This document shows positions 1-61,461 of a stretch of DNA of 61,461 nucleotides, in pieces. How positions within the stretch are numbered: the stretch's first letter is position 1; the number at the start of each line of letters is the position of its first letter. Source of the DNA: a virus; IMG/VR virus record IMGVR_UViG_3300025759_000099, positions 1-61,461 of that record; one strand, 5' to 3'. Under the pieces are notes generated by a model. That model was not told the DNA's origin and did not search any database. It saw nothing but the letters and a program-made list of their open reading frames with translations. The position numbers were made by a program, and so were the translations under genes.

Positions 1-135
1 GCTTACTTGCGGGGGGCTAACTTGTATGGGGCTTACTTGTGGGGGGCTGACTTGTATGGGGCTGACTTGCGGGGGGCTTACTTGCGGGGGGCTTACTTGT
101 ATGGGGCTGACTTGCAGGGGGCTAACTTGCAGGAG
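1..135 (+). repeat. 15-bp tandem repeat array encoding pentapeptides (right part)
   Basis: There are nine consecutive 15-bp units of the form GCT-NAC-TTG-NNG-GGG, starting at 1, 16, 31 and so on to 121. The Ala, Leu and Gly codons are almost invariant, while the first base of codon 2 and the whole of codon 4 vary. The array continues at 61243-61461. Near-identity at the DNA level suggests recent unit expansion. Confidence 0.95.
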
Positions 136-321
136 GCGAAACTACCGATAAATGTGGTAGACCTGAACAAGCCTGTACCGGAACACCTACAGAAACAGGT
201 AGCAACACTACTTGTAATGCACGCAGATCGTGAAGGTACTATCAAAGGGTTAGGCGAGTTCCTAAATAGGGAGCTTGTACTTGTATACACTAGTGGAGAT
301 GATGATGGCGATGACACCTGA
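1..321 (+). CDS. Pentapeptide-repeat protein, C-terminal part (gene continues from window end)
   Basis: The reading frame is open from base 1 to the TGA at 319-321. It opens with nine perfect five-residue units of the A(D/N/Y)LxG type, the hallmark of the pentapeptide-repeat fold, a right-handed square beta-helix. A 60-residue tail follows that is not repetitive and ends in an acidic GDDDGDD stretch. The 5' part of the same gene lies at 61204-61461 and joins in frame if the molecule is circular, giving a protein of about 192 aa. Some family members (Qnr, MfpA, McbG) mimic DNA and bind gyrase; whether this one does is unknown. The gene overlaps the start of the downstream nuclease. Confidence 0.85.
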   Translation, partial: AYLRGANLYGAYLWGADLYGADLRGAYLRGAYLYGADLQGANLQEAKLPINVVDLNKPVPEHLQKQVATLLVMHADREGTIKGLGEFLNRELVLVYTSGDDDGDDT

Positions 322-607
322 GAAAAAAGTTAAGCAAACAGTAACAAAGCACTTGAAAGAATACGGTAACGATGTATATTATTTCTTCCCTACTACCGGT
401 GGTTATGGGCGTAGTGGTGTGCCGGATATTGTAGGATGCTACAAGGGTAGATTCTTTGCTATTGAGTGTAAGGCTGCTAAGAATACTACAACTAAACTAC
501 AAGACTTAGAGATAGGTAAGATAAGACAAGCGGGCGCGACTGCTTGGATAGTCAACGAAGACAATGTTGACAGTATCCATACGGCATTGGCTAGTCTTAT
601 TAAATGA
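305..607 (+). CDS. VRR-NUC type nuclease
   Basis: A 100-aa protein with the compact restriction-endonuclease fold signature: PD at residues 40-41 followed by the strand motif AIECK (Glu54, Lys56), which is the GxPD...ExK core of VRR-NUC domains. Such stand-alone domains occur in phage replication and recombination modules and act as structure-specific or nicking nucleases. Several in-frame ATGs are possible (299, 302, 305, 311). I chose 305 because GTGGAG at 293-298 sits at a usable distance. It overlaps the pentapeptide gene's stop by 17 bp. The assignment rests on the motif and size; the substrate is unknown. Confidence 0.8.
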   Translation: MAMTPEKKVKQTVTKHLKEYGNDVYYFFPTTGGYGRSGVPDIVGCYKGRFFAIECKAAKNTTTKLQDLEIGKIRQAGATAWIVNEDNVDSIHTALASLIK

Positions 608-858
608 CTAACACCCGACCCAAGCGGGAGTCTTATGACAATGCCTTGGGGTAACCCCAGCGGGCGGTGGGTTGCTTCATGTAAAAACACCCGCAATGTA
701 CGACCATAAAGACTATGCTCCCAAAGTGAAGTCCTCCTAATGGGGCGTACATCGGAGAAGCCACGCTAAGGCTAGACCTTACGGATACGTAGACATCATT
801 GCCTACTCCTTGAGCAACACGTATCTGTAAGGCACTAATTTATTTTAAGGAGAAGATG
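608..858. other. Non-coding interval with hairpins
   Basis: About 250 bp with no convincing gene. It contains a short perfect hairpin GGGGTAACCCC (around 646-656) and a long stem at 777-832. No tRNA cloverleaf and no sigma70-type promoter were found. Confidence 0.5.
777..832 (+). other. 14-bp stem, 28-nt loop RNA/DNA hairpin
   Basis: The left arm CCTTACGGATACGT (777-790) pairs with the right arm ACGTATCTGTAAGG (819-832) across all 14 positions, with one G-U pair. There is no clean U-tract after the stem, so it is not an obvious intrinsic terminator. It sits 13 bp before the AAGGAG of the next gene, so it could be an mRNA processing site or a translational control element. Confidence 0.6.
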
Positions 859-993
859 ATGAGTGGTAGAGACCCAGTAGATGTAGCAGAACAGCAACGT
901 GATTACGATGAGACGCACGGCACGCCGGAGCAGAGAGCCGAGGATGAATACGAACGTGCTTTATATATAGCTGATATGGAAAGAGGAGCATAA
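859..993 (+). CDS. Small acidic protein, unknown
   Basis: A 44-aa highly charged, probably helical protein rich in Asp, Glu and Arg. AAGGAG at 847-852 precedes two tandem ATGs (856 and 859); 859 has the better spacing. The stop at 991-993 is 3 bp before the next gene's ATG, as expected in an operon. No family is recognised. Confidence 0.55.
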   Translation: MSGRDPVDVAEQQRDYDETHGTPEQRAEDEYERALYIADMERGA

Positions 994-996
994 ACC

Positions 997-1212
997 ATGT
1001 ATGAAATAGAGAAGAACATAAAACCTGTACCTGATTTGTGGGAAAGGTTAGCGAGAAATATGGAGAGTGGAGATTCGGTTTTAGTAGCAGACAGAATAGA
1101 AGCTCATGCTTTGCAAGATGCGTTGATGAAGGAACAGTTTACAGACACGCTTATACGTAAACACGAACACGGCTTTAGAGTATGGGGGTTCTTAGATGTT
1201 GATAGCTTGTGA
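997..1212 (+). CDS. Hypothetical protein, 71 aa
   Basis: A 71-aa soluble protein with no recognised domain. An AGAGGAG ribosome-binding site lies at 983-989. The last 17 bp overlap the next gene, so the two are probably translationally coupled. It lies in the run of small accessory genes before the DNA polymerase. Confidence 0.6.
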   Translation: MYEIEKNIKPVPDLWERLARNMESGDSVLVADRIEAHALQDALMKEQFTDTLIRKHEHGFRVWGFLDVDSL

Positions 1213-1735
1213 TGCAGAAACGTATTTACGTTATATAGAGGACGACCCTGTACGCCCCGATTTGTTTGAGGATAACCGCGTACGTTTTGAAGGTAACTTC
1301 CATGTATTTGCGGATGTAGATATAAATGAGGAAACTGGAGAGGAGATAGTTAACGCTATCTTGTGCGCAGTAATAACCCCCTTTGTATTACGGCAAGAAG
1401 CCGACTTACAAGAGATAGTAACAGAATCAGGTACGGTAAATGAATTCCAAGAAGCGCTTTCGGAAATTGCCGGAGAGGATGGTTTAGCTTCTATACTCAC
1501 ACCTTACAGTTTATGGTCATATAAAAAAGGCGCAGGTAAAAGACTTATAAACACGTTATTGACTACTGTACCTATACAGTTTCCCGAGGTTACCCACGTT
1601 ATTACTATGAGTCCTCCGACTAGAATGGCGATGAACTTCCATATCAGTAACGGTGCTGTGCTTCTTAGCCCTAACGTTGAAACAATAAACTATGAGTATA
1701 GGCTGGAGGATTCCGAGGATGTCATACTTCACTAA
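1196..1735 (+). CDS. GNAT-like acyltransferase domain protein (putative)
   Basis: A 179-aa protein whose C-terminal half has features of the GNAT fold. KGAGK at residues 111-115 sits at the start of a helix, like the pyrophosphate-binding loop. FHISNGA near residues 148-154 resembles the late motif in GNAT proteins and in the catalytic domain of malonyl-CoA decarboxylase. The N-terminal half is acidic and unrecognised. Related phage proteins are often annotated as acetyltransferases, and the substrate cannot be predicted. It overlaps both neighbours and is probably translated with them. Confidence 0.45.
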   Translation: MLIACDAETYLRYIEDDPVRPDLFEDNRVRFEGNFHVFADVDINEETGEEIVNAILCAVITPFVLRQEADLQEIVTESGTVNEFQEALSEIAGEDGLASILTPYSLWSYKKGAGKRLINTLLTTVPIQFPEVTHVITMSPPTRMAMNFHISNGAVLLSPNVETINYEYRLEDSEDVILH

Positions 1736-1910
1736 CCCAGAGTACGCTATAGAAGAAGCAGAGTATTTAGCTAACTTACACAAAGAACCGTTTGCGGTGG
1801 TAGACAGCGGAGACTTTGCTTACTTTGTCATGGACGCAAAAACTGCAAAAGAGTCCCTAACCAACATATTTGAAGTTGTTAATCCTTCTGACGAGGGAGA
1901 AGATGTATGA
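1719..1910 (+). CDS. Hypothetical protein, 63 aa
   Basis: The start at 1719 is preferred over an upstream in-frame ATG at 1692 because GGAGGA (1705-1710) lies 8 bp before it. It encodes 63 aa with an acidic C-terminus and no recognised domain. It overlaps the preceding gene by 17 bp and the next by an ATGA stop-start junction. Confidence 0.6.
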   Translation: MSYFTNPEYAIEEAEYLANLHKEPFAVVDSGDFAYFVMDAKTAKESLTNIFEVVNPSDEGEDV

Positions 1911-2092
1911 CAGATACACTAAAGAAAATAAGTTGCCATTGTGGACACACGCAAGACCAAGTAATTAACGCGATTACAAGTACAAGAGTTGGGTGGTATT
2001 GCGGAAAGTGTAGGGCTTTCACAAAAGCTATAGGTAGAGAAAAGGTTTGGAGACCGTACAATGAAAACAAGGATACACATAAACCAACATAA
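1907..2092 (+). CDS. Small zinc-ribbon protein
   Basis: A 61-aa protein with two metal-ligand knuckles, CHCGH near residues 10-14 and CGKC at 32-35. This is a single zinc-ribbon arrangement and probably a small nucleic-acid or protein-binding factor. It starts at an ATGA overlap with the preceding gene and overlaps the next gene by 32 bp. Confidence 0.6.
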   Translation: MTDTLKKISCHCGHTQDQVINAITSTRVGWYCGKCRAFTKAIGREKVWRPYNENKDTHKPT

Positions 2093-2276
2093 TATCCGCA
2101 AGAACAATAAGGGTGCTGACCTACCAGTAATAACAGTAAAGACGTATAAGGACAACACGTATTGCAACGAGGTCGAGTTTAAAAGCGGTAAAGTTGTGTA
2201 CTCACCAGATAAACCATTGTCCTGCGGTGCAAAAGTTTGGATAGAAACCGAAGAAGAAGTAACCATAATAAGATAG
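2061..2276 (+). CDS. Hypothetical protein, 71 aa
   Basis: A 71-aa protein, basic at the N-terminus and beta-rich in appearance, with no family recognised. It starts inside the preceding zinc-ribbon gene in another frame. The upstream AGAGAAAAGG-like sequence is a plausible ribosome-binding site. Confidence 0.5.
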   Translation: MKTRIHINQHNIRKNNKGADLPVITVKTYKDNTYCNEVEFKSGKVVYSPDKPLSCGAKVWIETEEEVTIIR

Positions 2277-2285
2277 GAGCAGACT

Positions 2286-2660
2286 ATGAGAGTAATATTT
2301 AGATTTAAACCTGATGATGAAAAAGCGTGGGTTGGTTTTACTGAAGGGAGTACATGGAGGGAAATATTCTGGAATATTGACGAGTTTGGTGACCCATTCG
2401 AAGCTAACGTAATAAAACTACCACATAAATATCATATGGGTTTCTGTATACCGTTTACTAATGACGAGAGCGAGGGATGGGATTCTGTAGCAGAAGATAG
2501 GGAAGTAACTGATATGTTCTATGCGGCAATACCTGATATAGATAGCCCAGAATGGGAAACTAAAGAATCTAAAGAGTGGAGAAAATATATTGTCGATGCC
2601 GCTAGTAACATATTTTTAGAGGAGGGAGTTAGTGGGGTTTATAGTGAATTCTACGATTAA
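2286..2660 (+). CDS. Hypothetical protein, 124 aa
   Basis: A 124-aa acidic protein rich in aromatic residues (Trp, Phe, Tyr) with no recognised domain. TAGGAG lies 7-12 bp before the ATG. Its end overlaps the following membrane-protein gene by 29 bp. Confidence 0.6.
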   Translation: MRVIFRFKPDDEKAWVGFTEGSTWREIFWNIDEFGDPFEANVIKLPHKYHMGFCIPFTNDESEGWDSVAEDREVTDMFYAAIPDIDSPEWETKESKEWRKYIVDAASNIFLEEGVSGVYSEFYD

Positions 2661-2835
2661 AGAGATTATTTTTACAACACTACATGTAGTTGCACTGGGT
2701 ACTGCAATAGCAGTAGGTATTCAAACGCTAGATTATTTAGAGGTAGCTATGGTATCGGAAGATGCACGAACACGTTATTACAACGACTTGAAGTTGGTAT
2801 GTTCACAATACAAAGCGGCGGAGGTTAACCGATAA
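2632..2835 (+). CDS. Small membrane protein, 67 aa
   Basis: A GTG start at 2632 follows GGAGGG at 2621-2626; a second GTG at 2644 is possible. A hydrophobic segment covers roughly residues 10-33, followed by a charged tail, which fits a single-pass inner-membrane protein. The function is unknown. The TAA stop overlaps the DNA polymerase ATG as TAATG. Confidence 0.55.
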   Translation: MGFIVNSTIKEIIFTTLHVVALGTAIAVGIQTLDYLEVAMVSEDARTRYYNDLKLVCSQYKAAEVNR

Positions 2836-4709
2836 TGGACATAATAACTCTGGACTTTGAAACCTATTACGATAAACAGTTTTCTCTATCTAAGATGACA
2901 ACGGAAGAGTACATACGCAGTCCCGAGTTTCAAGTAATTGGGGTAGGTATAAAAGTAAATGACGACGAAACTGCTTGGTTAAGTGGAGGGTTCAATGCGC
3001 TCAAAACCTATATGCAAGATAACTACGATTGGGAGAACTCTGCGGTTCTGGCTCACAATACTATGTTCGATGGTGCTATTCTCTCTTGGCTTTTTGATAT
3101 ACATCCTAAGCTATGGCTTGATACTTTGTGTATGGCTAGGGCTTTACACGGGGTCGAAGTGTCGGGGTCACTTAAACGAGTTGCTGAAATGTACGCGATT
3201 GGGGAGAAAGGTGATGAGGTACTTAACGCGTTAGGTAAGAAGCTCGAAGACTTCAGTGAAGAAGAACTATCTAGATACGGTGACTACTGCATAAACGATG
3301 TAGAGCTTACCCACAAGTTGTTCAATATATTTATGGGTAAAGGGTTCCCGAAGAAAGAACTTAAAGTTATAGACATGACCTTAAGGATGTTTGTAGACCC
3401 CACACTAGAGTTAAACTTAGATAAGTTAGAGGAACATCTTGACCTACTACAACAGGAGAAGGATACCCTCCTTCAAGAGTGTGGTATCGAAAAAGAAGAA
3501 CTAATGTCTAACAATAAGTTTGCCGAAGCCCTACGCAAGTTGAGGGTAGAACCCCCTATGAAAACCAGTCTACGTACGGGCAAAGAAGCCTACGCTTTCG
3601 CCAAAAGCGATGAGGCGTTTAAAGCCCTACAAGAACATGAAGACCCTAAAGTACAGGCATTAGTTGCCGCACGTATAGGTCTAAAGAGTACACTTGAAGA
3701 AACACGTACTGAAAGGTTTATAGGTATCGGGACTAGAGGTGCGTTACCTGTACCTATTAGGTATTACGCGGCTCACACTGGTAGGTGGGGTGGCTCCGAT
3801 AAGGTTAACCTACAAAACCTACCATCCCGGGGGGATAACGCAAAGGTACTAAAATCCTGCATTACTGCACCTGAAGGATATACCTTAGTGGAGTCCGACT
3901 CAGCACAGATCGAAGCCCGAGTATTAGCGTGGCTTGCCGAAGAGCGGGTACTGGTATCAGCTTTTGAGCGTGGCGAAGATGTATACAAAAAGATGGCGGC
4001 TGCCATCTATGGTAAGAAGGAGGAACTTGTTTCTCCAGAAGAAAGGTTCATCGGTAAAACCACAATACTCGGTGCTGGCTACGGTATGGGTGCGGTAAGG
4101 TTCCGTGAGCAGTTGAGGACGTTCGGGGTCGATGTAAGTGAAGAAGAGTGCAAAAGAATTATAAGAGTGTACAGAGAAACAAATGGTTCTATCACTGCAT
4201 TGTGGAGACAGGCGCAAAGTGCATTATCTAATATGTACCAAGGCGAGAATACGGTAATAGGTAAAAAGGGTGTGTTAGGCGTAGTACACCAAGAAAACGC
4301 AATACGGTTACCATCCGGTTTACTAATGCGGTATGAAGACCTTAAAGCTAAAGAGGGCGAGAAAGGATTACAGTTTTCTTACAAGACCCGTCGAGGTCGA
4401 GTCAACATCTATGGTGGTAAGGTTACCGAGAATGTTTGTCAAGGTATCGCTAGATGCGTTATGGCAGAACAAATGCTACGTATTTCAAAAAGATATAGAG
4501 TCCTACTGACAGTACACGATTCTGTGATATGCTGTGTAAGGGACTCAGAAGTAGACGAAGCATCCGCTTATGTCGCTGAGTGCATGCGTTACGTACCAGA
4601 ATGGGCAGAAGGACTCCCCGTTCGTGGAGACGTGGAAGTAGGTAAAGACTATGGGAACTGTAAAGCATGGGAATCGACACAAAGCCAGCTTGGTCATTCA
4701 GTAGTATAA
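2835..4709 (+). CDS. Family A DNA polymerase with 3'-5' exonuclease domain
   Basis: The 624-aa replicative polymerase has all proofreading motifs: Exo I LDFET with Asp7 and Glu9, Exo II AHNTMFD with Asp79, and Exo III YCIND with Tyr151 and Asp155. The polymerase palm and fingers motifs follow: motif A SDSAQIE with Asp355, motif B starting at Lys408 and running to GYG (Tyr416), and motif C VHDS with Asp562. It has no 5'-3' exonuclease domain and is shorter than bacterial Pol I, as is usual for phage polymerases. The start overlaps the previous stop (TAATG). It belongs to the replication module with the SNF2 helicase, nucleases, SSB-like protein and primase-polymerase downstream. Confidence 0.95.
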   Translation: MDIITLDFETYYDKQFSLSKMTTEEYIRSPEFQVIGVGIKVNDDETAWLSGGFNALKTYMQDNYDWENSAVLAHNTMFDGAILSWLFDIHPKLWLDTLCMARALHGVEVSGSLKRVAEMYAIGEKGDEVLNALGKKLEDFSEEELSRYGDYCINDVELTHKLFNIFMGKGFPKKELKVIDMTLRMFVDPTLELNLDKLEEHLDLLQQEKDTLLQECGIEKEELMSNNKFAEALRKLRVEPPMKTSLRTGKEAYAFAKSDEAFKALQEHEDPKVQALVAARIGLKSTLEETRTERFIGIGTRGALPVPIRYYAAHTGRWGGSDKVNLQNLPSRGDNAKVLKSCITAPEGYTLVESDSAQIEARVLAWLAEERVLVSAFERGEDVYKKMAAAIYGKKEELVSPEERFIGKTTILGAGYGMGAVRFREQLRTFGVDVSEEECKRIIRVYRETNGSITALWRQAQSALSNMYQGENTVIGKKGVLGVVHQENAIRLPSGLLMRYEDLKAKEGEKGLQFSYKTRRGRVNIYGGKVTENVCQGIARCVMAEQMLRISKRYRVLLTVHDSVICCVRDSEVDEASAYVAECMRYVPEWAEGLPVRGDVEVGKDYGNCKAWESTQSQLGHSVV

Positions 4710-5353
4710 AAACGTTTGACCAATGCCCAAAGAAATACTACCACTTAAAAGTTGCAAAAGATTACAAAGAAGATTTTAACACTGACGCTATTCTATATGG
4801 TAACGAGTTTCACACTGCCGCCGAGTTATATATAAGAGGTGATGTGGAGGAGTTAGACCCTAGGTTCGACTACGCTAAAAGCGCGTTAGATAAACTTAAG
4901 GGTATGAAAGGTGAGAAGTTGTGTGAACACAGGATGGGGCTTACTTCTAATCTCGATCCTTGCAATTTTTTCGATGGCAACGTGTGGTTCAGAGGTGTTG
5001 TTGATTTAGCTATACTAGATAGGGAAACGGGTGTAGCTAAAGTCATAGACTATAAAACTGGTAAGTCTGCTAAGTACGCAGACAAAGGGCAGTTAGAGTT
5101 GATGGCATTGGCTATATTTAAACACTTCCCAGAGATACATACAGTCAGGGGTGGGTTGTTGTTTGTAGTATGTAACGCGTTCATAAAAGAGACATACGAG
5201 ATAAAACAAGAGTCCGAACTTTGGCGTAAATGGTTGACCGAATACGGTAAAATAGAGAAAGCATACGAAAATAATGTATGGAATCCACGTCCTACTGGGT
5301 TATGTAGGGCGCATTGCATAATCTTAGAGTGCCCTCACAATGGTAGGCGATAA
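4667..5353 (+). CDS. Cas4/RecB-like PD-(D/E)XK exonuclease with 4-Cys cluster
   Basis: A 228-aa protein with the RecB-family nuclease core: His49 in a GNEFH motif, Asp113 in RGVVD, and Asp128-x-Lys130 in IDYKTGK. One Cys near the N-terminus (Cys20) and three near the C-terminus (Cys213, Cys217, Cys222) reproduce the layout that holds a 4Fe-4S cluster in Cas4 and AddB-type nucleases. It probably resects DNA ends during replication or recombination. It overlaps the polymerase gene by 43 bp and the HNH gene by 14 bp. It is not near any CRISPR array. Confidence 0.85.
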   Translation: MGIDTKPAWSFSSIKTFDQCPKKYYHLKVAKDYKEDFNTDAILYGNEFHTAAELYIRGDVEELDPRFDYAKSALDKLKGMKGEKLCEHRMGLTSNLDPCNFFDGNVWFRGVVDLAILDRETGVAKVIDYKTGKSAKYADKGQLELMALAIFKHFPEIHTVRGGLLFVVCNAFIKETYEIKQESELWRKWLTEYGKIEKAYENNVWNPRPTGLCRAHCIILECPHNGRR

Positions 5354-5867
5354 TAAACCAAAGCGTAAAAAGTGTAGGGAATGTAAAAACTTGTTCCCTT
5401 TAGCTAACTTCCCAGAAGATAGAGTTATATGCAATATATGTACGCAAGCTAAACGTAAGATAGCAACGTCAAAAGGTTACATCCCCTATATAAAAAGGGT
5501 GTACTCTCAAATGAAGTATACGCATACAAATAGGAAAAGTAACAAAGGGCATATAAAAGCGGAGTTTAATATAACCGTAGAAGATTTGGTTAAAGTGTGG
5601 GAGAGACAGGAAGGTAGATGTGCACTGTCTGGTATAGTACTTACTCATCATGTTGATGGGAGTGGTAAAAAAGACTTTAACGCTAGTATAGATAGGATAA
5701 TCCCGCACGATCCGTACAATCAAAACAACGTGCAGTTGGTAGCGTATAGAGTAAACATTATGAAACACGAGCTTACAGAAGATTTGTTTTATTGGTGGAT
5801 ACGAACTATCCACGATAATATGAAATTTAGAGTGGAGAACAACGATGCCTTACAAGAACAAAGCTGA
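5340..5867 (+). CDS. HNH endonuclease
   Basis: A 175-aa protein. The N-terminal region has two CxxC knuckles (Cys12/15 and Cys31/34) that form a zinc site. The C-terminal domain has the phage HNH pattern: GRCALSG, then SIDRI (Asp119) followed by His123, then an NNVQLV stretch. This class includes free-standing homing-type and packaging-associated endonucleases. Here it lies within the replication cluster, so it may be a mobile or recombination nuclease rather than a packaging factor. It overlaps genes on both sides. Confidence 0.8.
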   Translation: MVGDNKPKRKKCRECKNLFPLANFPEDRVICNICTQAKRKIATSKGYIPYIKRVYSQMKYTHTNRKSNKGHIKAEFNITVEDLVKVWERQEGRCALSGIVLTHHVDGSGKKDFNASIDRIIPHDPYNQNNVQLVAYRVNIMKHELTEDLFYWWIRTIHDNMKFRVENNDALQEQS

Positions 5868-6126
5868 TAGACCTAAACAAAAAAACAAACCCGTAGGGAG
5901 TAGAGAATTTGAAGCCCGTATGGAACGCCAGCGTGCTAGACGCGCAGTAGATAAGAAGGGTGTAGACAAGAACAAGAACGGCAAGGCTGACAAACGCGAA
6001 GGTAAAGACATCAGCCACAAGAAAGCCTTGAGTAAAGGTGGAAGTAACAAAAACGGGTACACAATAGAAAGTAGTAGTAAGAATCGCGCAAGAAACTATA
6101 AGAAAAGAAAAACTACTAAAAAGTAG
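5845..6126 (+). CDS. Small basic protein with HNH-like core
   Basis: A 93-aa very basic protein with about one third Lys or Arg. The segment DISHKKALSKGG followed by SSKNRARN resembles the second half of a small HNH motif (H...N...R), while the N-terminal half is disordered and lysine-rich. It may be a minimal HNH nuclease or simply a DNA-binding protein. It overlaps the larger HNH gene by 23 bp, with GGAG about 9 bp before the ATG. Confidence 0.5.
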   Translation: MPYKNKADRPKQKNKPVGSREFEARMERQRARRAVDKKGVDKNKNGKADKREGKDISHKKALSKGGSNKNGYTIESSSKNRARNYKKRKTTKK

Positions 6127-6138
6127 TGTAGAGAGAGA

Positions 6139-6552
6139 ATGATGATATATGAAACGGAAGCTGATCGTGCAAACGAATCAGGGGTTTTCGGCACTATAAC
6201 TAAAAAGTATAAGTGTACGGTAGAAAGGTGTGAGCAATTGTCTTACGCGGATGGGTATTTACTATATGGAGACGGTTCCCGTGGGGCACTTGTCGAGGTA
6301 AAGAAACGTAATAATCCCCACAACCGGTACCCCACTTACATGTTAAGTGCTAACAAGCACCGTAATCTTATCGACATATCTACCCCGCAAAACATACCGG
6401 CACTACTGTTTGTAGGGTTTACCGACGGTGTTTATGCGACAAAACTAAAACCCGAATACCCCACTGGAAAAGGTGGTAGGTATGACAGGAATAACCCGTA
6501 CGATGTAGAGACTTGTGTCTACATCCCTTTAGAAGAGTTTAAACAGATATGA
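6139..6552 (+). CDS. PD-(D/E)XK-like nuclease
   Basis: A 137-aa protein with an Asp in the ADGYLLYGDG region followed by a hydrophobic strand ALVEVKKR, giving the Glu-x-Lys signature of the restriction-endonuclease fold. The size and layout resemble phage Holliday-junction or VSR-like nucleases. It lies directly before the SNF2 helicase, with which it overlaps as ATGA, a pairing common in phage replication modules. The substrate is not known. Confidence 0.6.
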   Translation: MMIYETEADRANESGVFGTITKKYKCTVERCEQLSYADGYLLYGDGSRGALVEVKKRNNPHNRYPTYMLSANKHRNLIDISTPQNIPALLFVGFTDGVYATKLKPEYPTGKGGRYDRNNPYDVETCVYIPLEEFKQI

Positions 6553-8090
6553 GAGTAGTAGATAACAGAGGTTTACTTCTGAGGGTACGTGACCCTAACA
6601 AAATCACAACCGCTATACCCAACAGTAAGAATCTAGGCGATAACAACGTCCTTGTTAAGTGGGGTGTAGATGAGTCCCGAGTACTGCGGAATTTAAATGT
6701 ACGCGACGTACCATCACCAATATTGGGTAAGTATGACTGGGCTGGTAAATATGAGCCGTTCGACCATCAGAAAACAACCGCTTCCTTCTTAACGATGAAC
6801 CGTAGAGCGTTCTGCTTTAATGAGCAGGGCACTGGTAAAACAGGTTCAGCTATCTGGGCATCTGACTTTTTAATAAAAGAGAAGTTAATACGCAGAGTAC
6901 TTGTTATATGCCCACTATCTATTATGGATTCGGCATGGCGTAACGACTTATTTAACTTCGCTATGCACCGCTCAGTAGACATAGCCTATGGTGCCCGTAA
7001 GAAACGAGCCGAAATAATTAGTGGCGGTGCTGAATATGTAATCATTAACTATGATGGTGTTGAGATAGTACGGGAAGAAATAATAAATGGTGGGTTCGAT
7101 TTAATAATTGTCGATGAGGCTAATCATTATAAGAACGCGCAATCCAAACGTTGGAAGACTTTAAACGCTATCCTAACTCCTGATACGTGGTTATGGATGA
7201 TGACGGGTACACCGGCTGCGCAATCCCCCGTAGACGCATTTGGTATAGCCAAGTTGGTAAACCCAAAATCAGTGCCGAGATTCTTTGGGGCTTTCCGTGA
7301 GATGGTTATGTACAAAGTGACTAACTTTAAATGGGCACCCAAAGCTAATGCCACAGACATAGTGTTTAATTGCCTACAACCTGCAATACGTTTTACTAAA
7401 GAGCAATGCTTAGACCTACCCGAAATGACATACTCAAAGCGGGAAATAGAATTAAGTCCTCAACAAAAGAAATACTATAAAGAGTTGAAGAATGAAATGG
7501 TATCCGTCGCGGCTGGGGAGCAGATAACCGCAGTTAACGCGGCTGTTAACATGAACAAACTATTACAGATTTCCTGTGGTGCTGTGTATACGGATACAGG
7601 GGAGACAGTAGAGTTTGATATAAAGAACCGATACAAGGTACTGAAAGAAGTAATCGACGAGTCCAGTCAGAAAGTACTTATATTTGTACCGTTTAGGCAC
7701 GTTATAGATATATTAGCCGACAAGCTAAACAAAGACGGGGTATCTAACGCAATCATCCGAGGGGATGTATCTGCTGGAAAACGTACTGAGATATTTAAAA
7801 AGTTTCAAGACACTGAAGACCCTCAAGTGCTAATCATACAACCACAATCAGCGTCGCATGGTGTAACGCTCACTGCCGCAAATACTATCGTATGGTGGGG
7901 GCCAACATCTTCATTAGAAACATACGCACAGGCTAACGCTAGGGTTCACCGTTCGGGACAGAAACATCCATGTACTGTAATTCAATTACAAGGATCGGCA
8001 GTAGAGAAACGGATATACGCTCTTCTTGATGGAAGAATAGACGTACATTCAAAAATGATAGATTTATATAACGATATACTTGAAATATAA
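6549..8090 (+). CDS. SNF2-family (SF2) DNA helicase/translocase
   Basis: The 513-aa protein has Walker A GTGKT (94-98), motif II VDEAN (188-192) in place of DEAH, and motif III MTGTP. In the C-terminal RecA lobe, motif V is SASHGVTLT and motif VI includes QANARVHRSGQ. The RVHRxGQ signature places it in the SNF2-like group of superfamily 2, which translocate on double-stranded DNA. Phage members are probably used in replication, recombination or fork handling. The start overlaps the upstream nuclease stop (ATGA). A promoter for the next operon overlaps its 3' end. Confidence 0.92.
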   Translation: MRVVDNRGLLLRVRDPNKITTAIPNSKNLGDNNVLVKWGVDESRVLRNLNVRDVPSPILGKYDWAGKYEPFDHQKTTASFLTMNRRAFCFNEQGTGKTGSAIWASDFLIKEKLIRRVLVICPLSIMDSAWRNDLFNFAMHRSVDIAYGARKKRAEIISGGAEYVIINYDGVEIVREEIINGGFDLIIVDEANHYKNAQSKRWKTLNAILTPDTWLWMMTGTPAAQSPVDAFGIAKLVNPKSVPRFFGAFREMVMYKVTNFKWAPKANATDIVFNCLQPAIRFTKEQCLDLPEMTYSKREIELSPQQKKYYKELKNEMVSVAAGEQITAVNAAVNMNKLLQISCGAVYTDTGETVEFDIKNRYKVLKEVIDESSQKVLIFVPFRHVIDILADKLNKDGVSNAIIRGDVSAGKRTEIFKKFQDTEDPQVLIIQPQSASHGVTLTAANTIVWWGPTSSLETYAQANARVHRSGQKHPCTVIQLQGSAVEKRIYALLDGRIDVHSKMIDLYNDILEI

Positions 8091-8108
8091 ACTAAACTGC
8101 ACTATATT
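8080..8108 (+). promoter_or_regulatory. Sigma70-type promoter before the SSB/primase operon
   Basis: TTGAAA (8080-8085), a 17-bp spacer and TATATT (8103-8108). It overlaps the last codons of the helicase gene and lies about 45 bp upstream of the gene at 8151. It shares the 13-mer AAACTGCACTATA (8094-8106) with the promoter at 57591-57620. Confidence 0.7.
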
Positions 8109-8150
8109 ACAAAAAACATAAACAAACCAATAATACCAAGGAGTGATGAT

Positions 8151-8552
8151 ATGTCTGATACTAAACCAGACTTAAATAAACTTGTCTCCGTGTACCTAAA
8201 GATACGGGATAAGAAAGCTGAAATAACCGGTGAACTCAATAGCAAGATAGAGGAACTGGACACCAAATTAAAACTTATAAGTAGTGCCCTGCTAGAACAC
8301 TGTAAGGAAGGTAATGTCGAATCCGTCCGTACAGAAGCTGGCACCTTCTACCGCTCGACCAGAACTAAGTACTGGACTGGTGACTGGGAGGCTATGAGTA
8401 AGTTTATAGTCAAACATGACGCCGTTGACCTAATGGAAAAACGTCTCCATCAGGGTAACATGCGCACATTTTTAGAAGAAAATCCCGAAGTGCTACCGCC
8501 GGGGTTAAACGTGGATAGCGAATACACTGTAACCGTAAGGAGAAAAAAATGA
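8151..8552 (+). CDS. Phage protein of unknown function, 133 aa
   Basis: The N-terminal half is a charged helical region (roughly residues 10-60, coiled-coil-like); the C-terminal half is compact with a short basic end. The layout resembles a group of conserved phage proteins found beside SSB and HTH genes in replication modules, but I cannot name the family with certainty. AAGGAG lies 8 bp before the ATG. It is the first gene after the promoter at 8080 and overlaps the next gene by ATGA. Confidence 0.65.
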   Translation: MSDTKPDLNKLVSVYLKIRDKKAEITGELNSKIEELDTKLKLISSALLEHCKEGNVESVRTEAGTFYRSTRTKYWTGDWEAMSKFIVKHDAVDLMEKRLHQGNMRTFLEENPEVLPPGLNVDSEYTVTVRRKK

Positions 8553-8839
8553 ACGACGCCTATGTACCTATAGACGACTTAGCAAAACACCTTTGTGTGA
8601 AGGTCAGTACCGTAAGATCGTGGGTTCAGAAACGATATATTCCAGAGAACACCTACATAAAGGTTGGGAGTACATACCGTTTCAACATACCTGCTGTAGT
8701 AGCTGGCCTGAAAGGGGAAAAAGTTGAGAACTCAATCAGTGACGATATTAAAGATATAGTAGATGAGTTTGAAGATGCCGTAACAGAACCATTAACAGAA
8801 CAACTAAACTTTGACTTTGATGAGGATGATGACCTATGA
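8549..8839 (+). CDS. Excisionase/MerR-like helix-turn-helix protein
   Basis: A 96-aa protein. Residues 5-55 show the winged-helix layout of HTH_17/AlpA-type domains: an IDDLAKHL helix, then VSTVRSWVQK as recognition helix, then a beta wing YRFNIPAV. The remaining 40 residues are acidic, ending in FDEDDDL. It may be a small transcriptional regulator or DNA-architecture factor. With no integrase found in the window, a true excisionase role is unlikely. ATGA overlaps join it to the genes on both sides. Confidence 0.65.
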   Translation: MNDAYVPIDDLAKHLCVKVSTVRSWVQKRYIPENTYIKVGSTYRFNIPAVVAGLKGEKVENSISDDIKDIVDEFEDAVTEPLTEQLNFDFDEDDDL

Positions 8840-9762
8840 CTACCGATGTAACTTTATTTGACAGTATGCCTGATGAATATAAAGACCTTCTGGCGCAACT
8901 AGAACCTGAGAATACCGGTAGCCCTAGTACCGGCGGTATTAAACGACTAAGTATTCGTGGTGGTGTGTTCCGCAAAGTAGTAAGCGGGCAGGAAGTTGCC
9001 GAATTAGAACAGCGTAGCATTAACGTGATTATCGTTAAGACCGCCCCTATTTCTAGAACGTACTACGCTGGTCAGTACGTTGCCGGTCAGAATTCTCCCC
9101 CTACCTGTTGGTCAGGTGACACTAGCACTGGGAAGCCTTCGGATGAGGTTGCAGCAAGTGACCGTCAGTCAGCTACTTGTTTTGATTGTCCTCAGAACAT
9201 AAAAGGTTCTGGCATGGGTGAGAGCCGTGCGTGTAGATATAACCAACGTCTTGCGGTACTTATTGCCGATCAGGATGGTACGGTTAAAAACAATGAGGTA
9301 TTTCAGCTTATCCTACCAGCCACCAGCGTATTCGGGGACGATAAGAAAAAGCTAGGACTTCAGAGTTATGCGCGATTCTTAAACTCTCAGAAAGCCCCAC
9401 TTGCATCGGTTATTACAGAGATACGTTTTGATACAGATAGCAGTACGCCTAAACTGTGTTTCAAACCTGTCCGTCCTGTAACACAGGATGAATTGAAGAT
9501 GACATTAGACCTCCAAAAAGATACAGAAGTACTTAAGTTGGTAACAATGTCAGTAAAACCGAAACAAGATACTAGCGTTCCACAACTAAGTAGTGATAAA
9601 GTGGCAACCCCCACCCCGTTATTCCCCCAGCCTGATGCTGAGGAAGAAGATAAGGTGGATGAGCCTATTGAGGAGCCAGTAGTAAAGAAATCTAAAAAGG
9701 CGAAGGCTGAATCAGCCCCTCAAGTTGATCTCGCTAGTTTACTGGATGAGTTCGACGATTAA
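8836..9762 (+). CDS. Putative single-stranded DNA-binding protein
   Basis: A 308-aa protein with a globular N-terminal two-thirds holding a possible zinc site (CFDCPQN and a later CRYNQR), a low-complexity linker, and an acidic C-terminal tip LLDEFDD. An acidic terminal tail that recruits replication partners is typical of SSBs such as T7 gp2.5 and bacterial SSB. Position between the helicase and primase genes supports this. The OB fold itself is not provable by eye. A small hairpin (GGGCG 9777-9781, CGCCC 9791-9795) lies between it and the primase gene. Confidence 0.55.
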   Translation: MTTDVTLFDSMPDEYKDLLAQLEPENTGSPSTGGIKRLSIRGGVFRKVVSGQEVAELEQRSINVIIVKTAPISRTYYAGQYVAGQNSPPTCWSGDTSTGKPSDEVAASDRQSATCFDCPQNIKGSGMGESRACRYNQRLAVLIADQDGTVKNNEVFQLILPATSVFGDDKKKLGLQSYARFLNSQKAPLASVITEIRFDTDSSTPKLCFKPVRPVTQDELKMTLDLQKDTEVLKLVTMSVKPKQDTSVPQLSSDKVATPTPLFPQPDAEEEDKVDEPIEEPVVKKSKKAKAESAPQVDLASLLDEFDD

Positions 9763-9821
9763 TTAAAATTTGGTATGGGCGTCCTAGTGGCGCCCGTATC
9801 TCTCAAATACGTGGATGAGAT

Positions 9822-12674
9822 ATGGAAACTAAGCAATTTCTCAGTAACGTGTTGAGTGATGAAGGCTATTACTGCGTAGTAGGAATAAAGAATAATAAGA
9901 CAGTACAAAAATTCTACGACTCGCTAGAATCTCTGGCGGAATCAGCAGTTAACTTAGATACAGAAGGATACGACGCATACTTTGCTTTAGGTACGTTTGT
10001 TGAGTGTACTAGCCGAAAGGCCGATAACGTACAACAACTAAAAGCATTGTTTCTCGACCTAGACTGTGGAACAGGTAAGCCATACGCAACCCAACACGAT
10101 GCTCTTATAGCCCTACGGGGATTCTATAAGAAGTATGACCTCCCAAAACCAACCAGCGTAGTAAACTCTGGACGTGGTATACATGTATATTGGACGTTGA
10201 CTCGCCCCTACTCTAGAGAGGATTGGCTTCCAGTAGCGGAACGATTAAAAGCGGCTTGTATCGAATACGGACTTGAGGCTGACCCAGTTGTCACCGCTGA
10301 TGCCGCACGAATACTACGCGTACCGAACACACATAATTTTAAATCGGAACCTGCATTAGACGTTAAAGTCTTAAGAATGGCAGAGCAACATGTAGACCTA
10401 GACAGCTTTGCCGCAAATCTACCTGAAACATTGATACCAGTACCCTCTGCCCGCACCTTTACTGATGAAGATAGTAAGGATATGGCGGCGGCGTTGGGGG
10501 AAGAAAAATACAGGAAGGTATTCTTAAAAGTCGCTAAAGCCTCTCTCAGTGGGGGAGGATGCAAACAAATACGTAGGGCATTCCTTGAACCCGATTCGGT
10601 TTCTTATGGGGATTGGCTACATGTACTGTCCATAGCGAAACATTGTGAGGATGGAGCGCAAGCTATACACGTAGTGTCAAAGGGGTACACCGGCTACGAC
10701 CCAGTAGAAACGGAAAAGATAGCATCATCTATTGATACCCCCCATCTATGTATGACGTTTGAGAAAGACAACCCAAGCGGTTGTGAAGGGTGCCCCCATA
10801 AAGGGAAGATACGAACACCCATTAAGTTATGTATGGAAGCAAAGGAAGCCGAATCCAATACGGTAGAGGTGCCGGTAGAAGCCCCGAAACCAATGGCTGA
10901 AGGGGAAGAAGCGGCGGTAGAGGAACCCGTATCAACTAAAACCATAAACATACCGGAGTACCCGCACCCGTATTTTCGCGGTGTTAACGGTGGGGTGTGG
11001 AGACGCGTTACTGATAAAGACGGCAATACGGATGAGATTTTAATATACCAAAGAGACCTCTACCCGGTAAAACGTATGCGAGACCCTATCTCCGGCCCCT
11101 GTTATGAGTTTGAACACCACACTGCACGGGAGGGTGTGGCGACGTTTGTAGCTAGTAACGTACAACTATCTGGTAAAGAAGAATTCCGTAAGGTTATGGC
11201 TATGAACGATATATTCGTATTAAGCAAACAGGCGGACGAACTTATGCAATATATAGCTGTATGGCTAGAAAAAATGAGGAAGTCAGTACCCTTCATACAC
11301 GTTAGAACCCAATTCGGGTGGACAGAGAAGCGAAAATCTTTTGTTATCGGGGACAGAGAAGTATTTGCCGATAAGATAGAGCCGAATCCCCCCGGTGGGC
11401 GTACTGCACAGTATTTTCCTCATTTTGAGAAAGCTGGGACACTCGAAGGTTGGAAGAAAGTAATTAAGTTTTATGATAAGCCGGGGTTTGAAGAACATCA
11501 GTTTATGTTTGGTTTAAGTTTTGGCTCTCCACTGATGGATATGATACCCAATGTAGCTGGTGGTATATTTCACGCAATGAGTAGTGAAACAGGTCATGGT
11601 AAGACAACGGGTATGTGGGGTGGCGCTTCCGTATGGGGGAACCATAAGAGGCTCGTGTTGCACGGTAAAGACACTCCTAATTCTGCGTGGAACCGTGCGG
11701 AAATATACAAAAATATAGTCCTGTATATCGACGAGGTTTCAAACTACAAAGCCGCTGATGCTAGTGATTTTGTCTATGCTATATCTGATGGTGAGCAACG
11801 TAATCGACTAAGTTCGAAAGGGGAAAACCTTGAGCGTTACAGAGGTGAGGAGTGGAGTTTAAATTGTGGTACCTCTGGAAACGGAGGACTGTTAGAGACA
11901 ATAAGTCAGTTCAGGGAAAACCCGAAAGGGGAAGCAGGGCGTGTTATAGAAGCTAACATAGAGCAGAGGCTTTTTGGTTCCGAAGGTGCGTTACAAGCGA
12001 ATACCCTAAACGAAGATTTATCTAGCAACTACGGACATGCTGGGGAAGTTTACATACAACATGTCCTACAGAACTACGTTACGGTACAGAAACTGCTAAC
12101 TCAGGTACGAAAAGAGATAATTGTAAAGGCAGGACTAGAAGCCCAGCATAGGCACCACGCGGCTATGGCTTCTACAACTTACACTGGGTTATTGATAGCC
12201 AAACAGATAGGCTTGATAGATTGGGACTTAGACGGATTATATTCTTGGATTTTGGAAAAATTAAGAGCTACACGAGAGGGTTTAACAGATATGACTATAG
12301 ATATACGCGATCTTATATCTCAATTTTACGCTGACCACCCACGCGGTATCTTACGAATTAGAAGCGATGCCGGTATGGATGAGGACATGCAGAATATACT
12401 ACCCGCTGATAGTACGCCTATGTTCCAGTGGGTTGCTAGGCACGAGTACGACATTGATAAGCTCTACATACTGCCTTCTAAACTTAAAGAGTGGTGTGTT
12501 AGGCGGGGGCATCACTACCACGCAATACGTCAATTAGTTTTCAAAGAAATGCGGGGTAAGCCAAATAAGATACGCTTCGGTAGGGGGACTAAACTTAAAG
12601 TAGACTCTATGAATGTAATCGAATTGTATTGGGCAGACGCTGGAGATAGAAATGACGAGGGTGATGCTGACTGA
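9822..12674 (+). CDS. Primase-polymerase fused to SF3/DUF927-like helicase
   Basis: A 950-aa replication protein. The N-terminus is an archaeo-eukaryotic primase domain with LDLDCG (Asp79, Asp81) and SGRGIHVYW (His121), followed by a conserved RVPNTHNFK strand. A short Cys cluster (CEGCPHKG) follows the linker. The C-terminal half is a helicase-like ATPase with Walker A GHGKTT (591-596) and Walker B YIDE (Asp637, Glu638), similar to DUF927-type helicases of plasmids and phages. It would prime and unwind DNA at the fork, replacing separate DnaG and DnaB. GATGAGATATGG gives a weak ribosome-binding site. Confidence 0.88.
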   Translation: METKQFLSNVLSDEGYYCVVGIKNNKTVQKFYDSLESLAESAVNLDTEGYDAYFALGTFVECTSRKADNVQQLKALFLDLDCGTGKPYATQHDALIALRGFYKKYDLPKPTSVVNSGRGIHVYWTLTRPYSREDWLPVAERLKAACIEYGLEADPVVTADAARILRVPNTHNFKSEPALDVKVLRMAEQHVDLDSFAANLPETLIPVPSARTFTDEDSKDMAAALGEEKYRKVFLKVAKASLSGGGCKQIRRAFLEPDSVSYGDWLHVLSIAKHCEDGAQAIHVVSKGYTGYDPVETEKIASSIDTPHLCMTFEKDNPSGCEGCPHKGKIRTPIKLCMEAKEAESNTVEVPVEAPKPMAEGEEAAVEEPVSTKTINIPEYPHPYFRGVNGGVWRRVTDKDGNTDEILIYQRDLYPVKRMRDPISGPCYEFEHHTAREGVATFVASNVQLSGKEEFRKVMAMNDIFVLSKQADELMQYIAVWLEKMRKSVPFIHVRTQFGWTEKRKSFVIGDREVFADKIEPNPPGGRTAQYFPHFEKAGTLEGWKKVIKFYDKPGFEEHQFMFGLSFGSPLMDMIPNVAGGIFHAMSSETGHGKTTGMWGGASVWGNHKRLVLHGKDTPNSAWNRAEIYKNIVLYIDEVSNYKAADASDFVYAISDGEQRNRLSSKGENLERYRGEEWSLNCGTSGNGGLLETISQFRENPKGEAGRVIEANIEQRLFGSEGALQANTLNEDLSSNYGHAGEVYIQHVLQNYVTVQKLLTQVRKEIIVKAGLEAQHRHHAAMASTTYTGLLIAKQIGLIDWDLDGLYSWILEKLRATREGLTDMTIDIRDLISQFYADHPRGILRIRSDAGMDEDMQNILPADSTPMFQWVARHEYDIDKLYILPSKLKEWCVRRGHHYHAIRQLVFKEMRGKPNKIRFGRGTKLKVDSMNVIELYWADAGDRNDEGDAD

Positions 12675-12873
12675 TATATCGCCGGACGGGGTGCGGATAG
12701 TTATAGATTGGAGTAAGTTTTTACCCGGAACATCCGTATTTATCCCCGCTATAAACACGAATAAAGCGGTGGATCACTTACTCAAAGCCGCTAGAATCGA
12801 CAAGGAGGACATAACTAAACGTGTTGGTATAGAAAATGGTAAATATGGAGTTAGAGTATGGAGGATGAAATAA
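12652..12873 (+). CDS. Hypothetical protein, 73 aa
   Basis: The last gene of the plus arm. It encodes 73 aa with no recognised domain; the C-terminal part (DHLLKAARID...) may be helical with basic residues. It overlaps the primase-polymerase gene by 23 bp. Confidence 0.55.
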   Translation: MTRVMLTDISPDGVRIVIDWSKFLPGTSVFIPAINTNKAVDHLLKAARIDKEDITKRVGIENGKYGVRVWRMK

Positions 12874-12880
12874 TACGGGG

Positions 12881-12902
12881 TTGGATGGGATTGGATGGGA
12901 TT
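12881..12902 (+). repeat. 10-bp tandem repeat TTGGATGGGA
   Basis: Two exact copies of TTGGATGGGA plus a two-base start of a third, just after the last plus-strand gene. The function is unknown. A CTACATGTAG palindrome lies about 20 bp further on. Confidence 0.7.
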
Positions 12903-12987
12903 AGACAACTATTTAAACCCTACATGTAGTAGTATCCCGTAAGATTTGATACCATATAGGCTCATCATTCTCCTTGAGAGATACTTA

Positions 12988-13012
12988 GCCCCCTTCATTG
13001 GGGGCTTTTTTT
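12988..13012 (+). terminator. Intrinsic terminator ending the plus arm
   Basis: GCCCCC (12988-12993), a 6-nt loop, GGGGGC (13000-13005), then seven T. This is a strong rho-independent terminator. Its T-run ends in the stop codon of the converging minus-strand gene, so the two arms are packed back to back. Read on the minus strand the stem has no U-tract. Confidence 0.9.
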
Positions 13013-16000
13013 ATGTAATATCTTCTAGACGTTGGCGCAGTACAGTGGGTATACGACGGCGGTTAATCGTAATACCACTAAACTGTCTTGCTATCTCATC
13101 CGTCAAACTATGTGAATTCATAGAACGTATAAAAGTTTCGGGAGTGATAGCTACTTCTGGATGCCTCTTATTGAAGCCTTGGAATTCTTTGACTAACTCT
13201 CGCATCTCATCGGTATCCCCAACTCGGCGTGCTAAGTGAAACTGACGCAATAGTTTACGTTTGCTTTCGCTTATTTCTCGGTCTATACGTTTATCTTTCG
13301 CATTCATCTCGATCATCTGCATATAACTAGCAGGGGCAAAACCTAGCGTTTGAGCCAATACGTTCCACGCGTTCAAATCCTCGACCACAGGGTCTCCGCG
13401 TAGTGTAGTAGCGCCCTCTATACCGAACCGTGCACCACGCATACCATTCGAGATAGCAGAAGGAAGCATTTTTTCCAAACCCCGAAGGATTTCTCCTTCT
13501 CCTATGAGACTAGCGCCGTCTTCCATCCTACTTACGATACCGAATACAGGCCCACCTACGGTCTCCATAGCTTGTAATATCATACTATCTTGCTCTCGGT
13601 TGGGTAGCGTACGATACACAAGGTTAGTCATACCGATACGTGGGGCTACATCTACCCCAAAAATACTATTAAGCGCACCTGAATAGAACCCCTCACCAAA
13701 GAAACTAGCCGCTATACTATCGAAGTTTTCATCTTCGTCGTCCAAGAATACTGTATCTGCTATCATTGAGATTATGCCGTACAGAGGTAACCCTTGCACC
13801 CCCGCAAATAGACCGGACATCGCAAACAATCCAGATATTTGTCTAACTGCTTCGGCACGTTCCCCTTTGTCTTTTACCCCTTTTAACACCTGTCGACCCA
13901 TCTTAGCTTGTAGATAGAGTATAGATATACCAAATCGTTTGTACATCATAAGCCAGCTACCCCAGTTACTCTGCGCTATTCTTGGGCCTGTTTCGGTCAT
14001 TGCGCCACTGTTAGTAAGTTCTGTGGTCTCAAGAGCTAACTCGGCGGCCATATCGCGGTCTTGTTCGGTAAGTTCGGATACAGGCACTTTTTTCTTTTTA
14101 GCCATAGCATCTAGTTCTAGCTTATAACTTGCTATTGCAGTAATCTGCCTGTTAGCGCGTTCCCCTTGGTGGAACATGTACCCCATAATTGCATTCGTCT
14201 TAGTCCACCAGCCATTCGAAGGGTTGTCATAATCAAGTGCATCGGCAATAGTAGAAGCGTTTGACTGCCCCCGTATTTCGAGAAGCTCCATTAACGGGCC
14301 TAGGTCTTCTGCACCCTTGGGTAAGCTATCGGGGTTGTTAAAATCTAAATTACTAAGGTTAGGGCCGTCAACCTCTGTACCGCCTTCTCGATCGAGAAAG
14401 TCTTTTCTGGTGCGCCGCATACCCGTACTCATGTATATTTTACGGGCGTCTTCCATAGCCTTCGCTGATTTTCTAAACCCAAATTTACCCCCCAAGTATG
14501 GTAGCACCACGATAGGTAAGTTGGTCGCATTAACCACTACAGAGGATACGTTGAGTCCAAGCGTCATCCCGAATCCAGCAGACTTAAGCGCCCTGCTCCA
14601 TGTAGCTAATTGCGGGTTACGTGCAAACGTAATGTATTCCTGTAAGAGTTGCGCTAAATCATTCGCATGGTTTTGTTTATCTGTACTTATATATTCATCA
14701 GCAGATTTTTTAATATCGGCACTAATTTGCGAGAAAGGTAAGTCATACTGTAGATTTACTTTTTGCTGTACAAAATTAGGCATACGCTCCCGAAATACTT
14801 TTAAAGCGTCTAGTTGAAAACCTAATACATTTTTACGTTTGCGGAAAGCGTTAAGGGCAGAACGTTCCGGCATAGCGTCAAGTAGCGCTTGCAATACTAT
14901 GTCTTGAGCATTTTGATCTACACCTGCGGCTTGCAAATCTTGAAATATACCGTAAGCCCACTGCGCGTCTACCGCACCAAAGTTGGTTATGCCCCCGTTC
15001 TTATTGCGTTCAAACGTACTTATGTTGGTGGCGTCCTCGGGCAACATAGCTCTAGCTTTACTACGCTGTGCTTCGGATTCAAACAATTCTTTATAAAATT
15101 CCTTGTTTCCGGTGCGTGGGTCTACTGATCGGTATGTGAGCCAGTGCGTGCCCTTACGGTATAACGGGAAATATGGTTCTATACTATCCTTAGTAAGTTG
15201 TTGTAGTAATTTGTCTTTAATAGTTCTACGAGCACCTTCTTCCATTTCTATATTGTTTAATCTTGTTTCTAAAGTTTCTATAAGGTCGTCGTAAACTTTA
15301 CGGTAGGAATCCCGCAAATCAGTATAGGCTTTTTTAAACGCTTGCTGTTCACTAGGAGACAGTTCGCGTATCTTTGCGTTCAAGACATCCCACTCATTTT
15401 GTTTAACTGGGTCAGCGGCGTAGTCACTGCGGGGTTTAGTAGGATCAACTTTTAGTAACGTACTTTCCGCCACTACAAAATTAAACACCTTACGTAATTG
15501 TTCGGACTTACCCTTAAACAAATCACTTATTTCTCTTGCCGTATCTTTTACTTTAGACATTTCGGCTGATCGAGCACCGTTCTTTTCTTGGATAAGTTTA
15601 AACAGGATGCCTGCATCCTTGCTTATTCCGGGGAAATCCAGTTTCGATACATTTACTATAGCGTTTAGGGGTAGAAAAGAATACGCGAAACGCCTGATAG
15701 CCCGCCCTGCCCCACGTAAAAACCCACTAACAGTAGCAATATCCGTTTCAGAAACCGTGCCTCTCGAAAACCGTCCTAACGAATTAAGTACAGTATCAGA
15801 CATTTCTGTAAGGGTAGCCGAATACAAATCGGCGGCATCGCGGTATTCAGGTGCAGGAGAAATTAAACTATCCAGTAGTTTATCCACGGCGTTTCTTGCC
15901 GACTCTACTTTTTTAGTAGGGACTCCACGGAACCGGGCAATAATGTTGGATATGATATTATTAAATTTTTGTAGTAGCCCTATCTTCTCGCCCTTTTCGT

Positions 16001-18800
16001 TAATCCTCGCTAATTTAGCTTGTAGTTCAGGATTACTAAATACTTCAGCGACGAACTCATCCAGACTAGTTGCACCATACGCTGTGTCGAGTCTACCTCG
16101 TACAGATTCAAACAAGTTACGCATTTGTATGGCGGCGGGTGTGTTTCTAGCTATTTCATGTGAGGTTACCGCATGTAAAGTTTCGTGTAGGAAAGTGTGA
16201 GTAGTAAGTTCTACATCTGGGTTAAGTACTATTTCGTTTGTACGGGGTCTAAATACACCCGCTATAGGCTCACCCTTCCTGTTTACTATCCCACCTTCAA
16301 ATCTGACACTAGTAGTGCCTATACCTTTAAGTACTGCACGCACCACACGGGCTACGTCTTTATCGGCTCCTACTAATAGGCGCTCCAAAGCCCTCTGCAA
16401 ACTACCGTTGTTTAACGCCGCAGATACTTCGGGACTTACTGGTACACCTACTTCAACCATTGCGTCTATAGGGAGAGGTAAACCCTGAAGTTCCCTATGT
16501 TTGGCTATTGCCCAACCTAAACGCCTATTGGACACAGGACTTAAGTTTTCTTGTACCCAACGGTATGCGGTTTCGTTTGCTTTCGTAAGACCTTCTGCGT
16601 TTATTTTTTTACCCAATTGCATAATTGCTTTAAAGGGGGACTTATCCTTAAAGAAATTAATGTACATAGGGTCGCGTTTCTTAAGCCGGTTTATTTTTTT
16701 AATGTCGCCCGCTATATTTGTAGATTTTACTGTTGTTGGGCGTGGAGGTATACGCGTACGGGGGCCACCTTTAGGCCCAATAAGTTCACCTTGTTCTGTA
16801 AGTAGTTCTTCGGCTTCTTGTTGGTCGGGTGTAGGTTGTTGCTGTGCCTGTTCTGTGGCTGCAATGCGTTCTTCCACACCCCTTAGTTCTTGTATGGTCG
16901 GGTCAGCCGTGGGTATAGCCGATATTCCTAGTTGTTGCTCTCCCGGTATTACCCGCCCGCGTTCATCTGTACGTTGCTGTACTTGTTGTGCTTGTTGCAT
17001 AGCTAAAGCTGTAGCTGTAGGTTGCGCGGCTAACTCTTGTTCACTACGCGCTAAAACTTCCTGCCCAGCTATTTGATCTTCCCTAGCGGCTTCAGCTTCT
17101 TCAAAAGCGGCTGTTCTAGCAGCTTCAGCGTCTATTTCCTGTTGCGCACGTTCTTGCTGTATCTGGTCAAAAGCGGCTGTACGGGCGGCTTCAGCTTCTT
17201 GTTCTTGCGTAGCTAAAACATCCGCGTCGATTTGCTGTTCTATATCAATCTGACCCGGCGATGTTTCTGTGGCTGGTACTCGTCCTTCCCCCGCTTCAAT
17301 TGCTTTTAGTAAAGGATTAGTATTTAGTAACCTAGCAACTGCCTCTCGGTTTGCTTTACTGGCATTTTTATTTTGTGTAAACGAAGTAAGGTCAGAAATA
17401 ACAGATTCCCGTACTTTTGGGTCGGATAAGTCTTTACCGATTGCTCTTGTTACAGCGGGGATTCTCAAACTAACGCCCGCATTTTGCATATCTTCTTTAC
17501 TTAGTATGGGAGTGCGAGTATCTGGGAACATCTCCCGTTGTCCAGCCGGTAGGCTTTCGATAGCGCCCTCAGCTTCAACAGCTTGCCTACGTTCAGCTAC
17601 AGCTTTCTCTCTTTCTTCTATAGCCCGCTGTCTAGCTTCAGCTTCTTGACCCGGCAGTATAAGTTCACCTTCAGGTGTTCCTACTATCCTTGGCTCCGCG
17701 ACTACAGGTAAGTCCCTAGGGCTAATCGGTTTTTGCCCCCTACGCGTATCAAATAAATCATATTGGGATAAATCAGATACAGGCCCAGTTTCTTCATCTA
17801 GTGGTGCGGGGGCGCGTGTGTCAACCGGGCCTTGGAATTCTCTTTCAGCTTCTACTTGCTCTGCTGGAAATAAATCCATTTGCCCAGCTTGTTCTTTTTC
17901 TATATCTTGTATGCGAGCTAAGTCTCTCTGAGCACTCGCATTAGCCCGAGGGCGTCCCGGTATAGCCAATTCTGCCAATGCCGCAAGTAGACCACCCACC
18001 CCTGCGCCATAACCCAGTGACTCTCCAGTTCCGGCAAAAGTACCGGTTTCAGGATCATATACACCTTGAGATATAAGATTTTGGGCTACTTCTGTACTTG
18101 CTTCTTGTAGTCCTTCACCACCTGCCGCTTGTGCTACCCTACGTAACCGCATTAAAGTAGTCTGAGCTACTTCTTCACCTAATACATCTTTTAATCCTTT
18201 GGCAACACGCATAGCCTTTACGGTTTTACCAATAGCAAACGGTACTAATGTCTCGCCCAGCCCCGGCAGTATACCTAGACCAGCGGCTTGACTTATTTGA
18301 TCTTCTGTAGCGCCAGCGGCTTCAGCACGTTTAGCGGCTTCGCCCGCACCAGCGGCACCACCTACAGCAACACCAGCGGCAAGTCCTGCCAAACCGAAGG
18401 GGGCAGTAGCTAAAAACGGTGCAGTTGAGCCAAGGGCTTCCGAACCTTTACGCGTTATTGTGTCTTCATACCCAGCACGCGGAGCTAAATCAGCTTGTAC
18501 ACCGGCACCAATTTCAGCTATTTTTTCACGCGCTTGTTGTTCTAGTTCTTCGGGGAGAAGAAAAGCCGCACCAGTAGCGGCAGATTCTAGGAGTCCGGCG
18601 GCACCAGAAGCTAAACCTCTAGGGATTTCAGCTAAGGCTCCACCAATAGTAGTTTCGGGGGGTTTGGTTGGGTCTTCTCCACGGGCTTGTTTTTTAAGCG
18701 CAGCGCTACCGTATATAGGTAGTTGGTCTTCCTTTACACCTACAGGTACATAAAAGTCAATATACCCTCCGTCTGTAAGGTTACCCCGTACGATAGGCAT
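13011..18800 (-). CDS. Giant polyvalent virion/ejection protein with HExxH protease-like domain
   Basis: A 1929-aa protein, the largest in the window. The N-terminus (about 50-280) has Gly/Ala-rich hydrophobic stretches. The middle (about 350-660) is Gln/Ala/Glu-rich coiled coil with repeated EAARTAAF units. A domain around residues 780-960 contains HETLH at 872-876, a zinc-metalloprotease motif, preceded by a beta-strand region. The C-terminal third has amphipathic and hydrophobic helices of the kind seen in large polyvalent-protein domains (LPD38-like). Such proteins are packaged and ejected with the DNA in podoviruses. The protease may act on other internal proteins, or on host targets after entry. 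It is the last gene of the minus arm. Confidence 0.75.
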   Translation of the reverse strand: MPIVRGNLTDGGYIDFYVPVGVKEDQLPIYGSAALKKQARGEDPTKPPETTIGGALAEIPRGLASGAAGLLESAATGAAFLLPEELEQQAREKIAEIGAGVQADLAPRAGYEDTITRKGSEALGSTAPFLATAPFGLAGLAAGVAVGGAAGAGEAAKRAEAAGATEDQISQAAGLGILPGLGETLVPFAIGKTVKAMRVAKGLKDVLGEEVAQTTLMRLRRVAQAAGGEGLQEASTEVAQNLISQGVYDPETGTFAGTGESLGYGAGVGGLLAALAELAIPGRPRANASAQRDLARIQDIEKEQAGQMDLFPAEQVEAEREFQGPVDTRAPAPLDEETGPVSDLSQYDLFDTRRGQKPISPRDLPVVAEPRIVGTPEGELILPGQEAEARQRAIEEREKAVAERRQAVEAEGAIESLPAGQREMFPDTRTPILSKEDMQNAGVSLRIPAVTRAIGKDLSDPKVRESVISDLTSFTQNKNASKANREAVARLLNTNPLLKAIEAGEGRVPATETSPGQIDIEQQIDADVLATQEQEAEAARTAAFDQIQQERAQQEIDAEAARTAAFEEAEAAREDQIAGQEVLARSEQELAAQPTATALAMQQAQQVQQRTDERGRVIPGEQQLGISAIPTADPTIQELRGVEERIAATEQAQQQPTPDQQEAEELLTEQGELIGPKGGPRTRIPPRPTTVKSTNIAGDIKKINRLKKRDPMYINFFKDKSPFKAIMQLGKKINAEGLTKANETAYRWVQENLSPVSNRRLGWAIAKHRELQGLPLPIDAMVEVGVPVSPEVSAALNNGSLQRALERLLVGADKDVARVVRAVLKGIGTTSVRFEGGIVNRKGEPIAGVFRPRTNEIVLNPDVELTTHTFLHETLHAVTSHEIARNTPAAIQMRNLFESVRGRLDTAYGATSLDEFVAEVFSNPELQAKLARINEKGEKIGLLQKFNNIISNIIARFRGVPTKKVESARNAVDKLLDSLISPAPEYRDAADLYSATLTEMSDTVLNSLGRFSRGTVSETDIATVSGFLRGAGRAIRRFAYSFLPLNAIVNVSKLDFPGISKDAGILFKLIQEKNGARSAEMSKVKDTAREISDLFKGKSEQLRKVFNFVVAESTLLKVDPTKPRSDYAADPVKQNEWDVLNAKIRELSPSEQQAFKKAYTDLRDSYRKVYDDLIETLETRLNNIEMEEGARRTIKDKLLQQLTKDSIEPYFPLYRKGTHWLTYRSVDPRTGNKEFYKELFESEAQRSKARAMLPEDATNISTFERNKNGGITNFGAVDAQWAYGIFQDLQAAGVDQNAQDIVLQALLDAMPERSALNAFRKRKNVLGFQLDALKVFRERMPNFVQQKVNLQYDLPFSQISADIKKSADEYISTDKQNHANDLAQLLQEYITFARNPQLATWSRALKSAGFGMTLGLNVSSVVVNATNLPIVVLPYLGGKFGFRKSAKAMEDARKIYMSTGMRRTRKDFLDREGGTEVDGPNLSNLDFNNPDSLPKGAEDLGPLMELLEIRGQSNASTIADALDYDNPSNGWWTKTNAIMGYMFHQGERANRQITAIASYKLELDAMAKKKKVPVSELTEQDRDMAAELALETTELTNSGAMTETGPRIAQSNWGSWLMMYKRFGISILYLQAKMGRQVLKGVKDKGERAEAVRQISGLFAMSGLFAGVQGLPLYGIISMIADTVFLDDEDENFDSIAASFFGEGFYSGALNSIFGVDVAPRIGMTNLVYRTLPNREQDSMILQAMETVGGPVFGIVSRMEDGASLIGEGEILRGLEKMLPSAISNGMRGARFGIEGATTLRGDPVVEDLNAWNVLAQTLGFAPASYMQMIEMNAKDKRIDREISESKRKLLRQFHLARRVGDTDEMRELVKEFQGFNKRHPEVAITPETFIRSMNSHSLTDEIARQFSGITINRRRIPTVLRQRLEDIT

Positions 18801-18802
18801 AG

Positions 18803-20353
18803 TTAACTTCCTATAGTGTCGAAACTATTAAATGATTGGCTCCCTGTGGTTGGTGCACTACCACCCATAACACCCGCACCTCTAAGCGTAGCGCTAACAG
18901 CTTCGCTTACTAACCTATCTTTTAGTTCTTGTACTGCCGCTCTATACGCATCAGGATTGCCTTTGTATATATCCGCGAGTTCGTCTACTGCTTCCATATA
19001 ATCAGGGTTTAAGTCCAGCCCCGCTAAAGTATCCGCCGCTATTTTAAGTTGAGCTTCGGTATACACTTTTGATAGGTCATTAAGCATTTTACGTTCCGCT
19101 ATGTCTAAGTCGTACTCGGCAAGTAGCATTTTTAACTGCCGGTCAGCGGCTTGCTGGGCTTCTTCACTAGCCATAGTTTCACGACGTCGGAGTTCTTCAC
19201 CTACAGCACTTGCACCAGCACCTAAAGCACCACCTATAGAAGTTTGTCCCGCCATACCTGCACCCATCTCGCGTAGCAAGTCCCAGTCGATCTCACGTTT
19301 CTTTTTAGCTTCGGGTTCACTTGTTTTAACTTCAGGTTCACTTGTTGAGCCGGGGTCTTCCATCATCTTAAGAATTTCTTCTAACTCCGCATCTGACATT
19401 TCTTCAGCAGGAGTGGTTGCGGTTGTCGGTGCGGTTGTCGGTGCGGTTGTCGGTGCGGTTGGGTCAACTACTGAACTAACGCCAGTACCTGCGTACTCTT
19501 CTCTCCCAAGAACCTCCCCTGTTCTTCTACGAGACTCCTTGGTGCCTTCGGCACTGAACAAGTAAAGAAAATCGTCCCACAATTCTGAAGCTGTTTTCCT
19601 GCGCTGGATGTCGCTTTCTGTACTGGGGGAGTCATTCCCTATAGGTATAACCGGCAATTCTTCCTCATCTATGGGTACTCTTCTGCCCACCGCTCCGGTA
19701 CGGCCTCCAATCTGATAGCGTTGGACTTCTCCACCGCCGTACATGCCACCCTGTTCCTGCATTGAGCGTTCGTATTCAGCGGCGGGGTCAAAACCACGGG
19801 CACGTTCGATTTCTAGCATAAAGCGTGATTCATCCTGTGCCTGACGTTTCATATCCTCCAACATCATGGTAATAGCTTGCGCGGCTTCAGGTGTAATGTT
19901 AGGGTCTTTGAGCTTTTCAGTAAGCCGAATGTATTCATTAGCGGCGGCAACATCCCCACCTTCTTGGAACGCAACAATGCCCCCACCCGCCATGCGGGCC
20001 ATATTAGGAGAGGCGAGTTGAGGTAGCCCCCCCTGACCTTGCGGCATTGGAGGACGTTGTTGTGCCATAGCCATTTGACGGCCCTGTTGCTGTACACCCG
20101 GTATCATTGACGCAATATCGCGCCCTACTTCTTGCTTTTCTGCGGCTATAAGCTGTTGCTCAAGCTGATCTTTTACAGATGCGGGATTAGTCTGCATCTG
20201 AGCTTGAATAGCTTTAGCAGCGTCGGCTTTATCCTTACTTAGTTTCTGAAGTGCAAGTAAGTCAACAAGCTGTTGAGTCTGAGCGTATCTCTGCTGTAGA
20301 GCCTGTGGGCCAAGCGCCATACGTTGTGCTATTTGTGCGTCTATTCCAGCCAT
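18803..20353 (-). CDS. Internal virion/ejection-type protein, 516 aa
   Basis: A Gln-, Ala- and Met-rich protein with a helical N-terminus, a GGGIVAFQEGG motif near residue 120 that recurs in virion proteins of podoviruses, a PTTA repeat tract near 300-315, and a helical C-terminus. It lies between the giant polyvalent protein and the other large structural genes with 2-bp spacing, which supports a role as an ejection or inner-head component. No enzymatic domain is seen. Confidence 0.6.
   Translation of the reverse strand: MAGIDAQIAQRMALGPQALQQRYAQTQQLVDLLALQKLSKDKADAAKAIQAQMQTNPASVKDQLEQQLIAAEKQEVGRDIASMIPGVQQQGRQMAMAQQRPPMPQGQGGLPQLASPNMARMAGGGIVAFQEGGDVAAANEYIRLTEKLKDPNITPEAAQAITMMLEDMKRQAQDESRFMLEIERARGFDPAAEYERSMQEQGGMYGGGEVQRYQIGGRTGAVGRRVPIDEEELPVIPIGNDSPSTESDIQRRKTASELWDDFLYLFSAEGTKESRRRTGEVLGREEYAGTGVSSVVDPTAPTTAPTTAPTTATTPAEEMSDAELEEILKMMEDPGSTSEPEVKTSEPEAKKKREIDWDLLREMGAGMAGQTSIGGALGAGASAVGEELRRRETMASEEAQQAADRQLKMLLAEYDLDIAERKMLNDLSKVYTEAQLKIAADTLAGLDLNPDYMEAVDELADIYKGNPDAYRAAVQELKDRLVSEAVSATLRGAGVMGGSAPTTGSQSFNSFDTIGS
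19419..19460. repeat. 12-bp tandem repeat in virion gene
   Basis: Three and a half copies of GCGGTTGTCGGT, encoding the PTTA repeats of the minus-strand protein. All full copies are identical, suggesting slippage-driven length variation. Confidence 0.9.
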
Positions 20354-21540
20354 TATTTTTTACCTGTGTCTAAAAAGCCCAAACCCTGTAGCAGTCCAAT
20401 GACCGCACTAGCGCCTCCACCAAAATTAGCTAATCCCGTAGGTTCAGCATACTGATAGGACTGAGTTTCTATTGGTAACCCTTGCAGTAGTGACTGCATG
20501 TACTGTACTTGTTTGTAGGGGTAATCACGCTCTTGTTCAAACTGCCTAATATCCGCCGCGATACCTTCAGACTCTATCCCACGCTGTGTACCACCAGCAC
20601 CAAGCTGTTGCTGTAAGGCTTGTAAGCCATAGTTACGTTCTTGACCAAATAAGTCAGCCGCTTTATCGTAAGCTTTCTCCATCCCAGTACCGTATATATT
20701 GGCAAGATTTCTTTGTAGTGCGCCTGACAATTCAGCTTCAGCTACGGCCTGACGTCCACCGCCGTACGCACCGGCTCTTCCATATCTGCTCTGAAGGTTC
20801 TGCTGTTCTATCTGTGCCTGACGACGCGCCTCTTCCATTTGAGGCTGAAGTGCCATATCCACGTACGGGTTCATATACTGCTGGGCTACGGACTGCCGGG
20901 CTACGGACTGCGGTGCTACGGATTGCTGTGCTTGCGGTGTTTGTGACATTCGGGGAGATTGGGCGCCCATTGCAGAAGGCATGCCTTGCGCACCTTTATA
21001 CGCTTGAAATTCTGTACTTCTAGTGAAGTCAAAAATATCTTTGTCCGGGTTATTAGACAGCCAAGTTTGTGCCAATGAATCAAACTCTGGGTCTTGGTCT
21101 ACACCGCGCATACGCAAGCTATCAGCCCCTGACTCCATAGCTTCAAATTGTTTTTGTATATTTTCAGGCACATAGTTACGGGAATCGTAGCCGACGCCAC
21201 CGCCAACTGGGCCACTAGGCCCACCCAGATTATATCCACCACCGCCAACTGGGCCACTAGGCCCACCCAGATTATACCCACCACTATAGCTAGGCATACT
21301 CCCCGTAAAAGACCCCACAGTGGTTGCAGTAGGGACGGCTAAACCAGCCAAACCTTGAAAAGCCTGTTGCTGTAGATCGGATGCGCCAGCAGTCAGTGGG
21401 CCTTGGTACGCGGTATAGGGCATATTAGCAAGAGCAGCGCCCTTACCGAGCATATCAGTAACATAAGGCCCAGCCCACGGGGAAAGGGACGAAGACTGCC
21501 CAAGTGCGCCTGCTGTCCCACCTACATTAAATTTTTGCAT
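20353..21540 (-). CDS. Internal virion-type protein, 395 aa
   Basis: A Gly-rich N-terminal half containing two copies of a 14-residue YNLGGPSGPVGGG-type unit, then a Gln/Ala-rich helical half (about 200-350) and a glycine-rich hydrophobic end. The composition and position match the set of ejection-type proteins around it. No catalytic motif is visible. Its start overlaps nothing upstream, and its stop overlaps the next gene's ATG by one base. Confidence 0.6.
   Translation of the reverse strand: MQKFNVGGTAGALGQSSSLSPWAGPYVTDMLGKGAALANMPYTAYQGPLTAGASDLQQQAFQGLAGLAVPTATTVGSFTGSMPSYSGGYNLGGPSGPVGGGGYNLGGPSGPVGGGVGYDSRNYVPENIQKQFEAMESGADSLRMRGVDQDPEFDSLAQTWLSNNPDKDIFDFTRSTEFQAYKGAQGMPSAMGAQSPRMSQTPQAQQSVAPQSVARQSVAQQYMNPYVDMALQPQMEEARRQAQIEQQNLQSRYGRAGAYGGGRQAVAEAELSGALQRNLANIYGTGMEKAYDKAADLFGQERNYGLQALQQQLGAGGTQRGIESEGIAADIRQFEQERDYPYKQVQYMQSLLQGLPIETQSYQYAEPTGLANFGGGASAVIGLLQGLGFLDTGKK
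21201..21284. repeat. 42-bp tandem duplication in virion gene
   Basis: Two adjacent 42-bp copies (21201-21242 and 21243-21284) differ at one base. They encode a duplicated 14-residue Gly/Pro segment in the minus-strand protein. The near-identity indicates a recent event. Confidence 0.95.
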
Positions 21541-21547
21541 GTCAACC

Positions 21548-22645
21548 TCAGCCCATTAAGTAGTTATTGGGGTTTATTTGTTTACCTTGTCGGGTAGTTC
21601 CAGTACGGTCTTTCCGTATTCTGTCCATCATAGAGTATAACTGTTTTGCTCCGGCATCGGAATTACCGTTGCCTAAGTGACCTACTACATCGGCGGGAAT
21701 AACAAACTCACCATCACTAAGCCGAGCCGGTTCCCTACCATCAATAGTTGCGGGTACTTTATCTGCCATACCATCAGTAGTTCCGCCTAAGTAGTAACCC
21801 TGCCCACCAAGGGAAGCTATACCACCTTGTGCGTATCCAGCGGCGGCATACTGATCGGCAATAGCCTTTCTATCGTAGCCGGTTATTTTAGCCATAGTAT
21901 CGGGAGTGATCCCGAAACGGTTCATCATATCAGCAACTTCTTGTATAGCGGCAGGTTTCGCTAAATTACCGTATTTACTACGTATAGTCCTTAACATTTG
22001 CTTTACGGTATTGTATGCTGGCTCATATACCGCATCCCCTACTGCCCCACCTGCAAGCCCTTCTGGAGCGGTTGGTTGCGTGGGTATTATTTCTGTTTTT
22101 GGTAGTACATCTATTGGTTGTACGAGGGATGTTTCCTTTATTGGTGATGTAGTCGGTGTAGTGCCCGTGGTGGATGCTTGACGCATCATCTGGTTAGCTA
22201 TTAACGCTTGTAGTAACCCTTGGTTAGCGGCTTCACCTTGCTGCTGTCGGGCAAGAGCATCGGCGTTTAATTGAGCTAGATAATCTCCACCCATAACAGT
22301 CTGGATACCTGCGGCATCTGTCTTTGGAATGTACTGAGTATCGGTAAAATATCTTCTACCAGCTTCACCGGGACGTCTACCTGTAGGATCAAAAACACCC
22401 GGTACTAATTCTCGTTGGGTTGTATATTCGGGAATACCACCGGTATAACCCTGCGAACCTTGAGTATCGCCACCACCGCCCGCAAGTCCAAACAATCCAC
22501 CTATACCTGCGGCTATGGCTTTACCCGCGTCCCCACTGAGAAAATTCCCAGCTTTCTGGAAAAAACTTGGGTCGTCGACCTTGTTAGGAGTTGTATTAGT
22601 AGCTGCGTCCATCAAAGCTACATAATCTGCCGCTGTTAATGCCAT
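21548..22645 (-). CDS. Virion protein with conserved C-terminal module, 365 aa
   Basis: The N-terminal region is Gly-rich around a hydrophobic helix (residues 30-58). The middle is Thr/Pro-rich. The C-terminal 90 residues carry a highly ordered segment with TDGMADKVPATIDG, ARLSDGEFVIPADVV and an MMDRIRK helix, a module I recognise from structural proteins of podoviruses infecting aquatic bacteria. It is probably an internal or connector-associated virion protein. The exact role is unknown. Confidence 0.65.
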   Translation of the reverse strand: MALTAADYVALMDAATNTTPNKVDDPSFFQKAGNFLSGDAGKAIAAGIGGLFGLAGGGGDTQGSQGYTGGIPEYTTQRELVPGVFDPTGRRPGEAGRRYFTDTQYIPKTDAAGIQTVMGGDYLAQLNADALARQQQGEAANQGLLQALIANQMMRQASTTGTTPTTSPIKETSLVQPIDVLPKTEIIPTQPTAPEGLAGGAVGDAVYEPAYNTVKQMLRTIRSKYGNLAKPAAIQEVADMMNRFGITPDTMAKITGYDRKAIADQYAAAGYAQGGIASLGGQGYYLGGTTDGMADKVPATIDGREPARLSDGEFVIPADVVGHLGNGNSDAGAKQLYSMMDRIRKDRTGTTRQGKQINPNNYLMG

Positions 22646-22646
22646 C

Positions 22647-24449
22647 TTACCTTCCTCTAATCAAACGACGTAGAATCTCATCTGTCAAGTCGTAATTATT
22701 GTGTATCATACCACCACTTTTAGCGTAAACGTAGGGTCTATTATCGTCTGTTTCACCTTCGTCCTGTAAACGTGGGGCAAATATACTGCTCCCAGAAATA
22801 TCATATAGATAATCTAAATCTACTACGTCACCGGGTGCGCCAGTAATTACTGCTACGCCTTGCCCGTAACCGCCGGTACCTGTTCCATCACCATCACCAT
22901 CACCACCATCACCCTCACCAGTCCCATCGTTTCCTTTACCTTCTCCATTTTCCCCTTCACCCTCTCCATTTTCTCCTTCACCAGTTCCATCGTTTCCTTC
23001 ACCTTCTCCATTTTCTCCTTCCCCACCATCACCGCCGTTACCGGGGTCGTTCAATGCGCACATGCCATTGGCACCTTTTGTGTAACCTGCTTTACATGTA
23101 CCGTCTGCATTGGCGTTGGGGTCAAGATTAATAACGTCGGATACCTCCGGCCCCTCTGACCCATTTGTAAGAACTTCCACAATATCAACGGTGTTGGGGT
23201 CTGCTGAGGGGACGCCATTATTACCCCCCGGCACATATACAGGAACAACTCTCGGTGTACCTAACCCTCCAGTAGTACCAGCTTGCCCTGTTGTTACGTT
23301 GGCTTCTTGTGCGGCTTGTTTTTCGGCTTTTCTCTGTGCGGCGTCAGCGTCTAGCTCTGCCTGTGTTTTCTTTGTAGGGGTGGGTGGGTTATTTGGGTCG
23401 TAAGTACCATACGTACCCTCGTAGTCTTTAATAAGTTTTTCCCGTAGCGTAGGGTCGATCTCACCTAATATAGCTTCGTGTAGCTGACCGGCGATAGGGT
23501 CGTAGTTATACAAATCAGGGTTAACTTTATAGTCTTCGTAGTTGAAGTCTTTGCCCCCTTCTAGGCCACCCTCAAGGAGTATGCGAGCCGCTTCCGCATC
23601 TGCCGCCGCTTGCGCCGCCGTATCAGCCGCACCGCCACCACCACCGCCACCACCACTAGTGCTTGAATCGTCAGTAGGAACTTCTTGTGGAGGTGTAGGT
23701 TCAGACATAACCCATTTCCTACCCAGCATGTCATAACCCCACCTTCTACCGTCGGGGTCTACATAAGTGCCTTCCATCAAGTCCCCCGGAATGCCCGCAA
23801 CGTCTATAGTCCCGGTTATGTCGGTATAGTCTCGTGGGTTGGTAGTACCTGAAACGTCTTGGGCTACCTCTGATGTGGTAGCGGTGAGTTGTTTTTTGTA
23901 GTCAGCGTAATCCAAACCCGACGCTAAAAAATCGTCATAGCGCTTCTGCATAACATCTTGGTTTTGTTCGCGCCACTCCCAAATACTCCGGTCTACAGCG
24001 TCCAATTGTTTTTCTTCTGCCCACTCTTCTGGGGAAAGAGTACCATCCCCACTCTCCATAGCAGAGGAGAACTCCGAAATCATATTAGGGTTAGTGTTTG
24101 GGTCGAACATATCTATGGGGAATTGTTCGTAAGGGTCTACCCCAGCCTTTCTCATTTCATCTTCAGTAAGCAGTTTGAGGTTGTCCATCTTCTGGCGTTC
24201 TGCTGTCTTTCTACCGCTATAGCCTTTGTAAAGCTGTTGTCCAAGTAATGCTACACTTAGGGGGTTAATAGGATTAGTAAATAGCGACCCTATACCTTGC
24301 GCCCCCTGTGCCGCCACCGTGTTAAGGCCAGTCTGGGCAACTGAAGCTAAAGTAGGGGGTACAGTGCCACCCCACATTCTTTCTAGTGCGGCTTGCTCAA
24401 GTGCTGTATTGCCACCGAATAAACCGCCACCACCTTGAAATTTCTTCAT
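22647..24449 (-). CDS. Virion-type protein with acidic Gly-rich repeats, 600 aa
   Basis: The N-terminus starts KKFQGGGGLFGG, like neighbouring ejection-type proteins. The centre is acidic with low-complexity Gly tracts. Residues about 470-530 are a repeat made of GEG, NGEGEG and NDGTGEG units. The C-terminus (about 530-600) is ordered, with an Asp-rich strand region. No known catalytic domain. Placed with the internal virion proteins by context. Confidence 0.55.
   Translation of the reverse strand: MKKFQGGGGLFGGNTALEQAALERMWGGTVPPTLASVAQTGLNTVAAQGAQGIGSLFTNPINPLSVALLGQQLYKGYSGRKTAERQKMDNLKLLTEDEMRKAGVDPYEQFPIDMFDPNTNPNMISEFSSAMESGDGTLSPEEWAEEKQLDAVDRSIWEWREQNQDVMQKRYDDFLASGLDYADYKKQLTATTSEVAQDVSGTTNPRDYTDITGTIDVAGIPGDLMEGTYVDPDGRRWGYDMLGRKWVMSEPTPPQEVPTDDSSTSGGGGGGGGAADTAAQAAADAEAARILLEGGLEGGKDFNYEDYKVNPDLYNYDPIAGQLHEAILGEIDPTLREKLIKDYEGTYGTYDPNNPPTPTKKTQAELDADAAQRKAEKQAAQEANVTTGQAGTTGGLGTPRVVPVYVPGGNNGVPSADPNTVDIVEVLTNGSEGPEVSDVINLDPNANADGTCKAGYTKGANGMCALNDPGNGGDGGEGENGEGEGNDGTGEGENGEGEGENGEGKGNDGTGEGDGGDGDGDGTGTGGYGQGVAVITGAPGDVVDLDYLYDISGSSIFAPRLQDEGETDDNRPYVYAKSGGMIHNNYDLTDEILRRLIRGR
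22886..23030. repeat. Low-complexity GEG/NGEGEG coding repeat
   Basis: Short tandem hexa- to dodecanucleotide units (CCTTCACC, CCATTTTCTCC and similar) encode the acidic glycine repeats of the minus-strand protein. Unit order is irregular, with partial higher-order copies. Confidence 0.75.
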
Positions 24450-24457
24450 CTCATCAC

Positions 24458-25108
24458 CTACGGAGGAGTCGGCAGCGTGTCAGGCAACGCTGATACTAGA
24501 CTAACTGCCATAACAGCAGACGGTATACCGGGGTGGGGGCTAGACGGCGCGGCGGCTTCAAGAATGGCTGCCGTATCGGAAGTAGCCCATATCATCTCCA
24601 AATACTGTCCTGTGGTCATATCTATATTAAAGTTCCACGTTACCGGGACGGCATCCCCAGAGCCGGACAATACGTACTGCTTAGTGGAGTAACCAATATC
24701 AGTACCGTTACGCCTAATCCAGAAGTACACATTCTTAGGCGACGCAGAGACACTATACACAGACCCAGTAAACTGGAAGTTATATATACCTGAGTATTCT
24801 ATGGTTATCTGCGAGCTAGACGCGCCGTTTATTGTAACACCATGATTTAAATAAGTATTCTCAAATTGAATCGGGTATCCTGTGTTTGTAGTGGCGGCTG
24901 TCTGGTCTACAATAGAGTAGAAAAGCGCGTTAGCTTGGTCTAAAAACCTACCACCAAGGTGACCTGTTACGTTATTTATGGCATTAGAGACGCGTCCGAA
25001 GTACAACCTCAATACGTTATTCTGTGAGTCTATATACCGCTTATCGACATTATCGCCCGGTATTGGTAGGGCTGGGGGCGGTGTCCTGCTGATTAGGGAT
25101 TCACTCAT
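24458..25108 (-). CDS. Putative C1q/TNF-fold virion surface protein
   Basis: A 216-aa protein. A helical N-terminal part to about residue 65 is followed by a beta-rich region with the order of a C1q-like jelly roll: GVTINGASSSQITIEYSGIY, YNFQFTGSV, then a NVYFWIRRNG strand and a late GQYLEMIW strand. C1q-like domains occur in phage fibres and head decorations. The stop-start overlap (TAATG type) couples it to the upstream hub-like gene. Confidence 0.6.
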   Translation of the reverse strand: MSESLISRTPPPALPIPGDNVDKRYIDSQNNVLRLYFGRVSNAINNVTGHLGGRFLDQANALFYSIVDQTAATTNTGYPIQFENTYLNHGVTINGASSSQITIEYSGIYNFQFTGSVYSVSASPKNVYFWIRRNGTDIGYSTKQYVLSGSGDAVPVTWNFNIDMTTGQYLEMIWATSDTAAILEAAAPSSPHPGIPSAVMAVSLVSALPDTLPTPP

Positions 25109-27003
25109 TACCCTCTCCTGCCATCAGGACGCATATCAAAACGTGTAGCACCTAGTTTCCAAGCCACCCCTTCCGCAGTAGACTCGACCTTAAATGCCAT
25201 CTGCCGACCCCTAAGACGTACATAAGCCTGCCCTGTGAACTCTTCAATAGGTACAGTAGCAGTACGCGTTACAGTAGCCGAACTGTTTCCACCTTCAGAA
25301 AGTGGAGTGTTATATCCAGAACCGGAGTTAACCATAGGAGATATAGTCATTGTTACTGCTGGTGTAGATGCAGTAGACCCTGCAAAAGTAACGTCAGGTA
25401 AGACGCGGGAAATAAACATAGCTCTGTCGCCGTCGTCTAGATCAAACTCTGCTGATACTAACGTAGCAGTAATTGGGTATACCGAAGATGTTTCTTTGTC
25501 ATCGTACCCTATCTCGTGTTTTACTATGTTGTTGCTATATGTAGCGGCTAATGGGAGTTCTCGTAAGTCAGCGTCAATCCAAGCGGTTCTAGCCATGTTA
25601 CCGTACGCCCAAGCATCTTCCCCATAATTATATATGACGTACCTATCCACAGTAGTGGAACCTGAAGAGCAGTAAAACCACCACACTTCGTTAAACCTCT
25701 CATTAGTACCACATATAACTTGATCGGTTTGCTGTTGGTTAAAGTCGTCAAATATATAACTACGGATAGAACAGGGTAATGTTTTAACCACACCGTCATA
25801 GCTGTAGAACTTATCTTTACCCATCCAGTAAGCAATATCACTGGCAATTATAGCCGCGTTCTGACTGGCTATTGTTAAGTTACTACCTAATAAATTAGCC
25901 CCCCACACTTCTGGGGCACCCAGATACTGCATGCCGTAGAGGGCGGCGTCTGTCCAAACCAACATTTCTTGCCTTGATTGAAGGGCAGTAACTATCTCAC
26001 TACCATTAGAAAGGCGTAAACTACCAGCTTGGTTAGTCGCTTGAGGTGTCCAATTTATTGCATCTTCTTGGTCTGACCAACGTATAAGCATAGGATCAAG
26101 GACACTAGAGCCTACCGGATTGCAACCAAAACAAAATACAAAACGGAATATATCAGATACGGTAGTGTAATTTACTATAGTGGGTACACCAGATTGACCC
26201 GCCGCTTCAGTTAAAAATGTCGCTCTGTTACCTGCAACAGCACCAGCACTAGCATCCCAAATGTAAATATCCCCGCCACGGTCAGCTAAAATAAGGTCTT
26301 CTCCAAAGTTAGCTTGACTCCAAAGACGTATATTTGCAGTAGTGGTAGCTCCTAGACCCCAAGTACTAGACCCCCATGTGCCCGCACCCCAACCGGAAAA
26401 AGGTACTGCATACTCCGCTCCGGGGGCTATTTCGTAAGAAGCTACAGTGGAAGCGCCACCATTACCAGTGTCAGAAACATTAGCCAACACCGTTGCGCCA
26501 GAAGTATCAACCGCTTCTACCGTAAAATTGTCTGCATCTACTACACTATCTATTATATAGTTTTGATTAAGTACATCAGCAGTAATGTTGCCACCTAGGC
26601 TAACCGCATCGGAAAAGGTTACATAACTACCTGCCACAGCCCCGTGAGCTACTTCAGTTACGGTAATAGTAGCGTCACCATTAACAGCGGCAAATGTGGC
26701 ATCTCCGGCACCGGAAATAAGGCGGTAGGGGGTAGAGTCGTAATAAGCTCCACCACGTTCGATATAGTATTTGATGTTAGTACCGACTGATACTAAGTTT
26801 TGTCCACCTAGAGTAACCCAGTTGAACATAGACCGACACACACCCAAAAACGTGTCTGAGGAGATACGCTCCCAACCACCAATCTTCTGGGGCATACCAC
26901 GGCGGAAACGGACTTTATCTGTCTCGTACCATGTGCCTTCGGCGTTGTAGCGAGTAGTTTCTCTATCTACACCGGGCTTAAATTGAATTTTTTGTATCGG
27001 CAT
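25108..27003 (-). CDS. Tail hub/DNA stabilisation-like structural protein, 631 aa
   Basis: A large beta-rich protein starting with a QFKPGVDRETT motif, a segment common at the start of podovirus tail-hub proteins related to P22 gp10. Repeated WG.G.WG and YIW-type strands suggest a beta-propeller. The P22 counterpart closes the portal channel after packaging. Position next to lysis genes and ejection proteins agrees with a tail location. The family identity is inferred from the N-terminal pattern, not proved. Confidence 0.55.
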   Translation of the reverse strand: MPIQKIQFKPGVDRETTRYNAEGTWYETDKVRFRRGMPQKIGGWERISSDTFLGVCRSMFNWVTLGGQNLVSVGTNIKYYIERGGAYYDSTPYRLISGAGDATFAAVNGDATITVTEVAHGAVAGSYVTFSDAVSLGGNITADVLNQNYIIDSVVDADNFTVEAVDTSGATVLANVSDTGNGGASTVASYEIAPGAEYAVPFSGWGAGTWGSSTWGLGATTTANIRLWSQANFGEDLILADRGGDIYIWDASAGAVAGNRATFLTEAAGQSGVPTIVNYTTVSDIFRFVFCFGCNPVGSSVLDPMLIRWSDQEDAINWTPQATNQAGSLRLSNGSEIVTALQSRQEMLVWTDAALYGMQYLGAPEVWGANLLGSNLTIASQNAAIIASDIAYWMGKDKFYSYDGVVKTLPCSIRSYIFDDFNQQQTDQVICGTNERFNEVWWFYCSSGSTTVDRYVIYNYGEDAWAYGNMARTAWIDADLRELPLAATYSNNIVKHEIGYDDKETSSVYPITATLVSAEFDLDDGDRAMFISRVLPDVTFAGSTASTPAVTMTISPMVNSGSGYNTPLSEGGNSSATVTRTATVPIEEFTGQAYVRLRGRQMAFKVESTAEGVAWKLGATRFDMRPDGRRG

Positions 27004-27415
27004 ATTCCCCAGACCTAATCATGTCAGTCAATTCAATAGCCCTATTTTTTACTTGCGTTGCCCACCTGCTGTCTAAAAAATGCTCAGATGCAGATTCAAA
27101 ATCGCCAGAACTCATTGATTCTAAAGCGTTTTTAAATTTAAGCAACCTTGGTAAACCTAGGTTGAATCCTAACGAAATCATGGCATCTTTACGGGCTTCG
27201 TTTAGCCCAGAAAACCAAGGAAAAGCACCGCTTAACTCGTTGATTACGCGGGAAATATCATTCTGCAAAAGGTAGTTTACCTCATCATCCGACAAACCTA
27301 AACCTGTTTTTGAAATGTTTCTACCTACGCCAATAGTCTCAAGATTTTCAGTATCTAGGTAAACGTGTGTCTCTACTCCTTCATGTCTTCGGAGCATTTC
27401 TGTCAACTTACTCAT
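26978..27415 (-). CDS. Endolysin, T4-type lysozyme (GH24)
   Basis: A 145-aa protein with the exact GH24 catalytic spacing: Glu12 (RHEG), Asp21 (YLD) and Thr27 (ETIGVGRN), that is E-8-D-5-T as in T4 lysozyme. It hydrolyses the beta-1,4 bond of peptidoglycan. No signal peptide is visible, so export would depend on the holin encoded directly upstream. It overlaps the holin gene by 4 bp and the hub-like gene by 26 bp. Confidence 0.92.
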   Translation of the reverse strand: MSKLTEMLRRHEGVETHVYLDTENLETIGVGRNISKTGLGLSDDEVNYLLQNDISRVINELSGAFPWFSGLNEARKDAMISLGFNLGLPRLLKFKNALESMSSGDFESASEHFLDSRWATQVKNRAIELTDMIRSGEYADTKNSI

Positions 27416-27891
27416 TTATCGTCCTTAGTATTGGATGCACCAAAATAGAAACTTATGATTGCACTTGTAGTACCACCTAACCAACCAAGCACTAAGTTTA
27501 TGATTTCTAAAGGATTCTCTTCTGGGTCTGCTACAGTAATCATAAATATATAACCTAGGAACCCAGCAACTAAAGTCACTGCAATTATTCGTGGTGTCCA
27601 GTCTTTAGCAAAATATTTACGTGCATCCTGAATATCAGCGGTCTGTAGGGCAAACAAATCTACATCCATTTCTTTCATTTGAGCTTCGAATTCAAGCTCT
27701 TGGCGTTTAATCTCAGCTAGTTGGTCTGGCGTTACTTCCTGCATAGCCTTTTCGATAGAACCAGCAGAAGGCTCACAACCTAAAACACCGGCAATAATCT
27801 TCCCGGCAGCACCACCCAGTGGACCACCCATAGCTGCACCAAGAGATGGGGCAACAGCGCCAACCAGATTCTTTATCTTCAGAAATTTCAT
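27412..27891 (-). CDS. Holin, GTA-type three-TM family (putative)
   Basis: A 159-aa protein (ATG at 27891; an upstream GTG at 27903 is also in frame). It has a Gly/Ala-rich hydrophobic region at about 5-40, a charged helical middle, a DWTPRIIA motif near residue 100, and two C-terminal transmembrane segments (about 105-125 and 135-155). This layout matches holins of the GTA_holin_3TM type. It sits immediately before the lysozyme with an ATGA-type overlap. Confidence 0.8.
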   Translation of the reverse strand: MKFLKIKNLVGAVAPSLGAAMGGPLGGAAGKIIAGVLGCEPSAGSIEKAMQEVTPDQLAEIKRQELEFEAQMKEMDVDLFALQTADIQDARKYFAKDWTPRIIAVTLVAGFLGYIFMITVADPEENPLEIINLVLGWLGGTTSAIISFYFGASNTKDDK

Positions 27892-27925
27892 CACCAATCC
27901 CACTTATCTCTATGCCACGGGCAAC

Positions 27926-28060
27926 TTACCCGATTACGATGAGTATCATCAGGACGGCTACTACGATTGTTTTCACACCCAGACAGGAGTCGCAATCCCC
28001 GTGTACTATCTTGCCGATTTTCTCCAAACCTTCCACTACCTTTGCTTTTACCTTTTCCAT
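27926..28060 (-). CDS. Small single-pass membrane protein in lysis cassette, 44 aa
   Basis: Starts at a TAATG overlap with the upstream membrane-protein gene, good evidence that it is translated. The N-terminal 28 residues are charged with a CDSC pair, and residues 30-44 are strongly hydrophobic (TIVVAVLMILIVIG). There is no lipobox, so it is not an Rz1-type lipoprotein. It could be an antiholin, pinholin or regulator; the role is not assigned. Confidence 0.65.
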   Translation of the reverse strand: MEKVKAKVVEGLEKIGKIVHGDCDSCLGVKTIVVAVLMILIVIG

Positions 28061-28296
28061 TACTTTTTATCCTCTTTGTTATCCAGCTTATTAAAGATGC
28101 CCGAAAGCATTGACTTAATTTCCCGTATATCTTCTCGATAATCGTCTTTTTTAACGAAATCCGCATACAGTAACCTTTCTAACTGTACTTGATCGCTCCT
28201 CAATTTATTAATGGCATCGTAAACGGATCGGATCATCCAGCCACTTAGCATCATAACTACACTAAGTGCTACGTTAAATAATACTTGAAAATCCAT
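28060..28296 (-). CDS. N-anchored membrane protein with helical tail, 78 aa
   Basis: Residues 4-25 form a transmembrane segment, followed by about 50 residues of charged helix. The shape resembles an inner-membrane spanin or a small holin partner, but it is shorter than typical Rz proteins. It lies in the lysis cassette and is coupled to the 44-aa gene downstream by TAATG. Confidence 0.65.
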   Translation of the reverse strand: MDFQVLFNVALSVVMMLSGWMIRSVYDAINKLRSDQVQLERLLYADFVKKDDYREDIREIKSMLSGIFNKLDNKEDKK

Positions 28297-28336
28297 AACT
28301 ACTTCCTTCTACGACTTAAAGTTATACATGCTTATA

Positions 28337-28810
28337 TTATTGGGCTTCTGCTATTAAAGCAACAATAACGGCTAGTACACCTCCACCTAGACCAAAAAGG
28401 AAAACAATAAGCGCCAAGTCCATCGCATCTTTTTTGGCTAGTTCCTGCGCCCTTTTCTTCCGAAGACGCTGGTTCTTGATAGCCCGCCTTTCCCGCAACA
28501 TTTCGCGGTAGAACTCACCTTGCCCAGAATAAATCAGGAATTCACGCAGCTCGTTCTCCATCTTCCTTGCTTTGGTCTTTGCTATGGTAATTTCTAGTGC
28601 TTGCGATTCGATGCTTTTACCATTTAGTAACTTTTGGGCATAAGTGGCGGTTTCGTTCTCAATACTAGCTTGCGTAATACGCTCATTAGCATCCCAAAAC
28701 TTGCCAAGAGTCTCGCCCATGTCCTGTAGTTCTTTGCCTTTTTCCAATCCTGACTTGAGGGCATTGAAGGCACTATTTGCAAGGCTAACTGCCGCCATGA
28801 CCTCTATCAT
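28337..28810 (-). CDS. C-terminally anchored membrane protein, 157 aa
   Basis: A long charged helical region, Lys/Arg-rich around residues 85-130, followed by a C-terminal hydrophobic segment (about 133-153, IVFLFGLGGGVLAVIVALIA). It heads the lysis cassette. It could be a virion-associated membrane protein or a spanin-like factor; no family is certain. Confidence 0.6.
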   Translation of the reverse strand: MIEVMAAVSLANSAFNALKSGLEKGKELQDMGETLGKFWDANERITQASIENETATYAQKLLNGKSIESQALEITIAKTKARKMENELREFLIYSGQGEFYREMLRERRAIKNQRLRKKRAQELAKKDAMDLALIVFLFGLGGGVLAVIVALIAEAQ

Positions 28811-28814
28811 TTTT

Positions 28815-29405
28815 CTAACCTATAGTTATCCAACCTGTAGTGTTGTCTTCTTGGTACGCATCTTCATCCCAGTACGCTTCACCTTCTGGTTTAGGCAGTG
28901 GGGCATTCCAGACAAAGTTAGTGCTGTCGTATGTCCAAGAATCATAAGGCTGCTGGTCTGGGCCTTCAGGCAGTGCGTTGTTCGGGAACCCAGCCTGTGC
29001 CGGGACATCCCGCAGTGCAGTACGGTAGCTTGCCATCAAGCCTTTGTCGTAGTCGATGAGAGGAGAGTCAGGCATCATGGCCCAGTCAGTCTCAGCCAGT
29101 CGTGCGTTACGCTGTGCCCGTACGTTAGCTTTCTTGTTAGCCAGTTCGTTAGCTATAGCTTCGGCAGGGCGGGCTATTACGCTGTAGGTCTGATAAGCCA
29201 CGCCATCGCGTACTTCTATGACATCTTCAATAACCTTCTCGGTAGCTGCGTCATAGGTTGGTTTGGTGTCGTCTGTCAGTCTGACCAAGTTAAGAGAAGC
29301 CAGTGTCGCGTCACTAAAGGGTAACGCAAATGATGTATTGGGGTTATCTCTGAGAACTTGCCTCTCGCTAACCACTGTTGATGTTTCTGTCTTGTAGTAT
29401 TTCAT
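28815..29405 (-). CDS. Tail fibre assembly-like protein (XkdW/Tfa type)
   Basis: A 196-aa protein whose central part has the RNARLAETDWAMMPDSPL, YRTALRDVPAQ and GFPNNA series, diagnostic of the small proteins that follow tail-fibre genes and are thought to help fibre folding. The C-terminal part is rich in Trp, Pro and Tyr. It lies directly downstream of two large fibre genes. Confidence 0.7.
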   Translation of the reverse strand: MKYYKTETSTVVSERQVLRDNPNTSFALPFSDATLASLNLVRLTDDTKPTYDAATEKVIEDVIEVRDGVAYQTYSVIARPAEAIANELANKKANVRAQRNARLAETDWAMMPDSPLIDYDKGLMASYRTALRDVPAQAGFPNNALPEGPDQQPYDSWTYDSTNFVWNAPLPKPEGEAYWDEDAYQEDNTTGWITIG

Positions 29406-29413
29406 TATGTTAC

Positions 29414-31789
29414 CTATCGTGCGTTTGCGTATTTAAATGGGTTCTCTGCGAATGCCATGTAGATGTATGTTTGTCCTGACCTGTTCAAAGAATCTCCAGT
29501 CTGCCTTAATTTAAATCCATTTGATAAATAATCTATCCATGTATAAGGACTAAATTCAGCATTAGAAGAATCTGCTGCTAGATATGTGTCTACCACGTTA
29601 TATTCATTCGGGTCAGCAGACATTAGCCAAAAAGTACCTGCATAAGTTGATGATTTAACCAGCACAAAAGCAGGACGCATACCTGTGAAAATCATGGGGC
29701 CGTCACTGGAGCCATTCCCGGTGTAGCTTCCGCATTTGCACATACCGTCCAAGTTTTTCCAAAGATACAAGACCCATTTATCACCTGAACCTCCATAGTA
29801 GGAAGCATAGCTAATATCTGTACTGTTCCAGTTAGTAATACCAGAACCAGAATTTAAAAACGCTCCGCTAGTATTTAAAGAGCCGTAGGCAGGGTTTGTA
29901 TAGTTTGATGTTACCGGAGACATAAAGTACCAACTATCCGCAGCGTCCCTTCTTTTGACTACTCCCATATCTGGTGTGCCGTTTAGGTTATGAGATATAG
30001 TCCCAGCACCCCCAGTACCTGTCCATGTAACTATGTCAAAAAATTCTGAGTTTTCTTTCCAGTTCCATGCTACATAGTCTTCAGCATTAGTATTTACTTG
30101 TACGTTGTTGCCCACAGAAAAACCATTGGAGTTAAAGCTAGATAGTGATTGCGCATCTGTTGCTTCAGCGTTGGTTGAGTTGGATGACAGGTACTTAGTC
30201 GCTCCACGAACAGCATCAAACAGCATATGTCTGTCAGCGGCATCCCTGTTCTTAATCCATGTGAAGTCAGGCTGGAACTCTAAAGTGCTGATGCTCTGGC
30301 TTGTGCCATTGCCTGTATAAAGGATTGGTTCAAATACTTCATCAGGCTTAGTGTCTGAGTTCGGCCCGATAGTGGGTTCTGGGAGGTTGGCTGCTTTTAG
30401 TTCTAAAAAGTCTGTAGGCGCTGAACCAACGAACGCATATTGACCAAAATTAACTCCAAACTTGCTCCATCTACCAGAGTCGTTTGTCTGAGTCAAAGCA
30501 ATGGGGAAATAAGTCTGACTTGCAGATAAGGCTGTAAGTGTTTTCCACGGGTTTGTCCCGTTTGCAGGGTCGCCAGAAGCAAGCCATGTATTATCTCTTT
30601 CTGACCAAAGCCACATTTTGCGGGTGTCAGCATCGTAGGCAATACCAAACCAATCGCCATCTACGACAGCGTTACTTAGAGTTATGTTATCTGCTGGAGT
30701 ATAAGCACCATCTTCGTAAGCGTAGGTTGTTGTACTGCCGGGTATAGTTGCAATGACTGCGCCAGTTGAATATCCTGAGTCTCCTATTCCGTCATTGTCT
30801 GATACACCTATACCAAAAGCCGTGCTTGGAGGGTCGGTAGCCCTTGCATCAATAAACTGAACTTCCCAATACCACTTCCCAGTTGTTGGCAAACCAAAAG
30901 TAGCGCGAGTGTGTTTAAAAGCCCCGCTATCTTGTTGAGCCTCTAAATTACCGTTGGAATATGTTGTAGCAGAAATAGAAAAAGCGGCTTGCAGGGTTGG
31001 GTAATTGTTGGTGGGAGTATCTGTCATCTGGTCAGAACTTGTCAGCCCTGAAGAAGTGAAGTCGTTGTTGTTACCTGAAACATCATTGCCAAGGTCGGCT
31101 GAGTTGGAGAAGTCTAAGTAGAAGCCGTTGGTTCCGAATGTGAGTCCTGATATGTTCTTTGGAACCCAGACACCGTTCTTGTCCTCACCGAATGATGTAG
31201 GGTCTAGTGCTGTGCCGTCCACATGAGATACTTGTGAGTAATAGCCATCCCAAAATAAAATTGGAGTCCCGCTAGCATTAACACTGCAATTTATGTAGTG
31301 TCCAACCGCAGTATTCCAAATCATGTTAGCGTTTTGTGCGGGGTATGAGGATGTTGAGAAACTTGTTATTTGCACCCCATTTACATATATCTTACACCTA
31401 TCAGACGATGTTGCTTGTGTTGTATCCATAGCAACAACAATGTGATACCAAGAAGATACATCTCTGTGGAGTGCATTACTTACTAAATTTAGCGCATCTG
31501 AGTTTTGTGAGTCGTTTACTTGCAACGCACCGTTTGTGTTGTACTTGATGGAAAAAAAAGCCCCGCCAGAACTGTTTCGTGCGGCAAGCATAAAGTCAAC
31601 TGGAGTGGGACTGGCAACCTTCATCCAATAAGAAATTGTAAATGTTTTGGAGTTTCCCGCAGATGGCGTTCTACTAAGATAAGCAGAATCATCGTCATTA
31701 AAGCGCGCAGAATTATCCACCGTGTACGGGTAGAAGCTACCACCGCCAACACCAGCACTTGCCTGTATTAAGTTCTTAGAACTAGTCAT
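29414..31789 (-). CDS. Tail fibre/adhesin with LamG- and SPRY-like domains (copy 1)
   Basis: The ATG at 31789, in a TAATG overlap with the upstream gene, is preferred over a frame extension to 31909; it gives 791 aa. The N-terminal GGGSFYPYTVD segment leads into a LamG-like jelly roll, then a SPRY-like domain with KWYWEVQF and FGIGVSD strands, then repeated VKRRDAAD-type modules ending in a FKYANAR tail. It is probably a receptor-binding fibre. The protein at 32176-34497 is a clear paralogue. A related small gene precedes each. Confidence 0.75.
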   Translation of the reverse strand: MTSSKNLIQASAGVGGGSFYPYTVDNSARFNDDDSAYLSRTPSAGNSKTFTISYWMKVASPTPVDFMLAARNSSGGAFFSIKYNTNGALQVNDSQNSDALNLVSNALHRDVSSWYHIVVAMDTTQATSSDRCKIYVNGVQITSFSTSSYPAQNANMIWNTAVGHYINCSVNASGTPILFWDGYYSQVSHVDGTALDPTSFGEDKNGVWVPKNISGLTFGTNGFYLDFSNSADLGNDVSGNNNDFTSSGLTSSDQMTDTPTNNYPTLQAAFSISATTYSNGNLEAQQDSGAFKHTRATFGLPTTGKWYWEVQFIDARATDPPSTAFGIGVSDNDGIGDSGYSTGAVIATIPGSTTTYAYEDGAYTPADNITLSNAVVDGDWFGIAYDADTRKMWLWSERDNTWLASGDPANGTNPWKTLTALSASQTYFPIALTQTNDSGRWSKFGVNFGQYAFVGSAPTDFLELKAANLPEPTIGPNSDTKPDEVFEPILYTGNGTSQSISTLEFQPDFTWIKNRDAADRHMLFDAVRGATKYLSSNSTNAEATDAQSLSSFNSNGFSVGNNVQVNTNAEDYVAWNWKENSEFFDIVTWTGTGGAGTISHNLNGTPDMGVVKRRDAADSWYFMSPVTSNYTNPAYGSLNTSGAFLNSGSGITNWNSTDISYASYYGGSGDKWVLYLWKNLDGMCKCGSYTGNGSSDGPMIFTGMRPAFVLVKSSTYAGTFWLMSADPNEYNVVDTYLAADSSNAEFSPYTWIDYLSNGFKLRQTGDSLNRSGQTYIYMAFAENPFKYANAR

Positions 31790-32169
31790 TACGCCATTGC
31801 CTGTCCAGCAGTAAAGCCGTACCAAGTAGTACCGCCATCGTGCGTGATGAAAACAAAGTAGTCTGTTGCGCCACTGGCTGACAGTGTAGGAGCAGTAGCA
31901 GCAGGCCAATCAACTGAAGTAGGCCATGTGATAGCGTTACCGTCATTGACAACCTTCAGGGTAAAAGATGAAGATTTACCACTGGCTGCTGGGTTACTAA
32001 AAGTATAGGTGACTGCACCCGCCATAGCTGTAGAGAAGTTAGTGCCAGTGTCTAAGTCAATAGTGACTGCACCACTAGTACCTGTCGCGTTATATTCTTC
32101 AATAACGCCAGAGTCAAAGGTTGTTACTTTTGTGAATAGGCTATCAGCCAAGTCTCTTGCTAAACTCAT
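31789..32169 (-). CDS. Small beta-rich fibre-associated protein, 126 aa (copy 1)
   Basis: The C-terminal 60 residues (ITWPTSVDWPAATAPTL, then DGGTTWYGFTAGQAMA) closely match the end of the protein at 34498-35163, showing gene duplication. The N-terminal half differs from that copy. It is probably a trimeric fibre or knob unit working with the adjacent fibre. Confidence 0.65.
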   Translation of the reverse strand: MSLARDLADSLFTKVTTFDSGVIEEYNATGTSGAVTIDLDTGTNFSTAMAGAVTYTFSNPAASGKSSSFTLKVVNDGNAITWPTSVDWPAATAPTLSASGATDYFVFITHDGGTTWYGFTAGQAMA

Positions 32170-32175
32170 TGTCGT

Positions 32176-34497
32176 TTACCTTGCGTTACTGTATTTAGAG
32201 GATGTGCCAATTGATAGGGTTATGTAGTCACCGCCAGATGCGTTGGTAGTAGAACCTGTACCCCGCAACTTCACACCATTTGATAGTGCATCTTTTATAC
32301 CACCTGATGTAGTGTTTTCAACATTTGGCGAATCAAGGAACAGTTGTTTATCCATTGGGTTGTATGGGCTACGCTTTGTATCGTAAATATTCCAACTAGC
32401 AGCTGCGTCAGTCCTTTTATTTATGTGTAAGATAGGACTAAAACCCAAATACTGAAACGCCCCGTCAGCACTTCCATTCCCTTCGTAATATCCAATCTTG
32501 CAGAAATTGGGAACATTGGCGAATAAATAAACAATCGAATTAACACCGTTTAAATTAGTGACGTTAGTCCCTACGGAAAAAACGGAGGATGTTGGCGCGG
32601 TATCGTTCCACATGGTGCTGTCGTCTATTATAGCAAGAGTGCCATTCAAAATTTGATTGTCCGTTTCTGGGTCTGGTACAGGCCATGCTTCACAATAAAC
32701 AGGCCAGTTACTTCCTGTGCCTCGGTCGTATGCTTTATTAATTATAAAAGCTGGGACTACTCCCAAATCATGCGCTACTGTTTTTGCGACTCCTGTGCCT
32801 AAATTATTTTGTATGTCAAAAAACCCCGCTGTGATTTTGAAACAATAAGCAACATAATTTTCCGTATTGGTATTGACTGCGTTTTGGTTGCCAAGGGTAA
32901 ATCCATCTGCGTCAAAACTCGTAAGACTTTCTGTACTCGTTGCTTCATCAGCAGTGGAATTCAAACTCAGATACTTAGTAGCACCACGAACCGAATCAAA
33001 GACCATCCAAGAGTCAGCGGCATCCCTGTTCTTAATCCACACCATATCAGGCTGAAAGCCGACACCTGTGATTACTTTACCGCCAGAACCAATCGCTGTG
33101 CCGTTGCCTGTGTAGAGTACAGTGGCGAAACAGTCTTCTGGTTTAATGTCTGAGTTAGGCCCGATAGTGGGTTCTGGTAAGTTGGCTGTGGATAGGGCTA
33201 AGTGGTCTGTTGGGGGTGTATGAACAAAAGCTGTTTGACCAAAATTCCATCTACCTGCTGCGCTACTATTACCAGTATAAATGCTAGTACCAAAAATATA
33301 ACCAGCAGAAGGTAAATCTATATTACTTAAAGTGTCTATTAACGTGCCATCATCATATACTTTTATTGTTCTGGGGGATGAATCTAAATCTAAAGCAAGC
33401 CCGATTACACTTCCTGTTGATATTGATGTTGTATTAGATTGTAAGAGAGTTTGGTTTCTATACCAGCCTAAGCCGGGGTAAAAACCATATCCACCCCCAT
33501 TAGTGCTTCCGATATAATTAACGTTAGATGGGTTTGTTGCTATGGCTGCATCCGCTTCAACTATTCCAAAACCGGGATAAGTACCATTCTTAGTAATTGT
33601 GCATTCTGCATACCACTTCCCGCTAGTTACAGATAATGTGCTAACAGCACTATCATAAGTTCCACTAATATAGGTATGGTATAAGTTTCCGTCAGAGATA
33701 GAGGTAGTAAGCAGAGCGTTCAGCGTAGCAAAGTTGTTACTGGGAGTATCAGTGACTTGGTCAGAACTTGTCAGCCCTGAAGATGTGAAATTGTTTGCGT
33801 TGCCTGATACGTCTGTGCCGAGTGCGGCAGAGTTGCCAAAGTCTAGCAAGAATCCGTTATTTCCCCATGTGATGCCTGATAAATCTGATGGGCAAAGTAC
33901 ACCGTTTTTAAATTCGGTGAAATCATCGTAATCAAGGTATTGACCATCAACAAAAGCTACCTGTGATAGATAATAGTCACCGTAGTTATTGGGATATGAG
34001 GCAGTAAGTCTCCCAATGTTTTGCTCTGTTGAAGCCACGTTCATATAGTTTGTGAACGCAGAAGGCGTATGCGTATCCAGAGACACGCCATTGACTATTA
34101 TTTCTGATGCTGTAGTTCCGTTTTTCCTTACTAGAAGGTGTAACCACCCGGAAGGGTCGCGGTGTGATACGTTTGCATTGCCTAGTAAATCCCTTTGTAT
34201 TCCAGAGGTTGTTTTATCCCAATAAAAAGTAGATGTGCTTCCTGTAAACGTCACCCTTTCATAGTTACTTACATTCGGGCCTGACGCCAAAATTTCTGCG
34301 GAATCGCTGGGGCTTACTAGTTTTATCCATGTACTGAACGTCCATACTCCGGCACTTGTTGGTGTCGCCTGTGTTCTGGTTAGATACGGACTGTCACCAT
34401 CATTAAACCGGCAGGAGTAATCCACCGTGTACGGGTAGAAGCTACCACCGCCAACGCCAGAGGCTGCTTGCTGCATTAGTTTGGTAAAGTTACTCAT
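32176..34497 (-). CDS. Tail fibre/adhesin with LamG- and SPRY-like domains (copy 2)
   Basis: A 773-aa paralogue of 29414-31789, with the same GGGSFYPYTVD start, LamG-like jelly roll, LDFGNSAALGTDVSGNANN segment, SPRY-like strands (KWYAECTI, FGIVEADA), and NRDAADSWMVFDSVRGATK module. The terminal segment SSKYSNAR parallels FKYANAR of copy 1. The central and late parts diverge strongly, as expected for host-range regions. Confidence 0.75.
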   Translation of the reverse strand: MSNFTKLMQQAASGVGGGSFYPYTVDYSCRFNDGDSPYLTRTQATPTSAGVWTFSTWIKLVSPSDSAEILASGPNVSNYERVTFTGSTSTFYWDKTTSGIQRDLLGNANVSHRDPSGWLHLLVRKNGTTASEIIVNGVSLDTHTPSAFTNYMNVASTEQNIGRLTASYPNNYGDYYLSQVAFVDGQYLDYDDFTEFKNGVLCPSDLSGITWGNNGFLLDFGNSAALGTDVSGNANNFTSSGLTSSDQVTDTPSNNFATLNALLTTSISDGNLYHTYISGTYDSAVSTLSVTSGKWYAECTITKNGTYPGFGIVEADAAIATNPSNVNYIGSTNGGGYGFYPGLGWYRNQTLLQSNTTSISTGSVIGLALDLDSSPRTIKVYDDGTLIDTLSNIDLPSAGYIFGTSIYTGNSSAAGRWNFGQTAFVHTPPTDHLALSTANLPEPTIGPNSDIKPEDCFATVLYTGNGTAIGSGGKVITGVGFQPDMVWIKNRDAADSWMVFDSVRGATKYLSLNSTADEATSTESLTSFDADGFTLGNQNAVNTNTENYVAYCFKITAGFFDIQNNLGTGVAKTVAHDLGVVPAFIINKAYDRGTGSNWPVYCEAWPVPDPETDNQILNGTLAIIDDSTMWNDTAPTSSVFSVGTNVTNLNGVNSIVYLFANVPNFCKIGYYEGNGSADGAFQYLGFSPILHINKRTDAAASWNIYDTKRSPYNPMDKQLFLDSPNVENTTSGGIKDALSNGVKLRGTGSTTNASGGDYITLSIGTSSKYSNAR

Positions 34498-35163
34498 TTA
34501 TGCGAGTGCCTGTCCTGAAGTAAACCCATACCAAGTTGTTCCACCGTCAACGGTAGAAAAAACAAACCAATCTACAGCACTGGCAGTAGCGGTCAATGTG
34601 GGAGCCGTAGCGGAGGGCCAGTCAACAGAAGCAGGCCATGTTACTGCAAAGCCTGACGCACTAGCGTCCTGCACAATCCTTAATGAGAAAGCGTAGGCAG
34701 TCCCAGTAGTAGGAGGGTTGCTAAAGGTAAACGTGGTCGCTTCAGTCAACGTGTGGCTAAAAACATTACCTGTTTCGCAATCTACAGTAGTGGCGTTTGA
34801 GGTAGATGTAACCGCGTTATAGGACTCGTTGTAGCTGTCGGCTATAAGTTCAGCACTAATTGTCTGGTCTGCGGTGAAAGTATTAGCAGTATTCAAACCA
34901 GCAGCGTCAGAAGGGGTAAACGTAGAATAGGCAATAATGTCTATTAAATCACCGGACGCGGCACCCGAAGCAAGAACCACGGTACTGCCATCAGTAGCTG
35001 TGAAATCTGAACCTGTTAGCCTTACACCGTTCATAAACACGTCGATAAACCCCACAGAGTATCCTTGGGACGTTGTAAACGTGGTCTGACTTGCGGTAGC
35101 AGTAAAGCTGTCTCTTGTTTGCGTAGCCTCTGGTACCGGCTGATTTCCTATATATCCTGACAT
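34498..35163 (-). CDS. Fibre-associated protein, 221 aa (copy 2)
   Basis: The N-terminus (NQPVPEATQTRDSFTATASQ) is typical of short phage tail or head-fibre proteins with a beta-structured body. The C-terminal TWPASVDWPSATAPTLTA and GGTTWYGFTSGQALA segments match the gene at 31789-32169. It is adjacent to fibre copy 2, as its relative is to copy 1. Its TAA overlaps the next gene region without a gap. Confidence 0.65.
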   Translation of the reverse strand: MSGYIGNQPVPEATQTRDSFTATASQTTFTTSQGYSVGFIDVFMNGVRLTGSDFTATDGSTVVLASGAASGDLIDIIAYSTFTPSDAAGLNTANTFTADQTISAELIADSYNESYNAVTSTSNATTVDCETGNVFSHTLTEATTFTFSNPPTTGTAYAFSLRIVQDASASGFAVTWPASVDWPSATAPTLTATASAVDWFVFSTVDGGTTWYGFTSGQALA

Positions 35164-35471
35164 TAGGTCTGCTCCAGTACGCTCACAATCGCATCTATTG
35201 AAGATGCCGTATCAGATGTAACTACTATAGTTTCTGTGGTTTCTGCAATAATTTTACCGTCTAAGACACTTAATGCTGATCCAGAAGGTACAGGTGCCGC
35301 TTTGACAATATACGTAGAGCCTAGTTGTACATCTACAGTCACGCTACTTGCAGTACGGTTAGCCAAGTTCAGCCCGATGATAACCGCCGTGGTACTCGCT
35401 GGGACGGTGTATACAGTGCTGGGAGACGTTCCTATTGAGGCACCCGTGTAATTTTTAAAAGTATTAGCCAT
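35163..35471 (-). CDS. Small beta-rich structural protein, 102 aa
   Basis: A 102-aa Thr/Ser/Val-rich protein consistent with a beta sandwich and resembling small decoration or fibre-associated proteins. It overlaps the next gene by one base. No specific family is recognised. Confidence 0.55.
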   Translation of the reverse strand: MANTFKNYTGASIGTSPSTVYTVPASTTAVIIGLNLANRTASSVTVDVQLGSTYIVKAAPVPSGSALSVLDGKIIAETTETIVVTSDTASSIDAIVSVLEQT

Positions 35472-35476
35472 GATGA

Positions 35477-36007
35477 TTACCCTAAAGCTATAGACAATGC
35501 CAAGGCATCATCAACTGTTGCTTTCGTATTTAATTGAGTTTGTATATTTGATGTAACTCCATCACTGTATTGTAATTGAGTATTAGCCATAGCGTCGATA
35601 ACTGCCGCTCCCGCACCAGCGCCATCAAGATAAATAATCCTTGTCGCACCATTTTCTATGGTGACGTTTGCGCCAGAACCTTGGCTTATATCAATACTTT
35701 GGGAGCCTGTGGTAGCGTTTTCTACCCACATCAAACGACTAATTGTGTTGGGGGCAATTGTCAGTACACGAGTAGCAGTAAGGGTTGCGCTGGAAGTAAC
35801 CTTAAAATACATAGCACGACTAGGGTCAGCAGAGCCGTCAGGTACCGTAGTTGTTGAGTTTGAGTCGGTAGAGAAGCAATCTTGGGTGCCATAACCGAGT
35901 GAATCAGCAATAAGCTCTAAATTAGTATTCGATACTGTACCCCAGCTACCGATCTCGTCGCCTGTAGTTAGCTCTGTTAAGCGTAAATCATTATCGTAAG
36001 TAGCCAT
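35477..36007 (-). CDS. Short tail fibre paralogue, 176 aa
   Basis: Residues 1-140 align with the N-terminal part of the protein at 37035-37967 (ELTTGDEIGSWGT, NTNLELIADSLGYGT, LTIAPNTISRLMWVENATTG), with the same spacing. This module recurs in tail-fibre proteins of podoviruses. It is a shorter version with a different C-terminus. A head-proximal attachment role is likely for the shared module. Confidence 0.7.
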   Translation of the reverse strand: MATYDNDLRLTELTTGDEIGSWGTVSNTNLELIADSLGYGTQDCFSTDSNSTTTVPDGSADPSRAMYFKVTSSATLTATRVLTIAPNTISRLMWVENATTGSQSIDISQGSGANVTIENGATRIIYLDGAGAGAAVIDAMANTQLQYSDGVTSNIQTQLNTKATVDDALALSIALG

Positions 36008-36019
36008 GTTCGCACCTAA

Positions 36020-36376
36020 TTAATCTTTAATTTCCCACTGCTGGGTGTCTTCATTCCAATTATAGCGTTTTCCGTCTGTCGGGTAAGGTACTGGAGGTTC
36101 CCAAATACAACTTGTTTCGTTTAGTGTCCAGCTTGGGTAAGGCTGTGGCGGTATAAAGGCATCCCTTGCGGCGTCGTAAGTAAAACCTATACCGGCAAAG
36201 TTTTTTCGCAACGGTGTGTGATTTTCGCGTAGACTTTCACCTTCCCACGCGTCCCGGTCTGTTTCCACCCATTCGCACCCGTCCGGCGTTTTTGCGTGGT
36301 TATCAATGAAATCTTGATCTGCCACTATAACGTCAACAACGACATCGTTTTGATCTATTAAAGCGAAACAATTCAC
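36020..36376 (-). CDS. Small fibre-region protein, 118 aa
   Basis: Starts ALIDQNDVVVDVIVADQDF and has a W- and P-rich C-terminal half (YPSWTLNE, WEPPVPYP, YNWNEDTQQWE), a pattern found in proteins encoded beside phage tail fibres. It may be a fibre-associated or assembly factor. Four bases overlap the glycine-rich gene upstream. Confidence 0.55.
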   Translation of the reverse strand: MNCFALIDQNDVVVDVIVADQDFIDNHAKTPDGCEWVETDRDAWEGESLRENHTPLRKNFAGIGFTYDAARDAFIPPQPYPSWTLNETSCIWEPPVPYPTDGKRYNWNEDTQQWEIKD

Positions 36377-37035
36377 GCCGTATAACTCCCACTAGAAATC
36401 CATGCCAAAATGGTGTAATCCCCATCTGTGCTAATAGACGGGGAGCCGGTATAAGTGCCGGTGTAATCATCGGTTAATAATTTTAGTTTTACAACGCCAG
36501 AACCACCACGCGCCCCGGCGGATGATTCCGTTGTGCTAGAGCCACCGCCACCGCCGCCACCTTCGCCATCCGTTCCCGGTTGTGCGACTATCCATCCAAT
36601 GCCAGCAACACCACCGTTACCGCCACCGTCAGTCCCGGCACCACCATTACCACCGCCACCGCCGCCACCAATAGCGGATTGACCTTCCCACGAAATACCA
36701 ACACCGCCAGTTGAACCGGAATTTGCGCCACCAGCACCATCGCCGCCAACTGACCCGGCGGCAGGTAGGCCACGCGCACCACCGGCGGCGGAAAGGATAG
36801 AACCGAAACTTGAAGACCCACCGTCGGTACCGCTAACACCGCCGTTTCCATTAGCCCCAACGGTAACGGTGTAAACTTTGCCCGGCACAAGTTTGCCGCT
36901 CGCTAGAGAATCACCGTTTCCACTACCACCGCTCCCAAGGGCGCTCCCGCCACCACCACCGCCAGCAATAACTAAAATACTGGCGTCTATCGTTCTGCCC
37001 CTGCCTCCTAGAACTGCTAAATGGATACCACTCAT
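36373..37035 (-). CDS. Polyglycine tail-tip adhesin-like protein, 220 aa
   Basis: The ATG at 37035 forms a TAATG overlap with the upstream fibre gene and is preferred over an extension to 37062. After LVIAGGGGGGS the protein is dominated by glycine runs, with three long Gly segments separated by short strands. This pattern forms polyglycine-II bundles in adhesins at phage fibre tips. It probably determines receptor contact. Confidence 0.65.
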   Translation of the reverse strand: MSGIHLAVLGGRGRTIDASILVIAGGGGGGSALGSGGSGNGDSLASGKLVPGKVYTVTVGANGNGGVSGTDGGSSSFGSILSAAGGARGLPAAGSVGGDGAGGANSGSTGGVGISWEGQSAIGGGGGGGNGGAGTDGGGNGGVAGIGWIVAQPGTDGEGGGGGGGSSTTESSAGARGGSGVVKLKLLTDDYTGTYTGSPSISTDGDYTILAWISSGSYTA

Positions 37036-37967
37036 TAGCCGACGTTTCCTGTGATTACACAAACCGTACCAGAGATAAACAAAATAGTAGCAACGCCTCT
37101 TGTATCTAAAGTAATACTAGCTACGTCTGTATCTGTCCCAGCAATATACGCCGTAGTAATAGAACACGTTATGGTTATCCCACCAGTAGTGTTATTAAAT
37201 ACGCTTATGGCGTCGCCTTCGGAGAAAGTAGCGTCTGGGATGGTAATAGACCCGCCACTACCTACCTGTACATATTGACCTACATCAGAGGTTGTAAGGG
37301 TGTAGCTGGTCGTTTTAGTGCCAACAGGAGGAATCGCTCTTACACTACCATCTTGATCGGACAGCGTAGTAAACGTACCGGCTCCTGCCGACGAACCTCC
37401 CACAGTCACACCATCAACCGTACCGCCGTTTATGTCAGCGGTAGTAACCGACCCTAAATTAGAGACTGTTGCACCTGTGAAATTAACCGTGCCAGTAGCG
37501 GTAAGGTCTGTAAACGACCCCGGTATTGCCGCCAGAGAAAGGTTGGCAGTTATATCAACTACTGCCGCAGTAGCCCCTGCGCCGTCTAAATAAACTAGTT
37601 TTGAACTGCCATTTGGGACTGTTACATTTGACCCACTACCTTGACTAATCTGAATACTTTGAGAGCCAGTAGTAGCGTTCTCAATAAACATGACCCTAGA
37701 TATTGTATTAGGGGCTATTGTGAGTGTTCTAGTAGCTGTGAGAGTTGCGCTAGATGTTACTTTGAGATAAAAAGCCCTAGTAGGGTCAGCAACCCCATCA
37801 GCGACTGTTATGGTGGCATCCGCATCAGTAGCAAACCCATCTTCAGTGCCGTACCCTAAAGCATCAGCAATAAGCTCAAGATTGGTGTTCGTACTTGTAC
37901 CCCAAGTACCGTCCTCATCGCCCGTGGTTATTTCTTTTAGTCTTAAATTATTTATATAGGTAGCCAT
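37035..37967 (-). CDS. Tail fibre protein, 310 aa
   Basis: The N-terminal 140 residues are the module shared with 35477-36007. The C-terminal half has collagen-like or beta-solenoid-like strands (TVNFTGATVSNLGSVTTAD, DGVTVGGSSAGAGTFTT) and ends in a beta-rich domain. This is typical of a fibre anchored to the virion through its N-terminus. Its stop overlaps the start of the glycine-rich protein, so the two are made together. Confidence 0.7.
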   Translation of the reverse strand: MATYINNLRLKEITTGDEDGTWGTSTNTNLELIADALGYGTEDGFATDADATITVADGVADPTRAFYLKVTSSATLTATRTLTIAPNTISRVMFIENATTGSQSIQISQGSGSNVTVPNGSSKLVYLDGAGATAAVVDITANLSLAAIPGSFTDLTATGTVNFTGATVSNLGSVTTADINGGTVDGVTVGGSSAGAGTFTTLSDQDGSVRAIPPVGTKTTSYTLTTSDVGQYVQVGSGGSITIPDATFSEGDAISVFNNTTGGITITCSITTAYIAGTDTDVASITLDTRGVATILFISGTVCVITGNVG

Positions 37968-37978
37968 TATTCTTTACC

Positions 37979-38191
37979 TCAAACCATCGTATGGCCTTCT
38001 GCCACCGGGACGCTCGTAGCGTATATTTTTAAATTTTTTTGTAGGTTAAGTGTTTGCCCACAATCAGAACAAGTATCTGCTTCTAACTCAGATTCGTCTA
38101 GGTCAAACCCACAATTAGCGCATAAAATCTCAATTTCATGTTTTGGGTCTATACCACTTTCTAAAGTAACTGCTGTTGTTACCGTTTTCAT
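37979..38191 (-). CDS. Zinc-ribbon virion-region protein, 70 aa
   Basis: The start at 38191 (ATGA overlap with the upstream stop) is preferred over an extended frame. Two CxxC knuckles (CANCGF and CSDCGQ), about 16 residues apart, form a zinc ribbon. It lies among tail genes. Function unknown. Confidence 0.6.
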   Translation of the reverse strand: MKTVTTAVTLESGIDPKHEIEILCANCGFDLDESELEADTCSDCGQTLNLQKNLKIYATSVPVAEGHTMV

Positions 38192-38856
38192 GCTGCAATA
38201 TCCGTCCAGTTCGATGTTTGATTCGGGACTATTTCCGTCCAGTTTGCATTTTGATTTGGGATTATTTCCCCCCAAACTAGTACAGTATTTAGTTGTCCAG
38301 TTGCCTCTACACCTGTTGGGAAGGCAGTCGCACCTAGCTCTAGCGTTACATCTCCAACCGCACTGTTAGCTGCAACTCCCGTAACATTTACGTAAGTTAT
38401 TGTTATTACAGTAGCCGTACCTAACGCGCTAGTACCTACAACCCCTGTAACACTTACATTAGCATCGGCGGTGACTGAAGTTGTACCTAACTCAGAGGTA
38501 GCTTCAACACCGTTGACGTTTGCATTAGCATCACCCGTCGCAGTTGCCGTACCCAGCGCCGTAGTTCCGGCTACACCGGTAATACTTACATTAGCCTCGG
38601 CGCTTACGGTTATAGTCCCAAGCTCTGCTGTAGCGGCTTGACCTAATACATCTACATTCCCATCAGCATTAGCAACAACATTACCTAGAGTTGTAGTGCC
38701 TTGAACACCCGTAAGACTAACGCTAACGCCGGTGGTTACAGATTCTTCCCCAAGAGACGTAGTGAGTTCGAAGGTGCCGTAGCTACCTTCTCCCCACGGG
38801 CCAAAACCCCACGGGCCTCGACCCCAACCCTCAAATACGACTCTTACGTCTGCCAT
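38188..38856 (-). CDS. Repeat-containing structural protein, 222 aa
   Basis: A short Trp/Gly-rich start (WGRGPWGFGPWG) is followed by about six copies of a 23-25-residue unit with VTGVxGTTALG and ADANVSV strands, consistent with a beta-solenoid or stacked beta hairpins. The end has short NWTEIVPNQ repeats. Similar repeat proteins occur in phage fibres. No enzymatic motif. Confidence 0.6.
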   Translation of the reverse strand: MADVRVVFEGWGRGPWGFGPWGEGSYGTFELTTSLGEESVTTGVSVSLTGVQGTTTLGNVVANADGNVDVLGQAATAELGTITVSAEANVSITGVAGTTALGTATATGDANANVNGVEATSELGTTSVTADANVSVTGVVGTSALGTATVITITYVNVTGVAANSAVGDVTLELGATAFPTGVEATGQLNTVLVWGEIIPNQNANWTEIVPNQTSNWTDIAA

Positions 38857-38857
38857 A

Positions 38858-39304
38858 CTAGGCTATCCGTATAATCGCGTTACTAGCATCCGCCGTTGGG
38901 AAAACAATGGTAAAGTCACCCGCAGAGGATGATTTGTCCGAACCGAAGTCCAGTACAGCAACTGCCTTATCAGACTGAGTGCTGTTATAGATCAACGCGC
39001 CTCTGGCGGTAATAGTCGATGAAGACCAAGTAGTATCCGCAAAGTCAGTAAACGCAGTTGTTCCAGAGCTTGTGGGGGCTACAGTAGTAAGAGTATTACC
39101 TCCTGCAACATACCCTGTTCCAGACGTTTCGTCAGACGTGCTATACGCCGTTGTGGTCGCATCTAAAGTAGCAGAGCTAGTGAACAGGGCAATTTTCATT
39201 GTATCCGCTGTTGTGCCAGCACGAGCCACTGTAGTACCAAAGGCGTGAATGCCATTAAGCATTTCAACCTTAAAAGAAGTACACATTGCCTGTGTAATTG
39301 CCAT
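38858..39304 (-). CDS. Structural protein, 148 aa
   Basis: A Thr/Ser/Ala-rich beta protein with MCTSFKVEMLNGIHAFG at the start and a GALIYNSTQSDKAVAVLDFG motif, resembling small virion proteins of podoviruses. Its place between adaptor genes and the repeat protein suggests a tail or neck component. Confidence 0.6.
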   Translation of the reverse strand: MAITQAMCTSFKVEMLNGIHAFGTTVARAGTTADTMKIALFTSSATLDATTTAYSTSDETSGTGYVAGGNTLTTVAPTSSGTTAFTDFADTTWSSSTITARGALIYNSTQSDKAVAVLDFGSDKSSSAGDFTIVFPTADASNAIIRIA

Positions 39305-39314
39305 GATTATTACC

Positions 39315-39608
39315 TCATATTTTGCTAATAATTCGAGCCAAGTCAGCGTGGCCCTGTTTTGCTAACTCAGCGCAAATAGTTGTCCTATCTGAGCGAATCG
39401 CTTCTTTCATATAAAAAGTAATTAACTCTCTTATATGATCCTTAAACACCATCGCTTGTGCCTTGACCATTGGATCGGCTGTTTCACTAACAGAAATTAA
39501 CTTCTCCATAGCCCGCTCTGCAAGCTCTTCTGGTGTATGTCCACGGTTGTTTGTGGTAAAAACTTTTATATCTGCACCAAGCTCATTGTTTGCTGTGTTA
39601 CCTAACAT
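39315..39608 (-). CDS. Conserved virion-region protein, 97 aa
   Basis: A 97-aa helical protein with a TPEELAERAMEKLI segment and a DHIRELITFYMKEAI helix. This type is common in structural operons. The ATG overlaps the upstream stop (TAATG). The exact role is unknown. Confidence 0.6.
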   Translation of the reverse strand: MLGNTANNELGADIKVFTTNNRGHTPEELAERAMEKLISVSETADPMVKAQAMVFKDHIRELITFYMKEAIRSDRTTICAELAKQGHADLARIISKI

Positions 39609-40237
39609 TACGCTACCTTCCTTCTAACTTGACCAGAACGGTACGCATCTTGGCGCATCTTACCGCTACCAAGATTAGTCAACAGCGCAATAGACTGTGC
39701 ATACATGTTATCGTACAAAGCGACCATATCAGGTTCACCTTTGAGGAACCTGATAGCTTCTACCAACGCACCATTTAGTAGGGCAGAGTCAAATTCATCC
39801 CCCAACCAAGTAGTACCGGCGGTAACAATGGACTCTGGATAGTAGCCATAGTGAAGCTCTACTACGTAGTTACTATCCGGTGTCGGCCCTAAGATAAATG
39901 CAGTATCGTCAAAGAACGCATAGTGTTTAGGGAGTCCAGTAGTGCTTGGGTTAGGATAGGCTTCACGAACAAAATTTACATCTTTATCAAGTAAGTATTG
40001 AAAATTACCGTCGTCATCCGTTACCGCTATAGAAAACACATATAACATATCTGTAGGGTATATCAGATATTTATTCCCAGAAGTCACGTTACCTGTCTGG
40101 TTTCGACGCAACTCAGGTATCTGTACAGTGTTATATATCTTCTGTTCCGCTTGTTCTGTAAACATAGCAAGCTGGTCATCTGTAAAAGTGTTCTCACAAA
40201 TGTCTTGGATATTAGTTTTTAACTCGGTGTAGTTCAC
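39608..40237 (-). CDS. Head-to-tail adaptor protein, 209 aa
   Basis: Starts with a MNYTELKTNIQDICEN helix and contains an ELRRNQTGNVTSGNKYLIYP region followed by YYPE-type strands, typical of podovirus/siphovirus adaptor proteins (SU10-adaptor-like) that bind the portal. A 229-aa second adaptor candidate lies upstream. Confidence 0.6.
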   Translation of the reverse strand: MNYTELKTNIQDICENTFTDDQLAMFTEQAEQKIYNTVQIPELRRNQTGNVTSGNKYLIYPTDMLYVFSIAVTDDDGNFQYLLDKDVNFVREAYPNPSTTGLPKHYAFFDDTAFILGPTPDSNYVVELHYGYYPESIVTAGTTWLGDEFDSALLNGALVEAIRFLKGEPDMVALYDNMYAQSIALLTNLGSGKMRQDAYRSGQVRRKVA

Positions 40238-40249
40238 CAGAATTACCTC

Positions 40250-40408
40250 TTACGCCATAGGGCCACGGGCCATAGTGCCTTTAATAGCTGCTCCGTTACC
40301 ACGAGTTTTAACACCCGAAGTTTTCATATTGATCGGCTGATTACAGCAATCAGCAACTTTATATACTTTAGGCTGGTTCGGCATTTTCTTTACTTTACTT
40401 ATTTTCAT
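40250..40408 (-). CDS. Small basic virion-region protein, 52 aa
   Basis: Fills the 180-bp gap between two structural genes. It encodes a basic peptide with a CCNQP motif and a C-terminal TRGNGAAIKGTMARGP segment, a pattern repeatedly seen in tiny proteins of aquatic phage structural operons. ATG at 40408 follows a purine-rich stretch. Confidence 0.65.
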   Translation of the reverse strand: MKISKVKKMPNQPKVYKVADCCNQPINMKTSGVKTRGNGAAIKGTMARGPMA

Positions 40409-40417
40409 CTTAATCAC

Positions 40418-40765
40418 CTAATCTGTTGATACTGTTACAGTTCCTACGGCTCCAGAACCTTCTAAATTATCTGGAGTTAGTCCATCGTTACCATTTAATC
40501 CTACAGGGTTCCAACCCCATTGAATATCTCTACTAACTTCTAATTCGGCTGAATCTGGTCTTGGGTCACGCACAGCCTGTGGGTCTTCTACTACAAATTC
40601 ACCCAAATGTAACTGTGGATGATCTGGGTTCCAACACTCAGGGCAAGCCTTTATATTTGTTTCCTTACCCTTTCGCACTAAATTATGCAGTTCACGTAAA
40701 CGATACTGAAATCCACACACATCACATATCGCAATAGCATTAACAGCAGCACTATATCTAGCCAT
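40418..40765 (-). CDS. Zinc-binding structural protein, 115 aa
   Basis: CDVCGFQYRLRELHNLVRKG followed by CPECWNPDHP gives a CxxC...CxxC zinc knuckle with a His after the second pair. The C-terminal half is Asp/Gly-rich. It lies between two adaptor genes, so a neck location is possible. TAATG-type junctions link it to the adaptor upstream. Confidence 0.6.
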   Translation of the reverse strand: MARYSAAVNAIAICDVCGFQYRLRELHNLVRKGKETNIKACPECWNPDHPQLHLGEFVVEDPQAVRDPRPDSAELEVSRDIQWGWNPVGLNGNDGLTPDNLEGSGAVGTVTVSTD

Positions 40766-41454
40766 TACATAGCCCTAAACATACGTGGGACAAATCTTAC
40801 CGAGGCTTTTTCTCTATCCTCTCCCGCTGCCAAATCAAACTGCCTTTCATATTCAGCCTGTAACATAGGTATCCTAGGCATTAATTCTGGGTCTTTTTGC
40901 GCTATATAATACGCCAACCCAGATACTAAACATGGTAAGAATCTGAAGTTCATATCTGCTGTTTCTGCACCCGCCCCAGCGTCTTCGATCCTACGCATAC
41001 GCCAGTAAACAAGTGTGTAGTTGTTGCTGTCAGGTACAGGCCAAACAGTAACAGAGGGATTATCTCTACCGCGCTCAACCTTAAGTTGTATTGGGCGACC
41101 TTGTGATAGTTTATTGGGGATAGACGAGTATGTAGAAACACTTATTCTGGACATATTTAGATCAGATTGTGTACTTACACTACCTGCACCCGTTCTCACA
41201 ACTTGTTCTAGTAAGTCAATGGTGTCAGCGGGTAGATTGTAAGTAGCTGTGCCTGAAGTAAGAGCTACACTGCCTTCTTCAATAGTCCACATATTTATGC
41301 CACGATTTTGCCATTCTATAGTCAGCAAATTCATAGACCGTCTGGCAGTACGTAAATCATAGCCAGAACGCATCTCTCTACCGGCACGTTCCCACGCTTC
41401 TTCTGCTATTTCAGTGAAGTCTGGATTAAATGCTGTAGTGCCTGATGTAGCCAT
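40765..41454 (-). CDS. Head-to-tail adaptor / P22 gp4-like protein, 229 aa
   Basis: Helical start with an AWERAGREMRSGYDLRTARR segment and LTIEWQNRGINMWTIEEG, followed by beta strands ATYNLPAD. This matches phage tail accessory or adaptor proteins with P22 gp4-like topology. The C-terminal helix (MLQAEYERQFDLAAGEDR) is also typical. It follows the capsid genes and is coupled to the zinc protein. Confidence 0.6.
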   Translation of the reverse strand: MATSGTTAFNPDFTEIAEEAWERAGREMRSGYDLRTARRSMNLLTIEWQNRGINMWTIEEGSVALTSGTATYNLPADTIDLLEQVVRTGAGSVSTQSDLNMSRISVSTYSSIPNKLSQGRPIQLKVERGRDNPSVTVWPVPDSNNYTLVYWRMRRIEDAGAGAETADMNFRFLPCLVSGLAYYIAQKDPELMPRIPMLQAEYERQFDLAAGEDREKASVRFVPRMFRAM

Positions 41455-41744
41455 TATTTCTTCTTCCTAGCTGTCTTTCGCTTTAGCGATTGCACTCTTC
41501 TTGGTTTGCCCGCTGGCTGCCCCAAGCGTTTTTTCTGACTTACTCTTGACTTCTTCTCTGCTGAAGTCATTTCAGAAGCTGTTTTAGGGGTCTTACTAGA
41601 CACCCTCTTAGTGGGCCTACAATACGGCGTACCACGTTTTTCACCCTTTTGACGCCCGCAAGCCTTCCCTGTCCGAACGTCCTTCCAGTCCTCTTTAAAC
41701 CACCTTTTAAGGGCTGCACCCTTTTTGGTTTTACGAACCGCCAC
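41454..41744 (-). CDS. Basic DUF5872-like protein
   Basis: A Lys/Arg-rich protein of about 96 aa. Conserved features are a TKKGAALKRWFKEDWKDV start, CGR..GEKRGTPYCRP in the centre and a KRVSSKTPKTASEMT segment. A GTG at 41744 (14 bp overlap with the upstream gene) is my preferred start, since the ATG at 41786 lacks a ribosome-binding site and would overlap more. This family is found in phages and giant viruses; function unknown. Confidence 0.6.
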   Translation of the reverse strand: MAVRKTKKGAALKRWFKEDWKDVRTGKACGRQKGEKRGTPYCRPTKRVSSKTPKTASEMTSAEKKSRVSQKKRLGQPAGKPRRVQSLKRKTARKKK

Positions 41745-41874
41745 TGGCTTTCTTTTTCCTGCATTTAGCAATAGCGCCAGAAGCATAGGCAGACGGGAAA
41801 ACTTTATACTGCGCCTTTACCTTACGATAACACGCATCTTTTACCGTACCGCCTTTTTTATAGTAGCGCTTCAT
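41731..41874 (-). CDS. Small basic protein, 47 aa
   Basis: Starts at an ATGA overlap with the upstream gene. It has a CYRKVKAQYKVFPSAYASGA segment and CRKKK at the end; this motif recurs in tiny structural-operon proteins of aquatic phages. It partly overlaps the next gene in another frame. Confidence 0.6.
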   Translation of the reverse strand: MKRYYKKGGTVKDACYRKVKAQYKVFPSAYASGAIAKCRKKKASGGS

Positions 41875-42194
41875 CTAATACTTGTAGGTCGTTTACGGGC
41901 TATACCGTTACCCCGGCACATAACCTTACCGCCGTCGTTGTAGCCTTTAGCCTTGTGTTCCGAATCTTTCATCATAGAACCATCAGGCATTTTGTGATAA
42001 CCGGTCATACCACCGCTTCTCATTCTTTTAGTACCGCAATTTGACATTTCTCCACCTCGATTAAATTTTCTACCTTCGTCAGCCTTTTCATAGTCTTTAC
42101 CCACGCTCTGTGGGATTCCAACTTGTTTAGCAAACTTAGGGTTATTAGCTACAGCTACCATAAGATTATGCTGTTTTTTACTTTTACTCGGCAT
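41871..42194 (-). CDS. Small basic virion-region protein, 107 aa
   Basis: The N-terminus MPSKSKKQHNLMVAVANN and the KQVGIPQSVGKDYEKAD segment identify a conserved family seen in structural operons, often annotated DUF3008-like. The C-terminal half is Gly/Met/Lys-rich. Function unknown; a packaged DNA-binding role is possible from its charge. Confidence 0.65.
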   Translation of the reverse strand: MPSKSKKQHNLMVAVANNPKFAKQVGIPQSVGKDYEKADEGRKFNRGGEMSNCGTKRMRSGGMTGYHKMPDGSMMKDSEHKAKGYNDGGKVMCRGNGIARKRPTSIR

Positions 42195-42197
42195 AGC

Positions 42198-42491
42198 CTA
42201 CCACTTAACCTTATCGGCCCAGTACGCCGCACTCATCTTACCTTTCTTGATGTTGCGTCCGTGGCGGGCCTTGAAGGATTTACGCTTTGCTTTCATACGC
42301 GCAGATTCACCCTTCTTAGGTTTACCGGCGGTACTTGCGCCTTGCTCGCCAAAACGTATTATCTTCTTTTTCCCACCCTCACATGCTTTAACTACATGAG
42401 ACTTTTTTGGGTGTGAAGGAGTACGCCTTGGCTTGTTGCAAGCCATAGCTTGTTTGTCGACCTTACCGCCAGCTTTATAATAGCGACGCAT
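42198..42491 (-). CDS. Conserved basic virion-region protein, 97 aa
   Basis: Carries a distinctive series MRRYYKAGGKV, CNKPRRTPSHPKKSHVVKAC and KMSAAYWADKVKW that I recognise as highly conserved among phages of aquatic bacteria. The protein is Lys/Arg-rich with two to three Cys. Function unknown. It starts the run of tiny basic genes between the decoration proteins and adaptor genes. Confidence 0.7.
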   Translation of the reverse strand: MRRYYKAGGKVDKQAMACNKPRRTPSHPKKSHVVKACEGGKKKIIRFGEQGASTAGKPKKGESARMKAKRKSFKARHGRNIKKGKMSAAYWADKVKW

Positions 42492-42500
42492 AAGAATCTC

Positions 42501-42776
42501 CTAGCTATAGAACACAGTCATTGCGGTTATATTGGTAGCAGTAGTCACATAGACATCATTGCTAAATCTAATCCCGTTATCAGGAATGTTTACTGAGTGG
42601 GAATCAGAAGCTAGAAAGTCTATGTCCAACAGAGTTTCCCCACCATTACCATTAGTAACAGTAAGTCTACCCGCTCCTGCGCTTGTAAGAACTTGTATCT
42701 GCCTTACACGCGCTGGGCCTACACCAAGAGAACCGGTACCTGTGACTCGCTTACTGGAAACATCAGAGCTTGACAT
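42501..42776 (-). CDS. Small beta-rich structural protein, 91 aa
   Basis: A 91-aa protein with TAGAGRLTVTNGNGGETLLD and NDVYVTTATNITAMTVFYS strands. It is consistent with a small head or tail decoration protein. No family can be named. Confidence 0.6.
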   Translation of the reverse strand: MSSSDVSSKRVTGTGSLGVGPARVRQIQVLTSAGAGRLTVTNGNGGETLLDIDFLASDSHSVNIPDNGIRFSNDVYVTTATNITAMTVFYS

Positions 42777-42779
42777 AGG

Positions 42780-42899
42780 TTACTCCTTCGGCTTAGTAGC
42801 CTTAATTTTTGGGGTAGCTTTTTTCTTGGGTGTACCATCTGGATTTAACCCACGAGCTGCTAGTTCTTCAGCGCTTGGTTTTTTAAACCTATCACTCAT
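42780..42899 (-). CDS. Small basic protein, 39 aa
   Basis: Fills the gap between two structural genes. It encodes a FKKPSAEELAARGLNPDGT segment followed by a Lys-rich tail. This short AEELAARGLNPDG motif is found in tiny proteins of other phage structural operons. The upstream AGGTGACTTATG gives a weak ribosome-binding site. Confidence 0.6.
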   Translation of the reverse strand: MSDRFKKPSAEELAARGLNPDGTPKKKATPKIKATKPKE

Positions 42900-42910
42900 A
42901 AGTCACCTCA

Positions 42911-43153
42911 TTAAGCAGATGCAGTTGCGCCAGTATCTACACGAATCCAGTTAGAACCATCGGAAAATACAAGGTTACCTGTACCATTACCTGTAGTTTC
43001 AGAAGCCTTCAGGGCGTTTGACGCATACAGAACAGTACCCGCACCTGCCGAAGCTGCCGCTGGGAGTGCAGCTACAGTGTAGCTGGGGACTTTAATATCG
43101 CCGACAAAGCCATTAGTGCTTGTTACCGGCCCGGAAAAAGTAGTTGAAGCCAT
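42911..43153 (-). CDS. Small head/decoration-type protein, 80 aa
   Basis: The ATG at 43153 follows AGAGGTAATTCTA and is preferred over an extension to 43171. The protein is Ala/Gly/Thr-rich with beta strands (ASTTFSGPVTSTNGF, NLVFSDGSNWIRVDTG), typical of proteins at the start of fibre or capsid-decoration modules. The terminator of the capsid gene lies upstream. Confidence 0.6.
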   Translation of the reverse strand: MASTTFSGPVTSTNGFVGDIKVPSYTVAALPAAASAGAGTVLYASNALKASETTGNGTGNLVFSDGSNWIRVDTGATASA

Positions 43154-43179
43154 TAGAATTACCTCTTGCACAAGGTTTG

Positions 43180-43228
43180 GTTTCGTAGTCTGTGCAACGT
43201 CAGGCGGGCAAAAACCTGTCTACGAAAC
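43180..43228. other. Nested inverted repeat after the capsid gene
   Basis: GTTTCGTAG (43180-43188) pairs with CTACGAAAC (43220-43228), with an inner CAGG/CCTG pair at 43201-43204 and 43215-43218. A second, TTGCACA/TGTGCAA-type pair overlaps it on the minus strand. It lies in the 141-bp gap between capsid and next gene and may be an mRNA processing or stability element. Confidence 0.5.
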
Positions 43229-43252
43229 TAATTGGTGCCCAAAAATTTAGTG

Positions 43253-43285
43253 TATCTCAAAAGAAAGGGGGCGACAAGCGCCCCC
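43253..43285 (-). terminator. Intrinsic terminator after the major capsid gene
   Basis: On the minus strand, GGGGGCG, loop and CGCCCCC (43267-43285) are followed by TTTCTTTT. Placed 10 bp after the capsid stop. It would lower transcription of downstream genes relative to the capsid. Confidence 0.85.
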
Positions 43286-43294
43286 TAGTACCTT

Positions 43295-44203
43295 TTATGC
43301 TCCTTCGGAGCCGAAGATACCTAATGGATCAGATACACCAAAGGAGTATCTTTCACGAGCTTTGTAGCGGCTGTTGCCGGTATCAAAGTCAGCATCCATA
43401 GAGGTCTGCATCGGAGTACGAACGAAGTGTTTCAGTCCGTTCGGTACGTCTGTCAGCAGGAACCAAGCATCTACATCTGTCAGGTAATGGTTGACAGTGT
43501 AACCTTCAGGAATCGCACCCATGTTGCGGATAGCGTTGATGTCGTTATCAGCAGTGGCTACGCGCCCTTCAGTTTCTAGCAGACGATCAGCAACGAACTG
43601 AAGATCAGCCGGGACAACCAATTTACGTGGTTTCGCAGCAATCAACAGACCGCGCTCATCTGTCCAACCAGCAATCTGAATGATAGCGGCTTCCAGAGAA
43701 GTTTCGTTCAGGTCAGCAGACACAGCAGGCTCGTTAGAGTTAGTACCACCAGACACCAAAGGATGGGCAGTAGAACAAAGTTCTACACCGTCACCGTAAG
43801 TGACGCTACTATCGAACGCACTGTTCAAAATAGCGGCGGCTTTAACCTGCTTGGTGTAAGCCATAGCGCGGGCCAGAGCTTTGGTATAACGAGAAGACAG
43901 TGAATCGTACAGGTTGTCTTCAATCGCTTCTTCAGTGATTGAAAAGCCCATAGAAACAGTCTCGTGGTTGTACCTTGCAGTCCACGCTTCCTGAGCGTTG
44001 TCATAAGCAATGGCAGAGCCTTCGTTCTTGACGGGGGCGGCTGCAAAGCCTGACAACTTAGTTTCTTCTTCAAAAGAACGATCAGAAGATTCTGTTTCAA
44101 AAATCTCTGCGTGTTCTTCACCATATTTCTGATACTCAAGGCCGAACAAGGCGTTTAGGCCCGGTAAGAGTTCCTTGAGCAGTTGTGCTCTTGATATAGC
44201 CAT
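43295..44203 (-). CDS. Major capsid protein (Mu gpT-like, HK97 fold)
   Basis: A 302-aa protein with features of the gpT-like capsid family: a helical N-terminus (LLKELLPGLNALFGLEY), a conserved AYDNAQEAWTARYNHETV segment, an A-domain-like helical stretch around KALARAMAYTKQVKAAAIL, and a C-terminal PLGIFGSEGA end. The position after the scaffold and a decoration-type gene and before a strong terminator fits. No cleaved prohead protease gene is visible nearby. Confidence 0.85.
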   Translation of the reverse strand: MAISRAQLLKELLPGLNALFGLEYQKYGEEHAEIFETESSDRSFEEETKLSGFAAAPVKNEGSAIAYDNAQEAWTARYNHETVSMGFSITEEAIEDNLYDSLSSRYTKALARAMAYTKQVKAAAILNSAFDSSVTYGDGVELCSTAHPLVSGGTNSNEPAVSADLNETSLEAAIIQIAGWTDERGLLIAAKPRKLVVPADLQFVADRLLETEGRVATADNDINAIRNMGAIPEGYTVNHYLTDVDAWFLLTDVPNGLKHFVRTPMQTSMDADFDTGNSRYKARERYSFGVSDPLGIFGSEGA

Positions 44204-44217
44204 GTGTCAGTTACTCC

Positions 44218-44820
44218 TTAGACGCCAGTGTTCATCGTAACACGATGAGCGCCGGTGGTGAATTTAACCAGAACGTCCGGGTACGTATCATCGGTAGCTG
44301 ATACGAAGTCCATAATCAACAGGCCACCAACGGTAGTTTGTACTGTAGCATCAAGTGCCATAGTAGAGTTACCGGTAGCTGTATTGCCTGAAGTAAGGGC
44401 GTTCTGAGCGGCGGGAAAGCCGGTAATAGTGCCAAGATCGTCCTGACCACTAACACCGTCAAGCTGCGCCTGAAACAGTACGTTAGGATCGTCAACGATG
44501 TAAGCTACTGCATTCACTGCGCCAGAAGGGTAGTACTGAGAGTGTACTGTCTGACCCTGATCGTTTACGTATTCACAACCAACAAATACACCAGCGGCTC
44601 CAATAGAGGAACCACCAAAGTTATTGGTTGTAATGTCTTTACCAGTACCATCGGCAAGCTCGATATAACCAGCAGCAGTTAGCTGCACAATCGAACCATT
44701 GAAGATGTTATTGGCGACCCCAGCAGGGTCAATTTTGTAGTGGGTTACGGCTCCCGCATAGGGAAGACCGTCAGCCCGCTTAACGGGCTTTAGCCCGTAG
44801 GGTGTAGCTGAAGATGCCAT
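44218..44820 (-). CDS. Capsid-associated/decoration-type protein, 200 aa
   Basis: A beta-rich 200-aa protein starting SATPYGLKPVKRADG, the typical opening of a family of head stabilisation or decoration proteins next to gpT-like capsid genes. Aligned gene order (scaffold, this gene, capsid) supports a role in the head shell. Confidence 0.65.
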   Translation of the reverse strand: MASSATPYGLKPVKRADGLPYAGAVTHYKIDPAGVANNIFNGSIVQLTAAGYIELADGTGKDITTNNFGGSSIGAAGVFVGCEYVNDQGQTVHSQYYPSGAVNAVAYIVDDPNVLFQAQLDGVSGQDDLGTITGFPAAQNALTSGNTATGNSTMALDATVQTTVGGLLIMDFVSATDDTYPDVLVKFTTGAHRVTMNTGV

Positions 44821-44837
44821 GATAGACTCCTAATAGA

Positions 44838-45284
44838 TTAACCTTTTCCGAAAGTCACCTTAGAGCGCCTGTCATTAAATATAGGCATTCTAGGATCACT
44901 TTCTCGCATCAAGTTGTTGTCGACAGAGTGCATCTGGTTACGAGACTGCTCTCGATAATATCCATTACGTTCGTCGACAAGTTCTTGTGGAGCTTTGCAA
45001 AGCATCAAACCACCTATAACTACATTGTCCTTGAAGCGGTCATTTTCGACTACTGCAAGTTCAATTTCAGGGTGATCTGAAGCCTTAACTGGCTCCCATC
45101 CTTGTCTTAATTTAGAGGTCACATTGGTGGGATCAGCATTTCCACGAGTAGATACACGCACCCATTTGAAACTCCACCCGTCCTGCGAATCAGGGGTCGG
45201 CAATGTTTCTGGCCTACTCCACGATCTTTTACGGGTTTTCTTCTCACGAGATTCTAACTCTCTGTTAATTCTGTTCTCAGCCAT
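44838..45284 (-). CDS. Head-region structural protein, 148 aa
   Basis: A charged N-terminal region (RELESREKKTRKRSW) is followed by a beta-rich core SFKWVRVSTRGNADP. Similar proteins lie between scaffold and decoration genes in podoviruses. Function not assigned. The start overlaps the scaffold stop as TAATG. Confidence 0.6.
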   Translation of the reverse strand: MAENRINRELESREKKTRKRSWSRPETLPTPDSQDGWSFKWVRVSTRGNADPTNVTSKLRQGWEPVKASDHPEIELAVVENDRFKDNVVIGGLMLCKAPQELVDERNGYYREQSRNQMHSVDNNLMRESDPRMPIFNDRRSKVTFGKG

Positions 45285-46357
45285 TATGTGTTCCTCAATA
45301 GTTGTGCAACCTGTTTGGCGTATACATCCAAAGGTACGTTAAGACGTTTCGCGATAGCAATTTGTGATTGAGTAAGTCGCACCTTGTTAGGTGAAGTGCT
45401 CCGCGTAGCGGGGGCAACCACGTTGCTAGATTTCTTCTTTGGTTCCTCTGGTTCATCTATCCCGTCATCAAATTGATCTGGGAATACATTTCGCATACGA
45501 GAATTTATCTTCTCGTAGTAATCGTCAGATTGGGGGTCAACCCCCTCTTTGACTAGTTTATTATGGTACCCCAACGCGAAAGCGGTCATTTCATCGTCAG
45601 AACCGAACCACGGATTTTCATCTCTCCATGCTTCAGCCTTTTCATCCCGCGTAATTTGCGGCGTTGAAGGTGCCTCTACTTGTTGTTGTACCGTATTATA
45701 GCTACGTTGTAAAGGGGTTTCTTCCTCTATTGCAGGTTCTTTAAAGGTATTAACCTTCTCCATACGTATTTGTGCAGTATTTAGTAGCTGTTGTGCTTCC
45801 ACAATAGCGTCTGTTTCTCCTGCTTCGTACGCATCTCTATAGGCACGTTTAGCGGCATTAAGTTCTGCTTCTACCTGCCGTTTAGCAGATTGAATTAAAG
45901 CAGCTTGGTTTTTAGTGCTTGATTGTTTTAACTGTTTATTTTCTTCAATTAACTGTTTAGCGTACGCTTCTGCGGCTTCACGCTCACGTAGTGCTTGTTC
46001 TTTAGCCCTACGCTCGTCATGGTACCCTTTACTAAAATGATTAATACGCTTTTTAACCTTTTCAGAGTAATTCTCTAACTCCTCATCGGTTACTTCTTCA
46101 GGAGGTTTTGACGGTTTGCGCCCCTTATCTTTCTCGGGAGTATCGTCTTCGATCTCAATTTCTACCTCTCCAGCTTCTATTTTTGTATCTTCTGCGCCAT
46201 TTTTAACAGATTTGGGCTTCTGTTGGATGTCATCGCGCCCAACAGCAGGTTCAACCTCTATACTAGTGTTAACCTCTTCCTCGGCAGTTATTTCTATTTC
46301 TGTAAGAGATTCATCCTTTTCGTTGGGGAATTCATACTCTACTTGTTGCATAGCCAT
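45284..46357 (-). CDS. Capsid scaffolding protein
   Basis: A 357-aa acidic protein, with a Glu-rich N-terminus and a long coiled coil at about 95-200 (ERRAKEQALREREAAEAYAK). The C-terminal 40 residues are basic and helical, as expected for the capsid-binding end of scaffolds. Position directly upstream of capsid-shell genes and downstream of portal agrees. Sequence identity to known scaffolds is not expected in this class. Confidence 0.75.
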   Translation of the reverse strand: MAMQQVEYEFPNEKDESLTEIEITAEEEVNTSIEVEPAVGRDDIQQKPKSVKNGAEDTKIEAGEVEIEIEDDTPEKDKGRKPSKPPEEVTDEELENYSEKVKKRINHFSKGYHDERRAKEQALREREAAEAYAKQLIEENKQLKQSSTKNQAALIQSAKRQVEAELNAAKRAYRDAYEAGETDAIVEAQQLLNTAQIRMEKVNTFKEPAIEEETPLQRSYNTVQQQVEAPSTPQITRDEKAEAWRDENPWFGSDDEMTAFALGYHNKLVKEGVDPQSDDYYEKINSRMRNVFPDQFDDGIDEPEEPKKKSSNVVAPATRSTSPNKVRLTQSQIAIAKRLNVPLDVYAKQVAQLLRNT

Positions 46358-46367
46358 AATTTATACC

Positions 46368-46778
46368 TCACGCACGAGTAATTTTACTCGGATCATCAAC
46401 AACGGCTTCTACGGAATCGTCGTTTATTAGACGGTATTCCTGTCTGCCGACCTTAAATCGCGTACCACTATTAGCACGGAACATCACGTAATCACCCTGT
46501 TTGCACCACGGGCCAGTTGGGAAACGCTCTGTATCTGCATACGCTTGATCCCCCACGTCTAGTACCACACCAATCATAGACAAGATATACTCATCCCTCA
46601 TGGTCTGTTCTGACTTCAAAAGCCCACTTTCACCGTAGGTTTCATCAATACTCGGTAGAGCTATCAGAACCCTATACCCGACAGGTTTTGGTATTTGCTC
46701 GTTTAAAACCACTTCCTGTGCTTTATCGTCCTCTATCTTTTGCTTGCGCTTCTGCTCTAGTGCAGTAAGTTCAGTCAT
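46368..46778 (-). CDS. GroES-like co-chaperonin
   Basis: A 136-aa protein with the Cpn10 fold pattern: PVGYRVLIALPS strand, a mobile-loop-like GESGLLKSEQTM region, IGVVLDVGDQAY and GDYVMFRANSGTRFKV strands. A helical extension of about 30 residues precedes the fold. Phage co-chaperonins such as T4 gp31 replace host GroES to fold their capsid proteins. The gene lies between portal and scaffold, fitting that use. Confidence 0.8.
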   Translation of the reverse strand: MTELTALEQKRKQKIEDDKAQEVVLNEQIPKPVGYRVLIALPSIDETYGESGLLKSEQTMRDEYILSMIGVVLDVGDQAYADTERFPTGPWCKQGDYVMFRANSGTRFKVGRQEYRLINDDSVEAVVDDPSKITRA

Positions 46779-46968
46779 CTTCGTCTTCCATATAGTTACG
46801 CGAGAGGTCTTGTAGTTCTCTTATTGCGGTAGTTAGACCTCGAATTACCCCACAAATCTCACGGTACTGGGCGTAGTCTTTCGCAGCCCCAGAAACCAAT
46901 GATTCTTCGCAAGAGTCTACGGACTCTTGTAGTTTTTCTCTTAGCACGTCAAAGACGGTTTTAGCCAT
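46771..46968 (-). CDS. Small helical protein, 65 aa
   Basis: A 65-aa all-helical acidic protein (VLREKLQESVDSCEESLV) next to the co-chaperonin. Similar short proteins occur beside portal genes. TAATG overlap with the upstream 48-aa gene and an 8-bp overlap with the co-chaperonin gene. Confidence 0.55.
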   Translation of the reverse strand: MAKTVFDVLREKLQESVDSCEESLVSGAAKDYAQYREICGVIRGLTTAIRELQDLSRNYMEDEDD

Positions 46969-47114
46969 TATCTACCTTGCCCTCTATACTTTTTAAACGA
47001 CATTTTCTTGGCTTTATTCATAGAAGCCATTTTTAATTTACCATTGCCAATGCTGGTACCTTTGACGCTTTTACCCTCACGAATGAGGTCTTGGTTAGAG
47101 ACTTGTTTAGCCAC
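46968..47114 (-). CDS. Small basic protein after portal, 48 aa
   Basis: The GTG start at 47114 overlaps the portal stop by 8 bp and the stop overlaps the next ATG (TAATG). It encodes a Lys/Gly-rich peptide (NQDLIREGKSVKGT..KMSFKKYRGQGR). No family recognised. The junctions at both ends support translation. Confidence 0.55.
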   Translation of the reverse strand: MAKQVSNQDLIREGKSVKGTSIGNGKLKMASMNKAKKMSFKKYRGQGR

Positions 47115-49542
47115 GTCCAGACTCCTTAGCTTGAGTTTTAGCCAAGTCTAATAGTGCTTTAGCCTCGTCCAAGTCCTGTTTAGCAGAGGCTTGTTCGGTC
47201 TGTGCGGCTATACGTCCTGCCTCTAGAGTGGCAGTATTGTTAGCTTTCTTCTCTTCCAACTGCAATTTAGCTGCCGCTATCTGTGCATCCGCTTGGTCTT
47301 TCTGCGCTTTGCGTTGTACTTCAGCCTCTTTAAGCTGTAGTTCTTTCTGTTGCATCTGAACTATAGGGTCTTGCTGTGCCTGCTGTGCAGCCTGCTGTGC
47401 GGCTTGTGCTTGTTTCTGCTGAGTTAATTGCGTTCCGGCTTGTGCCATAGTCTGAGCCAAAAGTACTTCAATATCTTCTGGTAACTCTTCGTTCGGTGTA
47501 GGTAGCGGAGCACCTAGCTTCTCTTCTATCTGCCTACGATACTCAAACGCCATGTGTTCTGCGATATGGGCTTGTAGAGACGCCATGATCTGCTGTGCCG
47601 CTGGGTTTTGCCCAATCATTGCCGCTATCTGTGGGTCTTGCATGAACGACTGATGGGTAGCGATATGCGCCTGATGGTCTTGATATATGAATGCTTTCAT
47701 AGGCTTACCGTTAAGTGAATTCATATTCTCACTTACTGGGTCTACCGGTTTCATGTCATTCTCAAGTGGGATTAGTTTATCCGCGTTCTTAATCCCCATC
47801 ACCTCTATCATCTGACGATGTAGCTGGGGTAGGTCATATATCTGTGGCGCCTGTTGTGCCATCTGCAACACCGCTTGATACTGCACAACACGTTGCGCCA
47901 TCGTAGTATTGTTAGGGTCACTTACAGGGATTACATCAGAGACGGCATAGTCCATCTGTCTGGCACGAGGGGCACCTCGGTTGGGGACATATCCATACTC
48001 TTCTGGGGCGTACTCAGCCATGATAGCCCGAAGTAATTTAAACTCCTGTTTCATTGCATAGTGGACACGAGCCTGTACTGCCGCCATTGGCTTTAAGGTG
48101 CGTTCCAAAAGAGCAAGAGTAGTCCCCACTGGCGCGTTGGCACTCATATCACTGATATTCATGTCTGAAATTGCGCCCAGACGACGACCTTCCTCAGTGA
48201 TACGGTTTAACAACGCCAGCAGGGTCTGCGATGGCTCGTTATAGGGTAAGGGCATGATGTTGTCACGGATGCTACCGCTAGGGACATCCACGTCACGAAA
48301 CTCCCCCGGGCTAATGGGGGTGTCATCACCTTTTATACGTAACCCACGAGATTTCAAGCCTCCCGGTAAATTAGATAAGGTTCCCGCATCTACTAACTGG
48401 CGTATAAGCGAGGTACCAGCCCTAGCGTATCCACCGATGATGTGTATCAAACCAAGCCCGTAAAAGCCAAATCCCGGTACATAAACGTAATGCACAAAAT
48501 GCTGACGTTTAAGCATTAATTCATCGTCAGGGTTCCAGTTACGGCGTATGGCTAGTATCTCGCCTGTACCCTGCTCTATAGTCACAACGTAAGGTTTAGC
48601 AATCTGTGGATAATCTTCACCTTCTTCATCCACACCTTCGATAATTAAATCCGCATGTACCTCACATAGCGTATAACGGTCATCAGAAGTCAGGGTAAAC
48701 CCACCTTCTTCTGCTTTTTTCTCTTCAATATCTGTGAAGAACGACTGTGGCTCACCAAGTTCTGTATCTAAATAGAACCCAGCAGCCTGTAGTTTAGACA
48801 ATTCATTCTTAGTTTTACGCATTACATGGGTAACGCGCTCGGCTGACTCTATATTAGAGGCACCGTAGGGGACAATAACGTCTTCAGCGGGGATATATAC
48901 GGCTACCTGACGCCCCAAATTTGGGTCAAAATACACCTTTTTAAACGCTGAACCGGCTAAACCAAGGCTATATAGAAGCCTTTCGTGCTCTGGGCGATAC
49001 TCACTCATCACCTCAGTTAACTCATAATTCATATCCGCACGGACGCGTTCTGCCGCTTCTTCTTTCTCGCGGGTTGTTTCCCCTATTATCTTAGTCTTAA
49101 CAGGCCCAGCCGCAGGGAATGTCTCGCTCATGGCTTCAGCTTGGAAACGAATTGCGGCTTCGGACAACACGGTGCTATACACACCACAGGCATCATCCCA
49201 AGGCTCTACTCGCTCTTCGTACTTAAACCCCAACACTTCCAAGCCTTTAACGAACGTATCCGCCCACTCTTTACGTGAGCTAGTATCGGCAGAGACATAG
49301 CCAAGCAATTCATTAGACAGGGAGGTAAGTTCTCCCTCATCTATATATTCTGCTAAGTTGGCATCGAACGGCGCTTCCATAATGTCGTCCGCGTCCGCAC
49401 CCGGTACGAGGGTTATCTCTACACTTCCGTCATCCAGTACTACCATCTCAGGATCAACGACAGTTATCTCCATCTCGGAGCCTTCCATCATCTCTTCTTC
49501 CATCCCTTCTGGTGCTTGATATATACTCGGTTCAATAGCCAT
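47107..49542 (-). CDS. Portal protein (P22-like size)
   Basis: An 811-aa protein. Acidic N-terminal extension of about 65 residues, then a conserved core with RKEWADTFVKGLEVLGF, ERVEPWDDACGVYSTVLSEA, and the YVYVPGFGFYGLGLIHIIGG segment near residue 350. The C-terminal 130 residues are a long Gln/Ala-rich coiled coil (QQAAQQAQQDPIVQMQQKE), comparable to the barrel of P22 gp1. It docks the terminase and is the DNA entry channel. Confidence 0.85.
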   Translation of the reverse strand: MAIEPSIYQAPEGMEEEMMEGSEMEITVVDPEMVVLDDGSVEITLVPGADADDIMEAPFDANLAEYIDEGELTSLSNELLGYVSADTSSRKEWADTFVKGLEVLGFKYEERVEPWDDACGVYSTVLSEAAIRFQAEAMSETFPAAGPVKTKIIGETTREKEEAAERVRADMNYELTEVMSEYRPEHERLLYSLGLAGSAFKKVYFDPNLGRQVAVYIPAEDVIVPYGASNIESAERVTHVMRKTKNELSKLQAAGFYLDTELGEPQSFFTDIEEKKAEEGGFTLTSDDRYTLCEVHADLIIEGVDEEGEDYPQIAKPYVVTIEQGTGEILAIRRNWNPDDELMLKRQHFVHYVYVPGFGFYGLGLIHIIGGYARAGTSLIRQLVDAGTLSNLPGGLKSRGLRIKGDDTPISPGEFRDVDVPSGSIRDNIMPLPYNEPSQTLLALLNRITEEGRRLGAISDMNISDMSANAPVGTTLALLERTLKPMAAVQARVHYAMKQEFKLLRAIMAEYAPEEYGYVPNRGAPRARQMDYAVSDVIPVSDPNNTTMAQRVVQYQAVLQMAQQAPQIYDLPQLHRQMIEVMGIKNADKLIPLENDMKPVDPVSENMNSLNGKPMKAFIYQDHQAHIATHQSFMQDPQIAAMIGQNPAAQQIMASLQAHIAEHMAFEYRRQIEEKLGAPLPTPNEELPEDIEVLLAQTMAQAGTQLTQQKQAQAAQQAAQQAQQDPIVQMQQKELQLKEAEVQRKAQKDQADAQIAAAKLQLEEKKANNTATLEAGRIAAQTEQASAKQDLDEAKALLDLAKTQAKESGRG

Positions 49543-49552
49543 TACTTAATCC

Positions 49553-51307
49553 TCAGTAGTACCCGCCCTTGCGCTGTTTAAAATATAGTTTGTCTTCTGG
49601 CTCGTCAGTTGGTAATGTAATAAAGCCGCCCTGTCTAAACCGTATTAGGGCCATTACAGTCGAGTCAACTAAGTCATCATGGCTCATAAATGGAAATCCT
49701 GCAATCTCTTCCACGACTTCCTCTGCCCAACGCGTTTGTGGTACCCAACATAACCCGGACATTACTATATCAGCAACGGAATTTAAACGTGCTGTTTTAT
49801 CACCTGTACCCCTGTGTGGGGTAAACTCTTGTACTAATAATCCCATTCGGCGAAGTTCTTGATATAGCGGCGTACCACTACTCTTTTTCTCCACTATAAA
49901 CGCGTCGGGTTGCCACTCGTCATACTGCTCAAAGGCAAGTTGTTTTAACTCTGGGAACTCCACGCGCTCCTTGATGCTGTTTAATAGTATTATATTATAA
50001 GTGTCCGGTATACCTATAGTATCTCCGTCCTCGTCCTTAAACTGCCCCTCATACCTAAATACGCCCCATACTGTCAGGGCGGTAAAGTCAGCACGGTTGT
50101 GTTTTTCTGCCGCAGCGTCAAGCGACATTATCACATACTCACACGTCGGTGGTTTCTCTATGGGCCACTCGTTCCACCACTCGCGCTTAACGAGCGCTGC
50201 TTCTTCGGCTGTAGGTACCTGTTGATACTGCGCATTCCACTGAAACAGCGGCATAGACGCTTTAGTGCGTACAAGAGCATCAAGATTAAAAAACTCAGGC
50301 CATAGCGGTTTCTCTACGATCTGGTTAGTTTTCTTGTCTTCTACCTCTAATATCGCCGGAAACTCTACTACCTCGTACTGGTCAGCCTGCTCGTTCTGCG
50401 ACATATCCCGCGTTACGCGACCTGTCAAATCATCAAGATGCCATCGGGTCTGGATAATAGCCACACGACCACCCGGCATGAGACGAGTACGAGCACCATA
50501 TGTGAACCATTCATACGCTTTATCAAAAACATCAAAATTCCCACTCAACACATCTTGTTCTGAATGCGGGTCATCAACCAAGAGCAGGTGAGCACCACGA
50601 CCAGCGATGGAGCTACCTATACCACAGGCGTAATACTCTCCACCCATGTTAGTGTTCCAACGCCCCGCAGATTTACTGTCTGAGGCTAACTGCACGTTTG
50701 GGAATATAGACTGATACTCGGCGGTAGATATAAGGTTTCGCACCTTCCTACCGAAGTCCACCGCTAGGTCGGTGGTATGTGACACCATCATTACTTTTTT
50801 ATCGGGGTTACGCCCCAAAAACCAAGCGGGGAAGTATATAGAAACTAACTGTGATTTACCATGACGCGGTGGGATGTTTACACATATCCTGTCTTTTCCA
50901 GTTTCTTCTAGTTCTGCGCCGTTCTCGTCGTATTCTTTGCCAATCTCGATCTCCATCAGGAGGTCTGCGAGTATCCTGTGGTGCTTACCCACCTTATAAT
51001 CCGCCTGCATGAACTTACAAAACTCTATTAAGTCAAGATAAGCCGCTTCCGCCCGCTTTTTACCCTCTAACTCCTCGACTATTTTGTATATCTCTGCTTG
51101 TTCTTCGAGAGAGTACGAATCGAGGCTGTTTAACAGCAGGTCTAGCTCTTCCTGCGTGAACTCAGGGACAGGTGGAGGGGTGTTTAAGTCTGTAGAGGGC
51201 TTAGGTGTGGGGGTCATTACGAGAGACTTAGCTATAATCCGCTTCTTACGGGCTTCCTGAGCCTCTTTCTGGGCTTTTCCCGACATTTTTGATATTTGCG
51301 CTGTCAT
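49553..51307 (-). CDS. terL: Terminase large subunit
   Basis: A 584-aa motor protein. ATPase domain: Walker A PPRHGKS (146-152) and Walker B LLLVDDPH (Asp245, Asp246). Nuclease domain: SLDAAA (Asp397) with Asp407, and a C-terminal HDDLVD motif. It packages DNA through the portal and cuts concatemers. It starts with a four-base overlap on the small subunit. Confidence 0.93.
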   Translation of the reverse strand: MTAQISKMSGKAQKEAQEARKKRIIAKSLVMTPTPKPSTDLNTPPPVPEFTQEELDLLLNSLDSYSLEEQAEIYKIVEELEGKKRAEAAYLDLIEFCKFMQADYKVGKHHRILADLLMEIEIGKEYDENGAELEETGKDRICVNIPPRHGKSQLVSIYFPAWFLGRNPDKKVMMVSHTTDLAVDFGRKVRNLISTAEYQSIFPNVQLASDSKSAGRWNTNMGGEYYACGIGSSIAGRGAHLLLVDDPHSEQDVLSGNFDVFDKAYEWFTYGARTRLMPGGRVAIIQTRWHLDDLTGRVTRDMSQNEQADQYEVVEFPAILEVEDKKTNQIVEKPLWPEFFNLDALVRTKASMPLFQWNAQYQQVPTAEEAALVKREWWNEWPIEKPPTCEYVIMSLDAAAEKHNRADFTALTVWGVFRYEGQFKDEDGDTIGIPDTYNIILLNSIKERVEFPELKQLAFEQYDEWQPDAFIVEKKSSGTPLYQELRRMGLLVQEFTPHRGTGDKTARLNSVADIVMSGLCWVPQTRWAEEVVEEIAGFPFMSHDDLVDSTVMALIRFRQGGFITLPTDEPEDKLYFKQRKGGYY

Positions 51308-51849
51308 TCTTTGTTTATTTCGTACACGCCTTCGCTGTTTTGTTTAAGCACTTCCAGTTTTTCGCGCAATTTTTCACGTAGTTCGTCTGCGTTCTGGTGT
51401 GTAACTGTGATTTCTTTGCGTTCTGTGAACAATCCTACGTCTGTCATCTTACCTAGTAGCTCTAAAGCGCGGATTCTGACCCGTGCGTCAGGGTTCTCTG
51501 TCTCCAGTATCAGCTTATTAACCACTGTGTTACGTATTTCAGCGGCGTGGGTGGCTACTATTTGACCGAATTCTTTGAGGATGGCGTTGGTTTGGATGAG
51601 AGAGGCAGGACGCAGGGTGGCGGTGCGGTTGTGGGATAGTGCTTTGGAAGTCTCTTCAACGTCTTTTGCATACGCAGTCAGGAAGGTAGCGGCAATATCG
51701 TTGTCCTCATCGGTCGGTTCAATATCCAAACCGTGTTCGCTAAGCATAAGAGCAGTGTTACACGCCGCTTCAGCGCGTTCTTTAAGGTCTATATACTTTA
51801 CGTCGTCGGGGATTTCTATCCCGAACTCTGGGGTGAGGGCTACTGCCAT
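51304..51849 (-). CDS. Terminase small subunit (putative)
   Basis: A 181-aa helical protein directly before the large subunit, joined by ATGA. The VRIRALELLGKMTDVGLF segment is the kind of helix found in small subunits that recognise packaging sites. AAGGAAA lies before the ATG. It is the first gene of the minus arm, about 140 bp after the promoter at 51994-52022. Confidence 0.75.
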   Translation of the reverse strand: MAVALTPEFGIEIPDDVKYIDLKERAEAACNTALMLSEHGLDIEPTDEDNDIAATFLTAYAKDVEETSKALSHNRTATLRPASLIQTNAILKEFGQIVATHAAEIRNTVVNKLILETENPDARVRIRALELLGKMTDVGLFTERKEITVTHQNADELREKLREKLEVLKQNSEGVYEINKE

Positions 51850-51942
51850 CGTTGTTTCCTTCGCAGACTTTACGTCGTCTAGGCAGTATAACCGGTTTCT
51901 GTAGATTTTTACAAAAAATTTTTTTGTTTTACCTTTTTTCTT

Positions 51943-52118
51943 TAGGGGTGGGGGGTTTCCTATATAGAGGGGGGTGGGTAAGTCGTTGATTTAATTATAA
52001 AAAATAGGGGGTGGGGGGTCGAAAACTTTGAAAACCGAAATTATTCGTGTGAAATAGTATTACATACTAGCGTGTAGCCTCGCAGAGTTTTTGGGGGGTG
52101 GGGGGTAGGTGGGGTCAG
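51943..52118 (+). repeat. Four G-rich clusters (GGGGTGGGGGG type)
   Basis: G-runs at 51944-51954, 51969-51979, 52007-52018 and 52093-52114 each contain two or more runs of 3-6 G separated by T or TA. They have the potential to form G-quadruplexes on the plus strand and C-rich leader RNA on the minus-strand transcript. Confidence 0.7.
51994..52022 (-). promoter_or_regulatory. Sigma70-type promoter for the minus (late) arm
   Basis: Read on the minus strand: TCGACC (52022-52017), 17-bp spacer, TATAAT (51999-51994). The -10 is perfect and the -35 matches four of six. It would start transcription near 51987, upstream of the terminase small subunit. Confidence 0.5.
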
Positions 52119-52169
52119 CATAGTCATAAAACACAATAAAAGACCCCTATACTGAAAGAAAATAAACAA

Positions 52170-52197
52170 TTGACAATTAAACTCAATTTGCTATTAT
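52170..52197 (+). promoter_or_regulatory. Strong sigma70-type promoter for the plus (early) arm
   Basis: Perfect TTGACA (52170-52175), 16-bp spacer ending in TGC (extended -10), TATTAT (52192-52197). A paired GTTATAAC site starts 29 bp downstream of the -10, in the 5' leader of the gene at 52282. Confidence 0.8.
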
Positions 52198-52226
52198 GTT
52201 CACAAGTCAGGCAATCCTGACCCGCT

Positions 52227-52244
52227 GTTATAACACGTTATAAC
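52227..52244. promoter_or_regulatory. Paired GTTATAAC site 1
   Basis: GTTATAACACGTTATAAC: two 8-bp palindromes with starts 10 bp apart (one helical turn). Located between the promoter at 52170 and the first plus-arm gene, an operator-like place. Confidence 0.7.
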
Positions 52245-52281
52245 AGGTAACTTTAAACTTAACTTAATAGGAAATTAAATC

Positions 52282-52908
52282 ATGAAACTATCTATATCTA
52301 CTTTTGATCTAACTGTAAAAAGCGCAGCCGCTGATGCTACTGCTGACAATCGACGCTCTGCTATGATCGACGCCTACATCGCCGATGGCATCACCAGTAA
52401 GATGTTACTGGCCGATACAAAAAAAGCGCCGAATGATGGTTATGATGCGGAATTGACTGAAAGCATTAATCTGGCTTTTGTTACCGGCTGGGGTAAGAAT
52501 GAGCTGGTACTGTATAAAGCGGATCATGCCAGCCTGACCCCTGTTATGAGGGAAAGACGTAATGAGCTGACCAGACGTTTGGGTTCATATCGCGGGGCAT
52601 TACGGCGCGATCTGGATAACAGGGCGGCAAAGGCAAAGGAAGAAAAGGAAGAAAAGGAATTTTTGGAAAAGATAAATGGATACAAAACAGAGGCCGCGAA
52701 AAAGAGAGCGATTAATCTGCGCGAAACCCAAAAAACTGAGGCAAAAAAGGCACGTACTACTAAACCAGCCCAATCTGCCGAGGCCGAGGTTATCGAATAC
52801 CTGACAGCAACTTACAATGTTCTGAAGAAAAAGGATTTCGCTATCATCTTCAATCGCGAAGATGTGCTAGAACAAGTAAATGAGTTGCTGGCAATATTCG
52901 AAGCATAA
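52282..52908 (+). CDS. First early protein, unknown, 208 aa
   Basis: A 208-aa protein. The N-terminal 110 residues look globular. Residues about 110-165 are a highly charged helical stretch (AKAKEEKEEKEFLEK..KKRAINLRE). The C-terminal 40 residues are a compact domain with a LKKKDFAIIFNREDVLEQV segment. No family recognised. As the first gene after the strongest promoter, it may be a host-takeover or regulatory factor. Its codon use (more G/C-ending codons) looks different from the replication genes further along the arm. A terminator follows directly. Confidence 0.7.
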   Translation: MKLSISTFDLTVKSAAADATADNRRSAMIDAYIADGITSKMLLADTKKAPNDGYDAELTESINLAFVTGWGKNELVLYKADHASLTPVMRERRNELTRRLGSYRGALRRDLDNRAAKAKEEKEEKEFLEKINGYKTEAAKKRAINLRETQKTEAKKARTTKPAQSAEAEVIEYLTATYNVLKKKDFAIIFNREDVLEQVNELLAIFEA

Positions 52909-52949
52909 TCCATTAACCTTAAACCCCGTTCGAAAGAGCGGGGTTTTTT
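52903..52949 (+). repeat. 47-bp stop-codon/terminator repeat, copy 1
   Basis: Runs from GCATAA (gene end) through CCATTAACCTT to the terminator T-run. It matches 53145-53191 at 46 of 47 positions. Confidence 0.95.
52921..52949 (+). terminator. Intrinsic terminator 1
   Basis: AAACCCCG (52921-52928), 10-nt loop, CGGGGTTT (52939-52946) and six T in total. It ends the transcript of the first early gene. Confidence 0.9.
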
Positions 52950-52967
52950 AATACAGGAAAAAACAAT

Positions 52968-53150
52968 ATGTCATTTAATACTGAAAGCCCCGTATGTAAT
53001 GGAAACGTATGTCCCAAAAAGAAAGAGTGCAATCGTTACATAGGATTCGAAATCGCGCAGGGATTGAACGTTGAACGTTATTGGACTCTTAACCCTACGT
53101 TACAGGAACGGTGTCAGGTAATACCTTGTAAGCATTTCGTTCCCGCATAA
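52968..53150 (+). CDS. Cys-rich small protein, 60 aa
   Basis: A 60-aa protein with five Cys: CNGNVCPKKKEC near the N-terminus and two near the C-terminus (C..PCKH), probably a metal-binding knuckle. AGGAAA lies before the ATG. It is enclosed by two near-identical terminators, so it is a single-gene unit. No family recognised. Confidence 0.6.
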   Translation: MSFNTESPVCNGNVCPKKKECNRYIGFEIAQGLNVERYWTLNPTLQERCQVIPCKHFVPA

Positions 53151-53191
53151 TCCATTAACCTTAAACCCCGTTCGAGAGAGCGGGGTTTTTT
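53145..53191 (+). repeat. 47-bp stop-codon/terminator repeat, copy 2
   Basis: Second copy of 52903-52949, again beginning at the last codons of a gene (GCATAA). One substitution, A to G in the loop. Confidence 0.95.
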
Positions 53192-53193
53192 TT
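53163..53193 (+). terminator. Intrinsic terminator 2
   Basis: AAACCCCG (53163-53170), 10-nt loop, CGGGGTTT (53181-53188) and eight T in total. Ends the Cys-rich gene. Confidence 0.9.
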
Positions 53194-53264
53194 CGCCTGT
53201 AATAAATACAATCCCTCCCTGTACCTGCATCAAATCCGGCTTTGCCCTGCTCTGTTCCCTCCCT

Positions 53265-53282
53265 GTTATAACACGTTATAAC
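53265..53282. promoter_or_regulatory. Paired GTTATAAC site 2
   Basis: GTTATAACACGTTATAAC, identical to sites 1 and 6. Confidence 0.7.
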
Positions 53283-53326
53283 AAGTCACTTGATCTCCCT
53301 CTGTTCACTAAGGTTCAACTTCGTTC

Positions 53327-53355
53327 GATACCAGTACCCTAGGGGCGCATCGCCT
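53327..53355 (+). repeat. GATACCAGTACC repeat, copy 1
   Basis: 29 bp from GATACCAGTACC to GGGGCGCATCGCCT. Contains the small stem GGCG-CAT-CGCC. Unlike copies 2 and 3 it is not directly preceded by a GTTATAAC pair. Confidence 0.9.
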
Positions 53356-53396
53356 TAGTGGTTTTTATGATGGGTACGGGATGTAGGATTGACGCT

Positions 53397-53449
53397 GTTA
53401 TAACATGTTATAACGACCCTGATACCAGTACCTTAGGGGCGCATCGCCT
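53397..53449 (+). repeat. 53-bp composite repeat, copy 2 (GTTATAAC pair + GATACCAGTACC)
   Basis: Begins with a perfect 18-bp palindrome GTTATAACATGTTATAAC (53397-53414), then CGACCCT-type linker and the GATACCAGTACC...GGGGCGCATCGCCT core (53421-53449). Matches 53515-53567 at 51 of 53 positions. Confidence 0.95.
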
Positions 53450-53514
53450 ACGCTGTTGCATAGTATTCAAGTCCGAGCATAACTAGGCAGGACGTGTTTG
53501 GCTAAATCCTCTTT

Positions 53515-53567
53515 GTTATAACATGTTATAACGACCCTGATACCAGTACCAGAGGGGCGCATCGCCT
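53515..53567 (+). repeat. 53-bp composite repeat, copy 3
   Basis: GTTATAACATGTTATAAC (53515-53532) followed by the GATACCAGTACC core (53539-53567). Differs from copy 2 only in two bases (TT to AG) in the middle of the core. Spacing between copies 2 and 3 is 118 bp. Confidence 0.95.
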
Positions 53568-53597
53568 GTGGCACATAACAAAGCTGAACAATACTCA

Positions 53598-53639
53598 ATC
53601 AAACCCAAATGTTCCGCATGTTCCTTGATGTTCCGTTTT
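53598..53639 (+). repeat. Inverted repeat with three ATGTTCC iterons, left arm
   Basis: 42 bp holding ATGTTCC three times (9-10 bp apart). It is the reverse complement of 53936-53977 at all but about five positions. Its first 17 bp can also pair with 53652-53668, with one mismatch. Confidence 0.9.
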
Positions 53640-53714
53640 GTTTTTTTAGCACGGAACATTTGAGTTTGGTTAGGTTTGGTTGTGTTTGATATAGGTTTGG
53701 TGGGGTTTGGTTGT

Positions 53715-53760
53715 GTTATAAAACTTAATAATAATAAATAATAATATAATATAATGTAAT
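53715..53760. other. AT-rich block, possible DNA unwinding element
   Basis: A run of AATAATAATAAATAATAAT-type sequence, almost free of G and C, between the two arms of the iteron inverted repeat. Confidence 0.6.
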
Positions 53761-53878
53761 GTACCAAATGTTCTGTTTTTTTCTTACTTTTTTCAAATCT
53801 GTAAAAACTTCTACTTTTTTTGGTTTAGCTAAACCTCCGCCTCCCCCCTCCTCTTTTACAGAAACCTCCAAAAATAAC

Positions 53879-53903
53879 GGAACATTTGGAACATGTGGAA
53901 CAT
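53879..53903 (+). repeat. Three tandem GGAACAT iterons
   Basis: GGAACATTT-GGAACATGT-GGAACAT with a 9-bp period, in the same orientation as the right arm of the inverted repeat. Confidence 0.9.
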
Positions 53904-53935
53904 CCCTTTAGAATCAACAACTTAGCCAAAAACCC

Positions 53936-53977
53936 AAAATGGAACATGAAGGAACATGCGGAACATTTGAGTTTAAT
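53936..53977 (+). repeat. Inverted repeat with three GGAACAT iterons, right arm
   Basis: GGAACAT three times (53941, 53951, 53960 region). Pairs with 53598-53639, giving a 42-bp inverted repeat around a 296-bp centre. Confidence 0.9.
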
Positions 53978-54090
53978 ATAGTTTATTTTATTTTTATGTT
54001 TTTTTGTTTATTTTAGTTGACCTAAGCTCTCGGTTTTGAGACTATGTAAGCTCACTTAGAGAAACAAGTTTTACCAACCCCAACCAACCC

Positions 54091-54118
54091 GTTATAACAC
54101 GTTATAACACGTTATAAC
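54091..54118. promoter_or_regulatory. Triple GTTATAAC site 5
   Basis: Three GTTATAAC palindromes at 54091, 54101 and 54111, exactly 10 bp apart, ending 18 bp before the ATG of the gene at 54136 and directly before its ribosome-binding site. Confidence 0.75.
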
Positions 54119-54135
54119 AAACAGAGGAGCAAAAC

Positions 54136-54357
54136 ATGAATGGCGAAACAACAAAGCTACGGCATGAGCTAATCCACATACAGGACGCACATGCACAAGC
54201 AATATACGAGTTGAAAGAAAGAATGAGCGAGGCACTTGAGTGTGTACGGCTTGCAAAGATAGCACTTAATCGTGACCCAGATACACACAGCAAGCACGAC
54301 ATAATCCAGTATCAATTAGAGTACGCAATCGAAGAACTGAAAGGAGGACAACCATGA
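54136..54357 (+). CDS. Small helical early protein, 73 aa
   Basis: A 73-aa charged helical protein (RHELIHIQDAHAQAIYELK..), possibly coiled coil. AGAGGAG lies 6 bp or so before the ATG in a leader shared with 54914. The GTTATAAC triple site lies just upstream. ATGA overlap with the next gene. No family recognised. Confidence 0.65.
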   Translation: MNGETTKLRHELIHIQDAHAQAIYELKERMSEALECVRLAKIALNRDPDTHSKHDIIQYQLEYAIEELKGGQP

Positions 54358-54653
54358 GAAAGATAGAAAAACAAATGATTCAAGCAATACGCGAAAAACG
54401 CGATTGGAAATCTAGCAACACCAAAGTGGTACAAGTACGTAGTAACGGCATTAACTACGCCTACATTTACCTGCACGATAACCACATTGCTACTGCTACA
54501 CCTGACACATGGGACAGAGCACCATTCGCCAACCCAAACAGAGATACATTCAGGTACTGGCCTACTGCTACAACGCGTAGCCGGTTACGTGCGCTGGGCG
54601 TAAACGCAAGTATTAAAAACCACTGTGCCGTACTGGACGGCATGACATTGTGA
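54354..54653 (+). CDS. Early protein, 99 aa, unknown
   Basis: A 99-aa basic protein with a beta-rich centre (KVVQVRSNGINYAYIYLHDN) and a C-terminal helix with TTRSRLRALGV. Small proteins with this type of layout occur in early regions of phages, but I cannot assign a family. Overlaps the previous gene by ATGA. Confidence 0.65.
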   Translation: MRKIEKQMIQAIREKRDWKSSNTKVVQVRSNGINYAYIYLHDNHIATATPDTWDRAPFANPNRDTFRYWPTATTRSRLRALGVNASIKNHCAVLDGMTL

Positions 54654-54667
54654 ATAACTTACAACCC

Positions 54668-54685
54668 GTTATAACACGTTATAAC
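54668..54685. promoter_or_regulatory. Paired GTTATAAC site 6
   Basis: GTTATAACACGTTATAAC, 16 bp before the ATG of the gene at 54702, directly in front of its GAGAGGAG ribosome-binding site. Confidence 0.75.
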
Positions 54686-54701
54686 AGAGAGGAGCCAAAC
54701 C

Positions 54702-54893
54702 ATGAAAGCAATACGATATAACCCAACACATACTTATACCGAAGAACAGGCATGTTCTATCGCTGACCGATTAACAGCGGCAGAACAGCAATTCAGCAAG
54801 GGCGAACGGTTTACTTTTGTGCCTTACTGCGCGGGAGAGGATTGCTACAAGGTGGCAGTATATGACGCAGGCAAATTTGTCGTGTATTTTTAA
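54702..54893 (+). CDS. Early protein, 63 aa, unknown
   Basis: A 63-aa protein with a helical N-terminal half (YTEEQACSIADRLTAAEQQF) and a beta-rich C-terminal half with two Cys. GAGAGGAG ribosome-binding site; GTTATAAC pair immediately upstream. No family recognised. Confidence 0.6.
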   Translation: MKAIRYNPTHTYTEEQACSIADRLTAAEQQFSKGERFTFVPYCAGEDCYKVAVYDAGKFVVYF

Positions 54894-54913
54894 AACTAAC
54901 AGAGGAGCAAAAC

Positions 54914-55123
54914 ATGATAAACGACTTTTACAACCTTTCAGACAGGCGTATATACGCAGTCGCATGGTTTTTTGGTAAACGTGTGAGGGAAATGCACGTA
55001 CACAATGTTGGCGCTGTCACCGCGCATTTTGAGGATGGTACAAAAAACGACTTAACTGGTAATGAGTACAACAAAGTCCTTACCAAATACTACAAACACA
55101 AAATGGCGGGAGACAAACCATGA
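54914..55123 (+). CDS. Early protein, 69 aa, unknown
   Basis: A 69-aa basic protein. Its leader and start (54899-54917) are identical over 19 bp to those of the gene at 54136 (54121-54139). It overlaps the next gene by ATGA. No family recognised. Confidence 0.6.
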   Translation: MINDFYNLSDRRIYAVAWFFGKRVREMHVHNVGAVTAHFEDGTKNDLTGNEYNKVLTKYYKHKMAGDKP

Positions 55124-55329
55124 AAATAACCAAGTACAAGATTGACTACAACTCAATGCCATACGGCGCACTGGCAAAAATCCCGAAAGGCACACCGGTT
55201 ATTCCGGCAGTCGGTCACCCACATCGTGGCTACTGGGTAGAGAACTGGAAGGGTATGACGAAAGCACAGCGAAGCTGGGCAGACAACTACGGCTACCATG
55301 CAACCGAATCTGAAGTGGAGGAAGCATAA
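55120..55329 (+). CDS. Early protein, 69 aa, unknown
   Basis: A 69-aa protein with a Pro/Gly-rich first half and a Trp-rich second half (RGYWVENWKGMTKAQRSWAD). ATGA overlap with the preceding gene. No family recognised. Confidence 0.6.
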   Translation: MKITKYKIDYNSMPYGALAKIPKGTPVIPAVGHPHRGYWVENWKGMTKAQRSWADNYGYHATESEVEEA

Positions 55330-55331
55330 CC

Positions 55332-55580
55332 ATGAGTAAAGTTAAAGAGTACATGCTATCGGATACGCCTTGCATTTACTGCGACGAGTTATACGACGTA
55401 CGACGTGCAAGAGCATTCCCGTACTGCATTGAGTGTACAAAAAAGTACAAGCTGGACGAACCAGTACGGTATCCGATTCTTGAGATGCACAAGCAAGCCC
55501 CAATGGTGTGCCGACCAGAAAGCGCGACCGACATAGCCAAACAAATCAACCCAAAACGATCAGAGAGGTGGATAAGATGA
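55332..55580 (+). CDS. Zinc-ribbon early protein, 82 aa
   Basis: CIYC (residues 14-17) and CIEC (32-35) form a zinc ribbon. The rest is basic without a recognised domain. It overlaps the next zinc protein by ATGA, so two different zinc proteins are made in tandem. Confidence 0.65.
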   Translation: MSKVKEYMLSDTPCIYCDELYDVRRARAFPYCIECTKKYKLDEPVRYPILEMHKQAPMVCRPESATDIAKQINPKRSERWIR

Positions 55581-55777
55581 AGGATAACGAAGATAAATGC
55601 ACGAAGTGCAAAGCACCCATAGTAGACGGTGGTCACTGGGGTTACTGTGACCCGTGCTGGCACTGGATAGTGGATGAGGACGAGTGCGAGCACTGGATAG
55701 TGGATGAGGGCAGGTGCGAGAGATGTGGATACATAAACAAAAAACTACAGGAGATAAATGATGAAAATGGCAAATGA
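55577..55777 (+). CDS. Multi-knuckle zinc protein with internal duplication, 66 aa
   Basis: The start at 55577 (ATGA overlap) is preferred over an upstream frame extension to 55508. Four cysteine pairs or half-pairs: CTKC, CDPC, a single Cys in each HWIVDEDEC/HWIVDEGRC unit, and CERC. The unit HWIVDE..CE is present twice in tandem (30-bp DNA duplication). Likely metal-binding; function unknown. Confidence 0.6.
   Translation: MKDNEDKCTKCKAPIVDGGHWGYCDPCWHWIVDEDECEHWIVDEGRCERCGYINKKLQEINDENGK
55661..55720 (+). repeat. 30-bp tandem duplication in zinc-protein gene
   Basis: Two adjacent 30-bp copies of CACTGGATAGTGGATGAG plus a variable end, differing at a few bases in the final third. Confidence 0.85.
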
Positions 55778-55955
55778 GGATTTTAGAGCATGGCTACGCT
55801 GGGCAATGCAAAGCCCACTACGCAAAGAGACAATGCTGTCACTACTAGACCAATGGGAGGAACAGGAACAACTACGCCAACAGCAACCAATACAGGAATT
55901 CAACACTGACTTTAACAAAGTACGCAACGCATTAGAAAACGGAGAGAAACCATGA
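55758..55955 (+). CDS. Small helical early protein, 65 aa
   Basis: A 65-aa protein with Trp-rich helix (FRAWLRWAMQSPLRKE) then a Gln/Glu-rich helix. An ATG pair at 55758/55761 (ATG-ATG) follows GGAG. Overlaps both neighbours. No family recognised. Confidence 0.6.
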   Translation: MMKMANEDFRAWLRWAMQSPLRKETMLSLLDQWEEQEQLRQQQPIQEFNTDFNKVRNALENGEKP

Positions 55956-56428
55956 ATAAACAAAACATAATCTGCGACCTTGACGGTACGCTGGCTGACC
56001 TGACTCACAGGTTACACCACATTAAAGGTGACAAGAAAGACTGGGACGCGTTCCATGCGGAATGTGTAAATGACAAGCCCCACGATGATGTCATCGAGAT
56101 TGTGGATACCTTTCGGCTGGGGAGCTGCGGGTGTGCTTACCCAAGCAAAGACCTGTACATACTGTCTGGGCGTAACGAGGCGGTGCGTGATGAAACCGTA
56201 CGGTGGCTGGAAGAACACGTTTCTGGTGTGGAGGATTGGGATATACAACTGCGTATGCGCAAAGCAAACGACCGCAGACCTGACACCGAAGTAAAGCGGG
56301 ATATGGTACGCGAACTTGGATTGACTCCTGATAACACGTTATGCGTGTTTGATGACCGCCAGTGTGTAGTGGACATGTGGCGTGAGATGGGGTTCCGCTG
56401 TCTGCAAGTACAGGCATGGAGTGAGTGA
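55952..56428 (+). CDS. HAD-family phosphatase (PNK 3'-phosphatase-like)
   Basis: A 158-aa protein with all HAD motifs: motif I DLDGT (Asp9 nucleophile, Asp11 acid/base), motif II LSGR (Ser72), motif III Lys115 and motif IV DDR (Asp134, Asp135). The compact cap-less layout resembles the C-terminal phosphatase domain of T4 polynucleotide kinase, which acts on nucleic acid 3' ends. No kinase domain is attached, so it might act on a nucleotide or RNA repair substrate with another protein. ATGA junctions on both sides. Confidence 0.8.
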   Translation: MNKQNIICDLDGTLADLTHRLHHIKGDKKDWDAFHAECVNDKPHDDVIEIVDTFRLGSCGCAYPSKDLYILSGRNEAVRDETVRWLEEHVSGVEDWDIQLRMRKANDRRPDTEVKRDMVRELGLTPDNTLCVFDDRQCVVDMWREMGFRCLQVQAWSE

Positions 56429-56562
56429 TGGAATATAGCCGCGAAGAATTGGAAGCTATGCTTGAAATGGTACGGCAGAAGATCGCTGACCAAGGATACA
56501 TAGTGGACGATAGACTGCTCGAAAAAGAGCGCAACATTAAACAACTGATAGATAAACTTTAA
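56428..56562 (+). CDS. Small helical protein, 44 aa
   Basis: Starts at an overlap with the HAD stop (GTGATGG). Encodes a 44-aa charged helix (SREELEAMLEMVRQKIAD). No family recognised. Confidence 0.55.
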   Translation: MEYSREELEAMLEMVRQKIADQGYIVDDRLLEKERNIKQLIDKL

Positions 56563-56578
56563 ACAACGGAGAAAAACC

Positions 56579-57526
56579 ATGAACAACGCAATGCAAACAA
56601 ATGTTACGGAAACACATAACAAACCAACACCAACTGCGCCTACTGCGCCTGACATAAAACCACTGGGAGACTACGGTGTGATGCTGGAGGTACACGTATC
56701 ACTACCGGAGTTTAAGAAACAAGACAAGCGGGCAAGTAAGCAGGTGGCGCAGGATAACAACGCCAACGCCAAACAGGTGGGTGTAATCAAGACACTGCTG
56801 GACATGCCGGAACTCAAAACACTGAAAGGACTTAAAAGCGAGATATACGCGGTGCGCGGTGACTTTGGTACGCCGATGGGGGTGAATCAATACTTTATAC
56901 CCAACACTCGCATCATCGACTGTAAGAACGTGTTAGAGCAACTACTTAACGAATTTAACGGGACAGGCAAGCAATCCTTTATCAACGCGTATCCCGCTGG
57001 GGTGACCAGAGCGCAACTCAATGCTGAAGGGCTTGGCTACATGTTCGACGAATCACTGTACCCATCGGTAGATAGTCTGTACTCAAAAATCAATGCGAGT
57101 GCGTCGTGGAATCAACTACCGTCAACTGGGGTTATGTCTGAGATACACAAACAGGCGCAGGAGACCTTGAGAGAGGAGTTTGCACATAACGCGAACAAAG
57201 CCCAAGAGACCCTGATGAACGGGGTATGGGAGCGACTACGTACCCCCCTACTCAATATGTCTAAGCGGCTGGACTACGGGGACGATGGGAAACCAAAAGA
57301 CGGTGGCTTTAAAGGTACGCTGGTGAACAACGTGCTAGAGATTGTCGACCTGATGAAGCACTGCAATGTCGGAAACGACCCGCGTATGGAACAGGTACGC
57401 ATTGACCTGCGTAATGCACTGACTGGGGTAACCTACGACAGTCTCAAGAACAGCGACGGGATGCGACGCAAAACGAAAGCCGAGGTGGATAAGATCATAG
57501 ACAACTTGCCGTCACTGGGATGGTAA
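56579..57526 (+). CDS. Unknown protein of the AAA+/VWA module, 315 aa (DUF3150-like?)
   Basis: A 315-aa soluble protein. A Thr/Pro-rich N-terminus is followed by a mixed helical core with LPEFKKQDKRASKQVA and a PSTGVMSEIHKQAQETLREE helical stretch. In other phages a protein of comparable size, often named DUF3150, accompanies MoxR-type ATPase and VWA genes; the match here rests on context and general layout. GGAG lies before the ATG. A 22-bp palindrome follows the stop. Confidence 0.5.
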   Translation: MNNAMQTNVTETHNKPTPTAPTAPDIKPLGDYGVMLEVHVSLPEFKKQDKRASKQVAQDNNANAKQVGVIKTLLDMPELKTLKGLKSEIYAVRGDFGTPMGVNQYFIPNTRIIDCKNVLEQLLNEFNGTGKQSFINAYPAGVTRAQLNAEGLGYMFDESLYPSVDSLYSKINASASWNQLPSTGVMSEIHKQAQETLREEFAHNANKAQETLMNGVWERLRTPLLNMSKRLDYGDDGKPKDGGFKGTLVNNVLEIVDLMKHCNVGNDPRMEQVRIDLRNALTGVTYDSLKNSDGMRRKTKAEVDKIIDNLPSLGW

Positions 57527-57535
57527 CAGAGCAAA

Positions 57536-57557
57536 TACCAAAAGCCGGCTTTTGGTA
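57536..57557. promoter_or_regulatory. 22-bp perfect palindrome
   Basis: A perfect palindrome centred on GCCGGC with arms TACCAAAAGCC and GGCTTTTGGTA, 9 bp after the stop of the preceding gene and 33 bp before the -35 at 57591. Without a clear U-tract it is more like an operator than a terminator. Confidence 0.75.
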
Positions 57558-57590
57558 ACGATTTCATGGAGCACAGGGACGTGCGTTACA

Positions 57591-57620
57591 TTGACTTAAA
57601 CAAACAAACTGCACTATAAT
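57591..57620 (+). promoter_or_regulatory. Strong sigma70-type promoter for the AAA+/VWA genes
   Basis: TTGACT (57591-57596), 18-bp spacer, perfect TATAAT (57615-57620). The ATG of the ATPase gene follows 53 bp later. Contains AAACTGCACTATA (57606-57618), identical to the promoter at 8080. Confidence 0.85.
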
Positions 57621-57672
57621 ATGTATAACTTAATGAAACATCATATAACTAAATGTCTTAGGAGGACACGTT

Positions 57673-58758
57673 ATGACAACTGCAACATCAATGTATGCAC
57701 TTAACCACAATCAGATAGCACAACTAATCGCAACCGTAGGTAGGGACAACTGCGTGCTGGTGCAAGGTGAGACGGGTACAGGTAAAACGAGTATCCAGAA
57801 AATACTAGAGGTTAAATTCCCCAACCATATCTTGGTTTACTTTGATGGTACGACCAAGGATATGGGTGACCTGATGGTGCCGATGTTCCATACGATTGGT
57901 GACGATGGCGTGGTGCGCTACGCGACCAACGAGGAACTGGGACTGCACTTAGATAAACCCGTTATAGTAATGATAGACGAGTTTGGTAAATGTCTGCCAA
58001 CTGTTAAGAACGCATTGACCAGACTTATACTGGAACGTCAGATGGGTGCAAAAAAACTGCATGAGGAATCCTTGCTTTGGGCTACTACTAACTTACAAGC
58101 CGAGGGACTGGGTGACATGCTACCGGCACACGTACGTAATCGCATAACAACTGTGGAGATGCGTAAACCTGATGCTACCGAGTGGATAGAATGGGGTATC
58201 AATAACGACATTGACCCGATGATTTTAGCGTGGACTAAGGATACTCCCCAACTGTTCCACAGTTTCAAGGATTGTAAGCCGGAAGAAAATCCATACATTA
58301 ACCATCCACAGGCACAGCGTGCGTCGTTTGTATCCCCTCGTTCACTTGAGAAGGCGAGTAATATTCTCAAACAACGTGACCAGATAGACACGACTACACT
58401 GACCGCATCATTAATAGGTACGATAGGTGAACGTGGTGCACTAGACCTGATGGCATACGTAGCACTGGGTGACCAACTACCATCACTTGACTCTATCAAG
58501 AACGACCCGATGGGTGCCAAGGTTCCAACTGCCGCTGGTGCGGTGTGTATGGTGGTATATCGTTCACTTGCGACTATCGAGCGTAGCTGGATTAAACAGT
58601 GGATGACTTACCTAAACAGGTTGAACAAGGAAGCACAGGGCTTGTTTGTCAACGGTGCGCGTGCCAAGGGCTATAGCAAGCAGGATGTAGTAACACAGTC
58701 TAAGGAGTTTCAGGACTGGTGCTTGGCTAATAACTTTTTGTTTAGCGCAGATAAATAA
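57673..58758 (+). CDS. MoxR/CbbQ-type AAA+ ATPase
   Basis: A 361-aa ATPase. Walker A GETGTGKT (32-39), Walker B VIVMIDEFGK (Asp102, Glu103), sensor-1 LLWATTNL and a later arginine-rich VRNR segment. The layout fits the MoxR/CobS/CbbQ group, which remodel partner proteins together with VWA-domain proteins. The VWA gene follows directly. GGAGGA lies 9 bp or so before the ATG. Confidence 0.88.
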   Translation: MTTATSMYALNHNQIAQLIATVGRDNCVLVQGETGTGKTSIQKILEVKFPNHILVYFDGTTKDMGDLMVPMFHTIGDDGVVRYATNEELGLHLDKPVIVMIDEFGKCLPTVKNALTRLILERQMGAKKLHEESLLWATTNLQAEGLGDMLPAHVRNRITTVEMRKPDATEWIEWGINNDIDPMILAWTKDTPQLFHSFKDCKPEENPYINHPQAQRASFVSPRSLEKASNILKQRDQIDTTTLTASLIGTIGERGALDLMAYVALGDQLPSLDSIKNDPMGAKVPTAAGAVCMVVYRSLATIERSWIKQWMTYLNRLNKEAQGLFVNGARAKGYSKQDVVTQSKEFQDWCLANNFLFSADK

Positions 58759-58779
58759 CAACTAACAGGAGTAGGAAAC

Positions 58780-59988
58780 ATGTTAGCAATAAATTTAGAC
58801 CTAACAGCCGAACAACGGCTACATAAATCTGTTGTGAGTATTATGTCCAACCCCCGCTACGTAGCGATGGCGGGACTGCTTATGATGGGTAAACGAACTA
58901 TCGACGAGACAACACCAACCGCGTGTACCAATGGACGCGATGAGGTGTACGGACGGGCGTTTGTAGATTCACTTACTGATGCCGAACTACGATTTGTGGT
59001 ACTGCATGAGTGTAAACATAAGATGTATCGCCATTTGATAACATGGAAACACTTGCATGACAAAGACCACAGGTGTGCAAATATGGCGTGTGACTACGTG
59101 ATTAACCTAGAGATTGAGGCTGAGAATCCAGATGGGTTTGCCACTATGCCACTAGATGAGAACGGTAAACGTATTGGGCTATTAGACCATAGGTTCCGAA
59201 ACATGAACTCGCAAGAGGTATTCAACATCATCTATGAGGAGCAGGAACAAGGAGGTGGTGCAGGTGAGGGTGAGGGTGAGGGTGAGACCCTAGACTCGCA
59301 TGACTGGGATGGAGCGCAGGAGATGTCTGACGGTGAGAAACGTCAACTGGAACAAGAGATAGACCAAGCAATACGCCAAGGTGCGTTGACCGCTGGCAAG
59401 ATGGGCGCGGATACACCACGGGGGTTTGAGCAACTACTACAACCACAGATAGATTGGCGTGAGGTGATGCGTGAGTTTGTTAGCACAACGTGTACAGGTA
59501 AGGACTATAGCACTTACAACCGACCCAACCGACGATTCATGTCTGCGGGAATGTACATGCCGAGTGCAGTGAGTGAACAGGTAGGTGAACTTGTAGTAGC
59601 TATCGATACAAGCGGTAGCATAGGCGATACCGAACTGGCTGTGTTCCTTAGCGAACTGAAATCTATCTGCGATACGGTGAACCCAAGCGGTGTACGACTA
59701 CTGTACTGGGGACATGAGGTAGTAGGTGATGAGAAGTATGGGGATATGGATACCCCGATAGACCAACTCGTTACGTCAACTAAACCCCAAGGTGGAGGTG
59801 GTACGGATGTGAACTGTGTATGCAACTACATACGCGAGGAGAACATCAATGCCGAAGCTGTTGTGGTGTTGACTGATGGGTATCTTGCAGGTGACTGGGG
59901 TACATGGACGCAACCCCTGTTGTGGTGCATATTGAATAATGCGAGCGCCAACCCTAGTGTTGGTAAATACGTTAACGTAACTTTATAG
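58780..59988 (+). CDS. Metallopeptidase-like/VWA-domain protein
   Basis: A 402-aa protein. The N-terminal domain contains HECKH (76-80), an HExxH zinc motif of the kind found in DUF2201_N proteins. The middle is acidic (GEGEGEGE run around 168-175). The C-terminal VWA domain has a complete MIDAS: DTSGS (276-280), Thr342 in GGGGTD, and Asp366 in LTDG. MoxR-type ATPases act on or with such partners. AACAGGAG lies before the ATG. Confidence 0.85.
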   Translation: MLAINLDLTAEQRLHKSVVSIMSNPRYVAMAGLLMMGKRTIDETTPTACTNGRDEVYGRAFVDSLTDAELRFVVLHECKHKMYRHLITWKHLHDKDHRCANMACDYVINLEIEAENPDGFATMPLDENGKRIGLLDHRFRNMNSQEVFNIIYEEQEQGGGAGEGEGEGETLDSHDWDGAQEMSDGEKRQLEQEIDQAIRQGALTAGKMGADTPRGFEQLLQPQIDWREVMREFVSTTCTGKDYSTYNRPNRRFMSAGMYMPSAVSEQVGELVVAIDTSGSIGDTELAVFLSELKSICDTVNPSGVRLLYWGHEVVGDEKYGDMDTPIDQLVTSTKPQGGGGTDVNCVCNYIREENINAEAVVVLTDGYLAGDWGTWTQPLLWCILNNASANPSVGKYVNVTL

Positions 59989-59995
59989 GAGAATA

Positions 59996-60970
59996 ATGAT
60001 GAGCATAAATAGCTATTTAATAAAAGAAGTAAGAGAGGTAGACCATACATACTCAACTGACTTTACGGCAGTGATAACTGGTATCAAAAAACGCCTGAAA
60101 CATCGAGTTTCGTTTGATGTATTAAAGGTAAATCACGATAACTGTGTGACCAAGGTAGGTGTACGTGTACCTAACTCTCTGTACTATACTTGTTTCATAG
60201 GAGAGCTAGGTACAGACATGAACTTTGAAACGGTATTCGGGATTAAGTCGTTCCGAATTCATAAGGATAGGTACAACTACGACTGGGGTGTTGAGTGGTC
60301 AAAGGCATCTATCACCAGAAAAATACCGCGTGCGGTATCAATAGCAAGTAACTTAGAACCCTTATACGACAACGGGGTAGTACACCAAGCTGTGGTCGAT
60401 ATGCGGAACACCGCAGAGGAAGCGTTGACTAAATCTGAAAACGAATACTCAAGATTAGATGTTACGCTTGTTGAGGCACTAACATCATACAAATTGAGGA
60501 CTGAAACGACGGCGCTTGTAAAGCAATTTATCGAATCATCCAAAGCGGGGCAAGTAGCAAGCGTAGACTCTAACAACCCTGTGCTACAGATGTATGATGA
60601 ATACTGCACGAAGAAGGAAGAACTACAAGAAGAACTAACGCACCTAGGTGAACGTGTTATTGTACATGTAATAAAACTTTTCAATCGTGAAGATATATTC
60701 ATGCGACTGGAGGGGAGGCAAGCACTACACATGCAAATGCAGGGGATGCAAGCACGACTACCTTCTGTGTCTACCCTACCCCAAAGCGTGCAGACTTTAG
60801 TACACACCGTAAACCTTATGGCTATAGGGAACGGATACAGCACTACGAAAACGTGTAGTGTAGGAGTGATGGACAATGCGGAACATAGAATAGTGGAAGA
60901 CCACTACGTAGTATTCTTACCGGTGGAAGAAGCAGAGGGCTTGAGGGAGATACTACATGTCCCTGAATAG
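59996..60970 (+). CDS. Unknown protein, 324 aa, downstream of VWA gene
   Basis: A 324-aa protein with a beta-rich N-terminal region (to about 120) and helical C-terminal two-thirds including a coiled-coil-like stretch (KKEELQEELTHLGERVIVHV). No recognised domain. TAGGAG lies before an ATG-ATG pair (59996/59999). It lies close to the AAA+/VWA genes and is probably co-transcribed. Confidence 0.6.
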   Translation: MMSINSYLIKEVREVDHTYSTDFTAVITGIKKRLKHRVSFDVLKVNHDNCVTKVGVRVPNSLYYTCFIGELGTDMNFETVFGIKSFRIHKDRYNYDWGVEWSKASITRKIPRAVSIASNLEPLYDNGVVHQAVVDMRNTAEEALTKSENEYSRLDVTLVEALTSYKLRTETTALVKQFIESSKAGQVASVDSNNPVLQMYDEYCTKKEELQEELTHLGERVIVHVIKLFNREDIFMRLEGRQALHMQMQGMQARLPSVSTLPQSVQTLVHTVNLMAIGNGYSTTKTCSVGVMDNAEHRIVEDHYVVFLPVEEAEGLREILHVPE

Positions 60971-61214
60971 AGTGTACCGTGTGGAGTTTACAGGTAGACA
61001 AGCTAAGGTAGATAAGTTTGATACATTAGATACTACGCCGGAACTGGATGGTGAATACCACATCGACGACCTACCTGACTGGATGCAGAAACGCATAGCG
61101 GTATTATCGTTTATGTCATACGAGCCGCCTACTGAGTACATAGAGAATGTAGGTAGGCGGATAGAGAAAAATGTTTATTGGGTTCTTTACCCAGAGGAGA
61201 ATGATGGAAATTAA
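60957..61214 (+). CDS. Unknown protein, 85 aa
   Basis: An 85-aa acidic protein without recognised domain. The ATG overlaps the previous gene's end by 14 bp. The stop lies inside the start of the pentapeptide-repeat gene (overlap 11 bp). Confidence 0.6.
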   Translation: MSLNRVYRVEFTGRQAKVDKFDTLDTTPELDGEYHIDDLPDWMQKRIAVLSFMSYEPPTEYIENVGRRIEKNVYWVLYPEENDGN

Positions 61215-61461
61215 CGGGTACGAGTATCAGATAATACCTAAGGCTGACTTGCGGAAGGCTGACTTGCGGAGGGCTGACTTGCAGGAGGCTGACTTGCGGA
61301 GGGCTGACTTGCAGGAGGCTGACTTGCGGAAGGCTGACTTGCGGAAGGCTGACTTGTGGGGGGCTTACTTGCGGAAGGCTAACTTGTATGGGGCTGACTT
61401 GCAGGAGGCTAACTTGCAGGGGGCTAACTTGCGGGGGGCTGACTTGCGGGGGGCTGACTTG
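61204..61461 (+). CDS. Pentapeptide-repeat protein, N-terminal part (continues at window start)
   Basis: ATG at 61204 (61201 also possible) with GAGGAG at 61194-61199. After 13 non-repeat residues the A(D/N/Y)Lxx repeats begin at 61243. Fourteen complete units and the first three residues of another are seen before the window ends in frame. Units here carry R/K/E at positions 4-5 more often than in the 1-135 part, where G dominates. The open frame continues into base 1 of the window. Confidence 0.88.
   Translation, partial: MEINGYEYQIIPKADLRKADLRRADLQEADLRRADLQEADLRKADLRKADLWGAYLRKANLYGADLQEANLQGANLRGADLRGADL
61243..61461 (+). repeat. 15-bp tandem repeat array encoding pentapeptides (left part)
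   Basis: 14.6 units of GCT-NAC-TTG-NNG-NNG. Many adjacent units are identical, such as GCTGACTTGCGGAAG and GCTGACTTGCAGGAG in alternation, indicating recent unit duplication. Confidence 0.95.

Follow-up and report, generated by a model that had tools for sequence, protein, structure and literature searches.

A probable iteron-controlled replication origin in an aquatic phage genome and its putative primase-DUF927-helicase initiator

Background

To our knowledge, few phages have known replication origins. The aquatic phage record IMGVR_UViG_3300025759_000099 (61,461 bp, analysed over its whole length and called the window below) contains a repeat-dense non-coding region between its terminase genes and its early genes, which raises the question of whether replication starts there and, if so, which protein recognises the site. 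An original prediction made from the letters of the window had proposed an origin at this locus, and we followed up this proposal by comparative and structural analyses.

Results

Genome organization around the non-coding region

No match was found when the DNA of the window was compared with known phages. A single array of 15-bp pentapeptide-type repeats covers both record ends (1-320 and 60957-61461), probably the point at which assembly opened the circle. As relatives have an identical circular gene order with differing record starts, the record was treated as a circle. Virion genes occupy the minus strand from 51.8 down to 13.0 kb, and plus-strand genes run from 52.3 kb across the record end to 12.9 kb. 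The record has genes for terminase, portal, major capsid protein and DNA polymerase. Products of the plus arm include PolA, an SNF2-type helicase, a PD-(D/E)XK nuclease and the 950-aa protein with primase and DUF927 domains. Where the virion arm converges with the plus arm, 13011-18800 encodes a 1,929-aa DarB-like antirestriction protein with homologues in the phages Rollin and TM29. The features framing the region are as follows.

49553-51307, minus strand: terminase large subunit (TerL), left context of the array
51304-51849, minus strand: probable terminase small subunit (TerS), left context; the whole terminase context spans 49553-51849
53163-53188, plus strand: intrinsic terminator-like stem-loop, left boundary of the non-coding region
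56579-59988, plus strand: DUF3150, MoxR-like AAA and DUF2201/VWA genes, right context, marking the syntenic site in relatives

The non-coding region extends from the terminator to the gene at 54136 and contains no convincing gene, in line with the original prediction; Rfam and tRNA scans gave no matches. The region had also been placed at the head of the plus arm. It is near that position but not exactly there, because two small plus-strand genes (52282 and 52968) come first. Positions 52900-53190 form a duplicated unit, each of these two genes being followed by a near-identical terminator and flanks. The DUF3150/MoxR-like AAA/VWA-DUF2201 trio on the other side is conserved beside the array family-wide.

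Two iteron arms enclose the AT-richest block of the window

The heptamer GGAACAT occurs in 10 copies within 358 bp (53609-53966), compared with a Poisson expectation of 0.04 (P ~3e-21). The copies are organized in a candidate origin core of about 360 bp.

53598-53977, no strand: putative origin core, an AT-rich block enclosed by two iteron arms that face outward, arms complementary at 46 of 53 positions
53609-53659, minus strand: left iteron arm, GGAACAT on the minus strand at 53609, 53618 and 53628 and on the plus strand at 53653
53710-53769, no strand: candidate melting region, AT-rich with 8 G/C in 60 bp and an AT-only run at 53725-53755
53879-53966, plus strand: right iteron arm, GGAACAT at 53879, 53888, 53897, 53941, 53951 and 53960

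Three left copies (minus) and all six right copies (plus) face outward, and the fourth left copy is on the plus strand; neighbouring copies of the right arm start 9-10 bp apart except at one place, where the step is 44 bp. The predicted inverted repeat of iterons was recovered, 53598-53650 matching 53925-53977 at 46 of 53 positions. An AT-only block between the arms had been predicted as well, and it is indeed the longest of the window (runner-up 19 bp), but it measures 31 bp and not 40 bp. No other 60-mer of the window is as AT-rich as the one at 53710, the next elsewhere having 11 G/C. As in iteron-controlled origins, repeated putative initiator sites stand beside an AT-rich unwinding element. 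The left arm can pair with its own site at 53653 (z -2.9), which we read as a by-product of the inverted iterons.

Palindromes and direct repeats on the flanks form a separate element

The motif GTTATAAC, predicted as a recurring palindrome, was found in 13 copies in the window (1.6 expected by chance; none of the shuffles reached 13), all within 52227-54685 and all standing in GTTATAACNNGTTATAAC pairs or in one triplet. The predicted GATACCAGTACC direct repeats were likewise found, three in the region (53327, 53421 and 53539), inside a 54-nt repeat; two extra exact copies lie in coding DNA (3947 and 10433).

52227 (gene 52282) and 54668 (gene 54702), no strand: GTTATAAC motif upstream of a gene
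53265, 53397 and 53515 (53265-53532), no strand: three GTTATAACNNGTTATAAC palindrome pairs, probable operator-type sites left of the core
53302, 53396 and 53514 (53302-53567), plus strand: three copies of the 54-nt direct repeat containing GATACCAGTACC and GGGGCGCATCGCCT
54091-54118, no strand: GTTATAAC triplet right of the core, shortly before the gene at 54136

The GTTATAACNNGTTATAAC pairs at 52227-52244, 54091-54118 and 54668-54685 lie 16-37 bp upstream of early-gene start codons, and the same arrangement was seen in relatives: at 36 of 44 sites in twelve records an ORF of at least 40 aa starts within 120 bp on one strand. A strong sigma-70-like promoter (52170-52197) precedes one of the pairs. 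The spacing of two 8-bp palindromes by one helical turn suggests a repressor or activator acting cooperatively, and the palindromes are probably operators of early genes, separate from the origin core and read by a co-evolving regulator. Hairpins in the GATACCAGTACC repeats were no better than in shuffles, and neither the palindromes nor these repeats are probably sites of the initiator. All motifs combined in the original prediction are present; they belong, however, not to one origin architecture but to two elements, the iterons with the AT block and the palindromes with the left-flank repeats.

It would be conceivable that array and palindromes together control transcription of the early plus-arm genes, as operators or an enhancer. 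Pairs just upstream of start codons (52227, 54091, 54101 and 54668 here; the 36 of 44 sites above) and the promoter at 52170-52197 agree with this reading, which suits the palindromes and not the iterons: GGAACAT forms a single symmetrical AT-cored cluster per genome, and the array is kept in lineages with different palindromes or none found. We regard it as very unlikely for the array.

Palindromes of other lineages are GTTCTAACATGTTAGAAC in L056 and paired GTTAGTG/CACTAAC elsewhere. Each lineage also has its own direct repeat by the palindromes left of the iterons, GATACCAGTACC..GGGGCGCATCGCCT in the window (53302-53567) and units containing CAGTTCCC in L098 (2570-2670) and L140 (1640-1715).

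The array is conserved at one syntenic site

Relatives were fetched by their terminase and AAA protein, leaving the motif unused. Among 66 loci that included the terminase side as well as the DUF3150/AAA side, 60 had five or more copies of an iteron core in an array (55 when only the eight commonest iteron cores were used), compared with 0 of 330 shuffled control intervals. In the relatives it is flanked by the terminase genes on one side and by the DUF3150/AAA/VWA genes on the other, and arrays with five or more copies were counted in 85 of 97 syntenic intervals. In an unsupervised scan the array was the top inverted 7-mer cluster in most family genomes. A protein-independent pattern scan for GGAACAT triplets returned two classes, repeats within ORFs and two-strand non-coding arrays, the latter occupying this syntenic site in almost all contigs with readable neighbours. 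The many same-strand matches within ORFs of viral contigs were excluded, and the repeats of G082 were rejected as iterons, being palindromes on a truncated contig.

In 64 non-redundant arrays, some of which came from motif-based scans (the 66-locus count is free of the motif), the left half contains 275 minus and 35 plus copies and the right half 194 plus and 47 minus copies over a span of 331 +/- 46 bp. The lowest-GC 40-mer of the interval falls within the array in 47 of the 64 (12% expected by length), at a median relative position of 0.48. Same-strand spacings peak at 8-11, 21, 32 and 42 bp and follow helical turns; no p-value is attached to this phasing because related arrays share spacings by descent.

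The array follows the replication module

The proximity of the terminase genes raises another possible function, a pac site at which the small subunit encoded next to it would start packaging of apparently circularly permuted, headful-like genomes. The synteny of the array with TerS/TerL in relatives having readable neighbours and the differing points at which records of one circular order begin both fit a pac site. The array does not, however, follow the packaging genes. The phages DSL-LC04, HTVC023P and MinM2 share TerL (42-47%), portal and MCP with the window, and neither a DUF927 primase nor such an array was found in them; between the TerS of the window and those of DSL-LC04 and HTVC023P no homology was detectable, which weakens the counter-evidence from these two.

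Pseudomonas phage Rollin (OR577172) shows the reverse combination. DUF927, SNF2, PolA, the DarB-like protein and two small proteins are common to Rollin and the window, whereas the terminase, portal and capsid genes of the window are missing from Rollin, and homologues of TerL or TerS were not detectable. Its non-coding left end contains TTGCATA in three minus copies (260-304) and three plus copies (528-546, in 9-bp steps), followed by single copies at 617 and 673; the 60-mer richest in AT is at 519, and the Rollin palindromes are AAAAGGTAG/CTACCTTTT. Rollin resembles the window in having an AT block, flanking palindromes, heptamers that are inverted and follow each other in 9-bp steps, and a DUF927 primase homologous to that of the window (27.6%). 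It differs in iteron, palindrome and unrelated virion genes; its left end is not annotated as an origin. The E. coli plasmid pSTEC648_2, which has phage-like genes and a 26% DUF927 homologue, carries opposed sets of TGTAGCA sites (9261-9490) with its AT-richest 60-mer just to the left (9189).

The array follows the replication module and not the virion module, which favours an origin and disfavours a pac site. The central AT block and the helical phasing likewise suit an origin, and a pac function appears quite unlikely to us.

Similar repeats were seen in pHS87b, an 11-kb Pseudomonas satellite-like element, where six same-strand GGGAAC in paired 8-12 bp steps lie directly downstream of the DUF927 gene (L596 7517-7677); their resemblance to the GGAACAT iterons is suggestive but one-sided. 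A Cereibacter plasmid with a DUF927 gene was set aside, as it has palindromic GC repeats only and a separate RepB. In Rhizobium phage TM29 and contig G085 the primase is present and a clear iteron array was not found.

A DUF927 primase-helicase is the candidate initiator

9822-12674, plus strand: candidate initiator of 950 aa (Pfam, profile and Foldseek evidence), with AEP primase, DUF927/MCM-like AAA+ helicase and C-terminal putative winged helix

This protein matches Pfam DUF927 (2.5e-25) and, in profile searches, SaPIbov1 Rep (8tch, 5.8e-22) and SCCmec Cch (5dgk, 8.2e-15). With its AF2 model (pLDDT 82.5), Foldseek returned SaPIbov1 Rep, Cch and S-2L PrimPol, and AEP primases at the N-terminus. 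For the isolated C-terminus SaPIbov1 Rep and Cch were again on top, with E above 0.001, so the 'winged helix' here refers to a predicted helix-helix-strand-strand order. The 950-aa protein was present in the searched array-bearing family records over 40 kb, except G030 (57 kb, divergent). On the circle its gene lies 17-20 kb from the array (53.6-54.0 kb), likewise in relatives.

The iterons are specific for the lineage. GAACATT is the commonest core, and variant cores are GAACTTT (G004, G013), TAACATT (G012, G018, G019), TAACAAT (G020), GGAACAAT (G047), CGACATT (G008) and TTGCAAC (G015); GTAACATT is the heptamer of another lineage. Each variant is repeated through most of its own array, and copies that change together within a genome point to one trans-acting reader. 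Iteron distances were compared with protein distances in 26 genomes by Mantel tests (nominal p). Along the primase-helicase, rho was -0.03, 0.08, 0.26, 0.32, 0.39 and 0.33 from N- to C-terminus, residues 746-940 giving 0.39 (p 0.006) and the N-terminus -0.03. With the 8-mer core only, the signal of the C-terminus was weaker (rho 0.22, p 0.08). The covariation is modest, supporting rather than proving that the C-terminus may recognise the iterons. Fifteen other proteins showed no correlation at p below 0.05 in the 26 genomes. TerS did correlate (rho 0.30, p 0.03), as a pac site would have it, but this may be linkage, TerS lying within ~2 kb of the array and the primase 17-20 kb off.

An origin served by another initiator, the HTH/excisionase-like protein at 8549, the MoxR-like AAA protein or a host factor, with the primase-helicase only recruited, would agree with the DUF3150, AAA and VWA genes being the nearest conserved right-hand neighbours. 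None of these proteins covaries with the iterons, however (rho -0.13 to -0.01); the protein at 8549, named earlier as a candidate, gave -0.03. MinM2 has AAA and DUF2201 homologues, yet no array, and relatives of DUF927 have been described as self-loading initiators (PMC7581432). Hence we hold a different initiator to be unlikely.

GC skew had been suggested as a check. Its minimum at 51.1 kb lies near the array and fits an origin there, with the maximum at 12.9 kb, not antipodal to it. Since both extremes coincide with switches of gene orientation, in the window as well as in most relatives, skew was rejected as independent proof.

Discussion

We consider it likely that theta-type replication of this phage starts at 53598-53977 and that this origin is opened by the primase-DUF927-helicase protein encoded at 9822-12674, whose role is a putative one. 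The earlier proposal of an origin recognised by the phage primase-polymerase/helicase is supported by the conservation of array and AT core, the tie to the replication module and the homology with SaPIbov1 Rep and Cch. From the array, its symmetry and conservation, the AT core, the module link and the relationship of the protein to known iteron-binding initiators, all read from sequence, we infer binding, melting and bidirectional firing. Copies of the protein would bind the GGAACATT iterons through their C-terminal domain, and the two outward-facing arms would set helicase rings to the left and right of the AT block. The block would then melt and the rings would load and unwind, the fused primase starting synthesis that phage PolA would extend.

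Origins of PICI/SaPI elements (SaPIbov1 and E. coli PICIs) are served by an MCM-like DUF927-related helicase as initiator with an AEP primase partner, and SaPI Rep, to which the DUF927 protein Cch is related, recognises iteron origins via its C-terminal domain (PMC7581432). Like these satellites, the window encodes an initiator of the SaPI Rep/Cch helicase family on the same element. Unlike them, it is a complete phage with its own terminase, portal, major capsid and DNA polymerase and not a helper-dependent satellite; it has other iteron sequences, outward-facing arms and the primase fused in one 950-aa protein, and the SaPI origin lies just downstream (3') of rep whereas the initiator gene of the window is 17-20 kb from the array. 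In SCCmec, Cch is homologous to the window protein (5dgk), and the C-terminal domain of Cch2 binds AAGTG iterons (PMC7581432). The putative origin of SCCmec differs in consisting of three iterons directly downstream of cch2, the primase being a separate protein pair. Taken together, the new aspect would be a satellite (PICI) origin plan in complete phages with a distant initiator gene, the general kind being already known. The alpha protein of satellite phage P4 unites primase, helicase and initiator in one protein acting on iterons, as proposed here; it belongs to another helicase family, and the P4 site differs in sequence and layout.

It is possible, though we hold this tentatively, that the self-loading primase-DUF927 initiator and the two-armed iteron origin constitute a modular replicon common to unrelated phages, phage-plasmids and satellites, in which initiator and iteron switch specificity together. 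If so, complete phages would be the source, or the target by origin mimicry, of a satellite origin reported from no other bacterial replicon. One layout is readable in dozens of uncultured aquatic phages and is predicted in the Rollin isolate and an E. coli plasmid, with a named candidate initiator, and the lineage-specific heptamers may serve as a natural data set on the joint change of specificity of an initiator and its site.
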